Below, piece by piece: positions 1-64,000 of a stretch of 64,000 nucleotides of DNA (positions are counted from its first letter, which is position 1; every line of letters begins with the position of its first letter). The notes beneath the pieces were generated by a model. The model was not told the origin of the DNA. It saw only the letters and a program-made list of their open reading frames with translations, and made no database searches. The stretch lies in contig NZ_JAIVCC010000002.1 in NCBI RefSeq assembly GCF_020866905.1, positions 1 through 64,000 of the forward strand, written 5' to 3'. Origin of the DNA: Salinimicrobium sediminilitoris (GTDB lineage Bacteria; Bacteroidota; Bacteroidia; Flavobacteriales; Flavobacteriaceae). The position numbers were made by a program, and so were the translations under genes.

Positions 1-242
1 GCTGTTTAAGAAATAGTATGTGTGAGACTGTATATGAAAATCCACATGCAGAAAGAATAAATGGAACTATTAAAAACAGCTACATAAAAGGATATAATCC
101 TAAAGATTTTAAAAGTTTGAATAGAAATTTAGATAAAGCTGTGTATATGTATAACTATGAAAAAGGCCATAGTTCCATTGATCACTTCACACCAGTAGAA
201 TTTGAACAGAGATTAAAAAAGGAATTAGTAATTTTACAATGA
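1..242 (+). mobile_element. IS3-type transposase, C-terminal fragment cut by window edge
   Basis: The reading frame is open to the window edge, so this is the 3' end of a longer gene. The visible residues match the end of the DDE integrase core of IS3-family OrfB transposases: the ENPHAERINGTIKN stretch carries the catalytic Glu of the DDE triad, followed by the usual YN..R.H..L/I-type tail (YNYEKGHSSIDHFTPVEFE). It would catalyse strand transfer of its insertion sequence. The first two Asp residues and OrfA lie outside the window, so intactness cannot be judged. The right end of the element probably lies within about 265-292, before the 7-bp repeat array, but I could not match it to a left end. 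Confidence 0.8.
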
Positions 243-293
243 ATAGATTAATAACCAACTTCTAAAAATGGTCAACTCTATTTAGGACTCCAC

Positions 294-360
294 AAACCTT
301 AAACCTTAAACCTTAAACCTCGAACCGGCAACAGGCAACAGGCAACCAGCAACAGGCACC
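294..360. repeat. Phase-locked 7-bp tandem repeat array A
   Basis: Nine and a half consecutive heptads fill the gap exactly up to the lolD stop codon: AAACCTT three times, AAACCTC, GAACCGG, CAACAGG twice, CAACCAG, CAACAGG, CACC. The unit sequence changes part way but the period of seven holds throughout. Similar arrays occur at 60925, 62681 and 62780. The role is unknown. They resemble in style the short tandemly repeated heptamers (STRR) known from cyanobacteria. Confidence 0.85.
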
Positions 361-1020
361 TTAAATTATTTTCCCGTCAACCATTGTTAGCTTTTTATCG
401 GCCATATTTGCAAGTTCTTCGTTGTGGGTGACGATCACAAAGGTTTGTCCAAACTCTTTTCGAAGGTCAAAGAAAAGTTTGTGCAAATTCTCGGCAGATT
501 CACTGTCAAGGTTACCCGAGGGTTCATCGGCAAAAATAACTCCGGGATTATTAATAAGAGAGCGTGCTACGGCCACACGTTGTTGTTCCCCGCCACTCAT
601 TTCGGCCGGTTTATGATCGGCCCTTTTTGAAAGTCCTAAAAACCCAAGTAGCTCTTTGGCTCGTTTTTCTGTTTCGACCCTGGAACGATTCCCAATAAAG
701 GCCGGGATACAAATATTTTCCAAAGCGGTAAACTCCGGAAGCAATTGATGGAACTGAAAAATAAAACCAATATTTTCATTTCTGAATTTCGCGAGCTCCC
801 GTGAATTTAGGGAATATACGTCGGTTCCATTCACTTTTAAGACGCTTTCTTTATTCCTATCTGGTTTTTCAAGTGTTCCCAGGATCTGTAGCAGTGTGGT
901 TTTCCCGGCACCCGAAGCTCCCACAATAGAAATGATCTCACTTTTGAGAATATGTAGATCAACCCCCTTTAAAACATGCAGGTCATTGTAACTTTTGTGG
1001 ATATTGTGGGCTTCTATCAT
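361..1020 (-). CDS. lolD: ABC transporter ATP-binding protein, LolD-like
   Basis: This is a 219-residue nucleotide-binding subunit of the MacB/LolD class. Visible motifs are the Walker [10 protein letters not shown] (about 34-42), the Q-loop [10 protein letters not shown] (88-97), the signature SGGEQQR (142-148), Walker [13 protein letters not shown] (161-172) and the H-loop THN (198-200). LolD powers release of lipoproteins from the inner membrane to LolA together with LolC/E. No permease gene is adjacent, so the partner must be encoded elsewhere. The gene starts 16 bp after the DUF5916 gene stop and is probably cotranscribed with it. Its stop codon directly abuts heptad array A. A related MacB- or FtsE-like ATPase is the alternative. 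Confidence 0.8.
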
Positions 1021-1036
1021 AATTGCAATATTAACC

Positions 1037-3472
1037 TTAAATAGTATTTTTTATGGTATTATAATCTAAATAATAAACAATGCGCAAGGAAAGATTATGC
1101 CTTGCAGGCTGGCTAAAAAGGTTGTCCAGGCTTTCAGTATAGTTCAATTCACTTAATTTATCGATCTTAAAAATGGAATTTCTATAGAGCAGGATCAATT
1201 CGCTACCGGGAGCAAACCTCCACTGGTAACTTAAATCAAGGTTCCAGATATTGAAATTTGCATTTGGATCATTTTCTTCATTTACGTCGTAATCATAAGC
1301 AACGAGGCTTCCATTATTTAGCAGGCGGGAAAAATCATTTCTTGCAAAGTCTGCCGAAGACCAGAAATTCCTGAAGCTAAGGCTCAAGGCTTCGCGGGTG
1401 TTGAAGTTATAACTACCCTGAAGTGAATTTTCAATGCTGCGCATATCGCGGGTGCCAAAAATGACATTTTTGGGCAGCAATGTCACGAAACTTTCCCGGT
1501 CATTTTCCTCCCTGTATTCAAAGGAATATATGAGCAAAAATTTATTGCTGACTCTAAACCGCGGACTAAAGCTGAAGTTGAGTTTCCCGTGATCTGTCCC
1601 CAAATATTTGTTGTATCCCAATCGCGAATCCAAAGCAATTCTTCTTCGGTAATCTGAAGAGATCCAGACTTCAGCCGAAGTATTTTCAGGATATTCAATG
1701 AAATAATCATCCCTTCTTGGTTCGAAAAAATCTTTAAAAGGGGTACTGTAACCGGCCGAACCCCCAAAAGCAAAACGATCACGGGTCATTCCGAAGAAAC
1801 TGGAACCAAAGCTCGTGGTGACAGCAACATCGGGATCATACCGCCGCTGGTGATCTCCAAAGAGGCTTATATTGAAACGGTTAAAAATTCCCTGAGGCTC
1901 AAAGATCCTGTATGAAGTTTCCCAGAGAAAATTATTGTAGTTATTGATGAAATTAAGCCCCAGATCATTGATGTCGTAAGTTTTATTGGCGAAGTCATGG
2001 GAAACCCCGTAGCGGAACTTTCCCTTGGTGCGGGAAAACCCAAGTTTGGATGCAAATCCGGTTTTATTACTATTGGGATAATTCACCCGACTCATCTTTG
2101 CTTCCCCGGAAAAATTGAAGGAACTGCTTGCGTTATAAACATCAAATAAGAAACCAGTTACGTTACCATCTCTAAAGTGACCTTCTCTTGTAACATTCGT
2201 GTTTATAAGAGAAACAGAAGACTTTTGATCAAATTGCTGGTCCAGCACAAAGATGTTGTAATTTGCCAGAGGTTCTGTTATAAGCTCTCTGCTTTCTTCC
2301 GTCAATTTGTTGTAGTACCTGGCTGTTTGTTTTTCGGTAATGGCATTAAAAAAACCTATTCCCAGGCCATTTTCTGTCCTTCCCGAGATCTTTAAAGCAT
2401 TCAGGAGGTTAGTAGTTTCAGGATTATCGACAATATCTTCGTTTTCCAACCGGGCATCCTGGGCCTGGTTAAATCCTATTGGCGTATCTCCAATTCGGCG
2501 GGAATAAAAGAGGTCACCTTTTGTAAAAAGTTCGGTTCCTTCAGTAAAAAAAGCCCTGTTTTCGCCAAAGGTCTGCTCAAATGGTCCCAGGTTCAATTCA
2601 ACTTCATCATAGGCAGTCTGCCCAAAATCTGGGATCAAAGTTGCATCTAGGGTAAAAGCATCATTGATTCCATACTTAAAATCCATGCCTGCGTTAAATG
2701 CAGTAGTAGTTTCATCCTTGTAATAATTAACTTCTCCCGAGACGTATGGATAAAAACTAAGGCGAACAGGTGCATCAATATCCTGTACACCCTTTAAAAG
2801 GCCGTTATAATGAGTACTTGCTCCAAGGGACTTATTGATATAGTTCCAAACATAGGTTTCATTAAGGAAGCTTATATGCCGCCCCAGTTGCATACTCCAC
2901 AACTGTTCTTTGCTGTTTGGAAATCGCAAAGCAGAGTAGGGGATCTCCATTTCAACGTACCAGCCCTTTTCGTCCATAGATACTCTTGCTTCCCACACCA
3001 CATTGAAGGCGAAATCTTCATTTTCCCTTTTCATTTTGGCATCGGCAAGGGTACCCGCTGCAGTTACGTAGAACCGCGTCTGGTTTTCTCCATCGTTATA
3101 GGTATTGAGATCAAAAAAGAAATAATCGGCTGTTGGTAGGTTATCGCGCTGGGCAAATTCGCGCCTGATGTTAGAAGGTTCTTCATCGTAGAGATAAGCC
3201 GCCAGGTAAATTGCCTCATCGGTATACGCGATTTTAACGTCGGTAGTATGGGTATTGCGGGAAGGGCTCCCATCTCCCGGCTCATACATGACAAAATTTG
3301 TAGCCATGGGAATATTATTCCAAATGGCATCATCAAGCACTCCGTCAATGACGGGTTTTTGATCTATTCTGGTTGCTGTATAGGTTTTCTTCTGCGGAAG
3401 TTCATTTTGCTGAGAAAACAGCGTTCCCGGGATCATTAAAAGCAAAAATAAGAGCCGAATATTAGGGAGCAT
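1037..3472 (-). CDS. DUF5916 outer-membrane protein with CBM9-like N-terminal domain
   Basis: This 811-residue exported protein has a signal peptide ending near FSQQ (residues 1-21), then a carbohydrate-binding family 9-like sandwich (about 35-220; key stretch [14 protein letters not shown]). The long remainder is rich in alternating aromatic/hydrophobic strands, including the [19 protein letters not shown] stretch typical of DUF5916, and ends in barrel-like strands. The family is common in Bacteroidota. Its function is not established; binding or passage of a sugar or peptide ligand is inferred only. It appears to be the first gene of a two-gene unit with the LolD-like ATPase and is divergent from msrA. 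Confidence 0.8.
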
Positions 3473-3579
3473 TAGGTCGAATTTACGGAAGTGTTGTCCT
3501 TAAATGCAATGTTACGAAATCCTGAAATTTTATAGTTGGAAGGTTGGCGGTTTTTCCCTATTTTTTGGAAAAAGAAAAA

Positions 3580-4131
3580 ATGGAAGAAAAAAAATTGGAA
3601 AAGGCCACTTTGGCCGGAGGGTGTTTTTGGTGTACCGAAGCTGTTTTCCAGCGAATAGAAGGAGTGAAACAAGTGAAATCGGGATTTACCGGGGGGAAGA
3701 TCAAAAATCCGCCATACCGGGAAGTGGTTTCGGGAAGAACCGGTCATGCTGAAGCAATAGAGATAAAATTTGATCCCCAAACTGTCACTTTTGAAGAATT
3801 GCTGTACATGTTCTTTGCAACCCATGACCCTACAACACTTAACCGGCAGCAAAATGATGTTGGAACACAATATCGAAGTGCCATCTTTTATCATTCTGAA
3901 GCACAAAAAGAAACAGCAAAAAAAGTCATTGAAAAATTGCAGGCAGAGAAGACTTTTAAGGATCCTATAGTGACTGAAGTTTCCCCGGCACGAGAATTTT
4001 ATATGGCCGAGCAGGAACATCATGATTATTACAACCAAAACCGGAATCAGCCGTATTGTAGGGTGATCATAGACCCGAAGGTTCAGAAATTAAAGCACAC
4101 CTTTTCAGAAAAGGTCAAAAGTGAAGCTTGA
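3580..4131 (+). CDS. msrA: Peptide-methionine (S)-S-oxide reductase
   Basis: This is a 183-residue MsrA, which reduces methionine-S-sulfoxide in proteins and free methionine. The active-site motif GCFWCTE carries the catalytic Cys at about residue 15. The family-typical GHAEAIEI, FATHDPTTLNRQQNDVGTQYRS and EHHDYY stretches follow. I chose the ATG at 3580, 36 bp inside the longest frame (which opens with TTG), because MEEKKLEKATLAGGCFW is the usual spacing from start to catalytic Cys. There is no signal peptide, so it is cytoplasmic. No MsrB domain is fused. Confidence 0.95.
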   Translation: MEEKKLEKATLAGGCFWCTEAVFQRIEGVKQVKSGFTGGKIKNPPYREVVSGRTGHAEAIEIKFDPQTVTFEELLYMFFATHDPTTLNRQQNDVGTQYRSAIFYHSEAQKETAKKVIEKLQAEKTFKDPIVTEVSPAREFYMAEQEHHDYYNQNRNQPYCRVIIDPKVQKLKHTFSEKVKSEA

Positions 4132-4179
4132 TCAAAATTGGCACTTTTCTTGTAATATAAGAGGAAAAGCAAAAAACAG

Positions 4180-4485
4180 ATGAACTCAGATAAAAGAAAA
4201 TTATTGATCAAAGGATTGGTTTACGATGCTATTGGTATGGCAAGTGGAGCAATCCCATTAGTAGGGGGTTTCTTAGATCTTTTGTGGGCACCATATGCCG
4301 CAAAGAAAATGTCTGCCATGTACCCCGGGAAAAAGGGGAAATTAGCCTCTGTTCTGGTATTCGTGGAAGAGATCCTGCCATTTAGTGATATAGTGCCAAC
4401 TTTTACCCTTATGTGGCTTTATACTTTCGTGTGGCAAAAAGGAGAGGATTTCGGAGAGCTGCGCCCAATCAAAGTGAGAAGTTAA
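4180..4485 (+). CDS. Small membrane-associated protein of unknown function
   Basis: This 101-residue protein has two hydrophobic stretches, about residues 14-36 (AIGMASGAIPLVGGFLDLLWAPYA) and 56-84, flanked by Lys-rich segments (MNSDKRKLL at the N-terminus, YPGKKGK between them). That suggests a small two-helix inner-membrane protein. The PLVGGFLDLLWAPYAAKKM loop looks conserved in flavobacterial hypothetical proteins, but I do not recognise a named domain. It lies 48 bp after msrA on the same strand and is followed by a strong bidirectional terminator, so it probably shares the msrA transcript. Confidence 0.65.
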   Translation: MNSDKRKLLIKGLVYDAIGMASGAIPLVGGFLDLLWAPYAAKKMSAMYPGKKGKLASVLVFVEEILPFSDIVPTFTLMWLYTFVWQKGEDFGELRPIKVRS

Positions 4486-4505
4486 GAAGTGGAGTTTTGA
4501 TAAAT

Positions 4506-4543
4506 AAAAAGGCCGGTTGCTTTAGAGCAACCGGCCTTTTTTT
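4506..4543. terminator. Bidirectional Rho-independent terminator
   Basis: The stem GGCCGGTTGC/GCAACCGGCC (4511-4520 and 4527-4536) has a 6-nt loop, with A5 on the left and T7 on the right. It lies between the convergent small membrane protein gene and the TonB receptor gene and can serve both. Confidence 0.9.
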
Positions 4544-4558
4544 GTCTTTATTTCTTTT

Positions 4559-6835
4559 CTAGAATTTTACTCCAACTCCCAGAGAAATATTTCTTCCCAT
4601 ATTAGGAATACCTTCCGGCTTGAGGCGGGAAAGGTGGGAGATGTAAGTTTTATCCAGCAAATTTGTACCCGATAACCTCAAATCTATGTTCAGCGAATTT
4701 AATGCTATTGAAGTACCAAATCCTGCATTTAAAATAGAGTAACCCGCTGTTTCGGTTTCAAACAAGCCGGTTCTATCCTGATCAAATACAGACTTTAAAC
4801 TAATACTTGCATAGCCATTGGTAAAGAGGTCTCCACCAGGTAATTCCACCCAAATGGTGTTCAGGATGGATTGGGCAGGAATAAGCGGCAGGTAATTTCC
4901 GTTTTCCTGCTCTCCAATCACCAGCTCGTAATTACTTTCAAAATGCAGCCAGTCAAGAGGGTGTGGATGGATATGTAAACCTGCTTCGCCTCCGTAAAGT
5001 TTAGCGTCATTCTGCTGGTATTCAAAAACAGGATTTTCATCAAGAAATTCTCCTGTGGGATTCAGGAAAATATAATCATTGATAGAATTATAAAAAGCAT
5101 TTGTATAGATCTCAAAATGTTCATTCCTGAATTCCATTGCCAGATCAAGCTGATAATTTTGCTCATTATCAAGATCCGGGTTACCAATTTCAAAACGGTT
5201 TGTACCATGGTGACTTCCATAGGAAGTTAGTTCTGCCAGGTTGGGAGCTCTAAAACCTGTGGCAACATTAAGTCTTGTAGTAAAATTCGAGGTAAGGTCG
5301 ATCTTGACTCCAAGGGCACCATTATAGCTGTTAAAATCCCGCTCCAGTGCAGGCACATCGGTCTCGGTGTCATGATTTTCATAACCGTCAGCTGAAATTT
5401 TTCTGAAATCATATCTCAATCCTGCCTGGAAATCTATTTTTTCAAGATGATAATGAGTGGTGGCCAGGATTCCCGCATCGGTGGTTCGGGCATCGGGGAT
5501 GAGAATTTCTTCGGCTAAATTTTTATTCGTCTGGAACATTCCCTGTACTCCCACAATGGTTTCAAATTTTCCATGAGCAGGGAAATGGTATTTCACATCA
5601 TAATTAATGGTTTCCAGGTGCATTTCCAGTGCAGGCTCTCCCTCGGTGTGTCCATGCTCTTCTTCATGCTCCTCTTCATGCTCTTCCTCTCCCTCGTGCT
5701 CTTCCTCTTCATGATGCTCCTCAAATTCCTTTCGATTATTGAAAAGATAACCCAGAGTAATGTCCAGACTGGAATCGTCAAAATAAAAGGAATTCTCAAT
5801 GCTCAAAATATGATTGTCTACCTGCTGGTATGGGTTCATTTTACTTTTGGATGTACTTTGAAGTCCAATTTCTTCAGGTATCCCCGAAAAGCTACTATTG
5901 AGGTTATAACGCAGGTCTCCTTTATATTTATCGTCACGGTATCCAAAACCGGCTTTTAGATCATACTCTGTGAAACGGGTATTTGTAACTCTTTTTCCTT
6001 CTCCTGTTTCGTAATCACTGTGTGTTGCAAGATTCCCACGAAATAGAAATTTAAATTTGTCACCCGAAGTTTTTACTCCCGCATTGGATTCAAAACCTTC
6101 AGTGTTGGTGTAATAAGCAGTTTCGGCATCAATAAGAGTGGAGTCTGCAGGTGCAAAACGTTCAGAATTAAGATACAGGACTCCTCCCAGGGCATCACTT
6201 CCGTAAAGAAGGGAGGCAGGACCTTTTATAACTTCAACACTTTCAATTCCCGAACTGCTCAATCCCAGCCCGTGTTCATCACCGAATTGCTGGTTCTCAA
6301 GGCGTACGCCCTGGGCATAAACCAGAACGCGATTAGAACTAAGTCCCCTAATGACAGGTTTACCTATTGCCGAACCTGTAGTAATGGTTTCTACCCCGGC
6401 AATCTGGCTAATTCCGTCGGTAAGCCGGTTTCCTCCGGTGCGATCGAGACTCTCTATCGTGATGCGTTCCACCTTCATCACATTTTCACTTTGTAGTTGA
6501 TGGAAAGGGGTCGATACAATAATTTCCTCCATTTCTATAGCAGTGGGAGAAAGTTCTATTTGCAGGTCCTGGTTCCCGGGCAGATCGAATTTGTAGGTCC
6601 TGGTACCGTAGCCAAGAGAGGATATGACGAGGGAATAGGAACCAGCCGATAAATCATCAAATGAAAAGCTTCCGGAAAGATCGGTAATTGTTACTCTTTC
6701 AGGTTTTTGAAGCTGAACTGTAGCTCCAATTACCGGTTGTTCTGTGTTAGACTCTATTATTTTCCCTTCTACCGAATACTGGCTATAGGCATTGGAGACT
6801 ACTAATAATAGCAGTCCAAAAAAGATATTTTTCAT
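4559..6835 (-). CDS. TonB-dependent receptor with His/Glu-rich loop, probable metal uptake
   Basis: This 758-residue outer-membrane receptor has a signal peptide (about 1-18), a carboxypeptidase-regulatory-like domain (about 20-95), a TonB plug (about 115-225; GKPVIRGLSSNRVLVYAQG and GPASLLYGSDALGG) and a 22-strand-type barrel to the end. An external loop near residues 372-400 is almost entirely His and Glu. Similar His-rich loops occur in zinc receptors such as ZnuD, so zinc or another transition metal is the likely substrate. This is an inference from composition and from the His-rich secreted protein encoded just upstream. No Zur- or Fur-type box was recognised. Confidence 0.85.
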   Translation of the reverse strand: MKNIFFGLLLLVVSNAYSQYSVEGKIIESNTEQPVIGATVQLQKPERVTITDLSGSFSFDDLSAGSYSLVISSLGYGTRTYKFDLPGNQDLQIELSPTAIEMEEIIVSTPFHQLQSENVMKVERITIESLDRTGGNRLTDGISQIAGVETITTGSAIGKPVIRGLSSNRVLVYAQGVRLENQQFGDEHGLGLSSSGIESVEVIKGPASLLYGSDALGGVLYLNSERFAPADSTLIDAETAYYTNTEGFESNAGVKTSGDKFKFLFRGNLATHSDYETGEGKRVTNTRFTEYDLKAGFGYRDDKYKGDLRYNLNSSFSGIPEEIGLQSTSKSKMNPYQQVDNHILSIENSFYFDDSSLDITLGYLFNNRKEFEEHHEEEEHEGEEEHEEEHEEEHGHTEGEPALEMHLETINYDVKYHFPAHGKFETIVGVQGMFQTNKNLAEEILIPDARTTDAGILATTHYHLEKIDFQAGLRYDFRKISADGYENHDTETDVPALERDFNSYNGALGVKIDLTSNFTTRLNVATGFRAPNLAELTSYGSHHGTNRFEIGNPDLDNEQNYQLDLAMEFRNEHFEIYTNAFYNSINDYIFLNPTGEFLDENPVFEYQQNDAKLYGGEAGLHIHPHPLDWLHFESNYELVIGEQENGNYLPLIPAQSILNTIWVELPGGDLFTNGYASISLKSVFDQDRTGLFETETAGYSILNAGFGTSIALNSLNIDLRLSGTNLLDKTYISHLSRLKPEGIPNMGRNISLGVGVKF

Positions 6836-6884
6836 GGATATTTTTTAAATACGTTATAAAAACTTGAAGATATTCTTCGGAATC

Positions 6885-7202
6885 TTACGAAAGGGCAGGG
6901 GGTGCTCTAAGCGAAAAATGCAGTTTTTGAAACGTACTTAAATAGATGTAATCCTTTCCTACGGAAGTATTATCAATTTCGGGGGTGTAAAATACCCATG
7001 AGTGAATAGCAGGAATGGAAAAAGAATTCTGTTGAAGATGAAAAATATCACAATCCACCGACTTCTGATGGAAATGTGATTCGGCATAATGATTACAGGA
7101 GTAATGTTGATGGCCGGCAAAAACATGAGCGAGATCTACTGCCGAAGGGAAGAGGATCAATCCTGTGAACAGGACCAGCGTTATTTTTTGCCACAACTTC
7201 AT
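6885..7202 (-). CDS. Small secreted His/Cys-containing protein next to the TonB receptor
   Basis: This 105-residue protein has a hydrophobic N-terminal segment (about 5-28) that could be a signal peptide or anchor. A His-rich middle follows (HVFAGHQHYSCNHYAESHFHQ, two Cys), and the C-terminus ends in RAPPALS. The short length and terminal RAPP resemble DUF2946-type small periplasmic proteins, which often neighbour metal-related TonB receptors. The match is by eye only. It starts 1 bp after the upstream gene stops and lies 49 bp before the receptor, so the three are probably one transcript. A role in metal binding or delivery to the receptor is inferred. Confidence 0.7.
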   Translation of the reverse strand: MKLWQKITLVLFTGLILFPSAVDLAHVFAGHQHYSCNHYAESHFHQKSVDCDIFHLQQNSFSIPAIHSWVFYTPEIDNTSVGKDYIYLSTFQKLHFSLRAPPALS

Positions 7203-7203
7203 A

Positions 7204-7521
7204 TTATTTCAGGATCCTTCCAAGCCCTAGTCGGGAAAGCATATTTTTTTCAAATTGCCAGAAAAATCTGAATTGTCCAAAGATCCAGCCGTAAGTCACC
7301 AAAAGAACCTGGTAAACCGGGAAGATCATTAGAATACGTAGCGCATAATAACCCACTCCTCCCAACAGGTCTGAAGAAAAGTTCATTCGCGTCAAACCAA
7401 GAAATTCAAGGGCCGGTTTAGCCACATACAAAGATGAGGAACCGGTAAGTCCAAAGACTATGAAAATAATTAAAATTTGCCAGTTGGAAGAAATCCCCCA
7501 GCGTTGCTTCAATTTGTTCAT
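7204..7521 (-). CDS. Small membrane protein, DUF6787-like
   Basis: This 105-residue protein begins MNKLKQRWGISSNWQ and has two or three hydrophobic helices (about 15-37 and 56-83). The start and the YGWIFGQFRFFWQFEKNM segment match a small Bacteroidota family that I recall as DUF6787, sometimes mis-annotated as prolipoprotein diacylglyceryl transferase. None of the Lgt active-site residues is present, so an enzyme call is not justified. Its stop is adjacent to the start of the His-rich small protein, suggesting cotranscription with the metal receptor genes. Function is unknown. Confidence 0.65.
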   Translation of the reverse strand: MNKLKQRWGISSNWQILIIFIVFGLTGSSSLYVAKPALEFLGLTRMNFSSDLLGGVGYYALRILMIFPVYQVLLVTYGWIFGQFRFFWQFEKNMLSRLGLGRILK

Positions 7522-7578
7522 GCGGCAAATATAATAAAGAAAATCTACAACTACATTTTGTTTAAATTATTCCGTGGC

Positions 7579-8004
7579 TCACAATCGGGTGGGGACAGAG
7601 AAACGTTGATCATGCTTTCGGGTGAGATAAACAAAATAGTTATAAAGCTTATAATTAACATCGTAGCCGTAATCTATGTTGGGATCGTAGTTGATTTCCA
7701 TTTCATAGATGTTGGGGTCATAGCGCTGGGGATTGTGTACCCTAATATTATAATCTGTTACCAAAAACCGGTTCTTATTTTCCAGGTAGTCTTGAGAATA
7801 ATAACCTTCTGGACGCGCCATGGAATTCAGAAAATATGAAAATCCGGGATCAATAATTATAATTTCGTACTCAAGGCTGTCATTGGCTATTCTTACGGTG
7901 TCATTTTCGACCACTCCTTCCCCCGCTCGCATATCACGGTCACGGGTGGAGGAGCAGCTGTAAATAAACAGGCCCAACAACAATATGTACAACAGATTTT
8001 TCAT
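7579..8004 (-). CDS. Lipoprotein, DUF6146-like
   Basis: The mature frame is best started at the ATG at 8004 (141 residues), giving MKNLLYILLLGLFIYSCSS, a clear lipoprotein signal with Cys near residue 17. A longer in-frame start at 8058 would overlap the upstream gene and hide the signal. The body has a conserved-looking EYEIIIIDPGFSYFLNSMARPEGYYSQ stretch and NIRVHNPQRYDPNIYEM, which I associate with the Bacteroidota family DUF6146; that name is from memory. Function is unknown. It starts 4 bp after the DUF937 stop codon, so the two probably form one unit. Confidence 0.75.
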   Translation of the reverse strand: MKNLLYILLLGLFIYSCSSTRDRDMRAGEGVVENDTVRIANDSLEYEIIIIDPGFSYFLNSMARPEGYYSQDYLENKNRFLVTDYNIRVHNPQRYDPNIYEMEINYDPNIDYGYDVNYKLYNYFVYLTRKHDQRFSVPTRL

Positions 8005-8008
8005 AGTA

Positions 8009-8620
8009 TCATCCTTTAAAGAAGCTGCCCAATCCTTTGGACTTATCTTTATTACCAAAGATCTTGCCAGCTATATCATCTGCAATCTTTCCTCCTTTAT
8101 CTGAATTCATAAAGGTTTCCAACATAGACTGGTCGTGGGAAGAATTGGTTCCAAGTACAGATCCAACAAGATCTGAAATTCCGCCACCGCTGTCAATGTT
8201 ATCTTTTCTTTTCTGTTTCCCCAGGATTCCCATTATTACAGGGGCAGCCATTTGAAGGAGTTTACTCACCTTGGAAGCATCCATCCCAATTGCCGAACCA
8301 ACGGCCGAAGCAATCTTTGATTGACTACCACCCAGAACATGACTCAGAATTCCCGATCCTTCTCCCATCAAGCCCGAAAGTCCGCCCACACCAAGCTTGT
8401 CCAGGACAGATCCATCATGCTTTTCTTTTTTAAGTTCCCGGTTCAGGTCTTCTGCACCTTCAGGAGAATCTACATTTTTTTTAATTGCACCCATGATCAT
8501 AGGAAGCGCCATTCCCAATGCCGATTTTACCTTATCGGGGGATTCGTTCACCTCTTCACTGGATTTCTGAACAAATTCCTTTCCTTTTTCAGTATCTAAA
8601 AAGTCTAATATTGAAGCCAT
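8009..8620 (-). CDS. DUF937 domain-containing protein
   Basis: This 203-residue protein is rich in Gly, Ser, Lys and Met. The ALGMALPMIMGAIKKN (about 35-50) and KLLQMAAPVIMGILGKQ (about 120-137) segments are the paired hydrophobic helices typical of DUF937. The C-terminal part (GGKIADDIAGKIFGNK) repeats the style. There is no signal peptide. Family function is unknown. It heads a two-gene unit with the DUF6146-like lipoprotein. Confidence 0.85.
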   Translation of the reverse strand: MASILDFLDTEKGKEFVQKSSEEVNESPDKVKSALGMALPMIMGAIKKNVDSPEGAEDLNRELKKEKHDGSVLDKLGVGGLSGLMGEGSGILSHVLGGSQSKIASAVGSAIGMDASKVSKLLQMAAPVIMGILGKQKRKDNIDSGGGISDLVGSVLGTNSSHDQSMLETFMNSDKGGKIADDIAGKIFGNKDKSKGLGSFFKG

Positions 8621-8682
8621 AGTTTTTCTTTTTAATTTACAAAAAATATGAGGCTCGCACTAAACTGTACGAGGGTTTTAAC

Positions 8683-8712
8683 CAAAAAAAATGCTTCCTT
8701 TAACAGAAGCAT
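8683..8712 (-). terminator. Terminator downstream of serA
   Basis: The stem ATGCTTC/GAAGCAT (8691-8697 and 8706-8712) is followed, on the minus strand, by a run of eight T. It lies 29 bp beyond the serA stop and closes the serC-serA unit. Confidence 0.75.
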
Positions 8713-8740
8713 CTTTAAAAAATGTCATTTTTGAAAAGAA

Positions 8741-9691
8741 TTATTTCAGGACCCTGATGATCTCTTCAGCAAGCTCATAGCCAATTCTTTCCTGGGCTTC
8801 CTTCGTAGCTGCACCGATGTGCGGACTTAAAGAAACATTAGGATTCATAAGCACTTTAATAGCAGGAGAAGGTTCGTGTTCAAAGGTATCGAGACCGGCA
8901 AAGGATACTTTTCCGCTTTCAAGAGCTTCAACAAGAGCAACTTCATCCACAACTCCGCCACGTGCGGCATTGATGATACCAACCCCGTCCTTCATTTTTT
9001 GAAATTGATCCCTTCCTATTACAGGTTCCTTTTGAGCCGGCACATGCAGCGTTATAAAATCTGAATGTTCTATAAGCTGCTCAACAGGTTCGGTTTTAAT
9101 TGGAATCTTGACTTCCTGGTGGTTGTAAAATTCAAGGGTGACCTCTGCTTCGCCTTCAGTCCTGTCACTGGCGATAACTTTCATTCCAATCCCTAAAGCG
9201 ATCTTTGCGACTTCACGTCCTATGCGTCCAAAACCAATAATTCCAAGGGTCTTTCCTCGTAGTTCACGGCCTCCGGCGTAACTTTTCTTAAGTTCCTTAA
9301 AACGGGAGTCTCCCTCGAGAGGCATATTGCGATTGGAGTCATGAAGAAAGCGTACACCGCTATACAAGTGTGCGAAAACAAGTTCGGCTACAGAGGCCGA
9401 AGAAGCTGCAGGAGTGTTGAATACATGCACTCCCTTGCTGCGGGCGTAAGCCACATCTATATTGTCCATTCCAACGCCTGCACGACCAATGATCTTAAGA
9501 TTAGGGCAGGAATTGATTAGATCCTCACGTACCTTGGTCGCACTGCGAACAATGATTCCGGTTACTTTGTTCTCATTGATATAATTAGCCAGCTGTTCCT
9601 GGGCTACTTTTGTTGTTACAACTTCAATTCCGGCGTCTTCGAGTTGTTTTTTACCGCCCGATGCAATACCGTCGTTTGCTAAAATTTTCAT
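8741..9691 (-). CDS. serA: D-3-phosphoglycerate dehydrogenase (short form)
   Basis: This 316-residue D-isomer-specific 2-hydroxyacid dehydrogenase oxidises 3-phosphoglycerate to 3-phosphohydroxypyruvate, the first step of serine synthesis. The Rossmann motif GKTLGIIGFGRIGREVAKIA sits near residues 144-163, and the substrate Arg/Glu/His set appears in NAARGGVVDE and SPHIGAA. It has no C-terminal ACT domain, so allosteric serine feedback of the E. coli type is unlikely. It begins 15 bp after serC, which fixes the pathway assignment; the domain alone could also fit another hydroxyacid dehydrogenase. Confidence 0.92.
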   Translation of the reverse strand: MKILANDGIASGGKKQLEDAGIEVVTTKVAQEQLANYINENKVTGIIVRSATKVREDLINSCPNLKIIGRAGVGMDNIDVAYARSKGVHVFNTPAASSASVAELVFAHLYSGVRFLHDSNRNMPLEGDSRFKELKKSYAGGRELRGKTLGIIGFGRIGREVAKIALGIGMKVIASDRTEGEAEVTLEFYNHQEVKIPIKTEPVEQLIEHSDFITLHVPAQKEPVIGRDQFQKMKDGVGIINAARGGVVDEVALVEALESGKVSFAGLDTFEHEPSPAIKVLMNPNVSLSPHIGAATKEAQERIGYELAEEIIRVLK

Positions 9692-9706
9692 TTGAAAAAT
9701 TTATGG

Positions 9707-10771
9707 TTAGGCTTTTCTTTCAAGTTCACTCATGACATCTACCAGTACCTGTACACTTTCCAGGGAAAGGGCATTGTACATGGAAGCTCGATATCCACCA
9801 ACGCTGCGATGCCCATTAAGACCGTTGATCCCGGCTTCTTTCCACATAGCGTCAAAACTTTCCTTTAGATCATCATTATTTAAAGTGAAAGTGGCATTCA
9901 TGTTTGAACGATCTGCCTTGTCGGCATAACCATCAAAAAGGGGATTTATATCTATCTCTGAATACAGCAGGTTAGCTTTCTTCTCATTGCGTTCCTCTCT
10001 TCCTGCAATTCCGCCGTTCTTCTTAAGCCATCTAAGGGTAAGCATAGATACATATACCGCATAAACTGCCGGGGTGTTGAACATGCTGGCCTTATTAAGA
10101 TGCACACGATAGTCCATCATGGATGGTACAGATCTATCTACTTTACCAAGAATATCTTCTTTTATCACCACAAGAGTAGTTCCTGCAGGTCCCATATTCT
10201 TTTGTGCCCCCGCATAAATAAGATCAAATTTTGAAAAATCCATTTGCCGCGAAAAGATATCACTGCTCATATCGCAGATCATAGGTTTCGGCGTATTTGG
10301 GAATTCCTTCATTTGGGTTCCGTAGATCGTATTGTTACTGGTGCAATGGAAATAATCAACATCAGATGGGATAAAATATCCTTTGGGAACATACTTAAAA
10401 TCTCTGTCGGCAGATGAGGCCACTTCTTTCACCTCGCCAAAAAACTTGGCTTCTTTAATGGCTTTTGTGCTCCATGTACCTGTATTAAGGTAAGCTGCTT
10501 TTGTCTTTAGCAGGTTATAAGGAGCCATTAAGAACTGCATGCTTGCACCTCCCTGCAGGAAAAGGGCTTTATAGCCTTTACCTTCCAGCCCAAGTAGCTC
10601 AAGAGCAAGGTTACGAGCCTCCTCCATAACATCTACAAAGTCTTTGCTGCGGTGGGAAATCTCAAGAATGGATAATCCTGAATTATTGAAATCTAATATT
10701 GCCTGTGATGCCTCCTCAAATACTTCCTGCGGAAGAATACAAGGTCCGGCGCTATAATTATGTTTTTTCAT
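9707..10771 (-). CDS. serC: Phosphoserine aminotransferase
   Basis: This 354-residue class V aminotransferase converts 3-phosphohydroxypyruvate plus glutamate to phosphoserine. It opens with the family signature MKKHNYSAGPCILP. The pyridoxal-phosphate Lys is in LIYAGAQKNMGPAG (about residue 193), and NGLNGHRSVGGYRASMYNA near the C-terminus contains the substrate-binding Arg and His. Length is normal. The serA gene follows at 15 bp, giving a serC-serA operon. The LuxC-like gene lies 99 bp upstream on the same strand. Confidence 0.96.
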   Translation of the reverse strand: MKKHNYSAGPCILPQEVFEEASQAILDFNNSGLSILEISHRSKDFVDVMEEARNLALELLGLEGKGYKALFLQGGASMQFLMAPYNLLKTKAAYLNTGTWSTKAIKEAKFFGEVKEVASSADRDFKYVPKGYFIPSDVDYFHCTSNNTIYGTQMKEFPNTPKPMICDMSSDIFSRQMDFSKFDLIYAGAQKNMGPAGTTLVVIKEDILGKVDRSVPSMMDYRVHLNKASMFNTPAVYAVYVSMLTLRWLKKNGGIAGREERNEKKANLLYSEIDINPLFDGYADKADRSNMNATFTLNNDDLKESFDAMWKEAGINGLNGHRSVGGYRASMYNALSLESVQVLVDVMSELERKA

Positions 10772-10870
10772 GTTTGTTTTTTAACAATTACAAATATGAG
10801 AAAATCAAAGGCAACTTCTTGTTATTGAAATGATAATTTAGAAGGATTTTTTAGCGAAAAACTGAAGTTT

Positions 10871-11950
10871 TTAAACTTTTTGGGTTAAAAAATCAAGAGT
10901 GTCAACATTATCTGCATAATCCCACAACTTAGGCTGTTGAGTTTGGCCAAAAGCAATTTCCTCTTCAAAAATGTCTTTTCCAACTATACATTGAATTTCT
11001 TCTTTTCTGCTCTCTAATTCCTTCTTTACAGCGTCAAGATCCTTGTATTGCTCATAAAATAAAGTCGCAATTGGAGAGCTAAGGGAATTATCTTCTTTAA
11101 GGATAAGGAATCCATTCTCCAGCAGTTTAAACTGGCTCATTAAATAAACTGCCTTGTTGTAATCGTAGTTGTTCGCGTACTTCGCCTGATTTATAATTGA
11201 GTTCCAACCGTATACCGCCTCAAAAAAGGCATTAAAGTCATAATCTTTGGGTACATATAATTTCGAAACATTTCTACAGCCCAAGCCATAGTATCTAAAG
11301 ATATCTTCGGCCAGGGAAGAGAGCTCTTCAGGAGTTTCATCGCCGGTAAGAACAGCAACCGAATTCCGGTTCTTTCTTATGATTGAAGGCTTTCCGGCGA
11401 AATAATATTCAAAGTATCTTGAGGTATTATTACTGCCGGTGGCAATAACAGCATCGTAATTTGTCATTTTTGAAGCTCCGTCGGCAGAGTCGGGGAGGAT
11501 CTCGATTTTCTCCTTCCATTCGGGAGCAATAGCCTTAAGGTAATCGGCAATGACGGGTAAAAGCAGTTTGTCATTGGAGGATTGTTTTACCAGCACCTTG
11601 TGACCACTAACCAAGACCGAAATAAAATCATGGAAACCAACCAGAGGAATATTTCCGGCCATTACTATCCCCACTGTTTTGGGTTTCACATCCTCAAATT
11701 CATATTGTGAAAGCCATTTTTGAAGATTTTCTCTGGTAAGGGCCTCGCTCCATTGTTCCATGGAAAAAAGTACATTTTCCAGAGTGAACCAGCCGTTGTG
11801 ATGCACCGAAACTTCAATCTTTTCCTTCAGTAGATCAAAATAGGGATCATTATGCTCCAGGCTTTCATCTTTGTCAATTCCCGATCTTTTGAACTGTTTT
11901 AAAAACCGTCCAAGGTTCTCCAACCTTTCCATACGCTGCTCGATTGTCAT
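10871..11950 (-). CDS. Acyl-CoA reductase, LuxC-like
   Basis: This 359-residue protein belongs to the LuxC branch of the aldehyde dehydrogenase superfamily, which reduces activated fatty acids to aldehydes. It shows KTVGIVMAGNIPLVGFHDF (about 91-109), the VLVKQSSND and VIATGSNNTSRYFEYYF segments, and a Cys in YYGLGCRNVSKLYVP (about 222-236) at the catalytic position. No luxD/E/A/B genes are nearby, so bioluminescence is not implied. It is divergent from a ferredoxin gene with overlapping promoter elements and lies upstream of serC. The biological substrate is unknown. Confidence 0.85.
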   Translation of the reverse strand: MTIEQRMERLENLGRFLKQFKRSGIDKDESLEHNDPYFDLLKEKIEVSVHHNGWFTLENVLFSMEQWSEALTRENLQKWLSQYEFEDVKPKTVGIVMAGNIPLVGFHDFISVLVSGHKVLVKQSSNDKLLLPVIADYLKAIAPEWKEKIEILPDSADGASKMTNYDAVIATGSNNTSRYFEYYFAGKPSIIRKNRNSVAVLTGDETPEELSSLAEDIFRYYGLGCRNVSKLYVPKDYDFNAFFEAVYGWNSIINQAKYANNYDYNKAVYLMSQFKLLENGFLILKEDNSLSSPIATLFYEQYKDLDAVKKELESRKEEIQCIVGKDIFEEEIAFGQTQQPKLWDYADNVDTLDFLTQKV

Positions 11951-11957
11951 CTCCTTA

Positions 11958-11989
11958 TTTGTTTAAGAACTGATTTGGCTTTAAATTTG
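11958..11989 (+). promoter_or_regulatory. Bacteroidota-type promoter for the ferredoxin gene
   Basis: TTTG at 11958-11961, a spacer of 20 nt and TAAATTTG at 11982-11989 match the -33/-7 pattern of the Bacteroidota primary sigma factor. The ATG follows 25 bp downstream. The -7 box lies in a near-palindrome (TAAATTTGTGCAAATTTA) that also reads TAAATTTG on the minus strand, towards the LuxC-like gene. Confidence 0.75.
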
Positions 11990-12014
11990 TGCAAATTTAG
12001 AATAAAAATAACCT

Positions 12015-12365
12015 ATGGCAATTATAATAACCGACGAATGCATCAACTGTGGTGCCTGTGAACCAGAATGCCCTAATACAGCAATATATGAGGGTGCAGA
12101 TGACTGGAGATATGCAGACGGAACAGATCTTAGTGGCGACATAGTATTGCCCAATGGAAAAGCTACGAATGCCAACGAGGCACGGGAACCGCTTAGTGAT
12201 GAGATCTACTATATAGTGCCCGATAAGTGTACCGAGTGTGTTGGTTTTCACGATGAACCGCAGTGTGCAGCAGTATGCCCAGTGGATTGTTGTGTGCCCG
12301 ATCCTGCCAATGAGGAAACTCAGGAACAACTTATTTCCAAGCAAAAATTTATGCATAACGATTAA
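12015..12365 (+). CDS. 4Fe-4S dicluster ferredoxin
   Basis: This 116-residue soluble ferredoxin has a first cluster motif [12 protein letters not shown] (about residues 9-20) and a second group [22 protein letters not shown] (about 75-96). The 8-residue insertion between the second and third Cys of cluster two is usual for the Allochromatium-type 2[4Fe-4S] ferredoxins. It carries electrons at low potential. The gene is monocistronic, bounded by its own promoter and a strong terminator, and divergent from the LuxC-like reductase. Confidence 0.93.
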
Positions 12366-12383
12366 CCCGGCATTACAGGGTAT

Positions 12384-12418
12384 AAAAAAAGACCTGCAAA
12401 TTTTGCAGGTCTTTTTTT
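12384..12418. terminator. Bidirectional terminator
   Basis: The stem GACCTGCAAA/TTTGCAGGTC (12391-12400 and 12402-12411) is flanked by A7 on the left and T8 on the right. It separates the convergent ferredoxin and FKBP genes. Confidence 0.92.
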
Positions 12419-12437
12419 ATACAGAAAATTGTTTCAA

Positions 12438-12866
12438 TTACTTGATCTCAACCACTTCAAGGTCAAATACAAGATCTTTTCCTGCCAATGGGTGATTCCC
12501 ATCAACAACAATTGAATTTTCTTTTACTTCTTTTACCACAAGGTTCATTTCGCGACCATCGGGGCTTTTTGAAACCAATCCCATTCCTGGCTCTGGCTTA
12601 ATTTCTTCAGGTAACTGGCTCTTATCAACTTCCTGAATCAATTCTTCTCTTGGAGCACCATAAGCTTCTTCAGATGGAATTTCAACGGTTTTCTTTTCAT
12701 TCACTTTCATATCAAGCAAACCTTTTTCAAATCCCGGGATAAGTTGTCCCTGTCCCATTGTGAATTCGATTGGTTCTCTTTCCAAAGAACTGTCGAAGAC
12801 CTGTCCATCGGTAAGTTTTCCGGTGTAGTGAACTTTTACAGTGTCATTTTCTTTAACCTGACTCAT
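12438..12866 (-). CDS. FKBP-type peptidyl-prolyl isomerase, SlyD-like
   Basis: This 142-residue prolyl cis-trans isomerase has the SlyD layout: a split FKBP fold (VKVHYTGKLTDGQVFDSS, about 10-27, and IPGFEKGLLDMKVNEKKTV, about 43-61), an insert-in-flap domain (about 70-120), then the closing strand HPLAGKDLVFDLEVVEI. The metal-binding His/Cys tail of E. coli SlyD is absent. There is no signal peptide, so it is cytoplasmic. A consensus promoter lies about 100 bp upstream. Confidence 0.92.
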   Translation of the reverse strand: MSQVKENDTVKVHYTGKLTDGQVFDSSLEREPIEFTMGQGQLIPGFEKGLLDMKVNEKKTVEIPSEEAYGAPREELIQEVDKSQLPEEIKPEPGMGLVSKSPDGREMNLVVKEVKENSIVVDGNHPLAGKDLVFDLEVVEIK

Positions 12867-12967
12867 AATAAATTTTTTATCAATTAAATATTTGGGAAAT
12901 GGGAATCAAACAGAAAATAAAAAGGAAGGACCTTAACAGCGCTGAGAAATATCTCATTTCGAAAGTG

Positions 12968-12999
12968 CAAAGATACCATTTATAAGATGGACCACCAAA
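12968..12999 (-). promoter_or_regulatory. Bacteroidota-type promoter for the FKBP gene
   Basis: Read on the minus strand: TTTG (12996-12999), exactly 20 nt, then TATCTTTG (12968-12975), a full match to TTTG-N20-TAnnTTTG. The predicted leader is about 95 nt. The rest of the 12867-13150 gap holds nothing recognised. Confidence 0.75.
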
Positions 13000-13150
13000 G
13001 AATGACCTCTTTAGTCTTTTATTTCCTAAAAATATTCCGCGGTAATGAAAATAATCGGGAAAAAAAGAAGTTTTACCCGTAGTTTCACATTCTCTCTTAA
13101 AGAAGGGTTAAGACTGAAGCCTATAATTGTAAAACGCTTATTTTTTTGGT

Positions 13151-13600
13151 ATGTTGGTAATTATGTTCTCTATAAAAATTTTTTTTAAGTTCCTGGTACT
13201 GCCGCTTATCCTTATGACCACTTTGGAAAGTTGTAATGAACCTGAAGCTGAAAAGTACAATTTTGAAGAATGGCAAAAGATCTCTGTTACTGCTTCTGCA
13301 TATAATTCCCTTAAGCAACAGGGGGAAGGAAATCCTCTTATCACGGCCTGGGGAGACACCCTAAAGCCCGACGTGCAGTCCATTGCCGTTTCGAGGGATC
13401 TTATAAGAAAGGGACTAAAATTTAATACTCCTGTAAAAATCGAAGGTTTTGAAGGAGTGTTTATTGTAAATGATAAAATGCACCCAAGATGGAGAAATAA
13501 AATCGACATCTATATGGGCACCGATAGAGAAAAAGCCCTAAAGTGGGGTAGAAGAAAAGTAGAAATAGCCTTTCCCGCAAAAGATGAAACGGGGAAATAA
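13151..13600 (+). CDS. 3D-domain (double-psi beta-barrel) protein, probable lipoprotein
   Basis: This 149-residue protein has a hydrophobic N-terminus ending LMTTLESCNEPE, a plausible lipoprotein signal with Cys near residue 28. The domain that follows has the Asp-rich pattern of 3D/RlpA-like folds: VTASAYNS (about 46-53), SIAVSRDLI, and the VNDKMHPRWRNKIDIYMG stretch (about 109-126) with the family Asp residues. In other bacteria such domains act in peptidoglycan cleavage or binding (MltA, RlpA). Start could also be the second Met at 13163. It precedes a PAP2 phosphatase by 12 bp and is probably cotranscribed. Confidence 0.75.
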   Translation: MLVIMFSIKIFFKFLVLPLILMTTLESCNEPEAEKYNFEEWQKISVTASAYNSLKQQGEGNPLITAWGDTLKPDVQSIAVSRDLIRKGLKFNTPVKIEGFEGVFIVNDKMHPRWRNKIDIYMGTDREKALKWGRRKVEIAFPAKDETGK

Positions 13601-13612
13601 AACTGACTATTA

Positions 13613-14377
13613 ATGGTACAGGTTTCAAAAAAGTACATCAATGAATTTGTTGAGTTTTATAAAAAACATGTAACCTGGAAAAATCCGGATTTTCCGTTTT
13701 ATCTATTAATCTTCTTTGCTTTTCTGGTCTTCATCCTGGGTACCAACCTTTTTGTGGAATTGACCGAAAAAGTGCAGGGGGAAACTATTGATAACTTTGA
13801 CAACAGGATAACAGACTATGTAACTTCTTTTCGAACCCCCGCTCTAAATCAATTTTTTCAATTCGTAACAGATCTGGGTGATGTTTACGCTTACTTGGTT
13901 GCAACAACGATCGCCGCCATCTTTTTCTTTTTCAAACTCAAAAACAAGAAATTCATCCTTCAACTTCTGGGAGTGGTGATCTTATCGGCTCTTGCCAATA
14001 TGGCTTTAAAAGAAGCTTTTAATCGCGCCAGGCCTACTATTGAACATTTGGTTGTGGTTGAATCTCTAAGTTATCCCAGCGGGCACGCCATGAGTGCAAT
14101 GGCCTATTACGGTTTCCTTATTTATTTAGTTTTTCATATTAAAATGAATAAGTGGCTCAGGTTTTTTCTTACCCTTTTATTTTCTGCACTAATTTTCTTC
14201 ATTGGCTTAAGCAGGATCTATCTTGGAGTTCACTTCCCATCGGATGTTGCTGGGGGATTTGTGGCAGGATTAATATGGATCGCATTCTGTATAGTCCTTT
14301 TCAATATCATTGATCTTCTACGGCAAAGAAAAGTGCGTAGCAGAATGGAAGAGGAGGAGAATCTTGAAACAGAGTAA
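13613..14377 (+). CDS. PAP2-superfamily membrane phosphatase
   Basis: This 254-residue protein has about six membrane helices. All three PAP2 signature motifs are present: KEAFNRARP (about residues 137-145), YPSGHAMSA (about 156-164) and SRIYLGVHFPSDVAGG (about 200-215), with the catalytic His residues in PSGH and GVHFPSD. Likely substrates are lipid phosphates such as phosphatidic acid, phosphatidylglycerol phosphate or undecaprenyl pyrophosphate; the sequence does not decide. It has an acidic C-terminal tail. It forms a short unit with the 3D-domain gene upstream and possibly the CPBP protein downstream. Confidence 0.92.
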   Translation: MVQVSKKYINEFVEFYKKHVTWKNPDFPFYLLIFFAFLVFILGTNLFVELTEKVQGETIDNFDNRITDYVTSFRTPALNQFFQFVTDLGDVYAYLVATTIAAIFFFFKLKNKKFILQLLGVVILSALANMALKEAFNRARPTIEHLVVVESLSYPSGHAMSAMAYYGFLIYLVFHIKMNKWLRFFLTLLFSALIFFIGLSRIYLGVHFPSDVAGGFVAGLIWIAFCIVLFNIIDLLRQRKVRSRMEEEENLETE

Positions 14378-14449
14378 TAATTTCTTATATTTTTGTTAGC
14401 GTGTTAAAGCTTCTTGTTCATAATTTTTATCTTTTCTGCAAATCTGGCA

Positions 14450-15082
14450 ATGAATCTTAAGATCGTCTACAATTCTGCAGCATTCATGGTTGTGGAATTT
14501 ATAGTTTTTTATATTTTCTTCCCTTTCCTGGTCAATGCATTTCTTGATGGATGGTATAAGATCATTCCCCTGGTACTTATTGCGGTTTTTTTCCTCTTCC
14601 TGTTGCTGTTAGATCCAAAATTTGACAGGAGAGTTCTTACCAGGTTTAAAAAAGACTACCTGGGAAAAAGTGTTGCCAGGATGCTCATTATAACCGTTTT
14701 ACTAGTATGGTTTACTTTTTGGATTTTTCCTGAATTGTTCTTTTTATATCCTGTAGAAAATTTTAAAAGCTATGCGATAACTTTCTTCTTGTATCCCCTG
14801 GCTTCGGTTTTCCCTCAGGAGATCATTTACAGAGTTTACTATTTCCACAGGTATCATAAAATAGTGCCGGAAAAATATCTGCTGATGCTAAGCAATGCGA
14901 TAGTTTTCGGTCTCACACATTTCATCTATGACAATTGGGTTGCACCAATTGCAACCTTTCTCGCCGGCTGGATTTTTATCCATAACTATTATAAGACAAG
15001 GAGTTTGCTCAACGTGAGCCTGGAACATTACTTCTATGGTTTAATCATGTTCACCATAGGTTTTGGATATTTCTTCCAATAG
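14450..15082 (+). CDS. CPBP-type intramembrane protein
   Basis: About 210 residues from the ATG at 14450; a TTG 36 bp upstream is possible but less likely. It has six or so membrane helices. The FPQEIIYRVYYFHRY segment corresponds to motif 1 (EExxxR) of CPBP/CAAX-type glutamic proteases but has Gln in the first Glu position. FGLTHFIYDNWVAPI gives the motif-2 His and NVSLEHYFYG a later His. Family members include Rce1-type proteases and many proteins of unknown role. The Gln substitution leaves activity uncertain. Confidence 0.75.
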   Translation: MNLKIVYNSAAFMVVEFIVFYIFFPFLVNAFLDGWYKIIPLVLIAVFFLFLLLLDPKFDRRVLTRFKKDYLGKSVARMLIITVLLVWFTFWIFPELFFLYPVENFKSYAITFFLYPLASVFPQEIIYRVYYFHRYHKIVPEKYLLMLSNAIVFGLTHFIYDNWVAPIATFLAGWIFIHNYYKTRSLLNVSLEHYFYGLIMFTIGFGYFFQ

Positions 15083-15091
15083 AAAAGATTA

Positions 15092-15226
15092 TTAGATACC
15101 CAAATTGGAGAGGAGCCACCAAAGAATAATAAAAACGATTATAGTTCCAAAACAACCACAACCGGTTTTACCTCCAAGTTTTTTTGCTCCCCAGCCCGCC
15201 AATAGGGCTCTAATAATCTTTCTCAT
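15092..15226 (-). CDS. 44-residue single-helix membrane protein with GCGCFG motif
   Basis: This short minus-strand frame lies in an otherwise empty gap. It has a basic N-terminus (MRKIIRALLAGWGAKKLGGK), then TGCGCFG, then one hydrophobic helix (TIIVFIILWWLL, about 28-39), ending in TAA. An in-frame ATG six codons upstream (15244) is also possible. Amphipathic start, Gly/Cys hinge and helix look like a real micro-protein, and I recall similar short flavobacterial proteins. Function is unknown. Confidence 0.6.
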   Translation of the reverse strand: MRKIIRALLAGWGAKKLGGKTGCGCFGTIIVFIILWWLLSNLGI

Positions 15227-15350
15227 AGCAATTTTTCTTTCCATCAAAAATAGATGGTCCCTTGCTATGAGCCAACAGGTTTAGGATATCTTTAATTAGT
15301 TTCCATAAAAGCTTACTAAAAAAGAAAATTGCTATCTTGAAAAGAAAAAC

Positions 15351-16181
15351 ATGAAATATTTTATTCTACTCATTATTTTCTGCGGAATGACTGCGATAGG
15401 GCAGGAGCAAAATAATACTCCTGAATTGAAATTACCCGGTTTTAGCCATCCCGAATCTGTGATCTTTGACGAAAAGTACGATTATTTTTATGTCTCTAAT
15501 ATGGGTGGCAGGACCGAAGGAGATGGATTTATCTCAAGGATCTCCAGAAAATGGCAAGATCAGGAGCATTCCTGGATCTCCGGATTAAATGATCCTAAAG
15601 GTTTACTTGTTAAAGGAGATCGCCTGTATGTTACCGATATCAAACACCTCATTGAAATGGATTTAAATTCCGGGGAAATTCTTCAACGAATCCCGGTTGA
15701 AGGTGCAGAATCTCTTAATGACCTCGCCATGGATGAAGAAGGAAATATATTCTTTTCAGATCTTGCCCAAAGCAGCATATATAGAATGAATGAAGAGGGA
15801 GTAATTGAAGAGTGGCTTAATAGTCCTGAGCTGGAAAAACCAAACGGTCTATTTGTGACCCCAGAATATATACTTGTTGCCGCCTGGGGAGATGATCAAA
15901 ATGGGAACATTCTTAAAGTTGACCGGAGCACTAGAGAAATTACGCGGATTTCAAAGGAGGGTATTGGTAATATGGATGGAATTCAGTCAAAAGGGAACGG
16001 AGAATACTATGTTTCAGACTGGGCCACTGGAAAGATCTATACTATTGATCTCGAAGGAAACCTTAAGGAAGTACTTGCTTCAGAAAAAAGTTCCGGAGAC
16101 ATCCTGTATCTCGAAAATGACAAAAAACTGTACCTTCCAATGAACCATCAAAATGAGTTGTGGATCTACAACATGAATTAA
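15351..16181 (+). CDS. Secreted SMP-30/gluconolactonase-like beta-propeller
   Basis: This 276-residue protein has a signal peptide (MKYFILLIIFCGMTAIGQ). It contains propeller blades typical of the SMP-30/NHL group: FSHPESVIFDEKYDYFYVSN, NDPKGLLVKGDRLYVTD, SLNDLAMDEEGNIFFSD, EKPNGLFVTPEYILVAAWG, NMDGIQSKGNGEYYVSDW. The Glu, Asn and Asp at blade starts match metal ligands of SMP-30. A lactonase or a non-catalytic sensor role are both possible. Its stop codon overlaps that of the convergent ACT-domain gene by 4 bp. Confidence 0.82.
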   Translation: MKYFILLIIFCGMTAIGQEQNNTPELKLPGFSHPESVIFDEKYDYFYVSNMGGRTEGDGFISRISRKWQDQEHSWISGLNDPKGLLVKGDRLYVTDIKHLIEMDLNSGEILQRIPVEGAESLNDLAMDEEGNIFFSDLAQSSIYRMNEEGVIEEWLNSPELEKPNGLFVTPEYILVAAWGDDQNGNILKVDRSTREITRISKEGIGNMDGIQSKGNGEYYVSDWATGKIYTIDLEGNLKEVLASEKSSGDILYLENDKKLYLPMNHQNELWIYNMN

Positions 16182-16825
16182 GAAGATTTGATCTCATTCA
16201 TGAGCAAAAATGCCTGATTGAGATATTCTTTTTCCAGAAAAAGCGTGAAATAGTTGGAGGTCGAAATGATCTCATAAACCGGAATTCCTTCATAAGCCAG
16301 GAGCTTAAAAATATAAAAATAAAGTCCCACTGTTTTGGTGTTCTTCTCGGGCAGGGCAATGGTGATAGACGAAAGCTCTTCTGATATACTAACGAGCTGT
16401 TCCTCTTGAAAAATTTTCTCGATCAACGGCTGCAGACTGGTAGAGACCAGGAAATTACTTTCCTGAAAGTTGCTGGAATAGTTTAGAAAAATACCTGTTT
16501 GATCTTTGATCTCGTGTAGCAATTCTGCCTTTCGCGCAACAATATTTTGAGAATTGAGATAAGTGTATTCCGTAATTCCAGACCTCACGATCATGTCCCC
16601 CAGCTCCCGGAAATTTTTTGTTGTGAACTTACTTCTCTTGGGATGATAACGTCGTAGCGCCATAATAATGGAACCTTGTTTTACCGGTTTTCTCATCTCC
16701 TTTTCCACTTGCGGTTGCAAATCAACAGCAAGGGAACTAAAGTTTATAATATTTCGGGCCAGCGCATCATCCAAAAAAGGCTGGTGTTTTATAATGTCAT
16801 GAACACACGTACTGATCGTTTTCAT
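16178..16825 (-). CDS. HTH-like/ACT-domain protein divergent from aspartokinase
   Basis: This 215-residue protein has a helical N-terminal half (about 1-75; HDIIKHQPFLDDALARNIINFSSLA) that looks like a winged-helix or related DNA-binding fold. The C-terminal half (about 140-212) follows an ACT-domain pattern: LSSITIALPEKNTKTVGLYFYIFKLL, then YEIISTSNYFTLFLEKEYLNQAFLLMNEI. That resembles the regulatory ACT of aspartokinases. It is divergent from lysC with 98 bp between starts, and TACCTTTG at 16849-16856 could be its -7 box with a very short leader. An amino-acid-responsive regulator of lysC is the inference; DNA binding is unproven. Confidence 0.6.
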   Translation of the reverse strand: MKTISTCVHDIIKHQPFLDDALARNIINFSSLAVDLQPQVEKEMRKPVKQGSIIMALRRYHPKRSKFTTKNFRELGDMIVRSGITEYTYLNSQNIVARKAELLHEIKDQTGIFLNYSSNFQESNFLVSTSLQPLIEKIFQEEQLVSISEELSSITIALPEKNTKTVGLYFYIFKLLAYEGIPVYEIISTSNYFTLFLEKEYLNQAFLLMNEIKSS

Positions 16826-16923
16826 TGTTAAATAATATACAATTTGTTCAAAGGTATAAAAAAGATGTGATTTTTTTTAATCCCTTGGATTCATCTTGTA
16901 ATTATGCAGCTTCAATTAGTAGT

Positions 16924-18252
16924 ATGAAAATTTTAAAATTTGGTGGAACTTCTGTTGGCTCTGCGGAAAGCATTCGTAATGTCAAAGAAATTATAAGAGG
17001 TCAAAAAGGCCGGAAAATCGTGGTGGTTTCAGCCATGTCTGGTGTCACTAATAAGCTGGTAGAAATTGCTGAGTCTCAAAAGAGCGGAAATGAACAGCAG
17101 GTAGAAGGGTTAATGTTTGAAATAAAGCTGAAGCACCTGCAACTCATTGAAGAACTTATTGAAAATAAGGAAACCAAAAAACTTACCGAGAACCTCTTTC
17201 TCGAATTATATAAGCAACTAGAGGAAACCCTGCACCTCAAACCATTATCTGAAGCTGCGGTGATCACTTTTGGCGAGACTTTTTTAAGCCTCATTTTTTC
17301 CCAATTCCTGGAAGTGCAGGGAGTTTCAAATACTTTGCTCGATGCTAAAGATTTTATGCAGGTTTCAAATGTGGAGAATCCCCATATCCAAACAGTTCAG
17401 GAACTTCTTAAAACAACGCTAAAACGTGAAGTAACTTCCGAAGTGTATATCACACAGGGTTTTATAAGAATTGATCGAAATAAGAATGTTAGTACCCTTA
17501 AACGCGGTGGCAGTGATTACACGGCTACAATTATAGGTGCGGCTGTAAATGCAACCGAGGTACAGATCTGGACAGATATTGATGGTTTCCACAACAATGA
17601 TCCAAGATTTGTAGATCATACTCAGGCTCTTACCCATCTAACTTTTGAAGAAGCTGCAGAGCTTGCTTATTTTGGAGCAAAGATCCTGCATCCACAAACT
17701 GTTTCTCCGGTAAAGGAGAGGAATATCCCTATTTACCTGAAGAACACTTTTACACCCGAAGCTCCCGGTACCTGCATTTCTTCCAAAGTCCACGGCAGCG
17801 GATTAAAAGCTATTTCAGCCAAAGACGGAATCACGGCTATAAAGATCAAATCGAACAGGATGTTGATGGCGCACGGATTTTTAAAAAAGATCTTCGATGT
17901 GTTTGATAAGCATGAAACGGCGATCGATATGATCACAACTTCAGAAATCGCCATTTCCCTTACCATTGATGACACACAAAATTTAGATAAGATCCTTTAC
18001 GAACTGGACGAATACGGGGAAATTACAGTGGATTCAAATCACAGTATTATTTGTGTGGTAGGCGAGGGGGTGATCAATGATCACGAGACATTCAGGCTTT
18101 TTGAGCTGCTAAATGACCTGCCGGTGAGGATGATCTCTTACGGCGGAAGCAGCAATAACATTTCCCTGCTGGTCGACACCAAAAATAAAGTGCAGGCATT
18201 ACAACTGCTGCACCACAAACTCTTTGAAGGAAAAATAGTGAAGAAGACCTAG
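16924..18252 (+). CDS. lysC: Aspartate kinase, monofunctional
   Basis: This 442-residue aspartokinase phosphorylates aspartate at the entry to lysine, threonine and methionine synthesis. It begins MKILKFGGTSVGSAESI, the ATP-binding signature, which decides the start at 16924 although the frame is open 99 bp further upstream. Other signatures are VVSAMSGVTN, TLKRGGSDYTATIIGAA and EVQIWTDIDGFHNNDPR. Two ACT domains fill about residues 300-440 and provide allosteric control. There is no homoserine dehydrogenase fusion. It is divergent from an ACT-domain protein and closed by a terminator at 18290. Confidence 0.95.
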   Translation: MKILKFGGTSVGSAESIRNVKEIIRGQKGRKIVVVSAMSGVTNKLVEIAESQKSGNEQQVEGLMFEIKLKHLQLIEELIENKETKKLTENLFLELYKQLEETLHLKPLSEAAVITFGETFLSLIFSQFLEVQGVSNTLLDAKDFMQVSNVENPHIQTVQELLKTTLKREVTSEVYITQGFIRIDRNKNVSTLKRGGSDYTATIIGAAVNATEVQIWTDIDGFHNNDPRFVDHTQALTHLTFEEAAELAYFGAKILHPQTVSPVKERNIPIYLKNTFTPEAPGTCISSKVHGSGLKAISAKDGITAIKIKSNRMLMAHGFLKKIFDVFDKHETAIDMITTSEIAISLTIDDTQNLDKILYELDEYGEITVDSNHSIICVVGEGVINDHETFRLFELLNDLPVRMISYGGSSNNISLLVDTKNKVQALQLLHHKLFEGKIVKKT

Positions 18253-18289
18253 TTGCTCATTTTGAGTTGTTAGTTTATTTGTTTGGATT

Positions 18290-18318
18290 GAATCGCCCGT
18301 TTTTACGGGCGATTCTTA
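18290..18318. terminator. Terminator between lysC and the glycosyltransferase gene
   Basis: The stem GAATCGCCCGT/ACGGGCGATTC spans 18290-18315 with a short T-rich loop, followed by TTATTTTT on the plus strand. The stop codon of the convergent glycosyltransferase gene lies inside the hairpin. Confidence 0.85.
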
Positions 18319-19547
18319 TTTTTGGCCTCTATATATTTTGATAAATATTTTGTGCTGCTAAGGCTATGATGCTTCAACATAAGACCGGTAAAATTGGAAT
18401 TTCTGTGCTGTTCAAGTTTTTCTGAAATTTCCTGAAGTTTCTCCCGCAATCTTTCCCGATGTACTTCTTCTGAAAAATTGGATTTTAATAACTCAAATCC
18501 GTTCTCCTGAGCTTCTTTCCATTCTTTTTTATTTTCATACAGCTTTACCGCAGCTTCGGCAAAAGCGGCAGGATCATCGGCTGTTGCTCCATTCCAGGGT
18601 AAGTTTCCTGCCATACCTTCTGCACCAACGTGCGAAGTGACAGTAGGGGTTCCTACTCGCATTGCATCTGTAAATTTTCCTTTTATTCCGGCACCAAAAC
18701 GTATGGGAGCAAGCAGAATTCTGGCTTTTTCAATTTCAGTTTTTGCCGAATCAGCCCGGCCGTGAATAAGAAACCCTTCTTTTTCATTGTGCAACTCAAG
18801 AATCTGCTGCGGAATATAGGCTCCAAAAATGTGAATTTTTGCCTCTTTCATTTTTTCCCTGATTAGTGGCCAAACTTCTTTTTTGAGCTGTAGAACAGCG
18901 TCTTTATTGGGTTCATGTAAAAAATTGCCTATGCTTATGAAATCCCTTCGCTCTTCAAAAGTTAAGAGCCGGCTTTTCTTTTCTTCTGATACCTGCTTTA
19001 GCATAAAAGGCAAATAAAACAGCAGGTTTTTAGGTACTCCAAAGGTTTCTGTGAGCAATTCTATTTCGGTGGGAGAAATGATGAGGCTTAGATCGCACCT
19101 GTAGATGCTGGCAATTTCCCGTTTTGCCACATCAGAAAAGAGAAGGGAAGGAGTTAGTTGATTTCCGGTTTTTGCAGCTTCATGCCGGGCCTTCCGTAGA
19201 AAATGCAGATCTTCTGTATCCAGAATTTTGATTGCTTCCGGACAAACTTCAGCCACTCTCCATCCAAATTGTTCTTCCATCATAAACCTGTCAAAAATGA
19301 CAATTTCGGGAGAGATTTTTTTCAGAAAAACATCAAAACTTTCGTTGTTGAGCTCGATCTTTTCCGAAGTAATTCCGAGGGAAGAGAGATCGGCCATAAA
19401 TTCTGTTTTTGCAGCCGTGGAGGCAAAGGTGATGGAAAACCCTTCATTAAGAAAGAATTCCAGCAGCTGCATCATTCTTGCACCCGCCGCCGAGGATTTT
19501 GGTTCGGGCCAAACATAACCTATAACTAAAAGTTTCTTTTGAGACAT
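18303..19547 (-). CDS. Glycosyltransferase, GT4-like
   Basis: This 414-residue protein is predicted to have two Rossmann lobes. The N-terminal lobe starts KKLLVIGYVWPEPKSSAAGARM, in the place of the acceptor-binding Gly-rich loop. The C-terminal lobe carries FISIGNFLHEPNKDAV, KIHIFGAY and, near 285-315, ARILLAPIRFGAGIKGKFTDAMRVGTPTVTS, the nucleotide-sugar-binding region of GT4-type enzymes. It is cytoplasmic. Donor and acceptor cannot be told. It stands alone between convergent lysC and divergent greB-like genes, not in a polysaccharide locus. Confidence 0.85.
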   Translation of the reverse strand: MSQKKLLVIGYVWPEPKSSAAGARMMQLLEFFLNEGFSITFASTAAKTEFMADLSSLGITSEKIELNNESFDVFLKKISPEIVIFDRFMMEEQFGWRVAEVCPEAIKILDTEDLHFLRKARHEAAKTGNQLTPSLLFSDVAKREIASIYRCDLSLIISPTEIELLTETFGVPKNLLFYLPFMLKQVSEEKKSRLLTFEERRDFISIGNFLHEPNKDAVLQLKKEVWPLIREKMKEAKIHIFGAYIPQQILELHNEKEGFLIHGRADSAKTEIEKARILLAPIRFGAGIKGKFTDAMRVGTPTVTSHVGAEGMAGNLPWNGATADDPAAFAEAAVKLYENKKEWKEAQENGFELLKSNFSEEVHRERLREKLQEISEKLEQHRNSNFTGLMLKHHSLSSTKYLSKYIEAKNKNRP

Positions 19548-19622
19548 ACGCCAAAATTAACAGGATTTAATACAATTTTTGAATTGTGCGGGTAATTTGT
19601 GACCTTTAATAAAAAGAGAACT

Positions 19623-20135
19623 ATGAGCCGCGGATTTGTAAAGGAAGAGGACCAGGAAGAAGCACCGTTTATTCCGCCACGTGCAGCCTTGCCTCCGGGA
19701 GTGACCAATTATGTTACTCCGCAGGGACACAGACAGTTGTTAGAGGAACGGGAAGAGCTGGAAAAAGAGAGGAAGAATCTTGATATAAGTAGCGATAAGG
19801 ATAAAAGACATGCTACAGCAGTGATAGACGGAAAGCTAAACTTGCTTAATGAACGGCTGGGTTCGGCACGTATTCTTAAACCTGAAGAACAACCAAAGGA
19901 CGAGGTGAGATTTGGTGCAACCGTTAGTTTTTACTTTTTACCGGGATCTCAAAAAGGAAAAGAACAATCTTTTACTATTGTGGGAGTAGATGAAGCAGAT
20001 GTAAAACAGGGGAAAATTGCCTTTTTAGCACCTCTCGCAAAAGCCCTCACCGGGAAAAAATCAGGAGAAACGGCAAAAGTCCAAATGGGAGGAGAGTTAC
20101 AGGAACTGGAGATCCTCACTATAAGTTACTTATGA
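19623..20135 (+). CDS. GreA/GreB-family transcript cleavage factor
   Basis: 170 residues from the ATG at 19623 (a GTG 24 bp upstream is also in frame). The protein has an extended N-terminus (RGFVKEEDQEEAPFIPPRAALPPGVTNYVTP), a coiled-coil region (about 40-85) and a C-terminal FKBP-like domain (about 95-168; VRFGATVSFYFLP, IAFLAPLAKALTGKKSGE). The extended N-terminus is found in a GreB-like subgroup. It should bind the RNA polymerase secondary channel to rescue backtracked complexes. Its stop overlaps the start of the next gene (ATGA), implying translational coupling to a sugar-metabolism enzyme. Confidence 0.85.
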   Translation: MSRGFVKEEDQEEAPFIPPRAALPPGVTNYVTPQGHRQLLEEREELEKERKNLDISSDKDKRHATAVIDGKLNLLNERLGSARILKPEEQPKDEVRFGATVSFYFLPGSQKGKEQSFTIVGVDEADVKQGKIAFLAPLAKALTGKKSGETAKVQMGGELQELEILTISYL

Positions 20136-22042
20136 TTCGGCAGAAAGTATATATAGTAATGGGTGTCTCGGGAGTTGGCAAAACTACTATCGGAAGACTA
20201 CTGGCAAAGCAGCTGGAAATACCCTTTTTTGACGCCGATGATTTCCACCCTAAAGAAAATGTAGAAAAAATGGAAGCCGGGATTCCCCTTAAAGATGTGG
20301 ATCGCCGGGAATGGCTGGAGAATCTTGCTTTAAAAATTACCGAATGGCAGGGGAAATCGGGCGCTGTTCTGGCATGTTCAGCCTTAAAGGAAAAGTACCG
20401 GGAACAGCTGAAGGTCCTGCCGCAGGAGGATATTAGGTGGATCTTTTTGCATTCGGATTATGATGTAATTCACAAAAGGATTACCGGCAGGAAAGGTCAT
20501 TATTTTAAGCCGGAGCTGCTGCAGTCGCAGTATGAAACCCTGGAACTGCCTTCCTATGGAATTCATATTGATGTGGATCAATCTCCCGAACAAATAATAA
20601 GTGAGATCATGGAAAATTTGAAGAAAAAAGCTGAAATAGGTCTTTTTGGTCTGGGAGTGATGGGACAAAGTCTCGCCATTAACATGGCTTCAAAAGACTA
20701 CAAGGTTGCGGTTTATAACCGGCACGTGGATAAGATCGAGGTCGATATAGCTAAGAATTTTGTTTCAGAAAACACTGAAATGAATTTCGAAGGGTTTGAT
20801 GAGCTTAAGACTTTTACTCAAAGCCTCGAAAGACCCAGAAATATCCTGCTCATGGTGAATGCCGGGAAAGTGATCGATTTTGTCATTGAAGATCTGCTTC
20901 CTTACCTGGACAAAGATGATCTCATTATTGATGGTGGAAATTCCCATTATAAAGATACCATCAGGAGAGAAAAGGAACTAAAGGAAAAGGGGATCTTGTT
21001 TATGGGCGTGGGAATTTCGGGTGGAGAAGAAGGAGCAAGAAAAGGACCTTCCATCATGCCCGGCGGACCTAAAAGTTCTTACAAAAGAGTAGGGCCTATC
21101 CTGGAGAAAATTTCAGCACGGGATAAATATGGAGATCCATGCTGTACTTACATTGGACCAGATGGATCTGGTCATTTCGTTAAGATGGTACATAACGGCA
21201 TTGAGTACGGAGAAATGCAGGTCATTGCCGAAACCTATCATTTATTAAGATTCCACACCGGTCTAAATCCCCTGGAAATCACTGATCTTTTTGAAGAGTG
21301 GAACCGGGAAGTACAAAGTTATCTTCTGGAAATTTCAATTGACATTCTTCGGAAGAAGGAAGATGAAACGTTTTTACTCGACAACATCCTTGATGCAGCT
21401 AAGCAAAAAGGCACAGGCGGATGGTCCACCAATGCTGCTTTGGAACTGGGAGTACCACTGGATACCATAAGTGCTGCAGTAATGGCAAGAAATATTTCCG
21501 GGATGAAAGAAAGCCGCACAGCGGCTGCGAAAGAATACGAATCACAAATTTTAGAGAAAGGAAAGATAAAAGAGCTGAGAAATGCCCTTTTTGAAGCTTT
21601 TAAGGCATCAAGTATTATTAATCACGCTATTGGATTTGATCTGCTTTCAATAGCTTCTAAAGAATACAGCTGGAACTTTAACCTTTCTGAAATTGCGAGG
21701 ATATGGACCAATGGATGCATCATAAGAAGCAAACTAATGGAAGACTTGGTTGAAAAATTCAGAGATCATCAACAGCATATTTTAATGCATCCCGACATTG
21801 TTCAGGAAATATCAACATACAGGAAGTCCCTGACCAAAATAGTGGGAGAAGCTTTAAATGCCGGCTTTCCTGTACCGGTGATGAGTGCAGCGGCAAATTA
21901 TCTGCTAAGTTTTACTACTGAACAGTCATCGGCCAATATGATCCAGGCGCAGCGGGATTATTTTGGTGCTCACACCTACGAACGAAAGGATAAACCCAGA
22001 GGAGAGTTTTTTCATACGGAGTGGAAACCTGATAGAAATTAG
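20132..22042 (+). CDS. Gluconokinase / 6-phosphogluconate dehydrogenase fusion
   Basis: This single 636-residue frame joins two enzymes. Residues 1 to about 165 are a GntK-type gluconokinase: Walker A GVSGVGKTT (11-19), FFDADDFHP, ACSALKEKYR, GRKGHYFKPELL. From about 167 a full-length Gnd follows: GLFGLGVMGQSLA with the NADP-binding GxGxxG (173-178), IDGGNSHYKDT, GSGHFVKMVHNGIEYGEMQ with the catalytic Lys, and a helical C-terminal domain. Together they would convert gluconate to 6-phosphogluconate and then to ribulose 5-phosphate, CO2 and NADPH. Both active sites look intact. The linker is only a few Lys-rich residues. The gene overlaps the greB-like gene by 4 bp. Confidence 0.93.
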   Translation: MIRQKVYIVMGVSGVGKTTIGRLLAKQLEIPFFDADDFHPKENVEKMEAGIPLKDVDRREWLENLALKITEWQGKSGAVLACSALKEKYREQLKVLPQEDIRWIFLHSDYDVIHKRITGRKGHYFKPELLQSQYETLELPSYGIHIDVDQSPEQIISEIMENLKKKAEIGLFGLGVMGQSLAINMASKDYKVAVYNRHVDKIEVDIAKNFVSENTEMNFEGFDELKTFTQSLERPRNILLMVNAGKVIDFVIEDLLPYLDKDDLIIDGGNSHYKDTIRREKELKEKGILFMGVGISGGEEGARKGPSIMPGGPKSSYKRVGPILEKISARDKYGDPCCTYIGPDGSGHFVKMVHNGIEYGEMQVIAETYHLLRFHTGLNPLEITDLFEEWNREVQSYLLEISIDILRKKEDETFLLDNILDAAKQKGTGGWSTNAALELGVPLDTISAAVMARNISGMKESRTAAAKEYESQILEKGKIKELRNALFEAFKASSIINHAIGFDLLSIASKEYSWNFNLSEIARIWTNGCIIRSKLMEDLVEKFRDHQQHILMHPDIVQEISTYRKSLTKIVGEALNAGFPVPVMSAAANYLLSFTTEQSSANMIQAQRDYFGAHTYERKDKPRGEFFHTEWKPDRN

Positions 22043-22198
22043 ATGGATCTTTTTCACGCAGAGGAGCGCAAAGAAAAGCAAAGAGCGCAGAAATTTATTT
22101 CCGAAAATTTTACACCAAGAAAAATAAAATCAAAAGAAGAACACGAAGAAATTCTACTGCGCCTGAAAAAAAGACATTCGTGAATTCGTGGCAAAAAA
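22043..22198. repeat. Degenerate intergenic repeat-like segment
   Basis: The gap between gnd and the usher-like gene contains a purine-rich CGCAGAGGAGCGCAAAGA-type tract (about 22056-22090) and an ATTCGTGAATTCGTGG direct repeat of 8 bp (about 22174-22190). Both look like decayed dispersed repeats of a kind often seen between Bacteroidota genes. No terminator was recognised. Confidence 0.4.
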
Positions 22199-24775
22199 CT
22201 ATTTTTCCGAAAGAACGAATTCTAAAGTATCTACAATATCCCCATATTGATCCACCTTGATTTCGAATTCTACTGCTTCAGGCATTGCTTTATACCCTAG
22301 CTTCTGCAGCTGTTCAGGATCAATTTCCGCAGTGTATTTCCCTGGAGCAAGTCCGAGATAACTAAAGTATCCATCGCCTTCACTCAGAAGCTCAGCTGCT
22401 TTTTGCCCTTTTTGGTCCAGAATATTGATTAAGATCCTGCCCTGGCCGCTAATTTTGTTACCGTGGTTAAAATATACCATTCCGCCAACTTCTCCCAGGA
22501 CTTCTACAGGAACGAAGATCTCTTTGAAGTGGTTAGGCTGGGTTTTCACGAGGATCTTCGAATTCGGGATCTTCCAGGCAATATTGTCAAGACTTACAGG
22601 ATCTAATTCAAGGAGAAGATCAATATAGGGCTGTAGTTCTGTTATACGAAGAATCGTTTCATCTTCATTATATGTAACGCGGCCACTTCGGTTTTTAAGT
22701 TCAAGACCGGGTACTCCAGGTTCCATAGGATCTTTGACTCCGTTGTGGTTTAGATCCAGGAACGGAATTACCGTAATCGCCGCTCGTGACATGGCAGTGC
22801 GATTGCTTGCCATTACATAACCCGTATTGTCATCGAGCATTAAGCTTCCCCTGGCCGATTGTACAAAAGAGGAATTTCTATTTCCAATTCGTGAAGTGGC
22901 CGAAGTTTGTGCAAAATTGAACGCATAGCGCAGTCCCACTTCAAAAATATGAGCATCCCGTAAAAAGTTGTTCTCGTAGGCGAGATTCAAGAATCCCTGC
23001 CGAAAAACCGGACGTTCCACTTCCAGGATAAGATTGTTAAATCTTTCCCGACTAAAATCGTACTGGATTTGAGGAGAAAAAAGGAATTTATAAGGCAGAC
23101 GGTAAGTTTGGGATAAGGAGCTGTACAAAGTGGGCTCGTCCATACGATCGTTGTAAAGGCCGTAAGTTGTAAAGTTAGTGCTAATACCAAACAGTGCACC
23201 CGATAGCAATAGCTGGGCTGTTGTAAACTCGGTAGTGGGCATAATGATCTGGTTCACGCTAAAGCGGCTAAACATGGAGAAATATCTGGTGCGAACAGGA
23301 GTAGAAAGACTTACTTTTCTTTCCTCCAGATAATTAAAATTTATCGCCGTCTGGTCCTCATTATAATTAATATAATTAAGGTCTACCTGAATATTTCGTG
23401 GAGAGCGATAACTTAAAAGAGCTTCACCTTTGACGCCGTACATGTATTCTCCCGAGAACAATAAACCTGAAGCAATACGCATGGAGGAATTGACGAAAGG
23501 CATGACCTCACCACTGGTAACTTCAGAAAGATATTCCACCCCACCACCAATAGTAATAGCATTATTCAGTCCATAATTAAGATTCACCCTGCTAAAGCGA
23601 TTCCAGTCTTCATTTTCAACAATTCCCGCACTTAAAGTATATTCCAGTTCATTTTTCGGAACAAAATTATAGGGTATATTGATCACACGATCTTCAATGC
23701 GTTCTTCTCCCCAGGGGCCGTAGAAACGAAGACTCACTGCAGTATTCCCATACATAAGCGGCACTTCAAAACTGTAGAACCCTGAAGCATCTGCCTCGGT
23801 GAAAGCCACCAGGACATTATTTACATAAAGCTCGACCGTCCAGCGCGGTTCGGTGTAGTCATTAAGGAGGTAAGTTCCAAATGAGCGTCGGTTTTGCAGC
23901 GGACTATTAGTGATCTGTACTCCCGAGACTGGTGCAAAGAGGGAAGAAGTGGCTCTGGAGAAAATACGTCCAGCAGTTACCTGTGTCAGGTATTTGTTGT
24001 CATTATTCACATAGCGCCACTGGTAAAACTGGTTACGTGATGAAAATGGCAACCTGCTCGAATAGTTCAACATTAAATTAGTTTCCCCGCCCAGGAACAT
24101 AGTTCCCAGCCCCAGCATAAGTCGGTTATCATTTTCAAAATCGGTTTGTTGTGTGGTAACCACGCCCCAATCGAGAGTTCCCGGCTTGAAAAATGGATAT
24201 CGCGCAGGAATTAAAGTATCGGGCACGACCACTCCTTTCACCCTGTCAAGATTTTCCCTCATCATTTGCAGGCGCATTTCCTTTATCACAGGCAACTCCT
24301 TATCTGTTTCCAGTTCCACGGAAAGACTTCGGAAAGAAAAGTTTGTATTAAGGTCAAAGATCTCCCCGAATAGATCTGAATGCAAATATCTCTCAGAAGG
24401 AGTGACTAAAATGTCATTTTTGGAAAGGCTGAAGGTTTTTCCTTTATAGACGATCTCTGGTCTTTGCCAATTAATAGTATAAGAAGAATCAGGATGAATG
24501 ATAAATCCGCTGAGAATCTCGTTATTGGTTTCATGCTTGATCTTTAGAAGATCAAAAAGCACTTCAACGGGTAAATAGGCATCTTCTCCTTTAATAGCAA
24601 TGGGAATTTCATAAGTTCCCAGCCTTGAAATGTTCATTTCAACGCCTAGTTCATCATAATCTTGTTGGAATTGCTGAGCTGTTGCCACTGAAGTGAATAA
24701 CCCAAAAAACAACAAAAAACAGATGTGAGAAATTTTTGCTGAGAAAAATATTTTTTTGGGGGAAGTAGTTGGCAT
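22199..24775 (-). CDS. Usher-like outer-membrane assembly protein
   Basis: This 858-residue protein has a signal peptide (about 1-33), an N-terminal periplasmic region (about 35-190) and a long barrel-like region (about 195-640). Inside it, ELYVNNVLVAFTEADASGFYSFEVPL (about 315-340) matches the stretch around the usher plug of FimD/PapC-type proteins, followed by VINIPYNFVPKNELEYTLSAG. The C-terminal part has an Asp-rich calcium-type motif DLNHNGVKDPMEPG (about 672-686) and a CnaB-like domain (about 770-845). It is the last gene of the cassette, after the chaperone and subunits. The usher role (subunit secretion and fibre assembly) is inferred from sequence and context together. Confidence 0.75.
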   Translation of the reverse strand: MPTTSPKKIFFSAKISHICFLLFFGLFTSVATAQQFQQDYDELGVEMNISRLGTYEIPIAIKGEDAYLPVEVLFDLLKIKHETNNEILSGFIIHPDSSYTINWQRPEIVYKGKTFSLSKNDILVTPSERYLHSDLFGEIFDLNTNFSFRSLSVELETDKELPVIKEMRLQMMRENLDRVKGVVVPDTLIPARYPFFKPGTLDWGVVTTQQTDFENDNRLMLGLGTMFLGGETNLMLNYSSRLPFSSRNQFYQWRYVNNDNKYLTQVTAGRIFSRATSSLFAPVSGVQITNSPLQNRRSFGTYLLNDYTEPRWTVELYVNNVLVAFTEADASGFYSFEVPLMYGNTAVSLRFYGPWGEERIEDRVINIPYNFVPKNELEYTLSAGIVENEDWNRFSRVNLNYGLNNAITIGGGVEYLSEVTSGEVMPFVNSSMRIASGLLFSGEYMYGVKGEALLSYRSPRNIQVDLNYINYNEDQTAINFNYLEERKVSLSTPVRTRYFSMFSRFSVNQIIMPTTEFTTAQLLLSGALFGISTNFTTYGLYNDRMDEPTLYSSLSQTYRLPYKFLFSPQIQYDFSRERFNNLILEVERPVFRQGFLNLAYENNFLRDAHIFEVGLRYAFNFAQTSATSRIGNRNSSFVQSARGSLMLDDNTGYVMASNRTAMSRAAITVIPFLDLNHNGVKDPMEPGVPGLELKNRSGRVTYNEDETILRITELQPYIDLLLELDPVSLDNIAWKIPNSKILVKTQPNHFKEIFVPVEVLGEVGGMVYFNHGNKISGQGRILINILDQKGQKAAELLSEGDGYFSYLGLAPGKYTAEIDPEQLQKLGYKAMPEAVEFEIKVDQYGDIVDTLEFVLSEK

Positions 24776-24789
24776 TAATTTTCTTGCGG

Positions 24790-25293
24790 CTATTCGTGAA
24801 TAAATGTTATTGTAAACATTGCATTATAACTTCCGGCGGGACCTGAGCTACCATTTGGAATTTTTAATTGTCCACCTACAAGAACCTCGTGGGGATTTTG
24901 AGTTGTTATAAAAGTTTGCCCGGTGCTTATATCTCTATTTGGATCAATGGTTAAAGTGACATCACTACCAGAAGGTCCTTCCAGAGGAAAATCATAAACT
25001 CCCTGGATCTGTAGGAGAGTACCCGGATTTACATATACGTCAAAGATCGCATAATGAGAAGGCTGTCCCACATTCAACAAATGTACATCTGAATCACCCG
25101 TGCGATTACCGTTTGGACTCATAAAAACATTTCCACCGTTAGTTCCTACTGTGAATGATCCAAAATTTAAACCCTGGGCATTTCGTACTTCAACAGTTAC
25201 TGGAATAGGTGGATTTTCCTGTGCAGCTACTTCAGAATAAACTATACTGGAGAGGCTCAAAAACATGAATATGAAATAGCTTTTTCCAGTCAT
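24790..25293 (-). CDS. DUF4402-like fibre subunit (copy 4)
   Basis: This 167-residue secreted protein has a signal peptide ending near VAAQ (about 25). The LNFGSFTVGTNGGNVFMSPNGNRT stretch is the DUF4402 signature (FG ... GG.V..SP.G.R). It ends in the alternating strand GSYNAMFTITFIHE, with Gly 14 residues from the end and a penultimate His where the other copies have Tyr. The gene is 3 bp after the T9SS protein and 14 bp before the usher-like gene. Its position and divergence suggest a minor subunit, perhaps base or adaptor. Confidence 0.7.
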   Translation of the reverse strand: MTGKSYFIFMFLSLSSIVYSEVAAQENPPIPVTVEVRNAQGLNFGSFTVGTNGGNVFMSPNGNRTGDSDVHLLNVGQPSHYAIFDVYVNPGTLLQIQGVYDFPLEGPSGSDVTLTIDPNRDISTGQTFITTQNPHEVLVGGQLKIPNGSSGPAGSYNAMFTITFIHE

Positions 25294-25296
25294 TCT

Positions 25297-28200
25297 TTAT
25301 TCTTTAATAATTACTTTTTTGGTTTGGCTTTCATTTTCAGTTGTCAGCGTTACCAGGTACATCCCTGAAGCCGTAATTCCGCTAAACCTGACTTCCTCTT
25401 TTCCAGATCCGGATTTGCTTTGAATGACCTGTCCTGACATATTACTAAGAATAACTTTTCCTTCTTCATAGTACGGAAGGTTCAGTCTTACCACAAATTC
25501 TTTGTTCTCATTGAAAACGGCAAAATCTTCCATAGCCATTGCTATTTCTGCAGGAGATAATTTTTCCGAAGAAAACACCAAAACAAAACGATCATTGTTT
25601 TCCCCTTTTTGAGAGGTAAAAGAATATTCAGGATCCCTGGCAAGATCTTTCAGGATTTTCTTTTTGTTGTCCTTCAGATAAATGTGAAGAGAGGGGAAAA
25701 GGTTTGTAGCTTCGGAAAGAACAAGTCTCATTTCACCAGATCTTTCAGCACTTATCCCAAGAGGAATTTCCATTGCTTCGGTGTTGAGACTGGATACAGC
25801 ATTAATAGAAAGTTTTTCCTTTTTTGAACTCAAACTATACAGACTGGGAACATTAACAGCCGTATTTAGGATTTTTTGAGCATCTATTTCTTTTTCAAAT
25901 TCGGGAGTTCCTCCATTTCTGAAATAAATTACTGTCGCATCTGAATTTTCTTCATTTTCAAAGCCTGCAGATAACCGAATTTGAGGAACTTCAGCTTTAT
26001 TTTTGGCCTTGTAATAACTATGAGAAACCTGATTTCCGGTTCTTGCAGCGTTGGTAAATTGCAGATTAGCCGTAGCAGGATAAATCCCATTATCAGGATC
26101 ACTTACCCTCACAAAAAATCCCTGCATGGATGGAATTATACCTGAGGCAGGATCTGTAGAAACTCCGTCCACGTAAGATATATAAGTTCCGGTGTATCTG
26201 TTATCGGCGCTTGCTTTAAAAAAATGGATACCATTATCAATGCCTTCAAGATCTTCAACCATTAAATCCCAATCTAAGGGCGAAGGGTAGGGGTTCCCCA
26301 CCAGATTAAAGCCATTGGTATAGGTGCCATTGTTATTTTCGAGAGTTACATCTATAGGACCATCATTAACAATTCCTGATAGCTCCAGAGTTAAAGCATC
26401 GGTCGCTCCACTTGTATTAATCGCATATCCAGTACCCGGATTTAAAGGTGCAGCCAGATCCAAATATTTTTGCCAGCCTGTGAGGTCATTTTCTTCATCG
26501 TACGTTCTGTTTTCAAAATATTCATAAAGGTGAGGAAAACCGGTTTCAGAATTTGTGAGATCAAAATTGGCCGCAAGATCATCCACCGTAGAATTTTGGA
26601 AGGGAGTGCTGAAATATTTATAGCCAAAAGCATTAGAAAGGTAACGTTGCAGTGTAACAGTTCCGGAAACCTGTCCTGTGCCGCTGCCATCAATATAAGC
26701 GGTTCCTGTTTCACCAGAAACCAGAGTGAGGCCATTACCGGTGTAAAATATTCCTGCTTCTACCTTTAAAGAATTGATGATCTCTATAGTAGCTTCGGAA
26801 GTAACTCCGGCGGAGTTATCAATATTTAAGTTTAAAATTCTGTCATTCTCGAAAGCTCCTGCAGGAATAGTTTGTGCTGAAGCTCCCTCAAAGGAAATAC
26901 TTCCGGCAGAGGCATTTAAATAATTATCATTAGTTAAAGTCCCGGTTATTCTTAACCAATTATCTATAACAGTAACAGAAGCTCCGGTTTCAATAATAAG
27001 ATTTTTTGAAAGCGCATTACTTCCAGTGCTTACCACCGGATACTTGTTTAAGTTCGCAGGAATAGTAACATTCGTACTCAAAGTAGGAAGGGAGTTACAA
27101 CTCCAGTTATTAATATTATTCCAGTTGGTGTCTTCTGCACCGGTCCATTCCGACTTGTTTATAATACTTATAGTTATATGTGAAACTATACTAGTACACC
27201 CGCTGGCATTACTAACAACAAGCGAATAGTCTCCTGCCTTTGCCTGGCTGGCATTTGGAATAACAGGATTCTGTGTACTTGAAGTAAAACCGTTAGGTCC
27301 TGTCCATTGATAAGTACCTCCTGATATAGAAGAATAAAGCTGGATATCGCTTCCTTCACATACCGGGGAATTGCTTGATAATACAGGAACAGGTAAATTA
27401 TTTACTACCACATTAGTCCTCTGGGGATTACTGCTACAACCATTGGCATTAGTAACAACAAGCGAATACTCTCCTGCCTTTGCCTGGCTGGCATTTGGAA
27501 TAACAGGATTTTGTTCACTTGAAGTAAAACCATTAGGTCCTGTCCATTGATAAGTACCTCCTGGAATGGTGGAAGAACTAAGTTCAATACCACCTCCCTC
27601 ACATACGGGGGAATTGCTGGATACTACTGGAACAGGTAAAGTAATTACTGTTAGAAGCACCTTCTTTGAAATGGAAATTTTACAAGCCGAATTCGTTGGA
27701 TCGGAAGGTCGTACAACTACCCTAAAAAGTTTACCACTGTCTTCTACTGAGGTATTAGAAATTGTATAACTATAACTATTTGGATTGTTTTCTACCACAA
27801 CCCAATCTGTAGATGCAGTTTTTTCCTGCCACTCGTACTTAACGGCAGCATTAGTAATTTCAGCAACACTAAAAATGACCTGAGCACCCTCACAAACCTC
27901 CTGATTAGAAATCGAAGTTAGATCATAACAGTTTACTGCATCTTTATATTCTTCAGGAAAATCTTCAAAATTATCTTCAAAATTGTCCCCGGTTCCATAA
28001 TCACAAGCCTCTGTTCCCAATTCTGACACATTGCCTTCATAGTCAGTACAGGTATCAAAATTACTCCACTTTTCATCAACCTCACCAAAAATGTAGATAT
28101 TCCCATTAGTAGCGTCAATTTCGGCTTGCCCGCTTCCTGTTTTCTGAGAAAAGTCACCATACACTATTAGAAAACTGGAAACAGAAATATTAACCTGATT

Positions 28201-28503
28201 ATGTGCTATAAAATTTCCATACACTACTACTAAAGCGTCAGGACCCATTATAAATTGAGAATTATTACCGTCCATTACCAGGTTCCCATTAACTATGAGC
28301 GTTCCATTTACTTCAAGAACAGAGCTATTATTCTTTAATGTCACATTTTGATAGGTCTCTTTCTCTCCCCCTGGAATGACCCAACCACCTTTTCCAACAT
28401 CCAGGTCTCCTACCTGAGCCGATAAAAATGAAGTAAGAAACATCGCCGCCCACAAGACGGCAATTCTTAAAAAATTAATAAACCTGGGGGAGTTTTTTTT
28501 CAT
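25297..28503 (-). CDS. Large T9SS-sorted Ig-repeat surface protein (adhesin candidate)
   Basis: This 1068-residue secreted protein has a signal peptide (about 1-30), a region of repeating short beta strands (about 35-145; LEVNGTLIVNGNLVMDGNN style), an Ig-like domain (about 195-290) and two near-identical 80-residue Ig/PKD-like repeats (about 291-450, each with PVCEG...GGTYQWTGPNGFTSS). A WTGAEDTNWNNINNWSC module and another beta-rich region follow. It ends with a type A T9SS sorting domain (about 1000-1068; GMYLVTLTTENESQTKKVIIKE). The domain directs export by PorT/Sov-type T9SS and surface anchoring. It starts directly after the chaperone stop codon (TAAATG). Confidence 0.8.
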   Translation of the reverse strand: MKKNSPRFINFLRIAVLWAAMFLTSFLSAQVGDLDVGKGGWVIPGGEKETYQNVTLKNNSSVLEVNGTLIVNGNLVMDGNNSQFIMGPDALVVVYGNFIAHNQVNISVSSFLIVYGDFSQKTGSGQAEIDATNGNIYIFGEVDEKWSNFDTCTDYEGNVSELGTEACDYGTGDNFEDNFEDFPEEYKDAVNCYDLTSISNQEVCEGAQVIFSVAEITNAAVKYEWQEKTASTDWVVVENNPNSYSYTISNTSVEDSGKLFRVVVRPSDPTNSACKISISKKVLLTVITLPVPVVSSNSPVCEGGGIELSSSTIPGGTYQWTGPNGFTSSEQNPVIPNASQAKAGEYSLVVTNANGCSSNPQRTNVVVNNLPVPVLSSNSPVCEGSDIQLYSSISGGTYQWTGPNGFTSSTQNPVIPNASQAKAGDYSLVVSNASGCTSIVSHITISIINKSEWTGAEDTNWNNINNWSCNSLPTLSTNVTIPANLNKYPVVSTGSNALSKNLIIETGASVTVIDNWLRITGTLTNDNYLNASAGSISFEGASAQTIPAGAFENDRILNLNIDNSAGVTSEATIEIINSLKVEAGIFYTGNGLTLVSGETGTAYIDGSGTGQVSGTVTLQRYLSNAFGYKYFSTPFQNSTVDDLAANFDLTNSETGFPHLYEYFENRTYDEENDLTGWQKYLDLAAPLNPGTGYAINTSGATDALTLELSGIVNDGPIDVTLENNNGTYTNGFNLVGNPYPSPLDWDLMVEDLEGIDNGIHFFKASADNRYTGTYISYVDGVSTDPASGIIPSMQGFFVRVSDPDNGIYPATANLQFTNAARTGNQVSHSYYKAKNKAEVPQIRLSAGFENEENSDATVIYFRNGGTPEFEKEIDAQKILNTAVNVPSLYSLSSKKEKLSINAVSSLNTEAMEIPLGISAERSGEMRLVLSEATNLFPSLHIYLKDNKKKILKDLARDPEYSFTSQKGENNDRFVLVFSSEKLSPAEIAMAMEDFAVFNENKEFVVRLNLPYYEEGKVILSNMSGQVIQSKSGSGKEEVRFSGITASGMYLVTLTTENESQTKKVIIKE
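27205..27563 (-). repeat. Two 119-bp near-identical direct repeats within the adhesin gene
   Basis: 27205-27323 and 27445-27563 are near-identical direct repeats offset by 240 bp (80 codons), differing at only a few bases. They encode the conserved part of two consecutive Ig-like domains. Such DNA identity points to recent duplication or ongoing conversion and could allow the copy number of this domain to vary by recombination. Confidence 0.9.
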
Positions 28504-29322
28504 TTAGTTCAGGGGAATTTCTTTTGTAGCTAAAGTTTTTCCTATGTCTTCAGAATAACTTACTCTAAGTTTCCCGGTGCTCAAATCCGCTTCCCCGGCA
28601 CTTCGTAATTCAAAGGAAAAGATTCTTTTTTTGTTCGGAGTATAAACAGAAACTCCTTTCACCATTCCTACTTCGGTAGTGACTCCTTCAGGGGAAACAT
28701 GATCTACTTTAATGTTGCCATATACCGACATGTTGCCCGACCTATTAATCACCAACGAAAGCTTGGGATTTTCACCTTCAATGTTTAAAGAAATATCAGA
28801 TAAATTAATTTGTGTAGTAGATGCTCCTTCTCTAATAATAATTGGAATACTTATTCCAAAAACGGTTTTGATGTTAATTGATATTCCTTCCGCTTCCTTG
28901 GCTTCTTCCTGTCCTAATGCAGTTTGCTCTTCTACAGCCCTAAAATACATATGAGAACGGTATTCTCCCTGTTCCAGATTTCCTGTTCGGGTAACCTGTA
29001 CTCTAATAGTTTGTGCTTCGTTAGGAGCAAGGGTAACCCGGCGGGGGAAATATCGAAGATTACCTTCTGCAAATCGCTGACCTTCCTCAGGAGAATCGAC
29101 CTGTTCGAAATTTCCACTTTCTGTCATCTTATAATTGACAAAAGAAATAGCATAAACAGCAGTATCACTTCCTGTATTTGCAAGATTGATCTCCTGAGAT
29201 CTTTGAGAACCGTCAAAAACCAGCCTCTTGGGCATGATCATTAGATCTCCCTGAGCAAGAGAAATTGTTGGAAAGAAAAATAATAGTATAAGAACTGAAA
29301 ACTGTAGTAATTTTTTATTCAT
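28504..29322 (-). CDS. PapD-like periplasmic chaperone
   Basis: 272 residues from the ATG at 29322; a GTG 30 bp upstream is in frame but would displace the signal peptide (MNKKLLQFSVLILLFFFPTISLAQ). The mature protein begins GDLMIMPKRLVFDGSQRSQEINLANTGSDTAVYAI, the G1/A1-strand pattern of PapD-type chaperones with a basic residue before the strand. NEAQTIRVQVTR and KTVFGISIPIIIREG give the end of domain 1, and a second Ig-like domain follows to the C-terminus. It should bind subunits in the periplasm by donor-strand complementation. It lies after DUF4402 copy 3 and immediately before the T9SS protein. Confidence 0.8.
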   Translation of the reverse strand: MNKKLLQFSVLILLFFFPTISLAQGDLMIMPKRLVFDGSQRSQEINLANTGSDTAVYAISFVNYKMTESGNFEQVDSPEEGQRFAEGNLRYFPRRVTLAPNEAQTIRVQVTRTGNLEQGEYRSHMYFRAVEEQTALGQEEAKEAEGISINIKTVFGISIPIIIREGASTTQINLSDISLNIEGENPKLSLVINRSGNMSVYGNIKVDHVSPEGVTTEVGMVKGVSVYTPNKKRIFSFELRSAGEADLSTGKLRVSYSEDIGKTLATKEIPLN

Positions 29323-29403
29323 GCGGGGGCTGAATTCTATTGGATTTTTCACCTAACACAAATGTAAGTAAAAGAAGACAAGATCGTTAAGGATATCTTA
29401 AAA

Positions 29404-29898
29404 TTAATTATAGGACACTGTGACATTAAACCCTGAAGAATTTGTATAGAAGCCTGCGGACTGGTTGGCTTCAAGGTTTAATCTTGCTCCAATTTTAATT
29501 ATGTCAGAAATTACGCCTTCCTCTGGAGCTACAGTGAATTGATCTATGATTAATTGTTGATCGGGATTTTCACTGTTGAAAAGAATAAAGGACTCAGGAA
29601 GGGTAATAGAATAATTATTGTTTCCATGAGTAACCACGGCCTGAGCAGGATTCACAGTACCGGGAAAGGAAGAAGATATTTGTACTCCGTATGCTACTCT
29701 TGAACCTTCTGGCGTTAAAATCACTGTCCCGGGATTATAGGCAGAGATCACATTTCCGAAATCCAAATCTACAGTCTTATCAATTTTAATAGGATCTATT
29801 ACTGTAGCCCGGCTCTCCACCGTTGCCGAAGCTGATGCCTGCGCAAATGTTTGCGTGGAGATCAGCAGGAAAATAAATAAGCATAAGACTTTATTCAT
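29404..29898 (-). CDS. DUF4402 fibre subunit (copy 3)
   Basis: This 164-residue secreted protein has a signal peptide ending TFAQ (about 19). It contains the DUF4402 pattern: SATVESRATVIDPIKIDKTVDLDFGNV, then NPGTVILTPEGSRVAYG, and a final strand GFNVTVSYN with penultimate Tyr and Gly 16 residues from the end. It lies 81 bp before the chaperone start (29322) and probably begins the assembly-gene transcript, downstream of the terminator that follows copy 2. Confidence 0.85.
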   Translation of the reverse strand: MNKVLCLFIFLLISTQTFAQASASATVESRATVIDPIKIDKTVDLDFGNVISAYNPGTVILTPEGSRVAYGVQISSSFPGTVNPAQAVVTHGNNNYSITLPESFILFNSENPDQQLIIDQFTVAPEEGVISDIIKIGARLNLEANQSAGFYTNSSGFNVTVSYN

Positions 29899-29937
29899 TT
29901 GGGTTGTTGGCGGTTAGTTAAACAAGATAAGCAAAAT

Positions 29938-29965
29938 CAAAAAACGCCGCCACAAGGGCGGCGTT
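29938..29965 (-). terminator. Strong terminator after DUF4402 copy 2
   Basis: The GC-rich stem AACGCCGCC/GGCGGCGTT (29943-29951 and 29957-29965) has a 5-nt loop, and on the minus strand it is followed by a T run. It lies 24 bp past the copy 2 stop and before copy 3, so it limits read-through from the subunit gene into the assembly genes. Confidence 0.88.
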
Positions 29966-29988
29966 CTATATAATTTAAATAAAATTAT

Positions 29989-30495
29989 TTATTCGTAAGA
30001 AACAGTTACTGTTGCAGTTCCAGTGTATTCACCAGCATCCTGCCCACCATTTACAAGAAGGTCTCCACCAACTAATAAAGTCTGTTCGGCACCGGAACCT
30101 GCATTACCTTCGTCCTTCATATTGTGTTCAAAATTAACAGTCATGTCATCTCCAGCACCTTCTAATTTAATAGATGGAATTGAAATAGAGTATAGATACT
30201 CATTTTCAGCAGTTATTTTGAAAGCTGCTGCACTTGGTAATGAAGTTGTGGTTGGTGCATTGAGATCATTATTATCAAAACTTCTTTCCCCTGCAGTAGA
30301 AACAGTAACAGTACCACCTTCTGCATCTCCAATAATTCTTCCAAAATTAAGAACAGAACCAGAAGTGATTTCGATTGGGCTAATTATTTCAGCATTCACT
30401 GTTGCAGTACCGGTAGCTTTATTTGAATCATTGTTGGTTTGTGCAAAAGTAGTTCCGGCGATAAGAGCGAATAAAATAAAAGTAATTTTTTTCAT
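29989..30495 (-). CDS. DUF4402 fibre subunit (copy 2), probable major pilin
   Basis: This 168-residue secreted protein has a signal peptide ending TFAQ (about 19). DUF4402 features: ATGTATVNAEIISPIEITSGSVLNFGRI, AEGGTVTVSTAGERSF, and the closing strand GEYTGTATVTVSYE with penultimate Tyr and Gly exactly 14 residues from the end. This is the arrangement of the chaperone-recognised C-terminal strand of classical pilins. It is monocistronic: a consensus promoter lies 60-90 bp upstream and a GC-rich terminator follows. That layout suits an abundant subunit. Confidence 0.87.
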   Translation of the reverse strand: MKKITFILFALIAGTTFAQTNNDSNKATGTATVNAEIISPIEITSGSVLNFGRIIGDAEGGTVTVSTAGERSFDNNDLNAPTTTSLPSAAAFKITAENEYLYSISIPSIKLEGAGDDMTVNFEHNMKDEGNAGSGAEQTLLVGGDLLVNGGQDAGEYTGTATVTVSYE

Positions 30496-30555
30496 GGTAA
30501 GTAGGTTTTTAGGGGTATGTAAATATTAATTTGGGTTTCTAATTATTTAACGGGG

Positions 30556-30587
30556 CAAACATACTCCCTAAGGAAAGCTCCTACAAA
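30556..30587 (-). promoter_or_regulatory. Consensus promoter for DUF4402 copy 2
   Basis: On the minus strand, TTTG (30584-30587), 20 nt, then TATGTTTG (30556-30563) match the Bacteroidota -33/-7 consensus exactly. The predicted leader is about 50-55 nt. Confidence 0.78.
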
Positions 30588-31055
30588 AAAAGTCGATAAG
30601 GGCGGCAGAAATTCGTTGAAATGCACATTATTAGATTTTTTTTGGAATCTGAAGCTCTTTTAAAGATAGCCTGGAAGGTAATTCTCACGATAATTTGCAC
30701 AAAAGGAGGAAATTTGCCCCGTATAAACCTCCTATTAATAAAGGCTGGGACTATTTCTTGTTTTAGAAGATCCTTTTTGGAACACCTAACCTTGTTTCGG
30801 CTGGAAATAAAATGAATAGTTCAGTATAAAACAGTGTGCTTTTATCGCTCCCTGCTGGAGGAATTAACAGGAAATGTCATCAACATTAATAAAAAGGATT
30901 AGAACATGTAGGTAGGGCAGTAGACTTCATTTAAAAATGAGGCTTAAGCAGGTTGAAAAAACCAATCGTTGCACCAATAAAAAATTAGTTGAACTACATA
31001 ATTAAAAAAAATCCAGGGAATTAGAGGAGTAGTAATATTGATTATTACCAAAGGA
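30588..31055. other. Intergenic region within the fibre cassette, no gene seen
   Basis: About 470 bp between DUF4402 copies 1 and 2 beyond the promoter. It is AT-rich, has no convincing coding frame on either strand, and shows only a weak hairpin GTAATA/TATTAC at 31032-31048 just past the copy 1 stop. The large gap separates copy 1 from the rest of the cassette. Confidence 0.6.
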
Positions 31056-31559
31056 TCAATTGTAATTAACAGTGACGTTCATAGGTGACCGACTGTTGTA
31101 AATGCCCGGCGTTTGGTTTGGATTAACCTTTAAGGTTGCTCCGACCCTTACAATTTTTGAGCCTCCGGTGAGACTTCCACCATTGGCGAGACTACTTGTA
31201 AAATCCTTTATGATCATGCTTTCGCTGCCGTTAGCCAGTAAAAATTCATCTTTGGGAAGACTTATAGAAAAAGCAAATCCTTCTTCTCCTGTTACCTCAA
31301 AAGATGCGGCAGAAACTGCAGCATTTTCGGCCAGGGCTACGTCACCTGTACTTATCCTGGTATTCTCGGGGGTGAGAATTACTGCTCCTCCAGATTTGGC
31401 ATCGAGATTGGCGAAGTTCATGTTTGAAGTAGTGGTAATTCCAATAGGCTGAATAATGGTAGCCGAAGCAGTAAAGGAAGCTGTGGCACTGGTTTGTCCA
31501 TATGACATACCGGTCCCGGATAACAGTATTATTAGCATTAGAATAAAAACCTTTTTCAC
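31056..31559 (-). CDS. DUF4402 fibre subunit (copy 1)
   Basis: This 167-residue secreted protein has a signal peptide ending SYGQ (about 21). The DUF4402 pattern is clear: ATASFTASATIIQPIGITTTSNMNFANL, SGGAVILTPENTRIS, then GASLK-type strands and a closing strand MNVTVNYN with penultimate Tyr and Gly 16 from the end. It is the most upstream subunit gene of the cassette and is divergent from doxX. No consensus promoter was found; the 31560-31727 gap is AT-rich. Confidence 0.85.
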   Translation of the reverse strand: MKKVFILMLIILLSGTGMSYGQTSATASFTASATIIQPIGITTTSNMNFANLDAKSGGAVILTPENTRISTGDVALAENAAVSAASFEVTGEEGFAFSISLPKDEFLLANGSESMIIKDFTSSLANGGSLTGGSKIVRVGATLKVNPNQTPGIYNSRSPMNVTVNYN

Positions 31560-31727
31560 TTCAATTTATTTCTAAACCAATATTAAGAAAAATTATTAGA
31601 ATAAATCAGATAAAGTGCATAAAATTATCGATGAAATACACAAAGTTAAAAGCTACAACGATATAGTCTTATATTCAGTTCTTTAAAGAATTTAAGGATC
31701 TTTCATATATTTAACCAAATTACATTT

Positions 31728-32144
31728 ATGAAAAACACCTATACTACCAACCTGGAACTTGCTAAAATTGATCTTGGGCTATTGTTCCTGAGGTTGGGTG
31801 CAGCCGGTCTCATGCTCACTCATGGTTATCCCAAACTCCTAAACCTTTTTGGAAGTGAAGAAATAGTATTTGCCGATCCTGCCGGTCTTGGGATGGCGAC
31901 AACCCTTGCATTAGCTGTCTTTGCAGAATTTATTTGTTCGATCCTGGTTATTTTGGGACTGGGAACACGCCTTGCTGTAATCCCGCTAATAATTACAATG
32001 TTCACTGCCGCTTTCGTGATTCATGCTGCCGATCCCTTTCAGCGAAAAGAACTTGCACTTATATATCTTCTCAATTTTACCGTCCTGTTAATTACAGGCG
32101 CAGGGAAACATTCACTCGATTTCCACTGGCTTAAACGCAAATAA
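31728..32144 (+). CDS. DoxX-family membrane protein
   Basis: This 138-residue protein has four membrane helices. LGLLFLRLGAAGLMLTHGYPKLLN (about 17-40) is the first-helix signature of DoxX, followed by EFICSILVILGLGTRLA and PLIITMFTAAFVIHA. Family members are linked to redox or sulfur oxidation membrane complexes, but most bacterial copies have no known function. It is divergent from the first DUF4402 gene and closed by its own terminator. Confidence 0.9.
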   Translation: MKNTYTTNLELAKIDLGLLFLRLGAAGLMLTHGYPKLLNLFGSEEIVFADPAGLGMATTLALAVFAEFICSILVILGLGTRLAVIPLIITMFTAAFVIHAADPFQRKELALIYLLNFTVLLITGAGKHSLDFHWLKRK

Positions 32145-32170
32145 AAAAGAGGCCATAATGGCCTCTTTTA
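32144..32170. terminator. Bidirectional terminator
   Basis: The stem AAAAGAGGCCA/TGGCCTCTTTT (32145-32155 and 32159-32169) has a 3-nt loop. It lies between the convergent doxX-like and OmpA-like genes. Confidence 0.9.
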
Positions 32171-32192
32171 CTTTCCTATCTAAACTTAATTC

Positions 32193-33053
32193 TTAGTTAT
32201 TGGAAGAATCTACAGGCTGTGAAGCCGATTTGTCTGAATCCAGCAAAGCAAGGAATTTATCCAGGTTTGGCAGGATGACAATTCTTGTCCTTCTGTTAAG
32301 AGCTCTGTTCTCCCTTGTGTCATTGTCGGCTACAGGCTTATAGCTGCTGCGTCCGGCCGCAATTAATTTTTCAGGATCAACGTTGAATCTATCCTGTAAC
32401 AATCTTACAATAGCTGTAGATCGTCTAACACTCAATTCCCAGTTATCCTGGATGTAAGAATTTTCTACCATTGTCTGCGAATCTGTATGGCCTTCTACCA
32501 TCACTTCCATAGCCGGTTCAGAATTAATAACTTCTGCCAGTTTTTCCAAAAGTGGATAGGCGTCTCTGCTCACTCTATGGCTTCCGCTTCTAAAAAGCAA
32601 TTTATCTGATACGTTAATCATCACCACAGTTTTATCTACAGTAATGTCTACATCCTCAGATGAACCACTGCTAATTTCGCTTTCCAAATTGTAAGCTACT
32701 GCAAGGCTAATGGAATCTTCAAGAGTTTCGGCTTCTGCAAGTTTCGCAGGGTCAACTTTCCTAAGAGTTTCTCTCATCTTGCGCTTGTTGGCATTAGACA
32801 TTGCCGTAAGCTCATTCATTTCTAATTTTTGATCATTTTCTTCAGTAAGAGAATTAATTCTCGAGTTGTAATCTGCTACTCTTTGTTCAATGGCATTCAA
32901 CCTTTCTTCAAGTTTTTCTTTTTCCACCTGAGTTTGCTGTAGATTACTTCGTGTATTATTGTAATCCTCCTCAAGAGCTACATATTTCTTTTTGGAAACA
33001 CAAGAAGTCAGCATTGTTGCTGCCAGTACCGTAACGGTAAGAGTCTTTTTCAT
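32193..33053 (-). CDS. OmpA-like lipoprotein with coiled coil
   Basis: This 286-residue protein has a lipoprotein signal (MKKTLTVTVLAATMLTSCVSKKK, Cys about 18), a coiled coil (about 25-80; heptad-rich in Glu, Leu, Asn, Arg) and an OmpA/MotB peptidoglycan-binding domain (about 140-265; LLFRSGSHRVSR, VMVEGHTDSQTM, WELSVRRSTAIVRLL, NRALNRRTRIVILP). It probably ties the outer membrane to peptidoglycan. The acidic/Ser-rich C-terminal tail is not conserved in type. Confidence 0.92.
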   Translation of the reverse strand: MKKTLTVTVLAATMLTSCVSKKKYVALEEDYNNTRSNLQQTQVEKEKLEERLNAIEQRVADYNSRINSLTEENDQKLEMNELTAMSNANKRKMRETLRKVDPAKLAEAETLEDSISLAVAYNLESEISSGSSEDVDITVDKTVVMINVSDKLLFRSGSHRVSRDAYPLLEKLAEVINSEPAMEVMVEGHTDSQTMVENSYIQDNWELSVRRSTAIVRLLQDRFNVDPEKLIAAGRSSYKPVADNDTRENRALNRRTRIVILPNLDKFLALLDSDKSASQPVDSSNN

Positions 33054-33380
33054 GATTTTCAGTTTTTGTTTTAAATTATCGGGGGTTTTAATTTTTACCC
33101 TGACAATGGAAACGGTTTAATTGGGTCGAAATTATAGAAAAGGCTTTTTTAGCTCCTTATTTTTAACGAAAGATTATCAGTTGCTCCAGCCTGTTGCCAA
33201 ATTATTCCTAATAAAATGGTTGCTCCCGGGGAAATTTTTATCTTTTTCGAAGAGAATTCTCCAGAAAAATTCCAGGCAAAAAAGCCATTTTCGGAAGGTG
33301 TTGTTTAACAGGCTTTTACCTTCAGGGATTTCAGAATAAGGATTAAAAGAAATATATTAGATCAGGTAGACAGTCAATCT
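33054..33380. other. Intergenic region between OmpA-like gene and tamB
   Basis: This 327-bp divergent gap is AT-rich. No exact TAnnTTTG box, hairpin or convincing small frame was recognised; a 72-codon plus-strand frame here has no coding character. Confidence 0.6.
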
Positions 33381-36300
33381 TTGGAAACAAAAAAAAATCA
33401 AAAGGAAAAAAAGAAAAGAGGTTCAGGCTTAAAATTATTTTTTAAGATCCTGCTCGGGATTTTTATCTTCATTTTTCTTTTATTACTCTTCATTCGCAGC
33501 CCATGGGGACAGGGAATTATTGTAGACAAACTTGTAAACTACATTACTAACAAAACTAATACAGTGGTAGAGGTCGACCGACTTTTTATCACTTTTGGCG
33601 GAGATTTAAGTTTGGAAGGTCTTTATATGGAAGATGAAGAAGGGGACACATTAATATATAGCAGGGAACTTCAAGCCGATATTTCATTAATGCCACTTAT
33701 AAAAGGTAAAGGTTTTTATCTCAATAGCCTGGACTGGAACGGAGGAATAGCAAATATTGATCGAACAGATACCATTCAGGGTTTTAACTTTGATTTCCTG
33801 ACGGAAGCCTTTGCAACGGCCGACACTACTGCTACCACAACACCTGTAGATACTACTGCTTCTGCGATGGAAGTTAGGTTGGGGGATATCAACATTGAAA
33901 ATTTCAGGCTTACCTATGATGACAAGTACCTGGGAATTGACACCAAAGTCGCCCTGGGACGTTTGCTGCTTGAGATGCAGAAATTCGAGTTGGACAGCAT
34001 GCGTTTTGAAGCCGGAGATGTTATCCTGAAAAATACCCGCTTCAAATATGCCCAAACCAAACCTGCTCCCGATTCTCCGCAGGAAGACACGATCCCATTA
34101 CCTTTTTTGTCTGCCGAAAACCTGAAGCTAAATAACGTTGCCGGATCCTACACCTCTGTTCCCGACGGTATTGTAGCCGATGTGGATATAAATGACCTGT
34201 ACCTCGAATTACCCGCAGTAGATCTGGAAAATACACTTGTCGTTATCGATCAACTTGATTTGAACGATTCAAGAATATATCTACAAACAAAAACCACAGC
34301 TATTGCTGAAGCAGAACAACAAACTGCTTCAGATTCTACAGCGACCGAAGGTTTCGAATGGCCGGAATGGGAGGTAAAAGCTCAGGATTTAAGTATTCAG
34401 AATATAGATTTCAGGTACTGGGTTGATGACAGCAGGCCAACTCCCGGCACGTTCAATCCTGAAGCTGTTGGACTTAAAGACCTGGATCTAAAAATCCCGG
34501 AGCTTATTTTGGCAAATCAATCTCTTGAAGCCAAAGTAGAAGCTCTTAATTTCAGGGAAGCTTCAGGATTGGACTTGAGTAGAACAAATTTTGTCGCCAG
34601 CATCAACGAAGATAGAATGCTGTTGCAGGATCTACTTCTCAAGTTAAATGGCAATATGGTGGAAGGAAGTTTGGTGATTGATTATCAATCTCTCAATTCT
34701 TTTATTGAAAATCCTGAAAATGCGACCGTGGATCTTAACCTTCCACGATTTGATGTGGATCTACAGGATTTGTACAGGTTCCAGCCAGATCTTCAGCAGA
34801 ACGAATACATTGCCGAACTTGCCAAAAAAGACCTTTCCGGAAGTCTTTTTGCCAGTGGAGAATTATCGAAAATATCTATTGAGAGTGCGAATATAAACTG
34901 GGGCAATACTGCGCTTTCATCCACGGGTGGTACTATTTATAATGCCACAGATCCAGATAATTTAAGATTTGATCTTCCACAACTTAAATTTAACTCTTCC
35001 CGGGCCGATCTTAGTGGCTTTTTAGAACCTCTGGACCTTGGAATCCAACTTCCTGAAAAAATAAGTTTATCGGGAAATTTCAGTGGAACACCAGAAGATA
35101 TATCTGTTGATGCGATCCTCAATTCTTCCGCAGGAAAAATCGATGTGGATGGACGATTTGTCACCGCTCCGGAAATTGCTTTCAACGCAGATCTTAAGGT
35201 TACTGAGTTAGAACTGGGACAACTCCTTCAGAATAAAGCCCTGGGGTCTATTAGTATGCAAATGGAAGCTTCGGGTTCAGGAGCCAATTTAAATGAACTG
35301 GATGCCATGGCCGATGGAAATATTTCCAGCTTCACCTATAATGATTACCAGTTTGAGGATATTGAACTTTATGCCGAACTAGAGGACGGCGATGGTTTTG
35401 CCAATGTAGATTATAAGGATGAAAATCTTAACATGGAGCTCCAAAGCTTTGTGGAACTGGATTCTGTCGCCCCAAAAGTGGCTTTAAACCTCAATCTTAT
35501 TGGAGCCGATTTACAAGCGCTTGGTTTAACTAACAGACAAATCAATACGGGACTTGATCTTAGAGCAACTTTTGAAGGTAACGCTGAAAGTTTTGACATG
35601 GTGGGAAGCATTAATGAAGGGGTTTTTGTATATGATGATGAAACTTATCTCTTGGGGTCTGTCGACCTTCTTACACATGTGAGACCCGATACTACTTCCA
35701 TTGATGTTGACAACCGTATGCTCGATCTTCGGCTAAGTTCTAATGCCGGGCCCATGGATTTTATAAATGCTCTTGACAGGCATTATCAAAGCTATTACAG
35801 CGTAGAAAATCAGCTGGATACGGTTCAAAATCCTGTCAATATTGAATTACGAGCAGAAGTTAGTCCATCCCCAATTCTGGAAGATGTTTTTCTTCCGCAG
35901 TTAGAAGAAATGGACACATTAAAAGTAAGAGTGGATTTTGAAGAGAAAACCAGAGAGCTCGCGGCTCAGGTAAGTCTGCCTTATGTAAATTACTTTGGGA
36001 GTGAAATAGACAGTCTGCAGTTCAATATGGCTTCAGACAGAGAGAAACTTGCTTTTGATTTTGGTTTAAAACGTCTAAATACAGGACCACTGGCTATTAA
36101 AGAGACCATTTTGGAAGGGGAACTGGTAAATGAAGAGCTATTACTGGATTTCACTTCCAATTATGAAGGCGAACGCCTTATGCATTTTAGTTCCCTGGTA
36201 TCCAAAGTAGATGATGTGCTTAGAATTCACATTGATCCCGAAGAACTCATCCTGAATGCTGCGCCCTGGGAAATAGACCCCGACAATGCTATTTTAATTG

Positions 36301-38414
36301 GGGAAAATGAGTGGAATTTTAACCAATTTGAACTTACACGTAACAACCAGTTGCTTCGGGCCTCAAATCAAATTGATGGAATAGCAGGAGAACACATAGG
36401 AATAGAGTTCGATAATTTTAGGCTTGCATCGATATTTTCTTATTTCAATCCCGAAAAAGTTCTGGCCTCAGGAAGCATGAATGGAAGTTTTGTCATTGAA
36501 GAGCCTTTTGGAACCACCGGACTTGTTGCCGATCTTAAGATCAATGAATTTGGAGTCCTGGATGTGCCGCTGGGAGAACTTTCCCTTGATGCAAATAGTA
36601 CCGGTGGGGATACCTATAACATAGATCTTGCTCTTAGAGGAAATGCAGATCTTGACCTTACAGGTTCTTATATAGCTTCGGAGAAAACAGCAAACCTCGA
36701 TCTCCAGCTGGACCTTAACGAAATTAAAATGGAGGTTATTGAAAACTTTGCAGATGACGCTATCACAGCGGCAGACGGTAGCTTCTCGGGAGCAATATCG
36801 GTTAGCGGCACCACTATGGAACCTCAATATGAAGGGAAAATCCATTTTAATAATGCAGCTTTTACCGTTGCTGCTTTAGGTGCTCCCTTTGTATTTCCAG
36901 ACGAAGACCTACGAATAAACAACGAGGGGATTTATATGGAGAGTTTCATGATCCGGGATTTGAACAACAATGAATTTATTCTTGATGGGGCTGTCCTGAC
37001 GGAGACTTACCTCAATCCTGAATTTGATCTTAGCTTTAATGCTGAAAATTTCACAGTCGTTAATTCTGAAGAAGGCGCTAACGAACTCTTTTACGGCAAA
37101 GCGGTAGTTGATGTCACAGGTTCCCTTACCGGCGATCTTGAATTGCCTATTGTTGAAATGGATCTTACAGTAGGGGAAGAGACCAACCTCACCTATATAA
37201 TTCCTGAAGCCAATGTGGAACTTGAAGAGCGGGAGGGAGTAGTTGTTTTTGTGAACAGGGAGAATCCAAACCAGATCCTTACCCAAACGAAAGAGGAGGA
37301 AGATGCGGTTTCATTTTCGGGCTTTAAGATGAATTCCTATATCTCGGTAGAAGAAAATGCAACTTTTACAGTCATTATTAGCGAAGAAACAGGAGATAAC
37401 TTCCGCGGGACAGGGGAAGGTGAACTTCTTTTCGATATTTACCCCAATGGAAGGACTACCATGTCGGGTAGGCTGGAACTGCAGGATGGTCATTATGAAA
37501 TGAGCCTTTATAACCTGGTCACCAGGAAATTTAATATCATGGAAGGCAGTAGTATTGTATGGGCGGGAGATCCCCTGGATGCAGATCTTAATATTACGGC
37601 ATCCTATAGTGTTGAAACTTCCGCTTCGGCTTTAATGGCACCTCAGCTTACATCTGTTGATATGGATGTTCGGCAAAGGTATAGACAGGAGCTGGAATTC
37701 CTTGTATACCTCAAAATAGGAGGGGAGATCAATGCTCCTACAATATCTTTCGGCCTGGATATGCCCGAGGATGAACAGGGGTCTCTTAGCGGACAGGTCT
37801 ATGGCAGGGTTCAGCAGTTGAATCAACAGGAAAATGAACTTAATAAGCAGGTATTTTCTCTCCTTGTCCTCAACAGGTTCTTCCCCGATTCGGGAAGTGA
37901 TGGAGCAAGTGGCGGTACTCTGTCCTTTGCACGGGATAATTTAAATTCAGCCATTTCAGATCAATTAAATGTATTTTCAGACAGATTATTAGGTGAAACC
38001 GGTGTGGATCTAAATTTTGGGCTCGACTCGTATACAGATTATCAGGGAGCTGCTCCCGAAGAGAGGACACAGCTGGATATTACCGCTCAAAAAAAGCTAT
38101 TTGACGACCGTCTTATTGTGAGTGTGGGAAGTGAGGTAGACTTACAGGGTAGCAGCCAGGTTGAGGAAAGCACTCCTGTGATTGGAAATGTTAGCCTGGA
38201 ATATCTCCTTACAGAAGATGGGAGATTAAGACTGGAAGCCTTCCGAAGAAGGAGTTATGAGAATGTCATAGATGGTCAATTGATCATAAGTGGCCTTTCC
38301 CTGATTTTTACACAGGACTTCAATAAATTTAGGGAGCTTTGGAGCCAGATTTTGAGTGAAGAGAAAAGAAAACAGCAGGCAAACCAGAATGAACCTGAAA
38401 AAACTGAACAATAG
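33381..38414 (+). CDS. tamB: TamB-like translocation and assembly module protein
   Basis: This 1677-residue AsmA/TamB-type protein has a Lys-rich N-terminus (about 1-18), one membrane anchor (about 19-40; FFKILLGIFIFIFLLLLFI) and then a very long beta-rich periplasmic body with repeated short strands (DLSLEGLYMEDEEGDTLIYSREL style). The C-terminal TamB domain (about 1250-1650) includes GRTTMSGRLELQDGHYEMSLYNLVTRKFNI and ADLNITASY. The family forms a hydrophobic groove bridging inner and outer membranes, for protein assembly and probably lipid transport. The start appears to be TTG; no in-frame ATG lies upstream. The TamA/BamA-like gene follows at 1 bp. Confidence 0.92.
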   Translation: METKKNQKEKKKRGSGLKLFFKILLGIFIFIFLLLLFIRSPWGQGIIVDKLVNYITNKTNTVVEVDRLFITFGGDLSLEGLYMEDEEGDTLIYSRELQADISLMPLIKGKGFYLNSLDWNGGIANIDRTDTIQGFNFDFLTEAFATADTTATTTPVDTTASAMEVRLGDINIENFRLTYDDKYLGIDTKVALGRLLLEMQKFELDSMRFEAGDVILKNTRFKYAQTKPAPDSPQEDTIPLPFLSAENLKLNNVAGSYTSVPDGIVADVDINDLYLELPAVDLENTLVVIDQLDLNDSRIYLQTKTTAIAEAEQQTASDSTATEGFEWPEWEVKAQDLSIQNIDFRYWVDDSRPTPGTFNPEAVGLKDLDLKIPELILANQSLEAKVEALNFREASGLDLSRTNFVASINEDRMLLQDLLLKLNGNMVEGSLVIDYQSLNSFIENPENATVDLNLPRFDVDLQDLYRFQPDLQQNEYIAELAKKDLSGSLFASGELSKISIESANINWGNTALSSTGGTIYNATDPDNLRFDLPQLKFNSSRADLSGFLEPLDLGIQLPEKISLSGNFSGTPEDISVDAILNSSAGKIDVDGRFVTAPEIAFNADLKVTELELGQLLQNKALGSISMQMEASGSGANLNELDAMADGNISSFTYNDYQFEDIELYAELEDGDGFANVDYKDENLNMELQSFVELDSVAPKVALNLNLIGADLQALGLTNRQINTGLDLRATFEGNAESFDMVGSINEGVFVYDDETYLLGSVDLLTHVRPDTTSIDVDNRMLDLRLSSNAGPMDFINALDRHYQSYYSVENQLDTVQNPVNIELRAEVSPSPILEDVFLPQLEEMDTLKVRVDFEEKTRELAAQVSLPYVNYFGSEIDSLQFNMASDREKLAFDFGLKRLNTGPLAIKETILEGELVNEELLLDFTSNYEGERLMHFSSLVSKVDDVLRIHIDPEELILNAAPWEIDPDNAILIGENEWNFNQFELTRNNQLLRASNQIDGIAGEHIGIEFDNFRLASIFSYFNPEKVLASGSMNGSFVIEEPFGTTGLVADLKINEFGVLDVPLGELSLDANSTGGDTYNIDLALRGNADLDLTGSYIASEKTANLDLQLDLNEIKMEVIENFADDAITAADGSFSGAISVSGTTMEPQYEGKIHFNNAAFTVAALGAPFVFPDEDLRINNEGIYMESFMIRDLNNNEFILDGAVLTETYLNPEFDLSFNAENFTVVNSEEGANELFYGKAVVDVTGSLTGDLELPIVEMDLTVGEETNLTYIIPEANVELEEREGVVVFVNRENPNQILTQTKEEEDAVSFSGFKMNSYISVEENATFTVIISEETGDNFRGTGEGELLFDIYPNGRTTMSGRLELQDGHYEMSLYNLVTRKFNIMEGSSIVWAGDPLDADLNITASYSVETSASALMAPQLTSVDMDVRQRYRQELEFLVYLKIGGEINAPTISFGLDMPEDEQGSLSGQVYGRVQQLNQQENELNKQVFSLLVLNRFFPDSGSDGASGGTLSFARDNLNSAISDQLNVFSDRLLGETGVDLNFGLDSYTDYQGAAPEERTQLDITAQKKLFDDRLIVSVGSEVDLQGSSQVEESTPVIGNVSLEYLLTEDGRLRLEAFRRRSYENVIDGQLIISGLSLIFTQDFNKFRELWSQILSEEKRKQQANQNEPEKTEQ

Positions 38415-38415
38415 C

Positions 38416-40722
38416 ATGTCAAAAAAGGCATTTTTAGGACTTACTTTATTTTTAGCTATTTTTTTGCTGCAGGCTTGCAGCGTCAAAAAATTTATCCCCG
38501 AAGATGAATTATTATATACTGGAGCAGATATTGAACTCGATTCTCAGGATGAGATAGCAAACAAAAAAGATCTTAAAAATCAGCTACAAACCTTACTTAC
38601 TCCTTCACCAAATGCAAAATTCCTGGGCACGCGGTGGGGATTGTACTTCCACTATAAAGCACAGAAGGAGAAACCGGGGTTTATAAATAAATTTCTGAAT
38701 AGAAAATTCGGGGAAGAACCGGTTTATCTTTCAGATGTTGATCCCTATCATACAGAAGAACTACTTAAAAACCGGTTAGAGAACAGGGGGTATTTTTACA
38801 GCACGGTTGATTTCACTCTGGAAGAAAAGAGAAAGCAGAAGTTAGCTTCTATTTCATATCACGCTACACTTCCGGAGGAACCTTATGTGCTCGAAAAATA
38901 CAGAATGGATAATGATTCCCTCAGGATCTATAGGGAGATCAAGGAAACCCTTTCAGAATCTCTTATTGATGAAGGAGAACCTTTTAATCTTTCTGTTCTA
39001 AAGTTGGAAAGGGAGCGAATAGATATTGCTCTAAAAGAACGTGGTTATTACAACTTCAGTAATAACTTCCTCATCTTCGAATCTGATACCAATCAATATG
39101 ACCGCAAGAAGTTCGATCTTTTTTTACGCCTTAAGAAGCAGGTGCCGGAGGAAGCGATTAAACCCTACAAAGTGAAACGGGTTAATATTTATCCTAACTA
39201 TGCAATTGGCACCGATTCTATTGACCGGGACACAGTACGATATAACGGCAGGAACTACATCCAGAATGAAGTCTTCTTTAAACCCGAAAAATTAGATCCT
39301 TATATATTGATTAAAGAAGGGGAGCTCTACAGCCCGACTGAATCGGGAAGGACAAGTAGACGCCTCACTTCCCTGGGAACTTATAAATTCGTGAACATAA
39401 GGTATGACGTTTTAGATTCAATTTCTACCGATAGTATAGGTTACCTGGAAGCGAATATCTTCCTGTCACCACTCAATAAAAGATCAATACGTGCAGAATT
39501 ACAGGCCGTTACCAAATCCAACAATTTCGCAGGACCACACCTGGCATTGACCTACACCAACCGGAATCTCTTCCACGGGGGGGAAATTCTTAAACTCACG
39601 GGGAAAGTTGGCTACGAACAACAACTTTCTGCCGATTCGGATGTTGGAAATACCAGTATCATCCTGGGATTAAATTCAGATTTTATTATTCCCAGAATGC
39701 TTTTTCCAATAATTGAGATAAATAGCAACTGGTTCGAATATTCCATTCCAAAGACAAAAATAAGTGCGGGATTTGAATATCTTAATCGAACTGGCCTCTT
39801 TAACCTGTTTTCGGTTTCAGGGAGTTTCGGCTACATTTGGAAAGCCAACAGGTACATTACTCACGAATTGAATCCTTTTTCGGTTGACTACGTGCAGCTA
39901 AATGAATCGGACAGATTTGGAGAAATTCTTAAAGAAAACCCTTTCCTCGCAAGTAGTTTTGATCAACAATTTATAGCGGGTCTTACTTATTCATTTATTT
40001 ATAATGGAATGGTAGATGCCAGTGATACTCACCAGTTTTTCCTAAATGCCAACCTGGATCTAACAGGGAATATTCTGGATGCATTGAGCGGCGGAGAGAC
40101 TCCCAAGACCTTCCTGGGCCTCAGGTTCGCACAGTACGCAAAAGCCGATGCCGATTTTCGTTATCATTTTAAACTAAGCCCTGAGCAAACCATTGCCACC
40201 CGATTATTTGCCGGACTCGGAGTTCCTTACGGGAATTCTGATGTTATGCCTTTCAGCCGTCAATATTTTGCCGGAGGACCTTACAGCATCAGGGCCTTTC
40301 AAATTAGATCACTTGGTCCCGGAACTTACAAACCACAGGGAGATCTTTCCTATTATGATCAAATGGGAAATATAAGATTGGAGGCCAATGTGGAATATCG
40401 CTTCCCCATCTTCCAAATCTTAAAAGGAGCTGTATTTGCAGATGCAGGAAATGTCTGGAATACCGAAAGAAATAATCTTCCTCCCGGGGATGAATTGACA
40501 GAGCAACAGGAAGAGCTTATTGAAAAAGGTACTTTTAGTTCAAACTTTTTAAATGAGGTTGCAGTAGGGGCAGGAGTAGGACTAAGGGTTGATATTCAAA
40601 GCTTCGTCATAAGATTTGATCTTGCGGCACCCTTGCGCATTCCGTGGCTTGAAGAAGGGGACCGTTGGGATCCAAGACTTACAGAGCCGGTATTTAACTT
40701 CGCAATTGGATACCCGTTCTAA
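38416..40722 (+). CDS. tamA: TamA/BamA-family outer-membrane protein
   Basis: 769 residues from the ATG at 38416. This start gives a lipoprotein-type signal ending LLQACS (Cys about 21); earlier in-frame starts overlap tamB and spoil it. Periplasmic POTRA-like domains (about 25-400) are followed by an Omp85 barrel, with SRQYFAGGPYSIRAFQIRSLGPGTY carrying the conserved loop-6 (VRGF/Y-like IRAF) and a C-terminal strand ending FNFAIGYPF with terminal Phe. It partners TamB in outer-membrane biogenesis. N-terminal acylation is typical of the Bacteroidota version. Its last 4 bp overlap the convergent upp gene. Confidence 0.9.
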   Translation: MSKKAFLGLTLFLAIFLLQACSVKKFIPEDELLYTGADIELDSQDEIANKKDLKNQLQTLLTPSPNAKFLGTRWGLYFHYKAQKEKPGFINKFLNRKFGEEPVYLSDVDPYHTEELLKNRLENRGYFYSTVDFTLEEKRKQKLASISYHATLPEEPYVLEKYRMDNDSLRIYREIKETLSESLIDEGEPFNLSVLKLERERIDIALKERGYYNFSNNFLIFESDTNQYDRKKFDLFLRLKKQVPEEAIKPYKVKRVNIYPNYAIGTDSIDRDTVRYNGRNYIQNEVFFKPEKLDPYILIKEGELYSPTESGRTSRRLTSLGTYKFVNIRYDVLDSISTDSIGYLEANIFLSPLNKRSIRAELQAVTKSNNFAGPHLALTYTNRNLFHGGEILKLTGKVGYEQQLSADSDVGNTSIILGLNSDFIIPRMLFPIIEINSNWFEYSIPKTKISAGFEYLNRTGLFNLFSVSGSFGYIWKANRYITHELNPFSVDYVQLNESDRFGEILKENPFLASSFDQQFIAGLTYSFIYNGMVDASDTHQFFLNANLDLTGNILDALSGGETPKTFLGLRFAQYAKADADFRYHFKLSPEQTIATRLFAGLGVPYGNSDVMPFSRQYFAGGPYSIRAFQIRSLGPGTYKPQGDLSYYDQMGNIRLEANVEYRFPIFQILKGAVFADAGNVWNTERNNLPPGDELTEQQEELIEKGTFSSNFLNEVAVGAGVGLRVDIQSFVIRFDLAAPLRIPWLEEGDRWDPRLTEPVFNFAIGYPF

Positions 40723-41378
40723 TGCTGCTCCTTTGGACCAAAACAAAGATCTCCAGCATCTCCAAGGCCGGGAACAATATAACCTCTCTCGTCTAATTCC
40801 TCATCAATGGTAGCTACCCAAAGGTGTGAATTTTCAGGAAAATTTTCCTCCAGGTATGCTATTCCTTCTTTTGCAGCTATGACCGCGACAAGGTGAATTT
40901 CTTTTGGATTCCCCATCTTTTTTAAAGCTTCCAAAACATTCACAAATGAGCGGCCGGTAGCCAGCATAGGGTCAGCCAAAATGAGAGTTTTTCCTTCAAG
41001 GGAAGGCGAGGCCAGATATTCTACAAGAATTTCAAACTCCTCATCATTATTGGGGTGATGACGGTAAGCAGAAATAAAGGAGTTTTCTGCAGCATCAAAA
41101 TAATTAAGTAAACCGGTATGAAGAGGTAGTCCCGCTCGTAGTATTGAGCAAATCACCAGCTCCTCTGTAGGAAGGGATACGTTAGCGGTACCTAACGGAG
41201 TCCTTACTTCCTTATTTTCAAAATGAAAATTCTTGCTTAGCTCATACCCCAAAATCTCTCCCAATCTCTCAATATTTCTTCGGAATCGGAGTCTATCGGT
41301 TTGAATATCAACATTCCGTAGTTGAGAAATAAAGGTGTTGGCAATAGAATTCTTTTCGAGTAGGTGGTGAACGTGCAT
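40719..41378 (-). CDS. upp: Uracil phosphoribosyltransferase
   Basis: This 219-residue pyrimidine-salvage enzyme joins uracil and PRPP to give UMP. The start is set at the ATG at 41378 (MHVHHLLEKNSIANTFISQLR); an upstream in-frame Met adds ten atypical residues. Visible motifs are ICSILRAGLPLHTG, the PRPP loop LILADPMLATGRS (about 131-143) and the uracil-binding region RGYIVPGLGDAGDLCFG near the C-terminus. TAACTTTG at 41406-41413 on the minus strand may be its -7 box, without a clear -33 element. Confidence 0.94.
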   Translation of the reverse strand: MHVHHLLEKNSIANTFISQLRNVDIQTDRLRFRRNIERLGEILGYELSKNFHFENKEVRTPLGTANVSLPTEELVICSILRAGLPLHTGLLNYFDAAENSFISAYRHHPNNDEEFEILVEYLASPSLEGKTLILADPMLATGRSFVNVLEALKKMGNPKEIHLVAVIAAKEGIAYLEENFPENSHLWVATIDEELDERGYIVPGLGDAGDLCFGPKEQH

Positions 41379-41656
41379 AAAATTAAATTGTATTTGAAGG
41401 AAGATCAAAGTTAAAAATTTTTAATCCAAAACCTCTACTTTCTCAGGTTTCAAAAGTGGCATTTTTAGAAGAGATTTATATGATTAAATTATCCGGGATA
41501 CCAAAGAAGGATTTATTCTTAAAGAAATTTGCCTCTTCTTTAAAAACTTTAGTAAATAGCCAAGGTTTTCGGCCGTATAGGTGAAAAAGAAATTTTGTAT
41601 ATTTAGTTGTTTAAAATATTGCTTCACAATTAGTTGCGTTTAAAATAGACTTAATA

Positions 41657-42043
41657 ATGAGCGAGAAAGAGAAATTTTTGAGAGATGTAAATAAAGCTTA
41701 CATCAATGGGGATGAAGAATTCTTCATGGAGCATATTACAGATGACATATGCTGGGAAATTGTGGGGGAGAAGGATATTTCGGGCAAAGCTGAATTCAAG
41801 GAGGTCTTAGACCAAATGAAAGAAATGCCATCTGTTGATATTGAGATTGAAAATATCTTTTTTAATGCCACCCACGGAATTGTCGAAGGTGTGGTGGTGA
41901 GTAGAAACCGCCTGGGCCAAAAAAAACAATTCGGCTTTTGTGATATCTATAAATTTGCAGAGGGTCCCAAATTGAAAATTTCGGCAATCACCTCATATGT
42001 CATTGACGTTAGCCGATACATTCAGTACAGAGAAAAGCGATAA
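41657..42043 (+). CDS. NTF2-like/SnoaL-like protein
   Basis: This 128-residue protein has the alpha+beta cone pattern of the NTF2-like superfamily: FLRDVNKAYINGDEEFFMEHITDDICWEIVGE (about 7-38), then FKEVLDQM and three C-terminal strands. There is no signal peptide. Members range from isomerases to ligand-binding proteins; no catalytic dyad was recognised here. Single-gene unit with its own terminator. Confidence 0.8.
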   Translation: MSEKEKFLRDVNKAYINGDEEFFMEHITDDICWEIVGEKDISGKAEFKEVLDQMKEMPSVDIEIENIFFNATHGIVEGVVVSRNRLGQKKQFGFCDIYKFAEGPKLKISAITSYVIDVSRYIQYREKR

Positions 42044-42072
42044 AAAAAGCCACCTTTTTAGGTGGCTTTTCT
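42044..42072. terminator. Bidirectional terminator
   Basis: The stem AAAAGCCACC/GGTGGCTTTT (42045-42054 and 42061-42070) has a 6-nt loop and serves the convergent NTF2-like and hydrophilic protein genes. Confidence 0.9.
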
Positions 42073-42073
42073 A

Positions 42074-42460
42074 TTATTTTTGAGACTTCTCATCTCTCGT
42101 CTTTTCTGAAGGATCTTTATACTTTTCAGCTTTATCGCCTTTATAAACAGTATTTGTTTGTGACTCTATATTATCATTGGAATTAGCAGATTCTTTAGGC
42201 CGCCTTTCCTTCTCCACGTCCTGGGGTTTGTTGGTAGTAGGATTAAATTTTCGATCTGCCTCTCCCGGAATATCAAGATCGGCACCAGCGTAATCAATAG
42301 GTTCATCTCTATCCTTGAAATAGTCTCCTTTCTTTTGATCCTGACTTTGATTATTCAATACATTCTTATCCTCAGAAGTAATATCCGAATTGTATTTCGT
42401 ATCCTTGTCGCGGTTCATGTCTTCTGTCTTATTTTTTGGTTGTTCTTCTTTCTTTGTCAT
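42074..42460 (-). CDS. Hydrophilic, probably disordered protein of unknown function
   Basis: 128 residues, nearly all charged or polar (Lys, Glu, Asp, Asn, Gln, Thr), with no hydrophobic core, signal peptide or Cys. Short motifs DEPIDYAGADLDIPGEADRK and AEKYKDPSEKTRDE look like conserved islands. The composition recalls stress-induced hydrophilins, but no family was recognised. It ends beside a strong bidirectional terminator, which supports its being a real gene. Confidence 0.65.
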   Translation of the reverse strand: MTKKEEQPKNKTEDMNRDKDTKYNSDITSEDKNVLNNQSQDQKKGDYFKDRDEPIDYAGADLDIPGEADRKFNPTTNKPQDVEKERRPKESANSNDNIESQTNTVYKGDKAEKYKDPSEKTRDEKSQK

Positions 42461-42616
42461 GGTTTTGTTTTTAATTAAATTACAGATAATCTTATATTTA
42501 CCCGAGCTTTAGCGGTTAAAATGCAGTTAAATTTTTAGCTGGTTTCCAGGGAAATTTTTCTTCAGAAAAAAAGTGGTTGAATTTTTGATATCTAAATGAT
42601 GAAGAATATTCTGGTA

Positions 42617-43282
42617 ATGAAAAATATATTTTTACTTATTTTCTGCTTTGCTTCTTACGTTGCGCAGGCTCAGATTGATAATCCCACAGCTCCTGTTAGA
42701 GCTCCGGGGGAACTTATGGCGCCAAAAACTGGAAGTGAATCTTCATCTTTTAAGAAATCTTCAGGCAATCACAGCTTAAGCTCCAAAAAAGGCATTTTTA
42801 GTGCCGAAAGTGAATCCATAAAACTGGGTGAGAAAGAAGAAAAATCCTTCAGCATGAGAACAGATCAAAACGGGCTCATGACCTTTAAAGGAAAGGATTT
42901 CACTCCTAAAGCATTTACAAAAGACAAAGAGATTCGGGAAGAATTCCGCAAGGACCAGTATTTAGGAGATTTCATCACCACCGGAGTTTATGTAGAATTA
43001 TATTGCCGCGATCACGAATACATTGATGGTGACAAAGTAAAGATCATTGTAAACGGTGTCGTTATCAACAGGAATATGTCCCTGGGCGCTTCTTTTACGC
43101 CCATTATGGTTAATCTCGACAGCGGACTAAATAACATTGAATTTGAAGCCCTTAACCAGGGAACATCGGGACCAAATACTGCTGAGCTCAGGGTCTATGA
43201 TGACCAGGGCAGGGAAGTAGTTAGAAAGGAATGGAACCTACTCACCGGTTCCCGCGCCAGCCTTGTTGTGGTAAAGCAGTAA
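42617..43282 (+). CDS. Secreted protein of unknown function
   Basis: 221 residues from the ATG at 42617, which places the signal peptide first (MKNIFLLIFCFASYVAQAQ); two earlier in-frame Met codons at 42596 and 42599 add seven or six residues. A Ser/Lys-rich linker (about 35-60) leads to a C-terminal beta-rich domain (about 115-221; YVELYCRDHEYIDGDKVKI, NLDSGLNNIEFEALNQG, AELRVYDDQGREV) resembling an Ig-like or carbohydrate-binding fold. I do not recognise a named family. Convergent with the amino-acid permease gene, 4 bp apart. Confidence 0.75.
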   Translation: MKNIFLLIFCFASYVAQAQIDNPTAPVRAPGELMAPKTGSESSSFKKSSGNHSLSSKKGIFSAESESIKLGEKEEKSFSMRTDQNGLMTFKGKDFTPKAFTKDKEIREEFRKDQYLGDFITTGVYVELYCRDHEYIDGDKVKIIVNGVVINRNMSLGASFTPIMVNLDSGLNNIEFEALNQGTSGPNTAELRVYDDQGREVVRKEWNLLTGSRASLVVVKQ

Positions 43283-43286
43283 TTCA

Positions 43287-44528
43287 TTAAAGATTTCCCT
43301 GGAACAGGTTGTAGATATTAAAACCAAACAAAATTAGGATGGTAATTAATGCAAGAACTGTGGGCAAGGGAATATTATTTACATTGAACCGAATATAGAA
43401 CGGAGGTTTTTCATCTTTCTCGTTTCGCTTCTTGTGTCGCAAATTAAGCAGTGCAATATTTACCATTGCAAATACAATAAAAATGAAAATATTACTAAGA
43501 CTGGCAACGATCTTAAGATTTCCTATTAACCCAAATCCTATAGCAACAAGAGAAATGGCGATGATCGCGTAATTCGGCGCATTTCCAATCCCCGATATTG
43601 TGGTGAACTTTTTAAGCCAGGATTTATCACTGTCCCTTGCTACATCGTAAAGCAGCCTGGAAGTTCCAAGGATATTACTCAGGATGGTCTTGCTGGTAGC
43701 AAACAGGGCTATGATCACCAGGGAGGTCGCGGCCCAGGCACCAAGTTTGGCTTCAATAACTGCGGCCAGAGGTCCATTAGAATTTGATAGTTGTTTCCAA
43801 TCTAATACACTTACCGAGCTAATTGCGATCAATACATAAACAAGTAGTACAATAAGACCACTCATGATCACAGCTTTAGGCATATTGACCTTTGGATTTT
43901 TGGTCTCTTCGGCCATTTTTACAAGGTCCTCAAAACCTATATAACTAAAAAAGATTAAAGCACCTCCTGCAAAAAGGCTCATCCATCCTCCATCATTGGT
44001 TTCAAGAAGGGGAGTGGTTCCAAATTCAGGAATACTAACTACTACAACTGCTGCCAGTCCTATTAAGGTGACTATTGTGGCAAATGCATTAAAATATGAA
44101 CTGTACTTTGCACCAATGATATTAAAAGCTCCCATAAGAAGTATAATTCCTATGACTAGGATCCAGTTGGGGACATTAACAAGTCTGCTTAAATAATCTG
44201 CAAAACTTATGGCAATTGCTGCAGCAGCCACAATTCCCGTAAAAACAATAAAAATTGACATTGAAAAAGCAGTTTTCTTCCCAAGGCCCTGTTTCATATA
44301 TTCAAAACTTCCTCCAGAGTCCGGGTAACGACTTACAAATTCTGCGTAAGAAAGTCCTGTAAGCAAAGCAACAGTCGCGGCTATCACAAAACTAAGCCAG
44401 AGCATATTTCCACTTAGTCCGGCGGCCTTTCCAATTATTGCGTAGATACCGGCACCAACTATCCCGCCTACACCAAACATTAATACATCCCAAAATCCTA
44501 AAGTTCGCTTGAGCTTGTTTTTTCCCAT
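43287..44528 (-). CDS. APC-superfamily amino-acid permease
   Basis: This 413-residue inner-membrane transporter has about 12 helices. The first helix carries the APC signature FGVGGIVGAGIYAIIG (about 16-31), and the sixth helix region GALIFFSYIGFEDLVKMAEETKNPKVNMPKAV (about 188-220) is also typical. It imports or exchanges an amino acid or polyamine with H+; the substrate is not evident. Monocistronic. Confidence 0.92.
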   Translation of the reverse strand: MGKNKLKRTLGFWDVLMFGVGGIVGAGIYAIIGKAAGLSGNMLWLSFVIAATVALLTGLSYAEFVSRYPDSGGSFEYMKQGLGKKTAFSMSIFIVFTGIVAAAAIAISFADYLSRLVNVPNWILVIGIILLMGAFNIIGAKYSSYFNAFATIVTLIGLAAVVVVSIPEFGTTPLLETNDGGWMSLFAGGALIFFSYIGFEDLVKMAEETKNPKVNMPKAVIMSGLIVLLVYVLIAISSVSVLDWKQLSNSNGPLAAVIEAKLGAWAATSLVIIALFATSKTILSNILGTSRLLYDVARDSDKSWLKKFTTISGIGNAPNYAIIAISLVAIGFGLIGNLKIVASLSNIFIFIVFAMVNIALLNLRHKKRNEKDEKPPFYIRFNVNNIPLPTVLALITILILFGFNIYNLFQGNL

Positions 44529-44650
44529 TCCAAAAATTAATAATTAACAGTAAATAAATTAGGGTCTCCACTCAATATAAATTTTCAAAAGAAAGAAAAC
44601 AGAGGTTTAACAGGACCTAAAGAAAAACATAACACTACTTAAGAAGCATA

Positions 44651-44682
44651 CAAAAAAAGACTCCATGGTTTATGGAGTCTTT
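44651..44682 (-). terminator. Terminator after the DUF2383 gene
   Basis: The stem AAAGACTCCAT/ATGGAGTCTTT (44656-44666 and 44672-44682) is followed by T7 on the minus strand and lies 22 bp past the stop at 44704. Confidence 0.85.
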
Positions 44683-44703
44683 AAGAATGTTTAATAGATT
44701 GGA

Positions 44704-45177
44704 TTAATGAAAATCTTCTTTAGATTTTATTTCAGAAATAGTTTGCTCCATTTCTAAAATATGCCTGCGTAGTACTTCTTCAATTTTAGCAGGGTATTTT
44801 TCCTTATTTAATTTCTTCTCATACTCTTCCAGACTGTTTTTTTCACCACGGACACATTCCTTCAAAAGGACTTTATCTGTATCCTTTCCAAGAGAAGTTT
44901 TTAAATTGATCCAGGTCCTTTTAAGGTTACCTACTGTGGAACCTGAATCTTTTGGATGTTCATTCAAGGAATGCAGTTCTTTATCAATTTCTGTAGCGAA
45001 ATGATTTCTTCTCACCGCCTGTTTTTTAAAAAATTCTTTTAAAGATTTACTTTCTGCACGTTCCCGGGCAGTTCGGTAATCTTTTTCTGCGTCATAATTT
45101 TTTTCCAGCAATTCCTGCAGATCGTGTGTAACTTTTTTATGACTTTCTTCCCGGGCAGATTCTCTTGTAGTTTTCAT
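44704..45177 (-). CDS. DUF2383/PA2169-type four-helix-bundle protein
   Basis: This 157-residue, all-helical, highly charged protein has a ferritin-like DUF2383 pattern: LQELLEKNYDAEKDYRTARE (about 21-40), LKEFFKKQAVRRNHFATEIDKEL (about 47-69), then LLKECVRGEKNSLEEYEKKL. Glu and His positions suit a ferritin-like bundle, but iron binding is not shown. Such genes are often stress-associated. Monocistronic with its own terminator; divergent from a universal stress protein gene. Confidence 0.82.
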   Translation of the reverse strand: MKTTRESAREESHKKVTHDLQELLEKNYDAEKDYRTARERAESKSLKEFFKKQAVRRNHFATEIDKELHSLNEHPKDSGSTVGNLKRTWINLKTSLGKDTDKVLLKECVRGEKNSLEEYEKKLNKEKYPAKIEEVLRRHILEMEQTISEIKSKEDFH

Positions 45178-45343
45178 GAGATCCAGTTTTTAGAAACACT
45201 TAAAGATACGAATATTCAAGATTTTCAAAAAGATAATGGCCACAAATTTAATTTAAACATCTGCTAAACAGTAATTTAAAAGCAGTGTTTCATCTAGCCT
45301 ACATGATCTGCTTATTTTTTGTAATTTTAAATAAAACCTCAAC

Positions 45344-45805
45344 ATGAAGAAAGTACTTATTGCTGTAGATTACAATCCCGTCTCTGAAAAGGTTGCCCAA
45401 AAAGGATATGAACTTGCAAAAAATTTGAATGCTGAAGTTTGTCTCATTCATGTATTAGATGATGTAGGCTTCTATGGGGCTCATTATCCAACATTTATGG
45501 GATATGATGGTTATTCGGGAATGGGACCGGACCTCGATGTGGCCATGGAAATGAGGAATATTGCTGAAGAATTCCTGGAAAAGGCACAAAAACATCTTAA
45601 TGACCCCCAGGTAAAGACACATTTGGCCGAAGGTGATACAGCTAAATCCATAATGGCTTACGGAGAGGAGTGGGGGGCAAGTATGCTGGTCATGGGAACC
45701 CACAGCCATTCTGTCCTGGAAAAGCTTTTACTTGGAACGGTAGCCGAAAAGGTCCTGGAAAAAACAAAGATCCCCGTGTACCTTGTTCCTGTAAAGGAGA
45801 AATAA
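45344..45805 (+). CDS. Universal stress protein (UspA family)
   Basis: This 153-residue single-domain Usp has the start KKVLIAVDYNPVSEKVAQKGYELA and the ATP-binding loop VMGTHSHSVLEKLLLGTVAEKVL (about 119-141), matching G-x2-G-x9-G(S/T). The first Gly of that signature is followed by Thr-His, so it is slightly off consensus. It is cytoplasmic and stress-induced in related systems. A Gly/Tyr-rich insert (about 45-63; YGAHYPTFMGYDGYSG) is unusual. Confidence 0.9.
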   Translation: MKKVLIAVDYNPVSEKVAQKGYELAKNLNAEVCLIHVLDDVGFYGAHYPTFMGYDGYSGMGPDLDVAMEMRNIAEEFLEKAQKHLNDPQVKTHLAEGDTAKSIMAYGEEWGASMLVMGTHSHSVLEKLLLGTVAEKVLEKTKIPVYLVPVKEK

Positions 45806-45942
45806 ATTCCCGATTAAGTTTTCTTTTTGCGTACATTAGGGTTTAACATATTGATAATCAGGTTTTATTAAATTGCTTTACCTGAAACTTTGATTATTAT
45901 TGCTCCCCAATTTTCAGCTATTAACCAGTAAAACCTTAGGTT

Positions 45943-46407
45943 ATGAAAAATGAAAAACTATCAGGAATGTTGATGCTCTTTGCTTTAATGTTCTCTACAG
46001 CAGGAATTATAGCTCAGGAAAGGGCAGTTGATTCTACCAATTCTGTCGTTCGTACCATGAATGATAAAGATTTACAATGGGGACCCTGCCCGGAATTTAT
46101 GCCTGATGGATGTGAGATCGCTGTTCTTCATGGAGATCCTTCTAAAAGGAATGTAGATATTTTGTTTAAAGTAGCTGCAGGTTCAGATATTCCCAATCAT
46201 GCCCATACCTCTGCCGAACGTATGGTGCTGCTTTCGGGAGAAATGGAAGTTACCTATGAGGGAGAACAAACCCGGAAATTAAAAGAAGGTTCCTATGCCT
46301 ATGGACCTGCAAAAAAACCACATTCGGCAAGGTGTGGAGGTTCTGGTCCCTGTGTGCTTTTTATTGCTTTTGAAGAGCCGCTGGATGCCTATGCGGTTCA
46401 AAAATGA
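45943..46407 (+). CDS. Secreted cupin-domain protein
   Basis: This 154-residue protein has a signal peptide ending GIIAQ (about 25) and one cupin barrel. Metal ligands are visible in IPNHAHTSAERMVLLSGEMEV (His, His, Glu; about 85-105) and in the later KPHSARCG (His; about 125). It has two Cys pairs (PCPEFMPDGC and CGGSGPC), possibly disulfides after export. The activity is unknown; cupins range from dioxygenases to isomerases. Confidence 0.82.
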   Translation: MKNEKLSGMLMLFALMFSTAGIIAQERAVDSTNSVVRTMNDKDLQWGPCPEFMPDGCEIAVLHGDPSKRNVDILFKVAAGSDIPNHAHTSAERMVLLSGEMEVTYEGEQTRKLKEGSYAYGPAKKPHSARCGGSGPCVLFIAFEEPLDAYAVQK

Positions 46408-46490
46408 CATTTTAACAAAGAATTTCTTTGAAAATGTAAAAAACTGGATTTCAGCGATAAATTATTGTACTAATAAATAAAAAGAAATTA

Positions 46491-46498
46491 TAACTTTG
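46491..46498 (+). promoter_or_regulatory. Possible -7 box of the cold-shock-domain gene
   Basis: TAACTTTG is an exact TAnnTTTG match; a -33 TTTG at 20 nt is not present. If used, the transcript would carry a leader of roughly 115 nt before the ATG at 46620, as is common for cold-shock mRNAs. Confidence 0.5.
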
Positions 46499-46619
46499 CA
46501 TTTTAGTTCAAGTCCTGAATTATTTTAAGGTAAATCTTCTTCTCCTGATTTTTTCCCCGAATTTTTTTTGAACTTCAACTAAAAACTTTATATTCATTTG
46601 AAATCCAATTAAATCGCTA

Positions 46620-47063
46620 ATGGCAAAATCACAACAGACGTACAACAAAATTGAAAAAGAAAAGAAGCGCTTAAAAAAGCGTGAAGAAAAGAAGAAAAAG
46701 AAGGAAGAAAGAAAGGCAAGTGGAGATTCTGTCTCTGAATTTGCTTATGTAGATGAATTTGGCAATCTTACAGATACTCCGCCAGATCCTTCTCAGAAAG
46801 TGGAAGTTGACGCTGAAAGTATTGAAATTGGTATTCCTAAGAAAGAGGAGTCAGACGAAGAAAATGATTTTAGTAAGGAGGGAAAAGTTTCCTTTTTTGA
46901 TCATTCCAAAGGCTTTGGTTTTATTCTTGACAGCAACAGCCAGGAAAAGTATTTTGTACATGTTACCGGTCTTATTGATGAAATAGAAGAGAACGACAAA
47001 GTTACTTTTGAACTGGAGAAAGGCCCTAGGGGTATGAATGCAGTAAGAGTAAAGAAGATATAA
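46620..47063 (+). CDS. Cold-shock-domain protein with charged N-terminal extension
   Basis: 147 residues. The first 80 are a Lys/Glu-rich extension (EKEKKRLKKREEKKKKKEE, then an acidic part). The C-terminal 67 form one cold-shock domain with RNP1-like KGFGFILD and RNP2-like YFVHVTGL. It probably binds single-stranded nucleic acid; the basic tail may add RNA affinity. A hairpin terminator follows. Upstream is a 212-bp gap. Confidence 0.9.
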   Translation: MAKSQQTYNKIEKEKKRLKKREEKKKKKEERKASGDSVSEFAYVDEFGNLTDTPPDPSQKVEVDAESIEIGIPKKEESDEENDFSKEGKVSFFDHSKGFGFILDSNSQEKYFVHVTGLIDEIEENDKVTFELEKGPRGMNAVRVKKI

Positions 47064-47088
47064 ATATTTCCTTTTTTAGAAGGTATAT

Positions 47089-47124
47089 TAAAGAGCGGCA
47101 GTAAATACTGCCGCTCTTTTTTTA
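47089..47124. terminator. Bidirectional terminator
   Basis: A long stem AAAGAGCGGCAGTA/TACTGCCGCTCTTT (47090-47103 and 47106-47119) with a 2-nt loop and T tract, between the convergent cold-shock-domain and M61 genes. Confidence 0.92.
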
Positions 47125-47128
47125 TGTT

Positions 47129-48997
47129 TTAAGATTTTAACCAGCTTTGACGCAATTCCATTTGTTCAGCTGTTGGGTTCATGATCTCCACGAGCCGTTT
47201 TCCGGTAGACATTGGTTCAACTACCTTTCCTTCTACTTTTAGTTCCTCTCCATTTCTCTCAATGGTGAAACTTATAGGATCTCCCACAGACCAGTTCGCA
47301 GAATCTCCAATAAGATCATAAACATTCTGAACATTATAGGATTTTCCATTAATAGCTTTGATTCTATCTCCCGCCATTAATCCAAGTTCTTCAAAGAAAG
47401 TGCTCAATGACAAATCATCCCTCAAGACAATTTCGCCGGACTCATTTACTGTGATGTAAGGAGTAGAAGGATCCTGAAGGAAATAATCAACAGGAAGTTC
47501 TCCTTCCCGCATTTCCAAACCTACTTTTTCAAAAAACTCGTTGTAGGGGATAGGAGTATTCCCGCTTACATATGTATTTAAGAATTCTCCAATTTCGGGA
47601 TAAGTTAATTCTGTTATTACCGGAAAAAGATCTTCGTCTTCAAATGGCTTGTCTTTACCATACATTTGTGTTAGTTGCTTCATAAGATCAAGCAAACCCA
47701 TTTCTCCATTGCTCAATTCCTTTAATCTAATGTCCAGGGCCATTCCAATTAATGCTCCTTTTTGGTACACATTGTAATAGCTGTTTTTATATTCATCTTC
47801 AAGTATGTTCTGGCTCATTTCTGTAAAGGACATGGTGTCGTCAAAATTCTTTGATACCATTATCTTTTCCTGCATCCTGTCATAGAAATCCTGATTTGTA
47901 ATAAGCCCCTGGTTCACCTGAAATAGATTTGCAAAGTATTCTGTAACTCCTTCGTAAAGCCATAGGTGACGTGACATTTGAGGATCATTGTAGTCGAAAT
48001 AATGCACCTCCTTTGAATGTACTCCCAGCGGAGTCAAAATGTGAAAAAATTCGTGAGAAACTATGTCTGTTAGAGACTTGTTAAGTGCCTCTTGCCCCAT
48101 TTGTTCGGGCATAACAACAACTGTAGAAGTGTGATGTTCAAGAGCGCCAAAATTTGCAGCGTCGCCTTCTCCCGGGGTAGCAGATAAATACAGGAGTATC
48201 GCATATTTATCGGTGTTATCAATATCACCTAAAAAGTCCTTTTGGGCAGTGATCATTTTCTCCATAGCAGGTTTGAAATCCTGAGCATTGAATTTTTGGG
48301 AAGGCGAATAAACGTGTAGGAGCACATCCATTTTATCCACTTTAAAACTCACAGTATCGGGCGCCGCATACATAATAGGATTATCGGTCACCTCAAAATA
48401 TCGGTTGACACGAAATATATCTCTGGTTCTTCCTGCACTAACTTCTGAAGATTCAGCAATATCAAGGGCACTCCCGGCATAAAGATCATTAGATCGAATA
48501 ATTTCCAGTTGATAAGGTTCTTCAGTTAGATCGTTGAAATAACCCACGAACCCGTGAAGATTCAGAAGGAAATTTTTATCCTCATTGATATTAGTTCCCG
48601 CCATGGAGTAAATTCCTCCTTCTCCCGGAACATCAAATGTATCATTCATCCAGTAAGTCACTTTATCAAGGCGGGTGGCATTTGAAATGCTCCAGCTGTT
48701 CTCATCGTAGGCGGTTACCGGGAGCTCATTTCCTTTGTAATCATAAGCTTTAAGATTCTCTGCATAAGCTCCGAAATTGGAAGTAGAGTAGGTGCCGGGA
48801 ACAGTCTTGGGAATAAAAAAGACAATAGTTTCAGTTTTTATCTCGCCGGGATCCACAGTAACCATGACCTTATCATCCTTGACATTTACCAAATCCAGGG
48901 TGGCAACAATGGGTTGAACAGTAGTTCCAGGAACTTGTGGACTTTTACACCCAATAGCCATGGCAGTCAATACCAGAACATAGATTATTTTCTTCAT
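47129..48997 (-). CDS. M61-family metallopeptidase with PDZ domain
   Basis: This 622-residue lipoprotein has its signal ending AMAIGCKSP (Cys 17). An N-terminal beta-sandwich (about 25-215) is followed by the zinc protease domain with HEFFH (about 315-319) and the downstream Glu in LYEGVTEYFANLF. A PDZ domain lies near the C-terminus (about 520-600; LSTFFEELGLMAGDRIKAINGK). The M61 family (glycyl aminopeptidase) trims N-terminal residues of peptides; the anchor suggests action at the cell envelope. A short inverted repeat CCCTGT/ACAGGG lies in its leader (about 49028-49052). Confidence 0.9.
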   Translation of the reverse strand: MKKIIYVLVLTAMAIGCKSPQVPGTTVQPIVATLDLVNVKDDKVMVTVDPGEIKTETIVFFIPKTVPGTYSTSNFGAYAENLKAYDYKGNELPVTAYDENSWSISNATRLDKVTYWMNDTFDVPGEGGIYSMAGTNINEDKNFLLNLHGFVGYFNDLTEEPYQLEIIRSNDLYAGSALDIAESSEVSAGRTRDIFRVNRYFEVTDNPIMYAAPDTVSFKVDKMDVLLHVYSPSQKFNAQDFKPAMEKMITAQKDFLGDIDNTDKYAILLYLSATPGEGDAANFGALEHHTSTVVVMPEQMGQEALNKSLTDIVSHEFFHILTPLGVHSKEVHYFDYNDPQMSRHLWLYEGVTEYFANLFQVNQGLITNQDFYDRMQEKIMVSKNFDDTMSFTEMSQNILEDEYKNSYYNVYQKGALIGMALDIRLKELSNGEMGLLDLMKQLTQMYGKDKPFEDEDLFPVITELTYPEIGEFLNTYVSGNTPIPYNEFFEKVGLEMREGELPVDYFLQDPSTPYITVNESGEIVLRDDLSLSTFFEELGLMAGDRIKAINGKSYNVQNVYDLIGDSANWSVGDPISFTIERNGEELKVEGKVVEPMSTGKRLVEIMNPTAEQMELRQSWLKS

Positions 48998-49301
48998 GAA
49001 TAAAGTTTTTGTTTAAGAATAAGACTCCCTGTTTATTGAAACGTTACAGGGAATCGGTAATTGTACTTATTTCTTAGATTATAAATTTTCAAACTCAAGA
49101 GGTTTGGGTTTATGATTTTGATCAGGATTAAGCTAAATAAACTGGTTATCCTAAAATTTTAAAATTAAAAATGAATAAATTTATAGAGCAGATTTTAATT
49201 ATAATTACGGGAATTAATGGATATCCATACTTACTTCTCAGCATTTAATTCCGGAATTTTCTCAATTTCTCTCCTTCTTGTTCCATTAAAACTATCAAAA
49301 G
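48998..49301. promoter_or_regulatory. Divergent regulatory gap between M61 and EF-G2 genes
   Basis: 304 bp, AT-rich, no coding frame. It holds the CCCTGT/ACAGGG inverted repeat near the M61 start and a perfect 12-bp palindrome ATGGATATCCAT at 49217-49228, 73 bp before the EF-G2 start. No exact -33/-7 promoter was found. Confidence 0.45.
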
Positions 49302-51416
49302 ATGAAGATTTACGATGATAAACACATCAAAAATGTGGTCTTTGTAGGCGCTCATAATAGCGGTAAAACCACTTTGGCAGAAACCATGGTATTCGAAGCC
49401 GGTTTAATTAACAGGCGCGGTACTGTAGAAGCAAAAAATACAGTCTCAGATTACCATGATATTGAGCACGAAAAAGGAAATTCAATATTTGCAACTCCTC
49501 TGCATACAGAATGGCGAAATTATAAGATCAATATCATCGACACCCCCGGGTTGGACGACTATATAGGAGAGATCATTTCCTCCATTAGAGTGGCCGATAC
49601 CATAGTCACTGTCCTCAATGGCCAGTACGGGGTAGAAGTAGGGACAGAGATCATTTGGAATTACATTAAAGAATTCCATAAACCTACCGTGTTCGTCATT
49701 AATCAAATTGATCATCCGGGACTCAATTTCGAAAAAAGTTTTAATAGTATTAAATCCCTGGTAGGGAATAAGGTAGTTAAAATTCAATATCCGGTTGTAA
49801 TTGATGGTGCACAATGTATCATTGACGTTCTTAAAATGAAAATGTATCGATTTTCTGCTGAAGGAGGAAAACCCGAAAAATTCCCTATTCCTGACGACCA
49901 AAAGGTTACAGCCGTTGCTTTACACAACGAACTGGTGGAAAAAGCTGCCGAAAATGATGAGGAGTTAATGGAATTATTCTTTGAAAAGGGATCCCTTAAC
50001 GAAGATGAAATGCGCAAAGGAATAAAAGCCGGTATGCTCAACTATGACCTGTTTCCGGTTTTCTGTATGTCTGCTCTTAATGATATGGGAAGCGGAAGAC
50101 TCATGGGCTTTATCGATAATGTCGCTCCCGCAGCAATTGATTTAAAACCTGAAGTTAGTGCAGAAGGAAAAAATATTTTACCTAAAACTGAAGCACCCCC
50201 TGTTTTATTCGTCTTTAAAACTGTCCATCAACCCAATTTAGGACAAGTGACCTTTTTTAAGGTAAAAAGGGGAGAGGTAAGAATAAATGATAAGCTGGTG
50301 AATACCAGAAATGGGGAAACAGAGGTTTTTAATCAGCTCTTTATTATGGATGGTAAAGAAAGAAATCCTATTTCCAAACTGGTAGTGGGGGATATTGGAG
50401 CCACCCTTAAGTTAAAACATACCGAAACCAATGACACCCTGGCCGCACCCGGAGAGGAAGTTTCTATCAAACCAATAGAATATCCACAGCCTAGGATAAG
50501 GAGAGCGGTTTCTGCTATGAATACCAAGGATGAGGAAAAACTTAATGATGCATTGAAAAAGATCCACAGCCAGGATCCTACTGTGGAGATCTCTTTTTCC
50601 AACGAAACCAGGCAGTTGATCCTGGCCTGCCAGGGCGAGCTTCACCTTGCAACAATAGATTGGCTCCTCAGGAACGTTTATGGTGTAGAGGCAAGCTTTG
50701 AAAAACCAAGAATCTCTTTCCGGGAAACCATCCAACGACCATCAGCATCAAATTACAGACATAAAAAACAGTCGGGTGGTTCCGGTCAGTTTGCAGAAGT
50801 GCATATGAAAATTGAACCCTGGGAGGAAAAAATGCCTGAACCCGAAGGTTTTAATATCAGGGGAAAAGAAGAGCTCGATCTGCCATGGGGCGGGAAATTG
50901 GTTTTTTATAACTGCATTGTTGGAGGGGTCATCGATCAACGTTATTTACCTTCTGTTATGAAAGGGATCATTGAAGTTATGGAAAAAGGTCCTTTGACCG
51001 GTTCATATATTCGTGATGTTAGAGCCATGATCTACGACGGAAAAATGCACTCGGTGGATTCTAATGATATTTCCTTTAAAATTGCAGGGGCACATGCTTT
51101 TAAAGAAGCGTTTTTAAATGCAGCTCCTAAACTTTTGGAGCCTGCTCTTGATCTTACTGTAAAGGTGCCTGAAGAAATGGTGGGAAATGTCATGACCGAA
51201 CTTCAAAGCCGTCGCTCTATTATCCAGGGGATTGAAAGTGAAGATAATTACCAGGTTCTAAAATGTATTGCACCAGAATCTGAATTGTTTGGTTTTTCAA
51301 CCGAACTCCGTTCCCTTACAAAGGGACGGGCAACATTTAGTACAGATTTCAATGGGTATCAACCTGTTCCTGCTAATATCCAGGAGAATTTGACGAAGAG
51401 TAAAGAATTAGCTTAA
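49302..51416 (+). CDS. fusA2: EF-G2, elongation factor G paralogue with altered GTPase site
   Basis: 704 residues with all EF-G domains. Domain I: G1 GAHNSGKTT (16-24), G3 DTPGLDD (80-86), G4 NQID (134-137). Domain IV and V follow (YRHKKQSGGSGQFAEVHMKIEP; VTELQSRRSIIQGIE). The catalytic His of canonical DTPGH is Leu here (residue 84), and the switch I stretch RRGTVEAKNTVSDYHDIEHEKGNSI matches what I recall of Bacteroides EF-G2. That paralogue supports translation without GTP hydrolysis under carbon limitation. The same role is inferred here. It is followed closely by a small conserved gene. Confidence 0.88.
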   Translation: MKIYDDKHIKNVVFVGAHNSGKTTLAETMVFEAGLINRRGTVEAKNTVSDYHDIEHEKGNSIFATPLHTEWRNYKINIIDTPGLDDYIGEIISSIRVADTIVTVLNGQYGVEVGTEIIWNYIKEFHKPTVFVINQIDHPGLNFEKSFNSIKSLVGNKVVKIQYPVVIDGAQCIIDVLKMKMYRFSAEGGKPEKFPIPDDQKVTAVALHNELVEKAAENDEELMELFFEKGSLNEDEMRKGIKAGMLNYDLFPVFCMSALNDMGSGRLMGFIDNVAPAAIDLKPEVSAEGKNILPKTEAPPVLFVFKTVHQPNLGQVTFFKVKRGEVRINDKLVNTRNGETEVFNQLFIMDGKERNPISKLVVGDIGATLKLKHTETNDTLAAPGEEVSIKPIEYPQPRIRRAVSAMNTKDEEKLNDALKKIHSQDPTVEISFSNETRQLILACQGELHLATIDWLLRNVYGVEASFEKPRISFRETIQRPSASNYRHKKQSGGSGQFAEVHMKIEPWEEKMPEPEGFNIRGKEELDLPWGGKLVFYNCIVGGVIDQRYLPSVMKGIIEVMEKGPLTGSYIRDVRAMIYDGKMHSVDSNDISFKIAGAHAFKEAFLNAAPKLLEPALDLTVKVPEEMVGNVMTELQSRRSIIQGIESEDNYQVLKCIAPESELFGFSTELRSLTKGRATFSTDFNGYQPVPANIQENLTKSKELA

Positions 51417-51437
51417 TGAATATTTAAAGTAAACTGA

Positions 51438-51827
51438 ATGGAATTTTTTAAATTTGTTAGTGTCAAGACTTCAGAAGCTGAGCTTAGATCGCTACTTTCT
51501 CTCGAAAATCTGAGTATTTACAGTAGTGAGCTGCTTCCTTTAAAGGAAATAGAAGATGACCGGGTGAGAATAGGAGGGGTGTGGGGAGAATTCACACTTA
51601 CGTCCCATCCTATTGCCGGAGGTTTGCGTTTCGCCTTACAGGAGTGTCCAAATGCCCTTACCTGGACGGTTACTACCGGATTTCCTCCTGAACCAGAAGT
51701 CATTGTTATCCATTTAACAATAAACAGAAAACAGAAGGAACAGGATTTCTTAGAGGAAATCGAAGAATTCATGGAAGATTTGGCGGCGGGTATTATGAAG
51801 GTTTTTACCCCGGTAGAACATACTTAG
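51438..51827 (+). CDS. Small protein of unknown function after EF-G2
   Basis: 129 residues, no signal peptide or membrane segment. It has mixed alpha/beta character with a central beta part (IGGVWGEFTLTSHPIAGGLRFALQECPNALTWTVTTG, about 45-80) and a C-terminal acidic helix (QKEQDFLEEIEEFMEDLAAG). I do not recognise the family. It starts 21 bp after the EF-G2 stop, so the two are probably cotranscribed and may act together. Confidence 0.65.
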   Translation: MEFFKFVSVKTSEAELRSLLSLENLSIYSSELLPLKEIEDDRVRIGGVWGEFTLTSHPIAGGLRFALQECPNALTWTVTTGFPPEPEVIVIHLTINRKQKEQDFLEEIEEFMEDLAAGIMKVFTPVEHT

Positions 51828-51933
51828 TTAATTACCAGTGATTTGAAAAGATAAAATTTTAAAACCCGTGATTTTTCGGAAGTTACGGGTTTATTATTTT
51901 TACTTACTTTTAAGAAAATCAAGAATAGACCTC

Positions 51934-52407
51934 ATGAAAGCTGAAGTTCTACAGGCCCAATTAAAAGAAATGCAGGATTATATAAAATATAATACTCAGC
52001 AAAATTCAGAAGTATCAGGGGCGCCCGTTGGCTGGCATCTGGCACATAATCTTAAGGTCATCCATTCGATCCTTGGCTCACTGGACATCTCAGACCCTGC
52101 TCGCTACCAATGGAAATTCAGCTGGAAAAAGGAACTGGTTTATCTTACCGGGAAAATTCCGAGAGGAAAAGCCAGGGCTCCAAAAAAGGTTATTCCGGAG
52201 GAGAATATTTCCGCAGAAGAACTGCAGGATCAAATATCAAGAGCGAGTCGCAAAATTACCGGTATTCCAAAGCTTGCCAAAAATGCCTTTTTTGAGCATC
52301 CTTATTTTGGGCATATCAAAAGAGATGAAACTACAAAATTCCTGGTAATACATACAGAGCATCATCTCAAGATCATTAGGGACATTCTTGGTGAAAAGGT
52401 TAATTAA
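51934..52407 (+). CDS. DinB/DUF1569-like protein
   Basis: 157 residues from the ATG at 51934; a frame open from 51868 would add an implausible Tyr/Leu-rich start. A four-helix bundle is suggested. His positions typical of the DinB/DUF1569 group occur in GWHLAHNLKVIHSI (about 30-43) and FEHPYFGHIKRDETTKFLVIHTEHHLKIIRDI (about 120-151). Such proteins often bind a metal through three His and may use bacillithiol or another thiol; no activity is known. Confidence 0.75.
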   Translation: MKAEVLQAQLKEMQDYIKYNTQQNSEVSGAPVGWHLAHNLKVIHSILGSLDISDPARYQWKFSWKKELVYLTGKIPRGKARAPKKVIPEENISAEELQDQISRASRKITGIPKLAKNAFFEHPYFGHIKRDETTKFLVIHTEHHLKIIRDILGEKVN

Positions 52408-52451
52408 TTAAAATTTTTGGCCAATTAACTTTTCAGAAAAAGGATTAAAAA

Positions 52452-52490
52452 AAATCTCTCCAAAAATGTTATTTCAGAGAGATTCTTTTA
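52452..52490. terminator. Weak hairpin between convergent genes
   Basis: The stem AATCTCTC/GAGAGATT (52453-52460 and 52477-52484) has a 16-nt loop, flanked by A-rich and T-rich sequence. Possible terminator for the DinB-like and S9 peptidase genes. Confidence 0.5.
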
Positions 52491-52509
52491 GTAAAAGGTA
52501 ATTCAGAAA

Positions 52510-54825
52510 TTAATCCTGGAATTGCGGTTGAAGTTCCTCGTCCTTTAAATGCTTGGCATAAAAGCCCATCATTGCCTTATAAAGGTCGATCCTGTTTTCT
52601 TCCTTTCCAAAACCATGTCCCTCATCATATTTTACCATATAAGGCACATCAACACCTTTTGCACGTAATGCTCTTACAATTTGATCGGACTCATCAATAT
52701 TTACGCGTGGGTCATTAGCTCCCTGAACCACGAACAATGGTTTTTTGATCTTGTCAATATGGAACACCGGTGAAACTTCTTCCATAATGGCTTTTTCTTC
52801 AGGAACTTTTTCGTCATACCAAATTTCCCTTAGGATTTGCTCATAAGGCTTCCAATATGGAGGAATGGTTTCCATAAAAGTAAATAGATTGGAAACCCCC
52901 ACGTAATCTACACCCGCAGCATAAAGATCCGGAGTTTTTGTAAGTCCTCTCAATACGGCATATCCACCATGGCTGCCTCCATAAATAGCGGCTTTATCGG
53001 GATCTACCCAGCCCTGGTCGACCACGTATTTTAAACCATCTTCAACATCATCCATAGCTTTTCTTCCAATTTGCTTAAAGCCAGATTCCATAAATTCGCG
53101 TCCATAACCCCCGGAAATTCTGAAGTTCACCTGTAGTGTAGCATAACCGCGGCTGGCAAACAATTGCGCCTCGGGATTGAAACCCCAGGAATCTCTAATT
53201 CCTTGTGGTCCACCATGAGGATTAACTATCACCGGAACTTTTTGCCCTTCTAAAGCGGCTTTTGGAAGTGTAATATAACCATGTATGGTTTTGCCATCCC
53301 GGCTTTTAAAACTAATAGGCCTCATTTCGGCCATATCTTCAGCTTTTAGCTGGGGCATCAAGTTGTACAACAATTCAAATTCATCGGCCTCTACATCATA
53401 AGACCAGTATTCGCCGTATAACTTATCACTCTGCAGGAAAATTAGATATTTACTTTCGTTATCGGTCTTATCGGCTATAGAATATTGCTTATCTGGAAAT
53501 TCTTCGGTGATTCGTTTATGTAACTTTTTATAGTAGTCACTTACCGGCACGATTTCCCTTTTTTCCCCTTCATAAGAGTAATAATCCAATTCGTAATCCC
53601 GGTGTCGTGACAGGGAGACTCCAGAAATATCATAATTGTCATTTGAAAACAATTTTTTGATCACTTTGTCTTCTTTCAGGTCGTATAGATAAACCGTGTT
53701 TTTGTCTGTTTCAAGATTGGAAACTACGTATGCATCATGCGGATAATCTGTTGCGTAATTTAACGTAGGACTAAAAGTGTCTTTCCAGTTAATTTGCTTT
53801 ACGACATCAAAATCCTTCGTTTCTGTATCCTTATTGTAGTAAAGATCCATATTAACACCTTCACGCAGGCGAACAAAACCTCTTAACGTTCCATCCTTGT
53901 CAAACAGGTAATTCATGATGGGATTTGCTATATCATCATTCGTGTATAACTTTTCCATCTCTCCGGTCTTAATATTCACCTTATAAGGTTCAAAAACCTG
54001 TGCATTTTCCTTGTTCAAGGCAACGATAACGTGGTTCTTATCATCTTTTAAGATGTCAAGAATCTGTGTCTGTACACCTTCAAACGGAGTTAGGTCCATT
54101 GTATTTGAACCATCAACATCTGCTGCATATAAATGGTAATTTTCATTACCACCTTTGTCCATTACATAGAGTAGTCTATCCTCATTAGCCCAGCCATAGC
54201 CACGTACCAATTCTTCCTTTTCTACAATCGCCTGAGTGATTTCACCGGTTTCAAGGTTCTTCACATAGACATGGTTTTTAGCATTTTCATCCTTTTCCCT
54301 GTAGGACATATATTTACCTTCCGGAGAAAACTGGAATGAACTGGCCTTTGGTTTGGCAAAATAATCCTCTACATCATATTTGTACTTTCCCTGGTCGTAT
54401 GCCGCCAATTGCTCTAATTCCTTTTCGGAAGAAGGCAGGGATTGATCTCCCGGAACTGTTTTCTCAACTTTCTGAAGTACCAAAGGAAATTCCTGTCCCG
54501 ACTGTTTAAAAGTTCCGGTAATGGTTTCCCCTTCAAGGGTACCTGTATAAGTTGCCCCAATTTGGGCGTAGGCGAGGGTAACCTGGTTATTTTCCAGTTC
54601 GACCTTGTCCAGTGGCAATCCAAAAGCTCCCTGAAGCGGACTATCCATAGTTCCGGAAAGAGAGTCATTCTCTTTTGTGATATCAAATTTCAAGGGCAGT
54701 TCATTGCCCTGCACATTTAATTTCCCTTCCCAGGAACCTTGTATTTCCTGAGCCTGGATCCCGCTAATTCCCGTTAAAACCGAAAATAACAGAATAGAGG
54801 ACAACTTTAAAAACTTGTTTTTCAT
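52510..54825 (-). CDS. S9-family prolyl-oligopeptidase-type peptidase with extra N-terminal domain
   Basis: This 771-residue secreted serine peptidase has a signal peptide ending GIQAQ (about 26). A small beta-domain follows (about 28-115; GSWEGKLNVQGNELPLKFDI), unusual for S9 and probably lipocalin-like or a stalk. Then come a beta-propeller (about 140-500) and an alpha/beta-hydrolase domain. The catalytic Ser is in GGSHGGY (about 617), the Asp in GANDPRV and the His in DEGHGFGK. It should cleave short peptides in the periplasm or outside the cell. Confidence 0.92.
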   Translation of the reverse strand: MKNKFLKLSSILLFSVLTGISGIQAQEIQGSWEGKLNVQGNELPLKFDITKENDSLSGTMDSPLQGAFGLPLDKVELENNQVTLAYAQIGATYTGTLEGETITGTFKQSGQEFPLVLQKVEKTVPGDQSLPSSEKELEQLAAYDQGKYKYDVEDYFAKPKASSFQFSPEGKYMSYREKDENAKNHVYVKNLETGEITQAIVEKEELVRGYGWANEDRLLYVMDKGGNENYHLYAADVDGSNTMDLTPFEGVQTQILDILKDDKNHVIVALNKENAQVFEPYKVNIKTGEMEKLYTNDDIANPIMNYLFDKDGTLRGFVRLREGVNMDLYYNKDTETKDFDVVKQINWKDTFSPTLNYATDYPHDAYVVSNLETDKNTVYLYDLKEDKVIKKLFSNDNYDISGVSLSRHRDYELDYYSYEGEKREIVPVSDYYKKLHKRITEEFPDKQYSIADKTDNESKYLIFLQSDKLYGEYWSYDVEADEFELLYNLMPQLKAEDMAEMRPISFKSRDGKTIHGYITLPKAALEGQKVPVIVNPHGGPQGIRDSWGFNPEAQLFASRGYATLQVNFRISGGYGREFMESGFKQIGRKAMDDVEDGLKYVVDQGWVDPDKAAIYGGSHGGYAVLRGLTKTPDLYAAGVDYVGVSNLFTFMETIPPYWKPYEQILREIWYDEKVPEEKAIMEEVSPVFHIDKIKKPLFVVQGANDPRVNIDESDQIVRALRAKGVDVPYMVKYDEGHGFGKEENRIDLYKAMMGFYAKHLKDEELQPQFQD

Positions 54826-55180
<355 letters not shown>

Positions 55181-55597
55181 TTAATTATACCTCTTCCTCA
55201 AATCCTCAACCGACCTCCTTATCAATTTACTTAACTTCTCCCTATTAATATCCTCCAGTTTCTTCACATATAAACAGGAAGACGATGTTTTATATTTCCC
55301 CAGGTTTTCCAGAATATCGTTGTATTCCTTAAATCCTGTCATTATATAAATTGTTAGGTTCTGCTTACGGGGAGAAAATCCCGTAAGAAACCAATCTCCT
55401 TCGTGACCAGATTTATACTTGTAATGATACTTCCCAAAACCTATCATATTTTCTCCCCACATTTTTGCGGGTTCACCCGTTACTTCAGAAAACATTTTTA
55501 AAAGTTCCCGACAGTCCGATTGCCGTTGCTTATTTTCTATCTGGTCCAGGAAATCTGTTACGCTGGCATCGTTTTGCTTGATTTTTAGATCTGCCAT
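55181..55597 (-). CDS. DUF1801 domain-containing protein
   Basis: 138 residues with the DUF1801/YdhG-like pattern: VTDFLDQIENKQRQSDCRELLKMFSEVTGEPAKMWGENMIGFG (about 13-55), then WFLTGFSPRKQNLTIYIMTG and a terminal helix DINREKLSKLIRRSVEDLRKRY. There is no signal peptide. Function is unknown. It follows the DUF4251 lipoprotein gene by 6 bp, probably one unit. Confidence 0.88.
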   Translation of the reverse strand: MADLKIKQNDASVTDFLDQIENKQRQSDCRELLKMFSEVTGEPAKMWGENMIGFGKYHYKYKSGHEGDWFLTGFSPRKQNLTIYIMTGFKEYNDILENLGKYKTSSSCLYVKKLEDINREKLSKLIRRSVEDLRKRYN

Positions 55598-55603
55598 ATC
55601 AAT

Positions 55604-56101
55604 TTACTGCCGGTTGACTATTCTTCCGTCGTAAGAGATCTTCTCCCGTTGTGTCGAGGTCACAGAAGTTCGGGCCACGCCATTAGGATAGATTGTAATA
55701 AAGAAGTTAAGATTTTCTGTTTTCCTATTACCTTCAAAAATGACATTCACAGCTCCTTTTTTGAGATTTTCTTCTATTTGCAGCTTCTCTGGAACTCCTT
55801 TGTATTGAATAGCGCCACCATCACTGTCATAAGCGCCACCCGCATACCGCTCGCCAAAAAAAGGAAGAAAAACTTCTACACTGTCATTTTCAAATTTTAT
55901 ATGGTTGGGGTTTCCAATCAAATTCACCCGGCTGTATTGTGTGGGATTGGCCCATTCATTTTCAATTTCAAATTCCAGGTCCCTAACCATTTCCACCATC
56001 TGCTTATACTCCGGGGAATCTGCAGTTCCTTTGTTTTGACTTCCACAGGAAACCAGTATTAACGAAAGAAATATGACCGATAATGATATCTGCTTTTTCA
56101 T
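55604..56101 (-). CDS. DUF4251 lipoprotein
   Basis: 165 residues from the ATG at 56101, chosen because it gives the lipoprotein signal MKKQISLSVIFLSLILVSCGS (Cys about 19). The frame runs 60 bp further upstream without a signal. The mature part fits DUF4251: FEIENEWANPTQYSRVNLIGNPNHIKFENDSVEVFLPFFGERYAGGAY, then a GNRKTENLNFFITIYPNGVARTSVTSTQR strand pair. The family is Bacteroidota-specific with no known function. Confidence 0.82.
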   Translation of the reverse strand: MKKQISLSVIFLSLILVSCGSQNKGTADSPEYKQMVEMVRDLEFEIENEWANPTQYSRVNLIGNPNHIKFENDSVEVFLPFFGERYAGGAYDSDGGAIQYKGVPEKLQIEENLKKGAVNVIFEGNRKTENLNFFITIYPNGVARTSVTSTQREKISYDGRIVNRQ

Positions 56102-56287
56102 AACATTCAGTTTTCTTTTCAAATTACGAAATTTCATGAATTGATTTACAGTACATTCCACATTCCTGCTTCATTTTCTGCTTCTTATCGTCAGTTAAAG
56201 TAGTCTGAAAATAAACACAATTAGTATTCTTTTGACAGCTTTTAAGAAGGTTAATTAGGACCTTAAGGTACTTAAAACCTATTTGCT

Positions 56288-56854
56288 ATGAACATAAAAA
56301 AAGTAACTGTCTTTGGAACCGGAAATTTTGGTGCCCGTTTGGCTTTTCATATTGCCTTTAATAATATTGACGTTACTGTTTATGACCGGGATTATGGTTT
56401 ACTGGAAGAAGCCAGGACAAGATTTCGCGAATTTGGCGATAATTATCAGCAAAATTCCGGAGCCTCAAAGGAACAGATAGACGCTGCGCTTGCCAATATT
56501 GCTTACTCTATGGATATTACTGAAGCTGCGGGCAATGCACAACTTATAATTGAGGCCGTGGCAGAAGATCTTGAGGATAAAAAAAGCTTCTACAGGGAAC
56601 TTCAAAAAACAGCGCCTCAAAATGCCTTTTTTGTCTCCACATCCCAGGGATTAGACCCGGAAATACTTTCAAAAGCATCTGGCAGACCCGAAAACTTTCT
56701 GATCCTCCACTTTATAGGCAAAATTAGTGAATCCCCTTCTCTCGAGATCATTGCTTTACCGGACGCACGGCAGAATGTCCTGCAATCTGTCGCCGAATTC
56801 TCAGAAACTATAGGAATGGAAGTACACATCAAACATCCTGAAAAGCAGAACTAA
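56288..56854 (+). CDS. 3-hydroxyacyl-CoA dehydrogenase NAD-binding domain, stand-alone
   Basis: This 188-residue protein has a Rossmann fold: VTVFGTGNFGARLAFHIAFNNIDVTVYDRD (about 6-35, GxGxxG at 10-15), AQLIIEAVAEDLEDKKSFYRELQ and FVSTSQGLDPEILSKASGRPENFLILHF. The usual HFFNP motif after the catalytic His reads HFIGK, and the C-terminal dimerisation/catalytic domain is missing, with no frame downstream to supply it. It may use a different substrate or be non-catalytic. A terminator follows directly. Confidence 0.8.
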   Translation: MNIKKVTVFGTGNFGARLAFHIAFNNIDVTVYDRDYGLLEEARTRFREFGDNYQQNSGASKEQIDAALANIAYSMDITEAAGNAQLIIEAVAEDLEDKKSFYRELQKTAPQNAFFVSTSQGLDPEILSKASGRPENFLILHFIGKISESPSLEIIALPDARQNVLQSVAEFSETIGMEVHIKHPEKQN

Positions 56855-56887
56855 AAAGACCCGGATGAAAATCCGGGTCTTTTTTTA
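56855..56887. terminator. Bidirectional terminator
   Basis: The stem AAAGACCCGGAT/ATCCGGGTCTTT (56855-56866 and 56871-56882) has a GAAA loop and T7 on the right, between the convergent 3HCDH-like and aconitase genes. Confidence 0.93.
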
Positions 56888-56906
56888 TCTGGTCTTATAT
56901 TCAGTC

Positions 56907-58937
56907 TTATTTAACCTGTTTCCTTTCGTTATCGGTTACTGTGTTCTCCTTTACAGCTCCAACTTCACGATTCTTTAATTGTTCCTTGAATTCATTAATA
57001 ATTCCTCCTTTAAGAAGCACCTGTATTTGCCTGTCACTCATAGTGTGCCTGGTTTCAAACTCCACACGCTGACCATTTGGTTTTTCTACAGTTACCTTTA
57101 TGTTATTTCGGTTTTTCACGTCTTCCCTTAAATTGAGAAGGTTCACCTGGTCCCCCTGCTCTATCTTATCATAATCGGCAATATCAATAAATTCCAGAGG
57201 TAAAATTCCGAAGTTTACGAGGTTTTGCCATGCAATTCGAGCATAAGAATTTGCAATAACAGCGATCTGTCCCAGGTATTTTGGAGCCAGTGCAGCGTGC
57301 TCTCTACTTGAGCCCTGAGCATAATTATCTTTTGCTACCACCACATGACCTCCATAATGATCCTTGGCTTCTTGTGCCCTGTCATAAAAAGTGTCATCAA
57401 TTACAGAATAGGAGAATTTACTAATTTCGGGCAAATTACTTCTAAAAGGCAGCACTTCTGCTCCTGCCCTCAGGATCTCATCGGTGGATACATTGTCACC
57501 CATTTTGAGCAAAACCGGAATGTCACAGGCTTCTCTCAAGGGTTCAATGTATGGAAGAGATTTGATGTTCGGCCCTTTCTTAAGTTCTACCTCAGAACCA
57601 TTTTCGGGTGGTGCTACCAACATCATGGTATTAATAAGCTCTTTTTCGGGATATTCATACCTCGGGTATTTCATATCATACAGCTTTTCAAGGTCCCGGG
57701 GATCTGTGATCTTTCCGGTAAGGGCCGATGCTGCAGCAGTTTCCGGACTACACAAATAAACCTGATCATCTTCTGTTCCAGACCTACTGGGGAAATTCCG
57801 TGGCATGGTCCTTAAACTAATGGTATCTGAAGCCGGTGCCTGTCCCATCCCAATACATCCCATACAACCAGATTGGTGAAAACGTGCTCCCGCTGCGATC
57901 AATTTTTCGAATCCTTTGTTAGCGATAAGATTTTGAATTACCTGTCTTGAAGTTGGATTAACGTCAAAAGAAACTTCTTCGCGTGTAGCTTTGCCATCCA
58001 CTATGGCTCCAACTACCCAAAAATCCCTGACGCCTGGGTTTGCAGATGATCCTATAACCACCTGGCCAATTTCCAGTCCTTCCACTTCTCTCACAGGAAC
58101 AACATTTCCGGGACTGGTAGGTTTGGCAATAAGAGGGATAAGATCATCCAGTACGATTTCATCCTCAAGATCATAAGAACAACCTTCATCGGCTACTAAT
58201 TCTGTCCAGTCCTCTTCCCTGCCCTGGCTTTTCAGGAATTTTCGTGTCATTTCATCACTTGGAAATACAGTAGTGGTTGCACCTAGTTCGGCTCCCATAT
58301 TGGCAATAACATGCCGGTCCATGGCACTTAATTCTTTTAATCCCGGGCCATAATATTCAATCACTTTCCCTACTCCGCCTTTTACGTCATATCGTCGCAG
58401 CATCTCCAGGATCACATCTTTTGCACTTACCCAGTCGGGCATTTTCCCTGTTAGCTTCACTCCCATCACTTGTGGCATCTTCACAAAGTATGGCTGGCCT
58501 GCAATTGCGGCAGCCACATCAAGTCCTCCGGTTCCAATCGCCAGCATTCCTAAAGATCCTGCTGCCGGCGTGTGGGAATCTGATCCCACCATGGTTTTGC
58601 CGGGCTTTCCAAAACGCTCCATATGTACAGGATGACTCACTCCATTTCCCGGTCTACTGTACCAAATTCCAAATCGTTGAGAAGCGGAAAGCAGGAATGC
58701 GTGATCATCTGCATTCTTAAAATCTGTCTGTAACAGGTTGTGATCCACGTACTGCACAGCAACTTCTGTTTTAGCACGATCTAATCCCATAGCTTCCAAT
58801 TCCAGCTGTACAAGGGTTCCCGTGGCATCCTGCAGTAGGGCCTGGTCAATTTTTATTCCAATCTCCTTGCCCGGGGTCATTTCCCCTTGTAGAAGATGTT
58901 CTTTAATTAATTTTTGGGTGACGTTGAGTTTTGACAT
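56907..58937 (-). CDS. Aconitate hydratase (short, Aquifex/Thermus-type)
   Basis: This 676-residue aconitase interconverts citrate and isocitrate. Family signatures include VGSDSHTPAAGSLGMLAIG (about 116-134), the iron-sulfur Cys pair in HQSGCMGCIGMGQ (about 358-370) and the swivel-domain active-site Arg/Ser in YAQGSSREHAALAP (about 537-550). The length and opening (TQKLIKEHLLQGEMTPGKEI) fit the shorter putative-aconitase branch rather than the ~750-residue enzyme usual in Flavobacteriia, which may be encoded elsewhere. A homoaconitase-like substrate cannot be excluded. No leucine or propionate genes are adjacent. Confidence 0.9.
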   Translation of the reverse strand: MSKLNVTQKLIKEHLLQGEMTPGKEIGIKIDQALLQDATGTLVQLELEAMGLDRAKTEVAVQYVDHNLLQTDFKNADDHAFLLSASQRFGIWYSRPGNGVSHPVHMERFGKPGKTMVGSDSHTPAAGSLGMLAIGTGGLDVAAAIAGQPYFVKMPQVMGVKLTGKMPDWVSAKDVILEMLRRYDVKGGVGKVIEYYGPGLKELSAMDRHVIANMGAELGATTTVFPSDEMTRKFLKSQGREEDWTELVADEGCSYDLEDEIVLDDLIPLIAKPTSPGNVVPVREVEGLEIGQVVIGSSANPGVRDFWVVGAIVDGKATREEVSFDVNPTSRQVIQNLIANKGFEKLIAAGARFHQSGCMGCIGMGQAPASDTISLRTMPRNFPSRSGTEDDQVYLCSPETAAASALTGKITDPRDLEKLYDMKYPRYEYPEKELINTMMLVAPPENGSEVELKKGPNIKSLPYIEPLREACDIPVLLKMGDNVSTDEILRAGAEVLPFRSNLPEISKFSYSVIDDTFYDRAQEAKDHYGGHVVVAKDNYAQGSSREHAALAPKYLGQIAVIANSYARIAWQNLVNFGILPLEFIDIADYDKIEQGDQVNLLNLREDVKNRNNIKVTVEKPNGQRVEFETRHTMSDRQIQVLLKGGIINEFKEQLKNREVGAVKENTVTDNERKQVK

Positions 58938-59223
58938 TTCTTGAAGATTTATTTCCTTTAAATTATCAATTTTCCCACGGAATCATGGGTGTTTTAACAA
59001 TATCTTATATTTGGAGCAAGTGAACCGGGAGTTTATTAAATAAGAAAAGGACTAACCGAAAAGCATCTTCCATATACGTTTGCCGGAACTTTTAAGGTTA
59101 TTAAACCTTGAAAATTGAGGCCAACGCGAAAATACTTCAGGGAATAGTCCCATCCTGCGATTGATAACCGCCAAAGTCATTTAAGACCGGTGGCAGTTGG
59201 TTATCCTATTCTTTTTTAGGTAA

Positions 59224-59955
59224 TTATAGATTGTGGTTACTTCCACCTTCTCCTGTATTACCCAGTTTTACTATTAGATCCTTTTGCTGTCCTTCAGAAA
59301 GATTAAATTTTGGCTTCCCTTTATAAGGAAAGAAATACCTGAATTCATTCGTGTACGTTCTCCAGTTCTCTGCGATCCCGCGATTCTTATTTTCGCTACC
59401 GGTATCGGCTCTTTTGATCTCATTCCCTTCCTGGTCATAAGGAGTGGCTTCAACAGTGTTCCCGGCGAAGATCATTCCTTCATTAATTTCCGAATAAATT
59501 ACAGCTGTTTCCCCGCTTTTTGAAGGGAAATCTGTTAGTTCAATAGAAAAGTGTTTGAAAATATCATTTTTGGAATTAATATCCCGTACGTTAAAATCTG
59601 TATTGGTATTATTCACAGGGTGACTAAAAATTGGAGCACCGCCTGCATCTTCAGAAATTTCTTTAAGAGGAGCATATGTTTTTTGAAGCGCGTCCTTATG
59701 CGTCACTAATATACCTTTGATCTTATATCCTTCTTCCACCAGGTGTTTGATTCCTTTTTTGGCCCCTGGAGCAGTAGTATCAATAAGGAGCATATCCTGT
59801 CTGTTAAGGTGCCTAATTGCATATCCCTGGGCGCCATTATCCATTTTGATTATAAAGGTATCAGGGATCATCTTGTGGAATTTCCCCGCTTCAGCTTGTT
59901 GAATAAATTCAGCCGACTGGCTGCTAATAACTTCTTTCTTATCGACAGATTTCAT
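59224..59955 (-). CDS. Degenerate metallo-beta-lactamase-fold protein
   Basis: 243 residues without signal peptide. The strand order and spacing follow MBL-fold hydrolases: LIDTTAPGAKKGIKHLVEEGYKIKGILVTHKDALQKT (about 57-93), APIFSHPV, then VIYSEINEGMIFAGNTVEATPY. The zinc-binding HxHxDH is replaced by THKDAL, and the later Asp (GD) by GN, so most metal ligands are missing. It may act as a binding or regulatory protein. It has its own consensus promoter and so is probably a separate unit from the adjacent PPTase. Confidence 0.65.
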   Translation of the reverse strand: MKSVDKKEVISSQSAEFIQQAEAGKFHKMIPDTFIIKMDNGAQGYAIRHLNRQDMLLIDTTAPGAKKGIKHLVEEGYKIKGILVTHKDALQKTYAPLKEISEDAGGAPIFSHPVNNTNTDFNVRDINSKNDIFKHFSIELTDFPSKSGETAVIYSEINEGMIFAGNTVEATPYDQEGNEIKRADTGSENKNRGIAENWRTYTNEFRYFFPYKGKPKFNLSEGQQKDLIVKLGNTGEGGSNHNL

Positions 59956-59980
59956 GTATTTCTAATTTTTGGATTCAATT

Positions 59981-60012
59981 TAAAGATACAATCACACCCA
60001 AAATCGTCCAAA
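59981..60012 (-). promoter_or_regulatory. Promoter of the MBL-fold protein gene
   Basis: On the minus strand, TTTG (60009-60012), 20 nt, then TATCTTTA (59981-59988), seven of eight bases of the -7 consensus. The predicted leader is about 20 nt. It sits just after the PPTase stop. Confidence 0.65.
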
Positions 60013-60016
60013 GCCC

Positions 60017-60619
60017 TTAAGACTGTTTAACTGAGGTTTCACAGTTAATTAACGACAGGCTATAGGCGCTGAACCTGCCATGACCACTAAAAGAAAAACG
60101 ATCGAGAAAAATGCATTCCTTCCTGCTCAAAAAAGGCATTCCTTGTGCATCTTTTTTAAGCTGAAGTTCATGTGGCTCCACATCAAAATGTTCGGCCACT
60201 TTTGTAATGAGTAGCTTTTTTACTGCGGAAGAAGAGCCTTCCAAAATAACATTTTTGAAACCAGATGCAGGTATTTTTTCTACTGAAGTGTGGATATATT
60301 CTGAAGTTATTTCTGAAGAAGACGAATATAAATGACCTTCAATTTCTATTGTGCCTGTAGCATTTCCTGAAGTCATTTCTAAAATTGAGCATTCCTGCAT
60401 CAACCAGTTTAGTCTTCTCGGCAATTGGAATTCTCGTTGATGAGCTTTATACGCAGCTTCTTTCATGCTCCATAAAAGCCATACTAGTTTGTCTTCATCT
60501 GTTGATGTGGTAATGATTTCCTGTTCGGCCGGGGAAAATACTTTTTGTAAAAAGCCCTTTCGGCGCCAGTTGCTTTGGCTGCCGGCCAGTTCCAGGTCTA
60601 TCACATCATTGCCTATCAC
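60017..60619 (-). CDS. 4'-phosphopantetheinyl transferase
   Basis: This 200-residue PPTase of the Sfp/AcpT superfamily activates carrier proteins by attaching phosphopantetheine from CoA to a Ser. The metal-binding motifs are IGNDVIDLE (about 2-10) and WSMKEAAYKA (about 50-59). It overlaps the ACP gene by 4 bp and so most likely modifies that ACP. It is the last gene of the type III PKS operon. Confidence 0.92.
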   Translation of the reverse strand: MIGNDVIDLELAGSQSNWRRKGFLQKVFSPAEQEIITTSTDEDKLVWLLWSMKEAAYKAHQREFQLPRRLNWLMQECSILEMTSGNATGTIEIEGHLYSSSSEITSEYIHTSVEKIPASGFKNVILEGSSSAVKKLLITKVAEHFDVEPHELQLKKDAQGMPFLSRKECIFLDRFSFSGHGRFSAYSLSLINCETSVKQS

Positions 60620-60882
60620 TGTTCTTTTTGCTTGGTTTTTATGATCTCCACGGCATCATTTACTGTAAGCATATTGTCCATGGAGTCGTTGTCAATAGCG
60701 ATATTGAATTCATCTTCTACGTCCAGCACAATATCTACAAGGTTAGCCGAATTTATCTCCAGGTCCTTTATAAAATCTGTGTCCTGTCCAAAATCCTGAA
60801 ATGCAAGATCGTTCTGAACATATGGTTTCACAATTTTTTTGAGACAGTAAATGATTTCTTTTGTTTCCATATTTTGGTTCAA
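60616..60882 (-). CDS. Acyl carrier protein
   Basis: This 88-residue acidic four-helix ACP has its phosphopantetheine attachment Ser in DLEINSANLVDIVLDVEDEF (about residue 45; DSL is replaced by NSA). The ATG at 60870 (METKEII) is an alternative start. It would carry acyl chains for the neighbouring ketosynthase, dehydratase and reductase. Its stop overlaps the PPTase start. Heptad array B lies in the gap before its start. Confidence 0.92.
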   Translation of the reverse strand: MNQNMETKEIIYCLKKIVKPYVQNDLAFQDFGQDTDFIKDLEINSANLVDIVLDVEDEFNIAIDNDSMDNMLTVNDAVEIIKTKQKEQ

Positions 60883-60924
60883 AGTTTATAGTTTTTTTAA
60901 AGTCTGTGAGGTCTCATTTTTTTT

Positions 60925-60959
60925 CTGATCACTGACCACTGACCACTGACCACTAATTA
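60925..60959. repeat. 7-bp tandem repeat array B
   Basis: CTGATCA, CTGACCA three times, CTAATTA: five heptads in phase, ending next to the KAS stop codon. This is the same period of seven as at 294, 62681 and 62780. Confidence 0.85.
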
Positions 60960-60965
60960 TAATCA

Positions 60966-62240
60966 CTAATCCCGGAATTTACTAAAAATCACCACCGCAT
61001 TCACATCTCCAAATCCAAAACTTGCTTTGGCAACATTATTTACCTCCTTAAAAATAGTTTTTTCCGGAACTTTCTCGCGGTTCACTATCTCTTCAATTTC
61101 TGGATGCAGGTCCTCGGAATTAATATTTCCAAAAATAAAATCTTCAGAAATCTGAAGTACGCTCGCTACACTTTCAATACTTCCAGCCGCACTAAGGCAA
61201 TGGCCGGTAAGACTTTTAAGGCTGTTAATATGTGGAAAATCATTCCCTTTAAGATCAAGGGCTTCGCTCCAATTCCTAATTTCGGTTGCATCCATGGAAG
61301 TGGCGGTGATATGACCATTAATGGCATCCAGTTCTTCTGGCCGTACTCCGGCGTCAAAAATGGCATTTTTGATACACCTGTTTACACCTTCAGAATTAGG
61401 AGCTGTCATGGAACCCTTATTTCTTTGGCCGCCGCTGTTAACGTGCCCCCCAAGAACTTCGGCATAGATCTTCGCCCCTCTTTCCAGGGCAGATTCAAGA
61501 TCTTCAACAACCGTGGCCCCTGCTCCACTCCCCGGCACAAATCCTGCAGCCGATTCGCTCATGGGTCTGGATCCTGCTTCCGGATTGTCATTGTATTTGT
61601 GCGGCAAAATGCGCATAGCATCAAATCCGCCCCAAATGTAAGGTCCGCTTTCGCCACAACTTCCCGCCAGGATTCTTTTTGCTTTTCCTGAGCGAATCCT
61701 GTCGGCGGCCATTAAAATAGCTTCAGTTCCTGTAGTACAGGCCGAGGAATTGGTAGTTACCTGATTCCCACAGGCGAGCCTGCTGTTTAGATAAGCGCTA
61801 ATCCCACTGGCCATTGTTTGTATCACAGTAGTACTACCAAGCCTGCGAGTGTTTTTATCATCAATAAGGTAGATCCCCTCACGAAATTTATCGACTCCCA
61901 GGATCCCGGTTCCAAAGATGATCCCACTGTCCCAGTTGGTTTCTGCTTCGGGCCCTATAGGTAGACCTGCATCTTTCCAGGCATCAACACCTGAGATCAT
62001 TCCGTAAACTATTCCGCTACTGTTAAGACCCCGCAGTTCCAGGTCGGTGAAATACTCCTTCAGCATTTCCTCAGGAATTTCAGGCTGCCCCGCGATCTGG
62101 CACCTAAACTTCAGCCTTTCCAGCTCGGGTATTAGTCTTATTCCGCTTTTGCCCTTTTTAAGAGCTTCAGAAAATGCGGCTAATCCCACTCCGTTGGGAG
62201 CGGCCACGCCCATTCCTGTTATTACTACTCTTCTATTCAT
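60966..62240 (-). CDS. Beta-ketoacyl-ACP synthase, KAS II-like
   Basis: This 424-residue condensing enzyme has a catalytic Cys in TTNSSACTTGTEA (Cys168) and His residues in INGHITATSMDATE (His310) and SLTGHCLSAAGS (His347), with Lys342, forming the Cys-His-His set. It extends ACP-bound acyl chains with malonyl-ACP. The HITAT variant of the usual HGTST motif marks it as divergent from housekeeping FabF. It overlaps the dehydratase gene by 4 bp in the cluster. Confidence 0.92.
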   Translation of the reverse strand: MNRRVVITGMGVAAPNGVGLAAFSEALKKGKSGIRLIPELERLKFRCQIAGQPEIPEEMLKEYFTDLELRGLNSSGIVYGMISGVDAWKDAGLPIGPEAETNWDSGIIFGTGILGVDKFREGIYLIDDKNTRRLGSTTVIQTMASGISAYLNSRLACGNQVTTNSSACTTGTEAILMAADRIRSGKAKRILAGSCGESGPYIWGGFDAMRILPHKYNDNPEAGSRPMSESAAGFVPGSGAGATVVEDLESALERGAKIYAEVLGGHVNSGGQRNKGSMTAPNSEGVNRCIKNAIFDAGVRPEELDAINGHITATSMDATEIRNWSEALDLKGNDFPHINSLKSLTGHCLSAAGSIESVASVLQISEDFIFGNINSEDLHPEIEEIVNREKVPEKTIFKEVNNVAKASFGFGDVNAVVIFSKFRD

Positions 62241-62674
62241 TCAGCTTTTATCATTCCTGAAATTTCTCCCCTGCAAACGAGTTTTTCTTCAGCATTAAAC
62301 ATTTGTACTTTACATTTCAACTTGTTGAACCTGAAATATTCTTTTTCAGAAACTACCTTCACTTTTTCCCCGGGCAAAACAGGTAAATAGTAATCTACTG
62401 TTGCATTTGATAAAGCAACTCCAAAGTTTCCAAGATCCCTGTCCTTCAGAAGAAATATTCCGAGGCAAACCACCCCGATCTGGGCCATACATTCGGTTAA
62501 GATCACACCGGGAGTAACAGGATTATCCTTAAAATGTCCACGGTAGAAATAGGCGTCCTTTTTAAATGTATAAGTTCCTGAAATGCCATTTTCGGTCACC
62601 TCTTCCAGCTCATCCACAAAAAGGAAAGGTTCGGAATAGGGAAGAAGCTCTATTATTTTCTTTTTAATATTCAA
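62237..62674 (-). CDS. 3-hydroxyacyl-ACP dehydratase, FabZ-like
   Basis: This 145-residue hot-dog-fold protein has the catalytic His in YFYRGHFKDNPVTPGVIL (His47) and the Glu in LTECMAQIG (Glu61), the FabZ pair. It would dehydrate 3-hydroxyacyl-ACP to enoyl-ACP. Its stop overlaps the start of the KAS. Heptad array C lies immediately upstream. Confidence 0.9.
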   Translation of the reverse strand: MNIKKKIIELLPYSEPFLFVDELEEVTENGISGTYTFKKDAYFYRGHFKDNPVTPGVILTECMAQIGVVCLGIFLLKDRDLGNFGVALSNATVDYYLPVLPGEKVKVVSEKEYFRFNKLKCKVQMFNAEEKLVCRGEISGMIKAE

Positions 62675-62680
62675 TTTTTT

Positions 62681-62729
62681 AGGTTACAGGTTACGGGATT
62701 CGAGTTGCGGGTTACGCGCTGCCAGTTGC
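62681..62729. repeat. 7-bp tandem repeat array C
   Basis: Seven degenerate heptads in phase: AGGTTAC twice, GGGATTC, GAGTTGC, GGGTTAC, GCGCTGC, CAGTTGC. The reverse complement (GCAACTG, GTAACCC) resembles the CAACAGG units of array A. It sits 6 bp upstream of the FabZ-like start. Confidence 0.8.
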
Positions 62730-62779
62730 CAATTTTTAATCTTTAAAAAATAAGCAGAAGCCATCAATTTTTAGGTTAT

Positions 62780-62821
62780 CTATTAACTATTCACTACTAA
62801 CTACTAACTACTAACTACTTA
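62780..62821. repeat. 7-bp tandem repeat array D
   Basis: Six heptads in phase: CTATTAA, CTATTCA, CTACTAA three times, CTACTTA. The stop codon of the SDR gene (CTA at 62815-62817 on the plus strand) is the first part of the last heptad, so the array runs into coding sequence. Confidence 0.85.
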
Positions 62822-63609
62822 AGATGTTCCCCTCCATTTACCGGGATTACAGTTCCAGTGATCCAGCTTGCCTCATCCTTGCTTAAAAGGTAAACAGCGT
62901 TAGCTACATCTGTCGGGGTAGTGAGCCGCTTAAAAGGATTACGTTTAAGAGCGTGCTGTCGTAGGGTTTCATAACTGGGGATCAATTCGAGGGAACGGGT
63001 CACCGTTACTCCCGCCTGGATACAATTGGCGCGGATACCTTCCGGAGCAAATTCCAGGGCGATACTGCGGGTAATTGCTTCCAGGGCAACCTTGGCTGCC
63101 GAAACTGCTGCATAGTCCTTCCAGGCTTTACTATTTCCTTCACTGGTAAAGGAAAGTATCCTGGCGTCTTTTGAAAATAAATGGGCGTCATAGATCAGGC
63201 GCGTCCAGTCGTAAAGACTTATGGCCATGGCATCAATGGTTTGCTGAAAATCATCATTGCGAAGGGTAGGTTCTTCTCCCTTCATGGATTTTAAATTTCC
63301 TTTCGAGATGCTGTGGATCATGGTTCGTACTTTTCCTGTCTCCCCCATGATCTCCTGCATTTCACTTTTTATCTCTTCCCGCCGGTCTTTCCTGGTGGCA
63401 TCGCGGTTAAAGGAATGCAGTTTTACGCCCAGGTCGCGAATCTCATCAAAAGCCGATTTTATTTCGGGCAGATCATCTTTCCTGTCCCGGTGAACTACAA
63501 GAATATTCATTCCATGTTGGGCCAGCTTTTTTGCCGAAGCAAAGCCAAGTCCACTACTCCCGCCCAGCACAAGGGCCCAGTAATCTTTTCCTTCAAAATC
63601 CTTTACCAT
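62815..63609 (-). CDS. SDR oxidoreductase, enoyl-ACP reductase-like
   Basis: This 264-residue short-chain dehydrogenase binds NAD(P) through GGSSGLG (16-22). The active-site Tyr and Lys are spaced Y-x6-K (YAAVSAAK; Tyr166, Lys173), the spacing of FabI/FabL-type enoyl reductases rather than the Y-x3-K of FabG. ALEAITRSIALEFAPEGIRANCI also resembles FabL. It likely reduces enoyl-ACP in this cluster. The usual FabG label would be misleading. It overlaps the PKS gene by 7 bp. Confidence 0.88.
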   Translation of the reverse strand: MVKDFEGKDYWALVLGGSSGLGFASAKKLAQHGMNILVVHRDRKDDLPEIKSAFDEIRDLGVKLHSFNRDATRKDRREEIKSEMQEIMGETGKVRTMIHSISKGNLKSMKGEEPTLRNDDFQQTIDAMAISLYDWTRLIYDAHLFSKDARILSFTSEGNSKAWKDYAAVSAAKVALEAITRSIALEFAPEGIRANCIQAGVTVTRSLELIPSYETLRQHALKRNPFKRLTTPTDVANAVYLLSKDEASWITGTVIPVNGGEHLK

Positions 63610-64000
63610 TCCAAAAGTATTTTTTGAGCCGAAAATCCGGGTCCAAAACTCAGCATAAGTCCCTGTTCCCCTTTTTTTATTGGCTGATTAAGAAATCTTT
63701 CCAGAACATAGAGTACAGTTGCACTGCTCATATTACCGTAGAGCCGCAACACCTCCTTGGTGTCATCTATATTCTTACCTAATTTACCAAAAAGATCTTC
63801 AACTGTCTGTACAATTTTTTTTCCTCCGGGATGGAAGATCAGATGGTCCACTTTTTCAATGGAAGAATTATGTTTTTCCAGGAAAGGGTGAATGATCTCG
63901 GGGAAATGATCGGCTATGGTCTGAGGCACATCGGGATCTAGAACCATTTTTAGTCCGAGGTCGGTAAGGTCGAATCCCATGAGATGAGTGGCATCAAAGA
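63603..64000 (-). CDS. Type III polyketide synthase, C-terminal part cut by window edge
   Basis: About 130 residues are visible; the frame is open to the window edge (FDATHLMGFDLTDLG). The C-terminal half of a chalcone-synthase-like enzyme shows the catalytic His in LIFHPGGKKIVQ and the Asn in RLYGNMSSATVLYVLERF, followed by the family end GLMLSFGPGFSAQKILLEW. The catalytic Cys is outside the window. It would extend and cyclise an acyl starter, probably delivered by the adjacent ACP genes, to a pyrone, resorcinol or similar product. Confidence 0.9.
   Translation of the reverse strand, partial: FDATHLMGFDLTDLGLKMVLDPDVPQTIADHFPEIIHPFLEKHNSSIEKVDHLIFHPGGKKIVQTVEDLFGKLGKNIDDTKEVLRLYGNMSSATVLYVLERFLNQPIKKGEQGLMLSFGPGFSAQKILLEW

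Follow-up and report, generated by a model that had tools for sequence, protein, structure and literature searches.

The minus strand of the window, i.e. the whole 64,000-nucleotide stretch of Salinimicrobium sediminilitoris DNA analysed here, carries a gene cassette that very probably encodes a chaperone-usher (CU) fibre, a reading which comprises its gene set and folds, assembly by donor-strand exchange and subunit D as the tip. The gene set, the predicted folds of the usher and of DUF4402 subunit A, their conservation and their distribution were observed. A preliminary description had proposed a co-conserved chaperone-usher set, with which both the usher-fold prediction and the co-occurrence of the genes agree.

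As first described, the cassette consists of seven open reading frames, all of which are present on the minus strand. The gaps amount to 14 bp between usher and subunit D, 3 bp between D and a large Ig-domain protein and 0 bp between the latter and the chaperone, followed by 51 bp between chaperone and subunit C (81 bp if the chaperone starts at ATG), 90 bp between C and B and 560 bp between B and A. Only three of the six junctions are thus short (0–14 bp), and the earlier statement that most gaps measure 1–15 bp has to be corrected. Promoter-like sites are no more frequent than chance predicts (24 against 26.4 expected), and the number of terminator-like sites is close to expectation (12 against 9.8), which is why only a hairpin that recurs in relatives was used. 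This hairpin, which resembles a terminator and separates subunits B and C (29941..29967, minus strand), combines an 11-pair stem with a T-rich tail, and a perfect hairpin is found at the corresponding site in 11 of 13 loci, including L007, L008 and L010. It is a probable attenuator, which would lower expression of the later genes relative to A and B. Subunit B, lying before the hairpin, is a candidate for the major subunit.

Predicted usher and chaperone

The usher (22199..24775, minus strand, 858 aa) was modelled by AF2 with a pLDDT of 84.8. The model displays an N-terminal domain (residues ~41–180), a 24-strand barrel (residues 196–647) and C-terminal domains (residues ~660–858). FimD and PapC possess a 24-strand barrel with a plug between strands 6 and 7. 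The same arrangement is predicted for the cassette usher, where, as counted on the model, an Ig-like plug of six strands (residues 298–367; 23675..23884, minus strand) is inserted between barrel strands 6 and 7. FimD and PapC account for all of the top 17 Foldseek rows (E 2.9e-27 to 1.9e-13), and the first 15 VIA rows are all ushers with Z of 24.1 to 20.6, compared with 16.0 for the best non-usher barrel. In line with the proposed usher-profile comparison of this gene, hhalign gave 96.9% against six E. coli K-12 ushers. The signal resides in the barrel, which on its own scored 94.2% against the E. coli slices (column-reversed decoys at most 1.4%), whereas the N-terminal domain reached 0.7%, CTD1 28.9%, CTD2 0.5% and the plug 0.2%, the reversed decoy of the latter scoring 1.4%. 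Nor is the N-terminal domain covered by the structural alignments, which in the usher rows begin only at model residues 183–199. Accordingly, the concern that the protein might be an unrelated barrel lacking plug or N-terminal domain is answered in part: an usher with plug is predicted and an N-terminal domain is present in the model, but this domain is unmatched to known ushers.

At the level of sequence families the usher is inconspicuous. PF00577 (Usher) has no match in the whole genome, with a positive E. coli control, and does not appear in the family listing of 32 usher relatives (25 families of the 27 found) or in that of five proteobacterial relatives. Searches with the single usher sequence gave 0 hits by phmmer against PDB sequences and 0 against NCBIfam. 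The usher alignment retrieved no usher from PDB sequences, only SdrD/NOMO/Bap-like and other unrelated proteins, the best of which (E 6.3e-8) matches the C-terminal part. An SdrD_B/CarboxypepD_reg label derived from this part explains misannotation; of five proteobacterial plasmid records, four label the usher carboxypeptidase-regulatory-like and one hypothetical.

The adjoining candidate for a periplasmic PapD-like chaperone (28504..29352, minus strand) starts at ATG 29322 or GTG 29352. Its PapD_N match (E 0.0012, 19.3 bits) lies under the cut-off of 23, which is exceeded by three of five proteobacterial relatives. Comparison of positions 28504–29322 with chaperone profiles, as had been suggested, yielded 89.0% in hhalign against six such proteins of E. 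coli, the match lying chiefly in domain 1, and by sequence the protein appears to be a two-domain chaperone of the PapD type. Matches of the chaperone alignment to PDB sequences were insignificant, ricin (E 0.23) and HisF (0.33) ranking ahead of PapD (0.36).

Classical CU chaperones anchor the subunit through Arg8 and Lys112 (PapD numbering). This pair is absent here, the Lys position being Pro in the window chaperone and the first Arg not conserved across the family. In passages of PMC4654587, the basic anchor pair of Caf1M is given as Arg20/Lys139, and the carboxylate anchor of archaic and alternative chaperones as an Arg in strand F of domain 1 together with a Tyr and an Arg of domain 2. 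Arg132 of the window chaperone aligns with EcpB Arg89, at low overall probability, and in sequences from other classes the Arg aligned near it sits two residues later. Tyr237 in domain 2 is conserved in all but one of 29 rows and in each of five relatives. Arg204 (27 of 29 rows, 5 of 5 relatives) is located just before an SGN motif and, judged by eye, not at the position of EcpB Arg148. The chaperone looks to be of a non-classical type.

DUF4402 subunits and proposed assembly

Subunits A (31056..31559; PF14352 E 6.5e-24), B (29989..30495; E 1.8e-22), C (29404..29898; E 3.9e-18) and D (24790..25293; E 4.1e-13), all on the minus strand, exceed the cut-off of PF14352/DUF4402 and are the only four matches in the genome at E <= 0.001. 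Inspection by eye revealed a signal-peptide-like start on each, and none of these signal peptides ends in a Cys, which bears out the initial view of four DUF4402 proteins with signal peptides, none of them with a lipobox. Pfam assigns no function to DUF4402, whose members presumably differ from the classical fimbrial family.

The AF2 model of subunit A (pLDDT 90.5) adopts a pilin-like fold that stops at its last strand, while residues 14–39 form no strand, which predicts a pilin without the last Ig strand (strand G). Of 348 VIA rows with Z >= 2, the best 50 belong without exception to CU subunits (Z 7.7–5.7), but even the highest Z does not reach 8, the value below which the tool advises caution. 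Foldseek rows 1–40 are likewise CU subunits, yet none reaches E <= 0.001. Searching PDB sequences with the DUF4402 alignment, in which one of 39 rows (a 202-aa ORF of L062) is not a subunit, gave insignificant matches only (best E 0.66). An incomplete Ig fold with an N-terminal donor extension is hence predicted from modest matches and from folding of subunit A only.

Subunits A to C carry an N-terminal extension and a penultimate Tyr (C-termini VTVNYN, VTVSYE and VTVSYN, respectively), whereas D has a short N-terminus and lacks this Tyr. This division recurs across 17 loci of the same class: the penultimate Tyr is present in 42 of 42 upstream subunits but in 0 of 16 D-type subunits, and the distance from the predicted mature end to the LxFG motif has a median of 25 upstream (n=40, two further subunits having no value) and of 17 in the D-type (n=16). 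The signal-cleavage rule behind these distances is a heuristic, and three values of 43–52 are probably miscalls favouring the contrast. The window's own subunit B, displaced by an antisense ORF, lies outside the counts of locus composition and of subunit termini. The D-type subunit of L012 is exceptional in having a long, Pro-rich N-terminus of 32 residues.

From these features we infer fibre formation by donor-strand exchange, with D as the tip and attenuation past subunit B. All four subunits would reach the periplasm by the Sec route, where the two-domain chaperone would lend a strand to each incomplete Ig fold. The usher would take up the chaperone-subunit complexes and thread the fibre through its plug-gated barrel, while the N-terminal extension of each incoming subunit may fill the groove of the preceding one. 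Lacking an extension and encoded next to the usher, D would be exported first.

Two readings depart from this scheme. In CU pili, a subunit without N-terminal extension is confined to the distal end, which makes D a candidate tip subunit and argues against the view that it is instead an initiator, a terminator or a subunit plugging the usher. The proximity of its gene to that of the usher and its divergence from the other subunits would suit such roles too, and we regard them as unlikely, though worth bearing in mind. Far less probable is a reading without a fibre, in which the DUF4402 proteins would be secreted or surface-coat proteins that the chaperone merely folds, or the barrel would be that of a porin or receptor of the ordinary kind. 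The lack of a function for DUF4402 in Pfam and fold matches of Z 7.7 at best would be compatible with this. It is opposed by the ranking of ushers above all other barrels listed, by a plug that occupies the usher's place in the model, and by the partition of extensions and penultimate Tyr between upstream and D-type subunits, the latter having shorter N-termini except in L012.

Distribution, neighbouring genes and the large Ig protein

Within the phylum sample, 59 of 63 DUF4402-bearing genomes also carry the usher, an overlap counted by eye from the two genome lists; in four, DUF4402 occurs without an usher hit, and of the 81 genomes with an usher 22 lack a match to DUF4402 at E <= 0.001. As the genomes are related, the p-value of a Fisher test on this co-occurrence is not a probability of chance. 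In 34 of 35 loci the usher is adjoined by chaperone and DUF4402-like genes, and the remaining locus is a contig end; the 20 distant loci were a choice from the 81 usher-positive genomes. The expected co-occurrence across Bacteroidota is thereby confirmed for the sampled genomes. Among four further usher loci, L097, L099 and L100 contain DUF4402-like gene, chaperone and usher in order, and L098, a partial contig with an usher, has no DUF4402-like gene. The same order is found on alpha-, beta- and gammaproteobacterial plasmids of Polaromonas sp. E5S and JS666, Sphingopyxis indica, Novosphingobium sp. ES2-1 and Pseudoalteromonas xiamenensis; a sixth hit, in Novosphingobium THN1, came without annotation and is outside the plasmid comparison. 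A Bacteroidota-only origin was rejected on these grounds. The notion of a distinct branch therefore holds in so far as the set is sequence-distant from classical ones, but it is not a speciality of Bacteroidota.

Located between chaperone and subunit D, the large Ig-domain surface protein (25297..28503, minus strand) matches Ig_2, Ig_7 and I-set over cut-off and ends in a type-A sorting domain of the type IX secretion system (T9SS; TIGR04183, E 1.9e-11). SprA_N is above cut-off in the genome (E 2.9e-134), and by sequence the protein would qualify as T9SS cargo. In eight tested relatives (of 11 at hand), TIGR04183 is above cut-off in five, below it in two and not found in one. Because of its sorting domain, the protein is most likely not cargo of the usher; it would leave by the T9SS and could work alongside the fibre on the cell surface. 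That it is a tip adhesin or another fibre component exported via the usher, as its position between chaperone and D in 12 loci including the window might suggest, is very doubtful given the sorting domain, SprA and its absence from L012, L058, L059 and L063, in which the chaperone is directly followed by D, and from L062. Its absence from these five loci also led us to reject it as a core component, contrary to the earlier assignment of this protein to the usher set.

In 16 sampled genomes of the same phylum but outside the window's class, the usher precedes a FliG-domain membrane protein, and 15 of them encode MotB within 2 kb; the order past the usher can be FliG-domain membrane protein, lipoprotein, MotA and MotB. 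The alignment of the motor protein drew on six loci known beforehand to adjoin an usher, which leaves 10 of the 16 strong hits as independent. MotA was Pfam-tested in two loci and recognized by position and eye elsewhere. The membrane protein is possibly a FliF-FliG fusion, the FliF part resting on two matches below the Pfam cut-off. These relatives possibly possess motor-coupled CU pili, and if the FliG-domain protein, the lipoprotein, MotA and MotB work together, an ion-driven rotary motor might turn or pull a chaperone-usher pilus. Only tentatively, DUF4402 fibres could be viewed as a separate cross-phylum CU branch whose ushers are wired into the envelope by swappable modules, a motor elsewhere and a T9SS-exported Ig partner in the window's lineage.

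In CC-licensed PMC papers (subscription papers and preprints being outside this scope), no mention of DUF4402/PF14352 was found, nor anything combining FliG/MotA with usher, pilus and non-flagellated. Among the matches listed there for chaperone-usher with Bacteroidetes, Flavobacteri or Sphingomona, titles and abstract starts did not describe the system, and the one listed for FliG/MotA with Balneol was unrelated. With PF00577 missing the usher, DUF4402 lacking an assigned function and four of five annotated plasmid ushers mislabelled, an entire branch of chaperone-usher machinery seems to escape annotation. Its recognition would give DUF4402 a function, provide Bacteroidota with a further kind of pilus next to type V pili and offer a distant comparison for the evolution of ushers and donor-strand pilins.

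Comparison with known fibre systems

Like the type V pili (FimA/Mfa1) of Bacteroidia, the cassette would provide surface fibres of Bacteroidota. Type V pilus subunits are lipoproteins, whereas the cassette subunits have no lipobox and are accompanied by usher and chaperone. With type 1 and P pili (FimD/FimC, PapC/PapD) the cassette shares the 24-strand usher plugged between strands 6 and 7, pilin-like subunits and the gene set of subunit, chaperone and usher. It differs in that identity is ~10–12% in aligned parts, the usher is below Pfam detection and the classical chaperone anchor residues are not conserved.

The missing classical anchor pair is shared with archaic (Csu) and alternative (ECP) systems, as may be an Arg in the strand aligned with that of EcpB Arg89 and a conserved domain-2 Tyr, and CsuA/B is among the better structural matches of the cassette subunit. 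Sequence matches to single EcpB (15.9%) and single EcpC (7.5%) of the alternative system were weak and unconvincing, and the cassette was therefore assigned to none of the archaic, alternative and classical clades. Further counterparts are the DUF4402 sets on proteobacterial plasmids, which have no large Ig/T9SS protein annotated but share the gene order and match in hhalign at 100% for both usher (E 4.7e-65) and chaperone profiles (E 1.2e-41).

Layout of the cassette and its subunits

The cassette consists of seven genes on the minus strand and is, with considerable confidence, best read as a chaperone-usher fibre set. In transcription order it starts with the DUF4402 (PF14352) subunits A (31056–31559), B (29989–30495) and C (29404–29898), continues with the chaperone (28504–29352), a large Ig-domain protein (25297–28503) and subunit D (24790–25293), and ends with an 858-residue barrel protein, the usher (22199–24775). 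All four subunits pass the Pfam cut-off for DUF4402 and are the only matches to this family in the genome at E ≤ 0.001. The closest named relatives are Salinimicrobium, Salegentibacter and Gillisia. The preliminary description placed most gaps at 1–15 bp, which overstates the compactness: only three of the six junctions measure 0–14 bp, the remaining ones 51, 90 and 560 bp.

Downstream of subunit B lies a terminator-like hairpin. Since the number of terminator-like sites across the region is near chance, evidential weight was placed on recurrence of the hairpin in relatives. A perfect hairpin occupies the corresponding site in 11 of 13 loci, eight of them found directly and three (L007, L008 and L010) counted after correction for upstream start calls; the hairpin of L012 is imperfect and L059 displays a different one, as judged by eye. 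This element is read as a putative attenuator, which would favour A and B.

Subunit A was modeled with a pLDDT of 90.5 from 39 alignment rows, one of which (a 202-residue ORF of L062) does not represent a subunit. The final strand of the model coincides with the chain end, and residues 14–39, including the N-terminal extension, are devoid of strands; as modeled, subunit A is an Ig sandwich without any strand after F. Foldseek rows 1–40 are all chaperone-usher subunits, albeit with a best E-value of a mere 3.3e-3, and after VIA re-alignment the best 50 of 348 matches (Z ≥ 2) are again all chaperone-usher subunits, with modest scores (Z 7.7–5.7) below the caution line of the tool at Z 8. In the 17 loci from the class of the window organism, a penultimate tyrosine is present in 42 of 42 subunits whose genes precede that of the chaperone (upstream subunits) versus none of 16 whose genes lie between those of chaperone and usher (D-type subunits); in the other loci it is found in 46 of 56 upstream subunits. 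The LxFG motif lies a median of 25 residues from the predicted mature end in upstream subunits (n = 40) versus 17 in D-type subunits (n = 16); subunit B of the window is absent from these tyrosine and distance counts. The D-type subunit of L012 has a longer N-terminus, but this is proline-rich. Given their shorter N-terminal stretch and missing penultimate tyrosine, D-type subunits would lack a donor strand, as expected of a tip.

In 12 loci, the window among them, the large Ig-domain protein is encoded between chaperone and subunit D; its C-terminus is a type-A domain of the type IX secretion system (T9SS). Eight of 11 relatives were searched for this domain: five score over the cut-off, two score below it and one gave no match. 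The window genome encodes SprA. Because of the T9SS domain, and because five loci (L012, L058, L059, L062 and L063) lack the protein, it represents a lineage-specific addition that probably leaves through another machine.

Two further features lie elsewhere in the window. The single ORF at 20132–22042 fuses 6-phosphogluconate dehydrogenase to a domain that resembles kinases (SKI in Pfam, gluconate kinase as judged by eye), and an ORF of the same length adjoins the cassette in L005, L006 and L008. At 33381–40722, a TamB-like protein and, after it, an Omp85 protein that matches POTRA make up a TAM-like pair.

Usher and chaperone

No family library searched names the usher. Pfam returns just weak SdrD_B, CarboxypepD_reg and SpaA matches in its C-terminal part, and a PF00577 search of the window genome yielded no match, although the E. 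coli control did. An AlphaFold model calculated from a 32-row alignment (mean pLDDT 84.8) displays a barrel of 24 strands spanning residues 196–647, as counted on the model, with a six-strand sandwich (residues 298–367) inserted between barrel strands 6 and 7. The plug of FimD and PapC is located at this same site. Foldseek rows 1–17 are all FimD or PapC (E 2.9e-27 to 1.9e-13); VIA-align superimposes the model on 9fw9_D with Z 24.1 and an rmsd of 7.8 over 598 aligned residues, and 15 usher rows (Z down to 20.6) precede the first non-usher barrel at Z 16.0. When profiles were compared with those of six E. coli K-12 ushers, the whole chain scored 96.9% and the barrel slice 94.2%, reversed decoys reaching at most 1.4%. 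However, slices of the N-terminal domain (0.7%), the plug (0.2%, its own decoy scoring higher) and CTD2 (0.5%) found no profile match among the E. coli slices, CTD1 matched weakly (28.9%), and the N-terminal domain falls outside the VIA alignments. Identification as an usher therefore rests on the barrel, the plug position and the whole-chain fold. The preliminary assignment is supported by a model with plug and FimD/PapC as top matches, although the N-terminal domain found no match.

The chaperone compares at 89.0% with six E. coli chaperones at profile level; its PapD_N score is below the cut-off, whereas three of five proteobacterial relatives score above. The classical anchor lysine is not kept in window-type chaperones. 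According to a study of non-classical chaperones (PMC4654587), the anchor of CsuC comprises Arg89 in domain 1 with Arg174 and Tyr196 in domain 2, and that of EcpB Arg89, Arg148 and Tyr169. Arg132 of the window chaperone pairs with EcpB Arg89 (numbering checked) in an alignment of low overall probability, and in chaperones from outside the class the arginine is shifted two residues later. Tyr237 is present in 28 and Arg204 in 27 of 29 chaperone sequences, and both in all five proteobacterial relatives; EcpB Arg148, however, is at another place than Arg204. By these residues the window chaperone appears non-classical-like, without assignment to a clade. Six of the 29 chaperones in the alignment also match WxLIP_HBD at E 0.01 or better. 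This is a domain of Gram-positive WxL-interacting proteins, and either distant kinship or the common Ig fold is a possible explanation.

Distribution of the usher branch

In a sample of 395 genomes of the phylum, the usher alignment matches 81 and PF14352 matches 63, with 59 in common. The four genomes with DUF4402 but without usher match come from a single family (f52), and in the 22 usher genomes without DUF4402 match the subunits are often divergent. Chaperone and DUF4402-like genes adjoin the usher in 34 of 35 loci, the remaining locus being at a contig edge; co-occurrence of the gene set, for which a survey had been proposed, is thereby borne out. The preliminary description of a Bacteroidota branch was too narrow, since plasmids of Polaromonas (two), Sphingopyxis, Novosphingobium and Pseudoalteromonas also carry DUF4402-chaperone-usher sets (all five annotated records out of six found). 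Profiles of the plasmid ushers match the window-type usher at E 4.7e-65, and a FastTree phylogeny of 40 ushers places all five proteobacterial sequences in a single group (support 1.000).

SPOR domains occur on eight of 32 usher members. These peptidoglycan-binding domains are fused to the ushers of L064, L067 and L073 (genomes of family f38), and in Pseudoalteromonas SPOR is a gene of its own beside the usher (L088, 7885–8520). Membrane proteins resembling type IV minor pilins by eye are encoded upstream of the subunits in L064 (2818–5136), with equivalents in L066, L068, L069, L071 and L079; in L064 and L068, DUF4900 is present in the largest of them.

Motor-type neighbours of the usher

Outside the class of the window organism but within its phylum, mostly in f38, the usher is sometimes followed by a FliG-domain membrane protein of 617–695 residues. 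FliG_M and FliG_C are over the cut-off in all six proteins examined, two of which also match FliF_C below the cut-off, and the one inspected for hydrophobic segments, from L065, has two; judged by these domains, the protein is possibly a FliF-FliG fusion. It is followed by a lipoprotein-like TPR protein, MotA (Pfam match in both loci tested) and MotB (OmpA and SPOR domains in the four tested). The complete set lies directly downstream of a DUF4402-type usher in L065 (11451–16177), L068 (2793–7739), L069 (3446–8240), L070 (11012–16016) and L079 (11038–16127); in L075 (85–3118), likewise downstream of such an usher, the contig ends before MotA and MotB. Sixteen of the 395 genomes encode such a FliG-domain protein with a score above 600 bits, all 16 directly downstream of a DUF4402-type usher by coordinates; six of them were used to build the search model, which leaves ten independent cases. 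In 15 of the 16, a MotB_plug gene lies no more than 2 kb further on, the contig ending in the remaining one. Moreover, all six ushers examined from motor loci bear a C-terminal TPR extension akin to the operon lipoprotein, for which the other 29 ushers gave no match.

Among nine motor-linked genomes searched for FlhA, four (G236, G437, G273 and G193) contain it together with a separate FliG of about 350 residues. None was found in G284, G173, G169, G185 and G320, so the motor-type set does not belong to a flagellum there. A second set without usher is present in the same genomes as the usher-linked one (L095, 4667–9692, minus strand; L096, 8184–13234), comprising a FliG-domain fusion-like protein, a protein of about 361 residues, a lipoprotein-like protein, a MotA-like protein (called by position and by eye) and MotB. 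The window genome gave no FliG, FlhA or MotB_plug match. The usher of these relatives may be functionally coupled to the motor-type genes, and their link to a possible rotary motor represents the boldest lead. On the favoured reading, the window set itself is the type of machine that builds type 1 pili, with an usher that lies outside PF00577 by sequence and with undescribed subunits.
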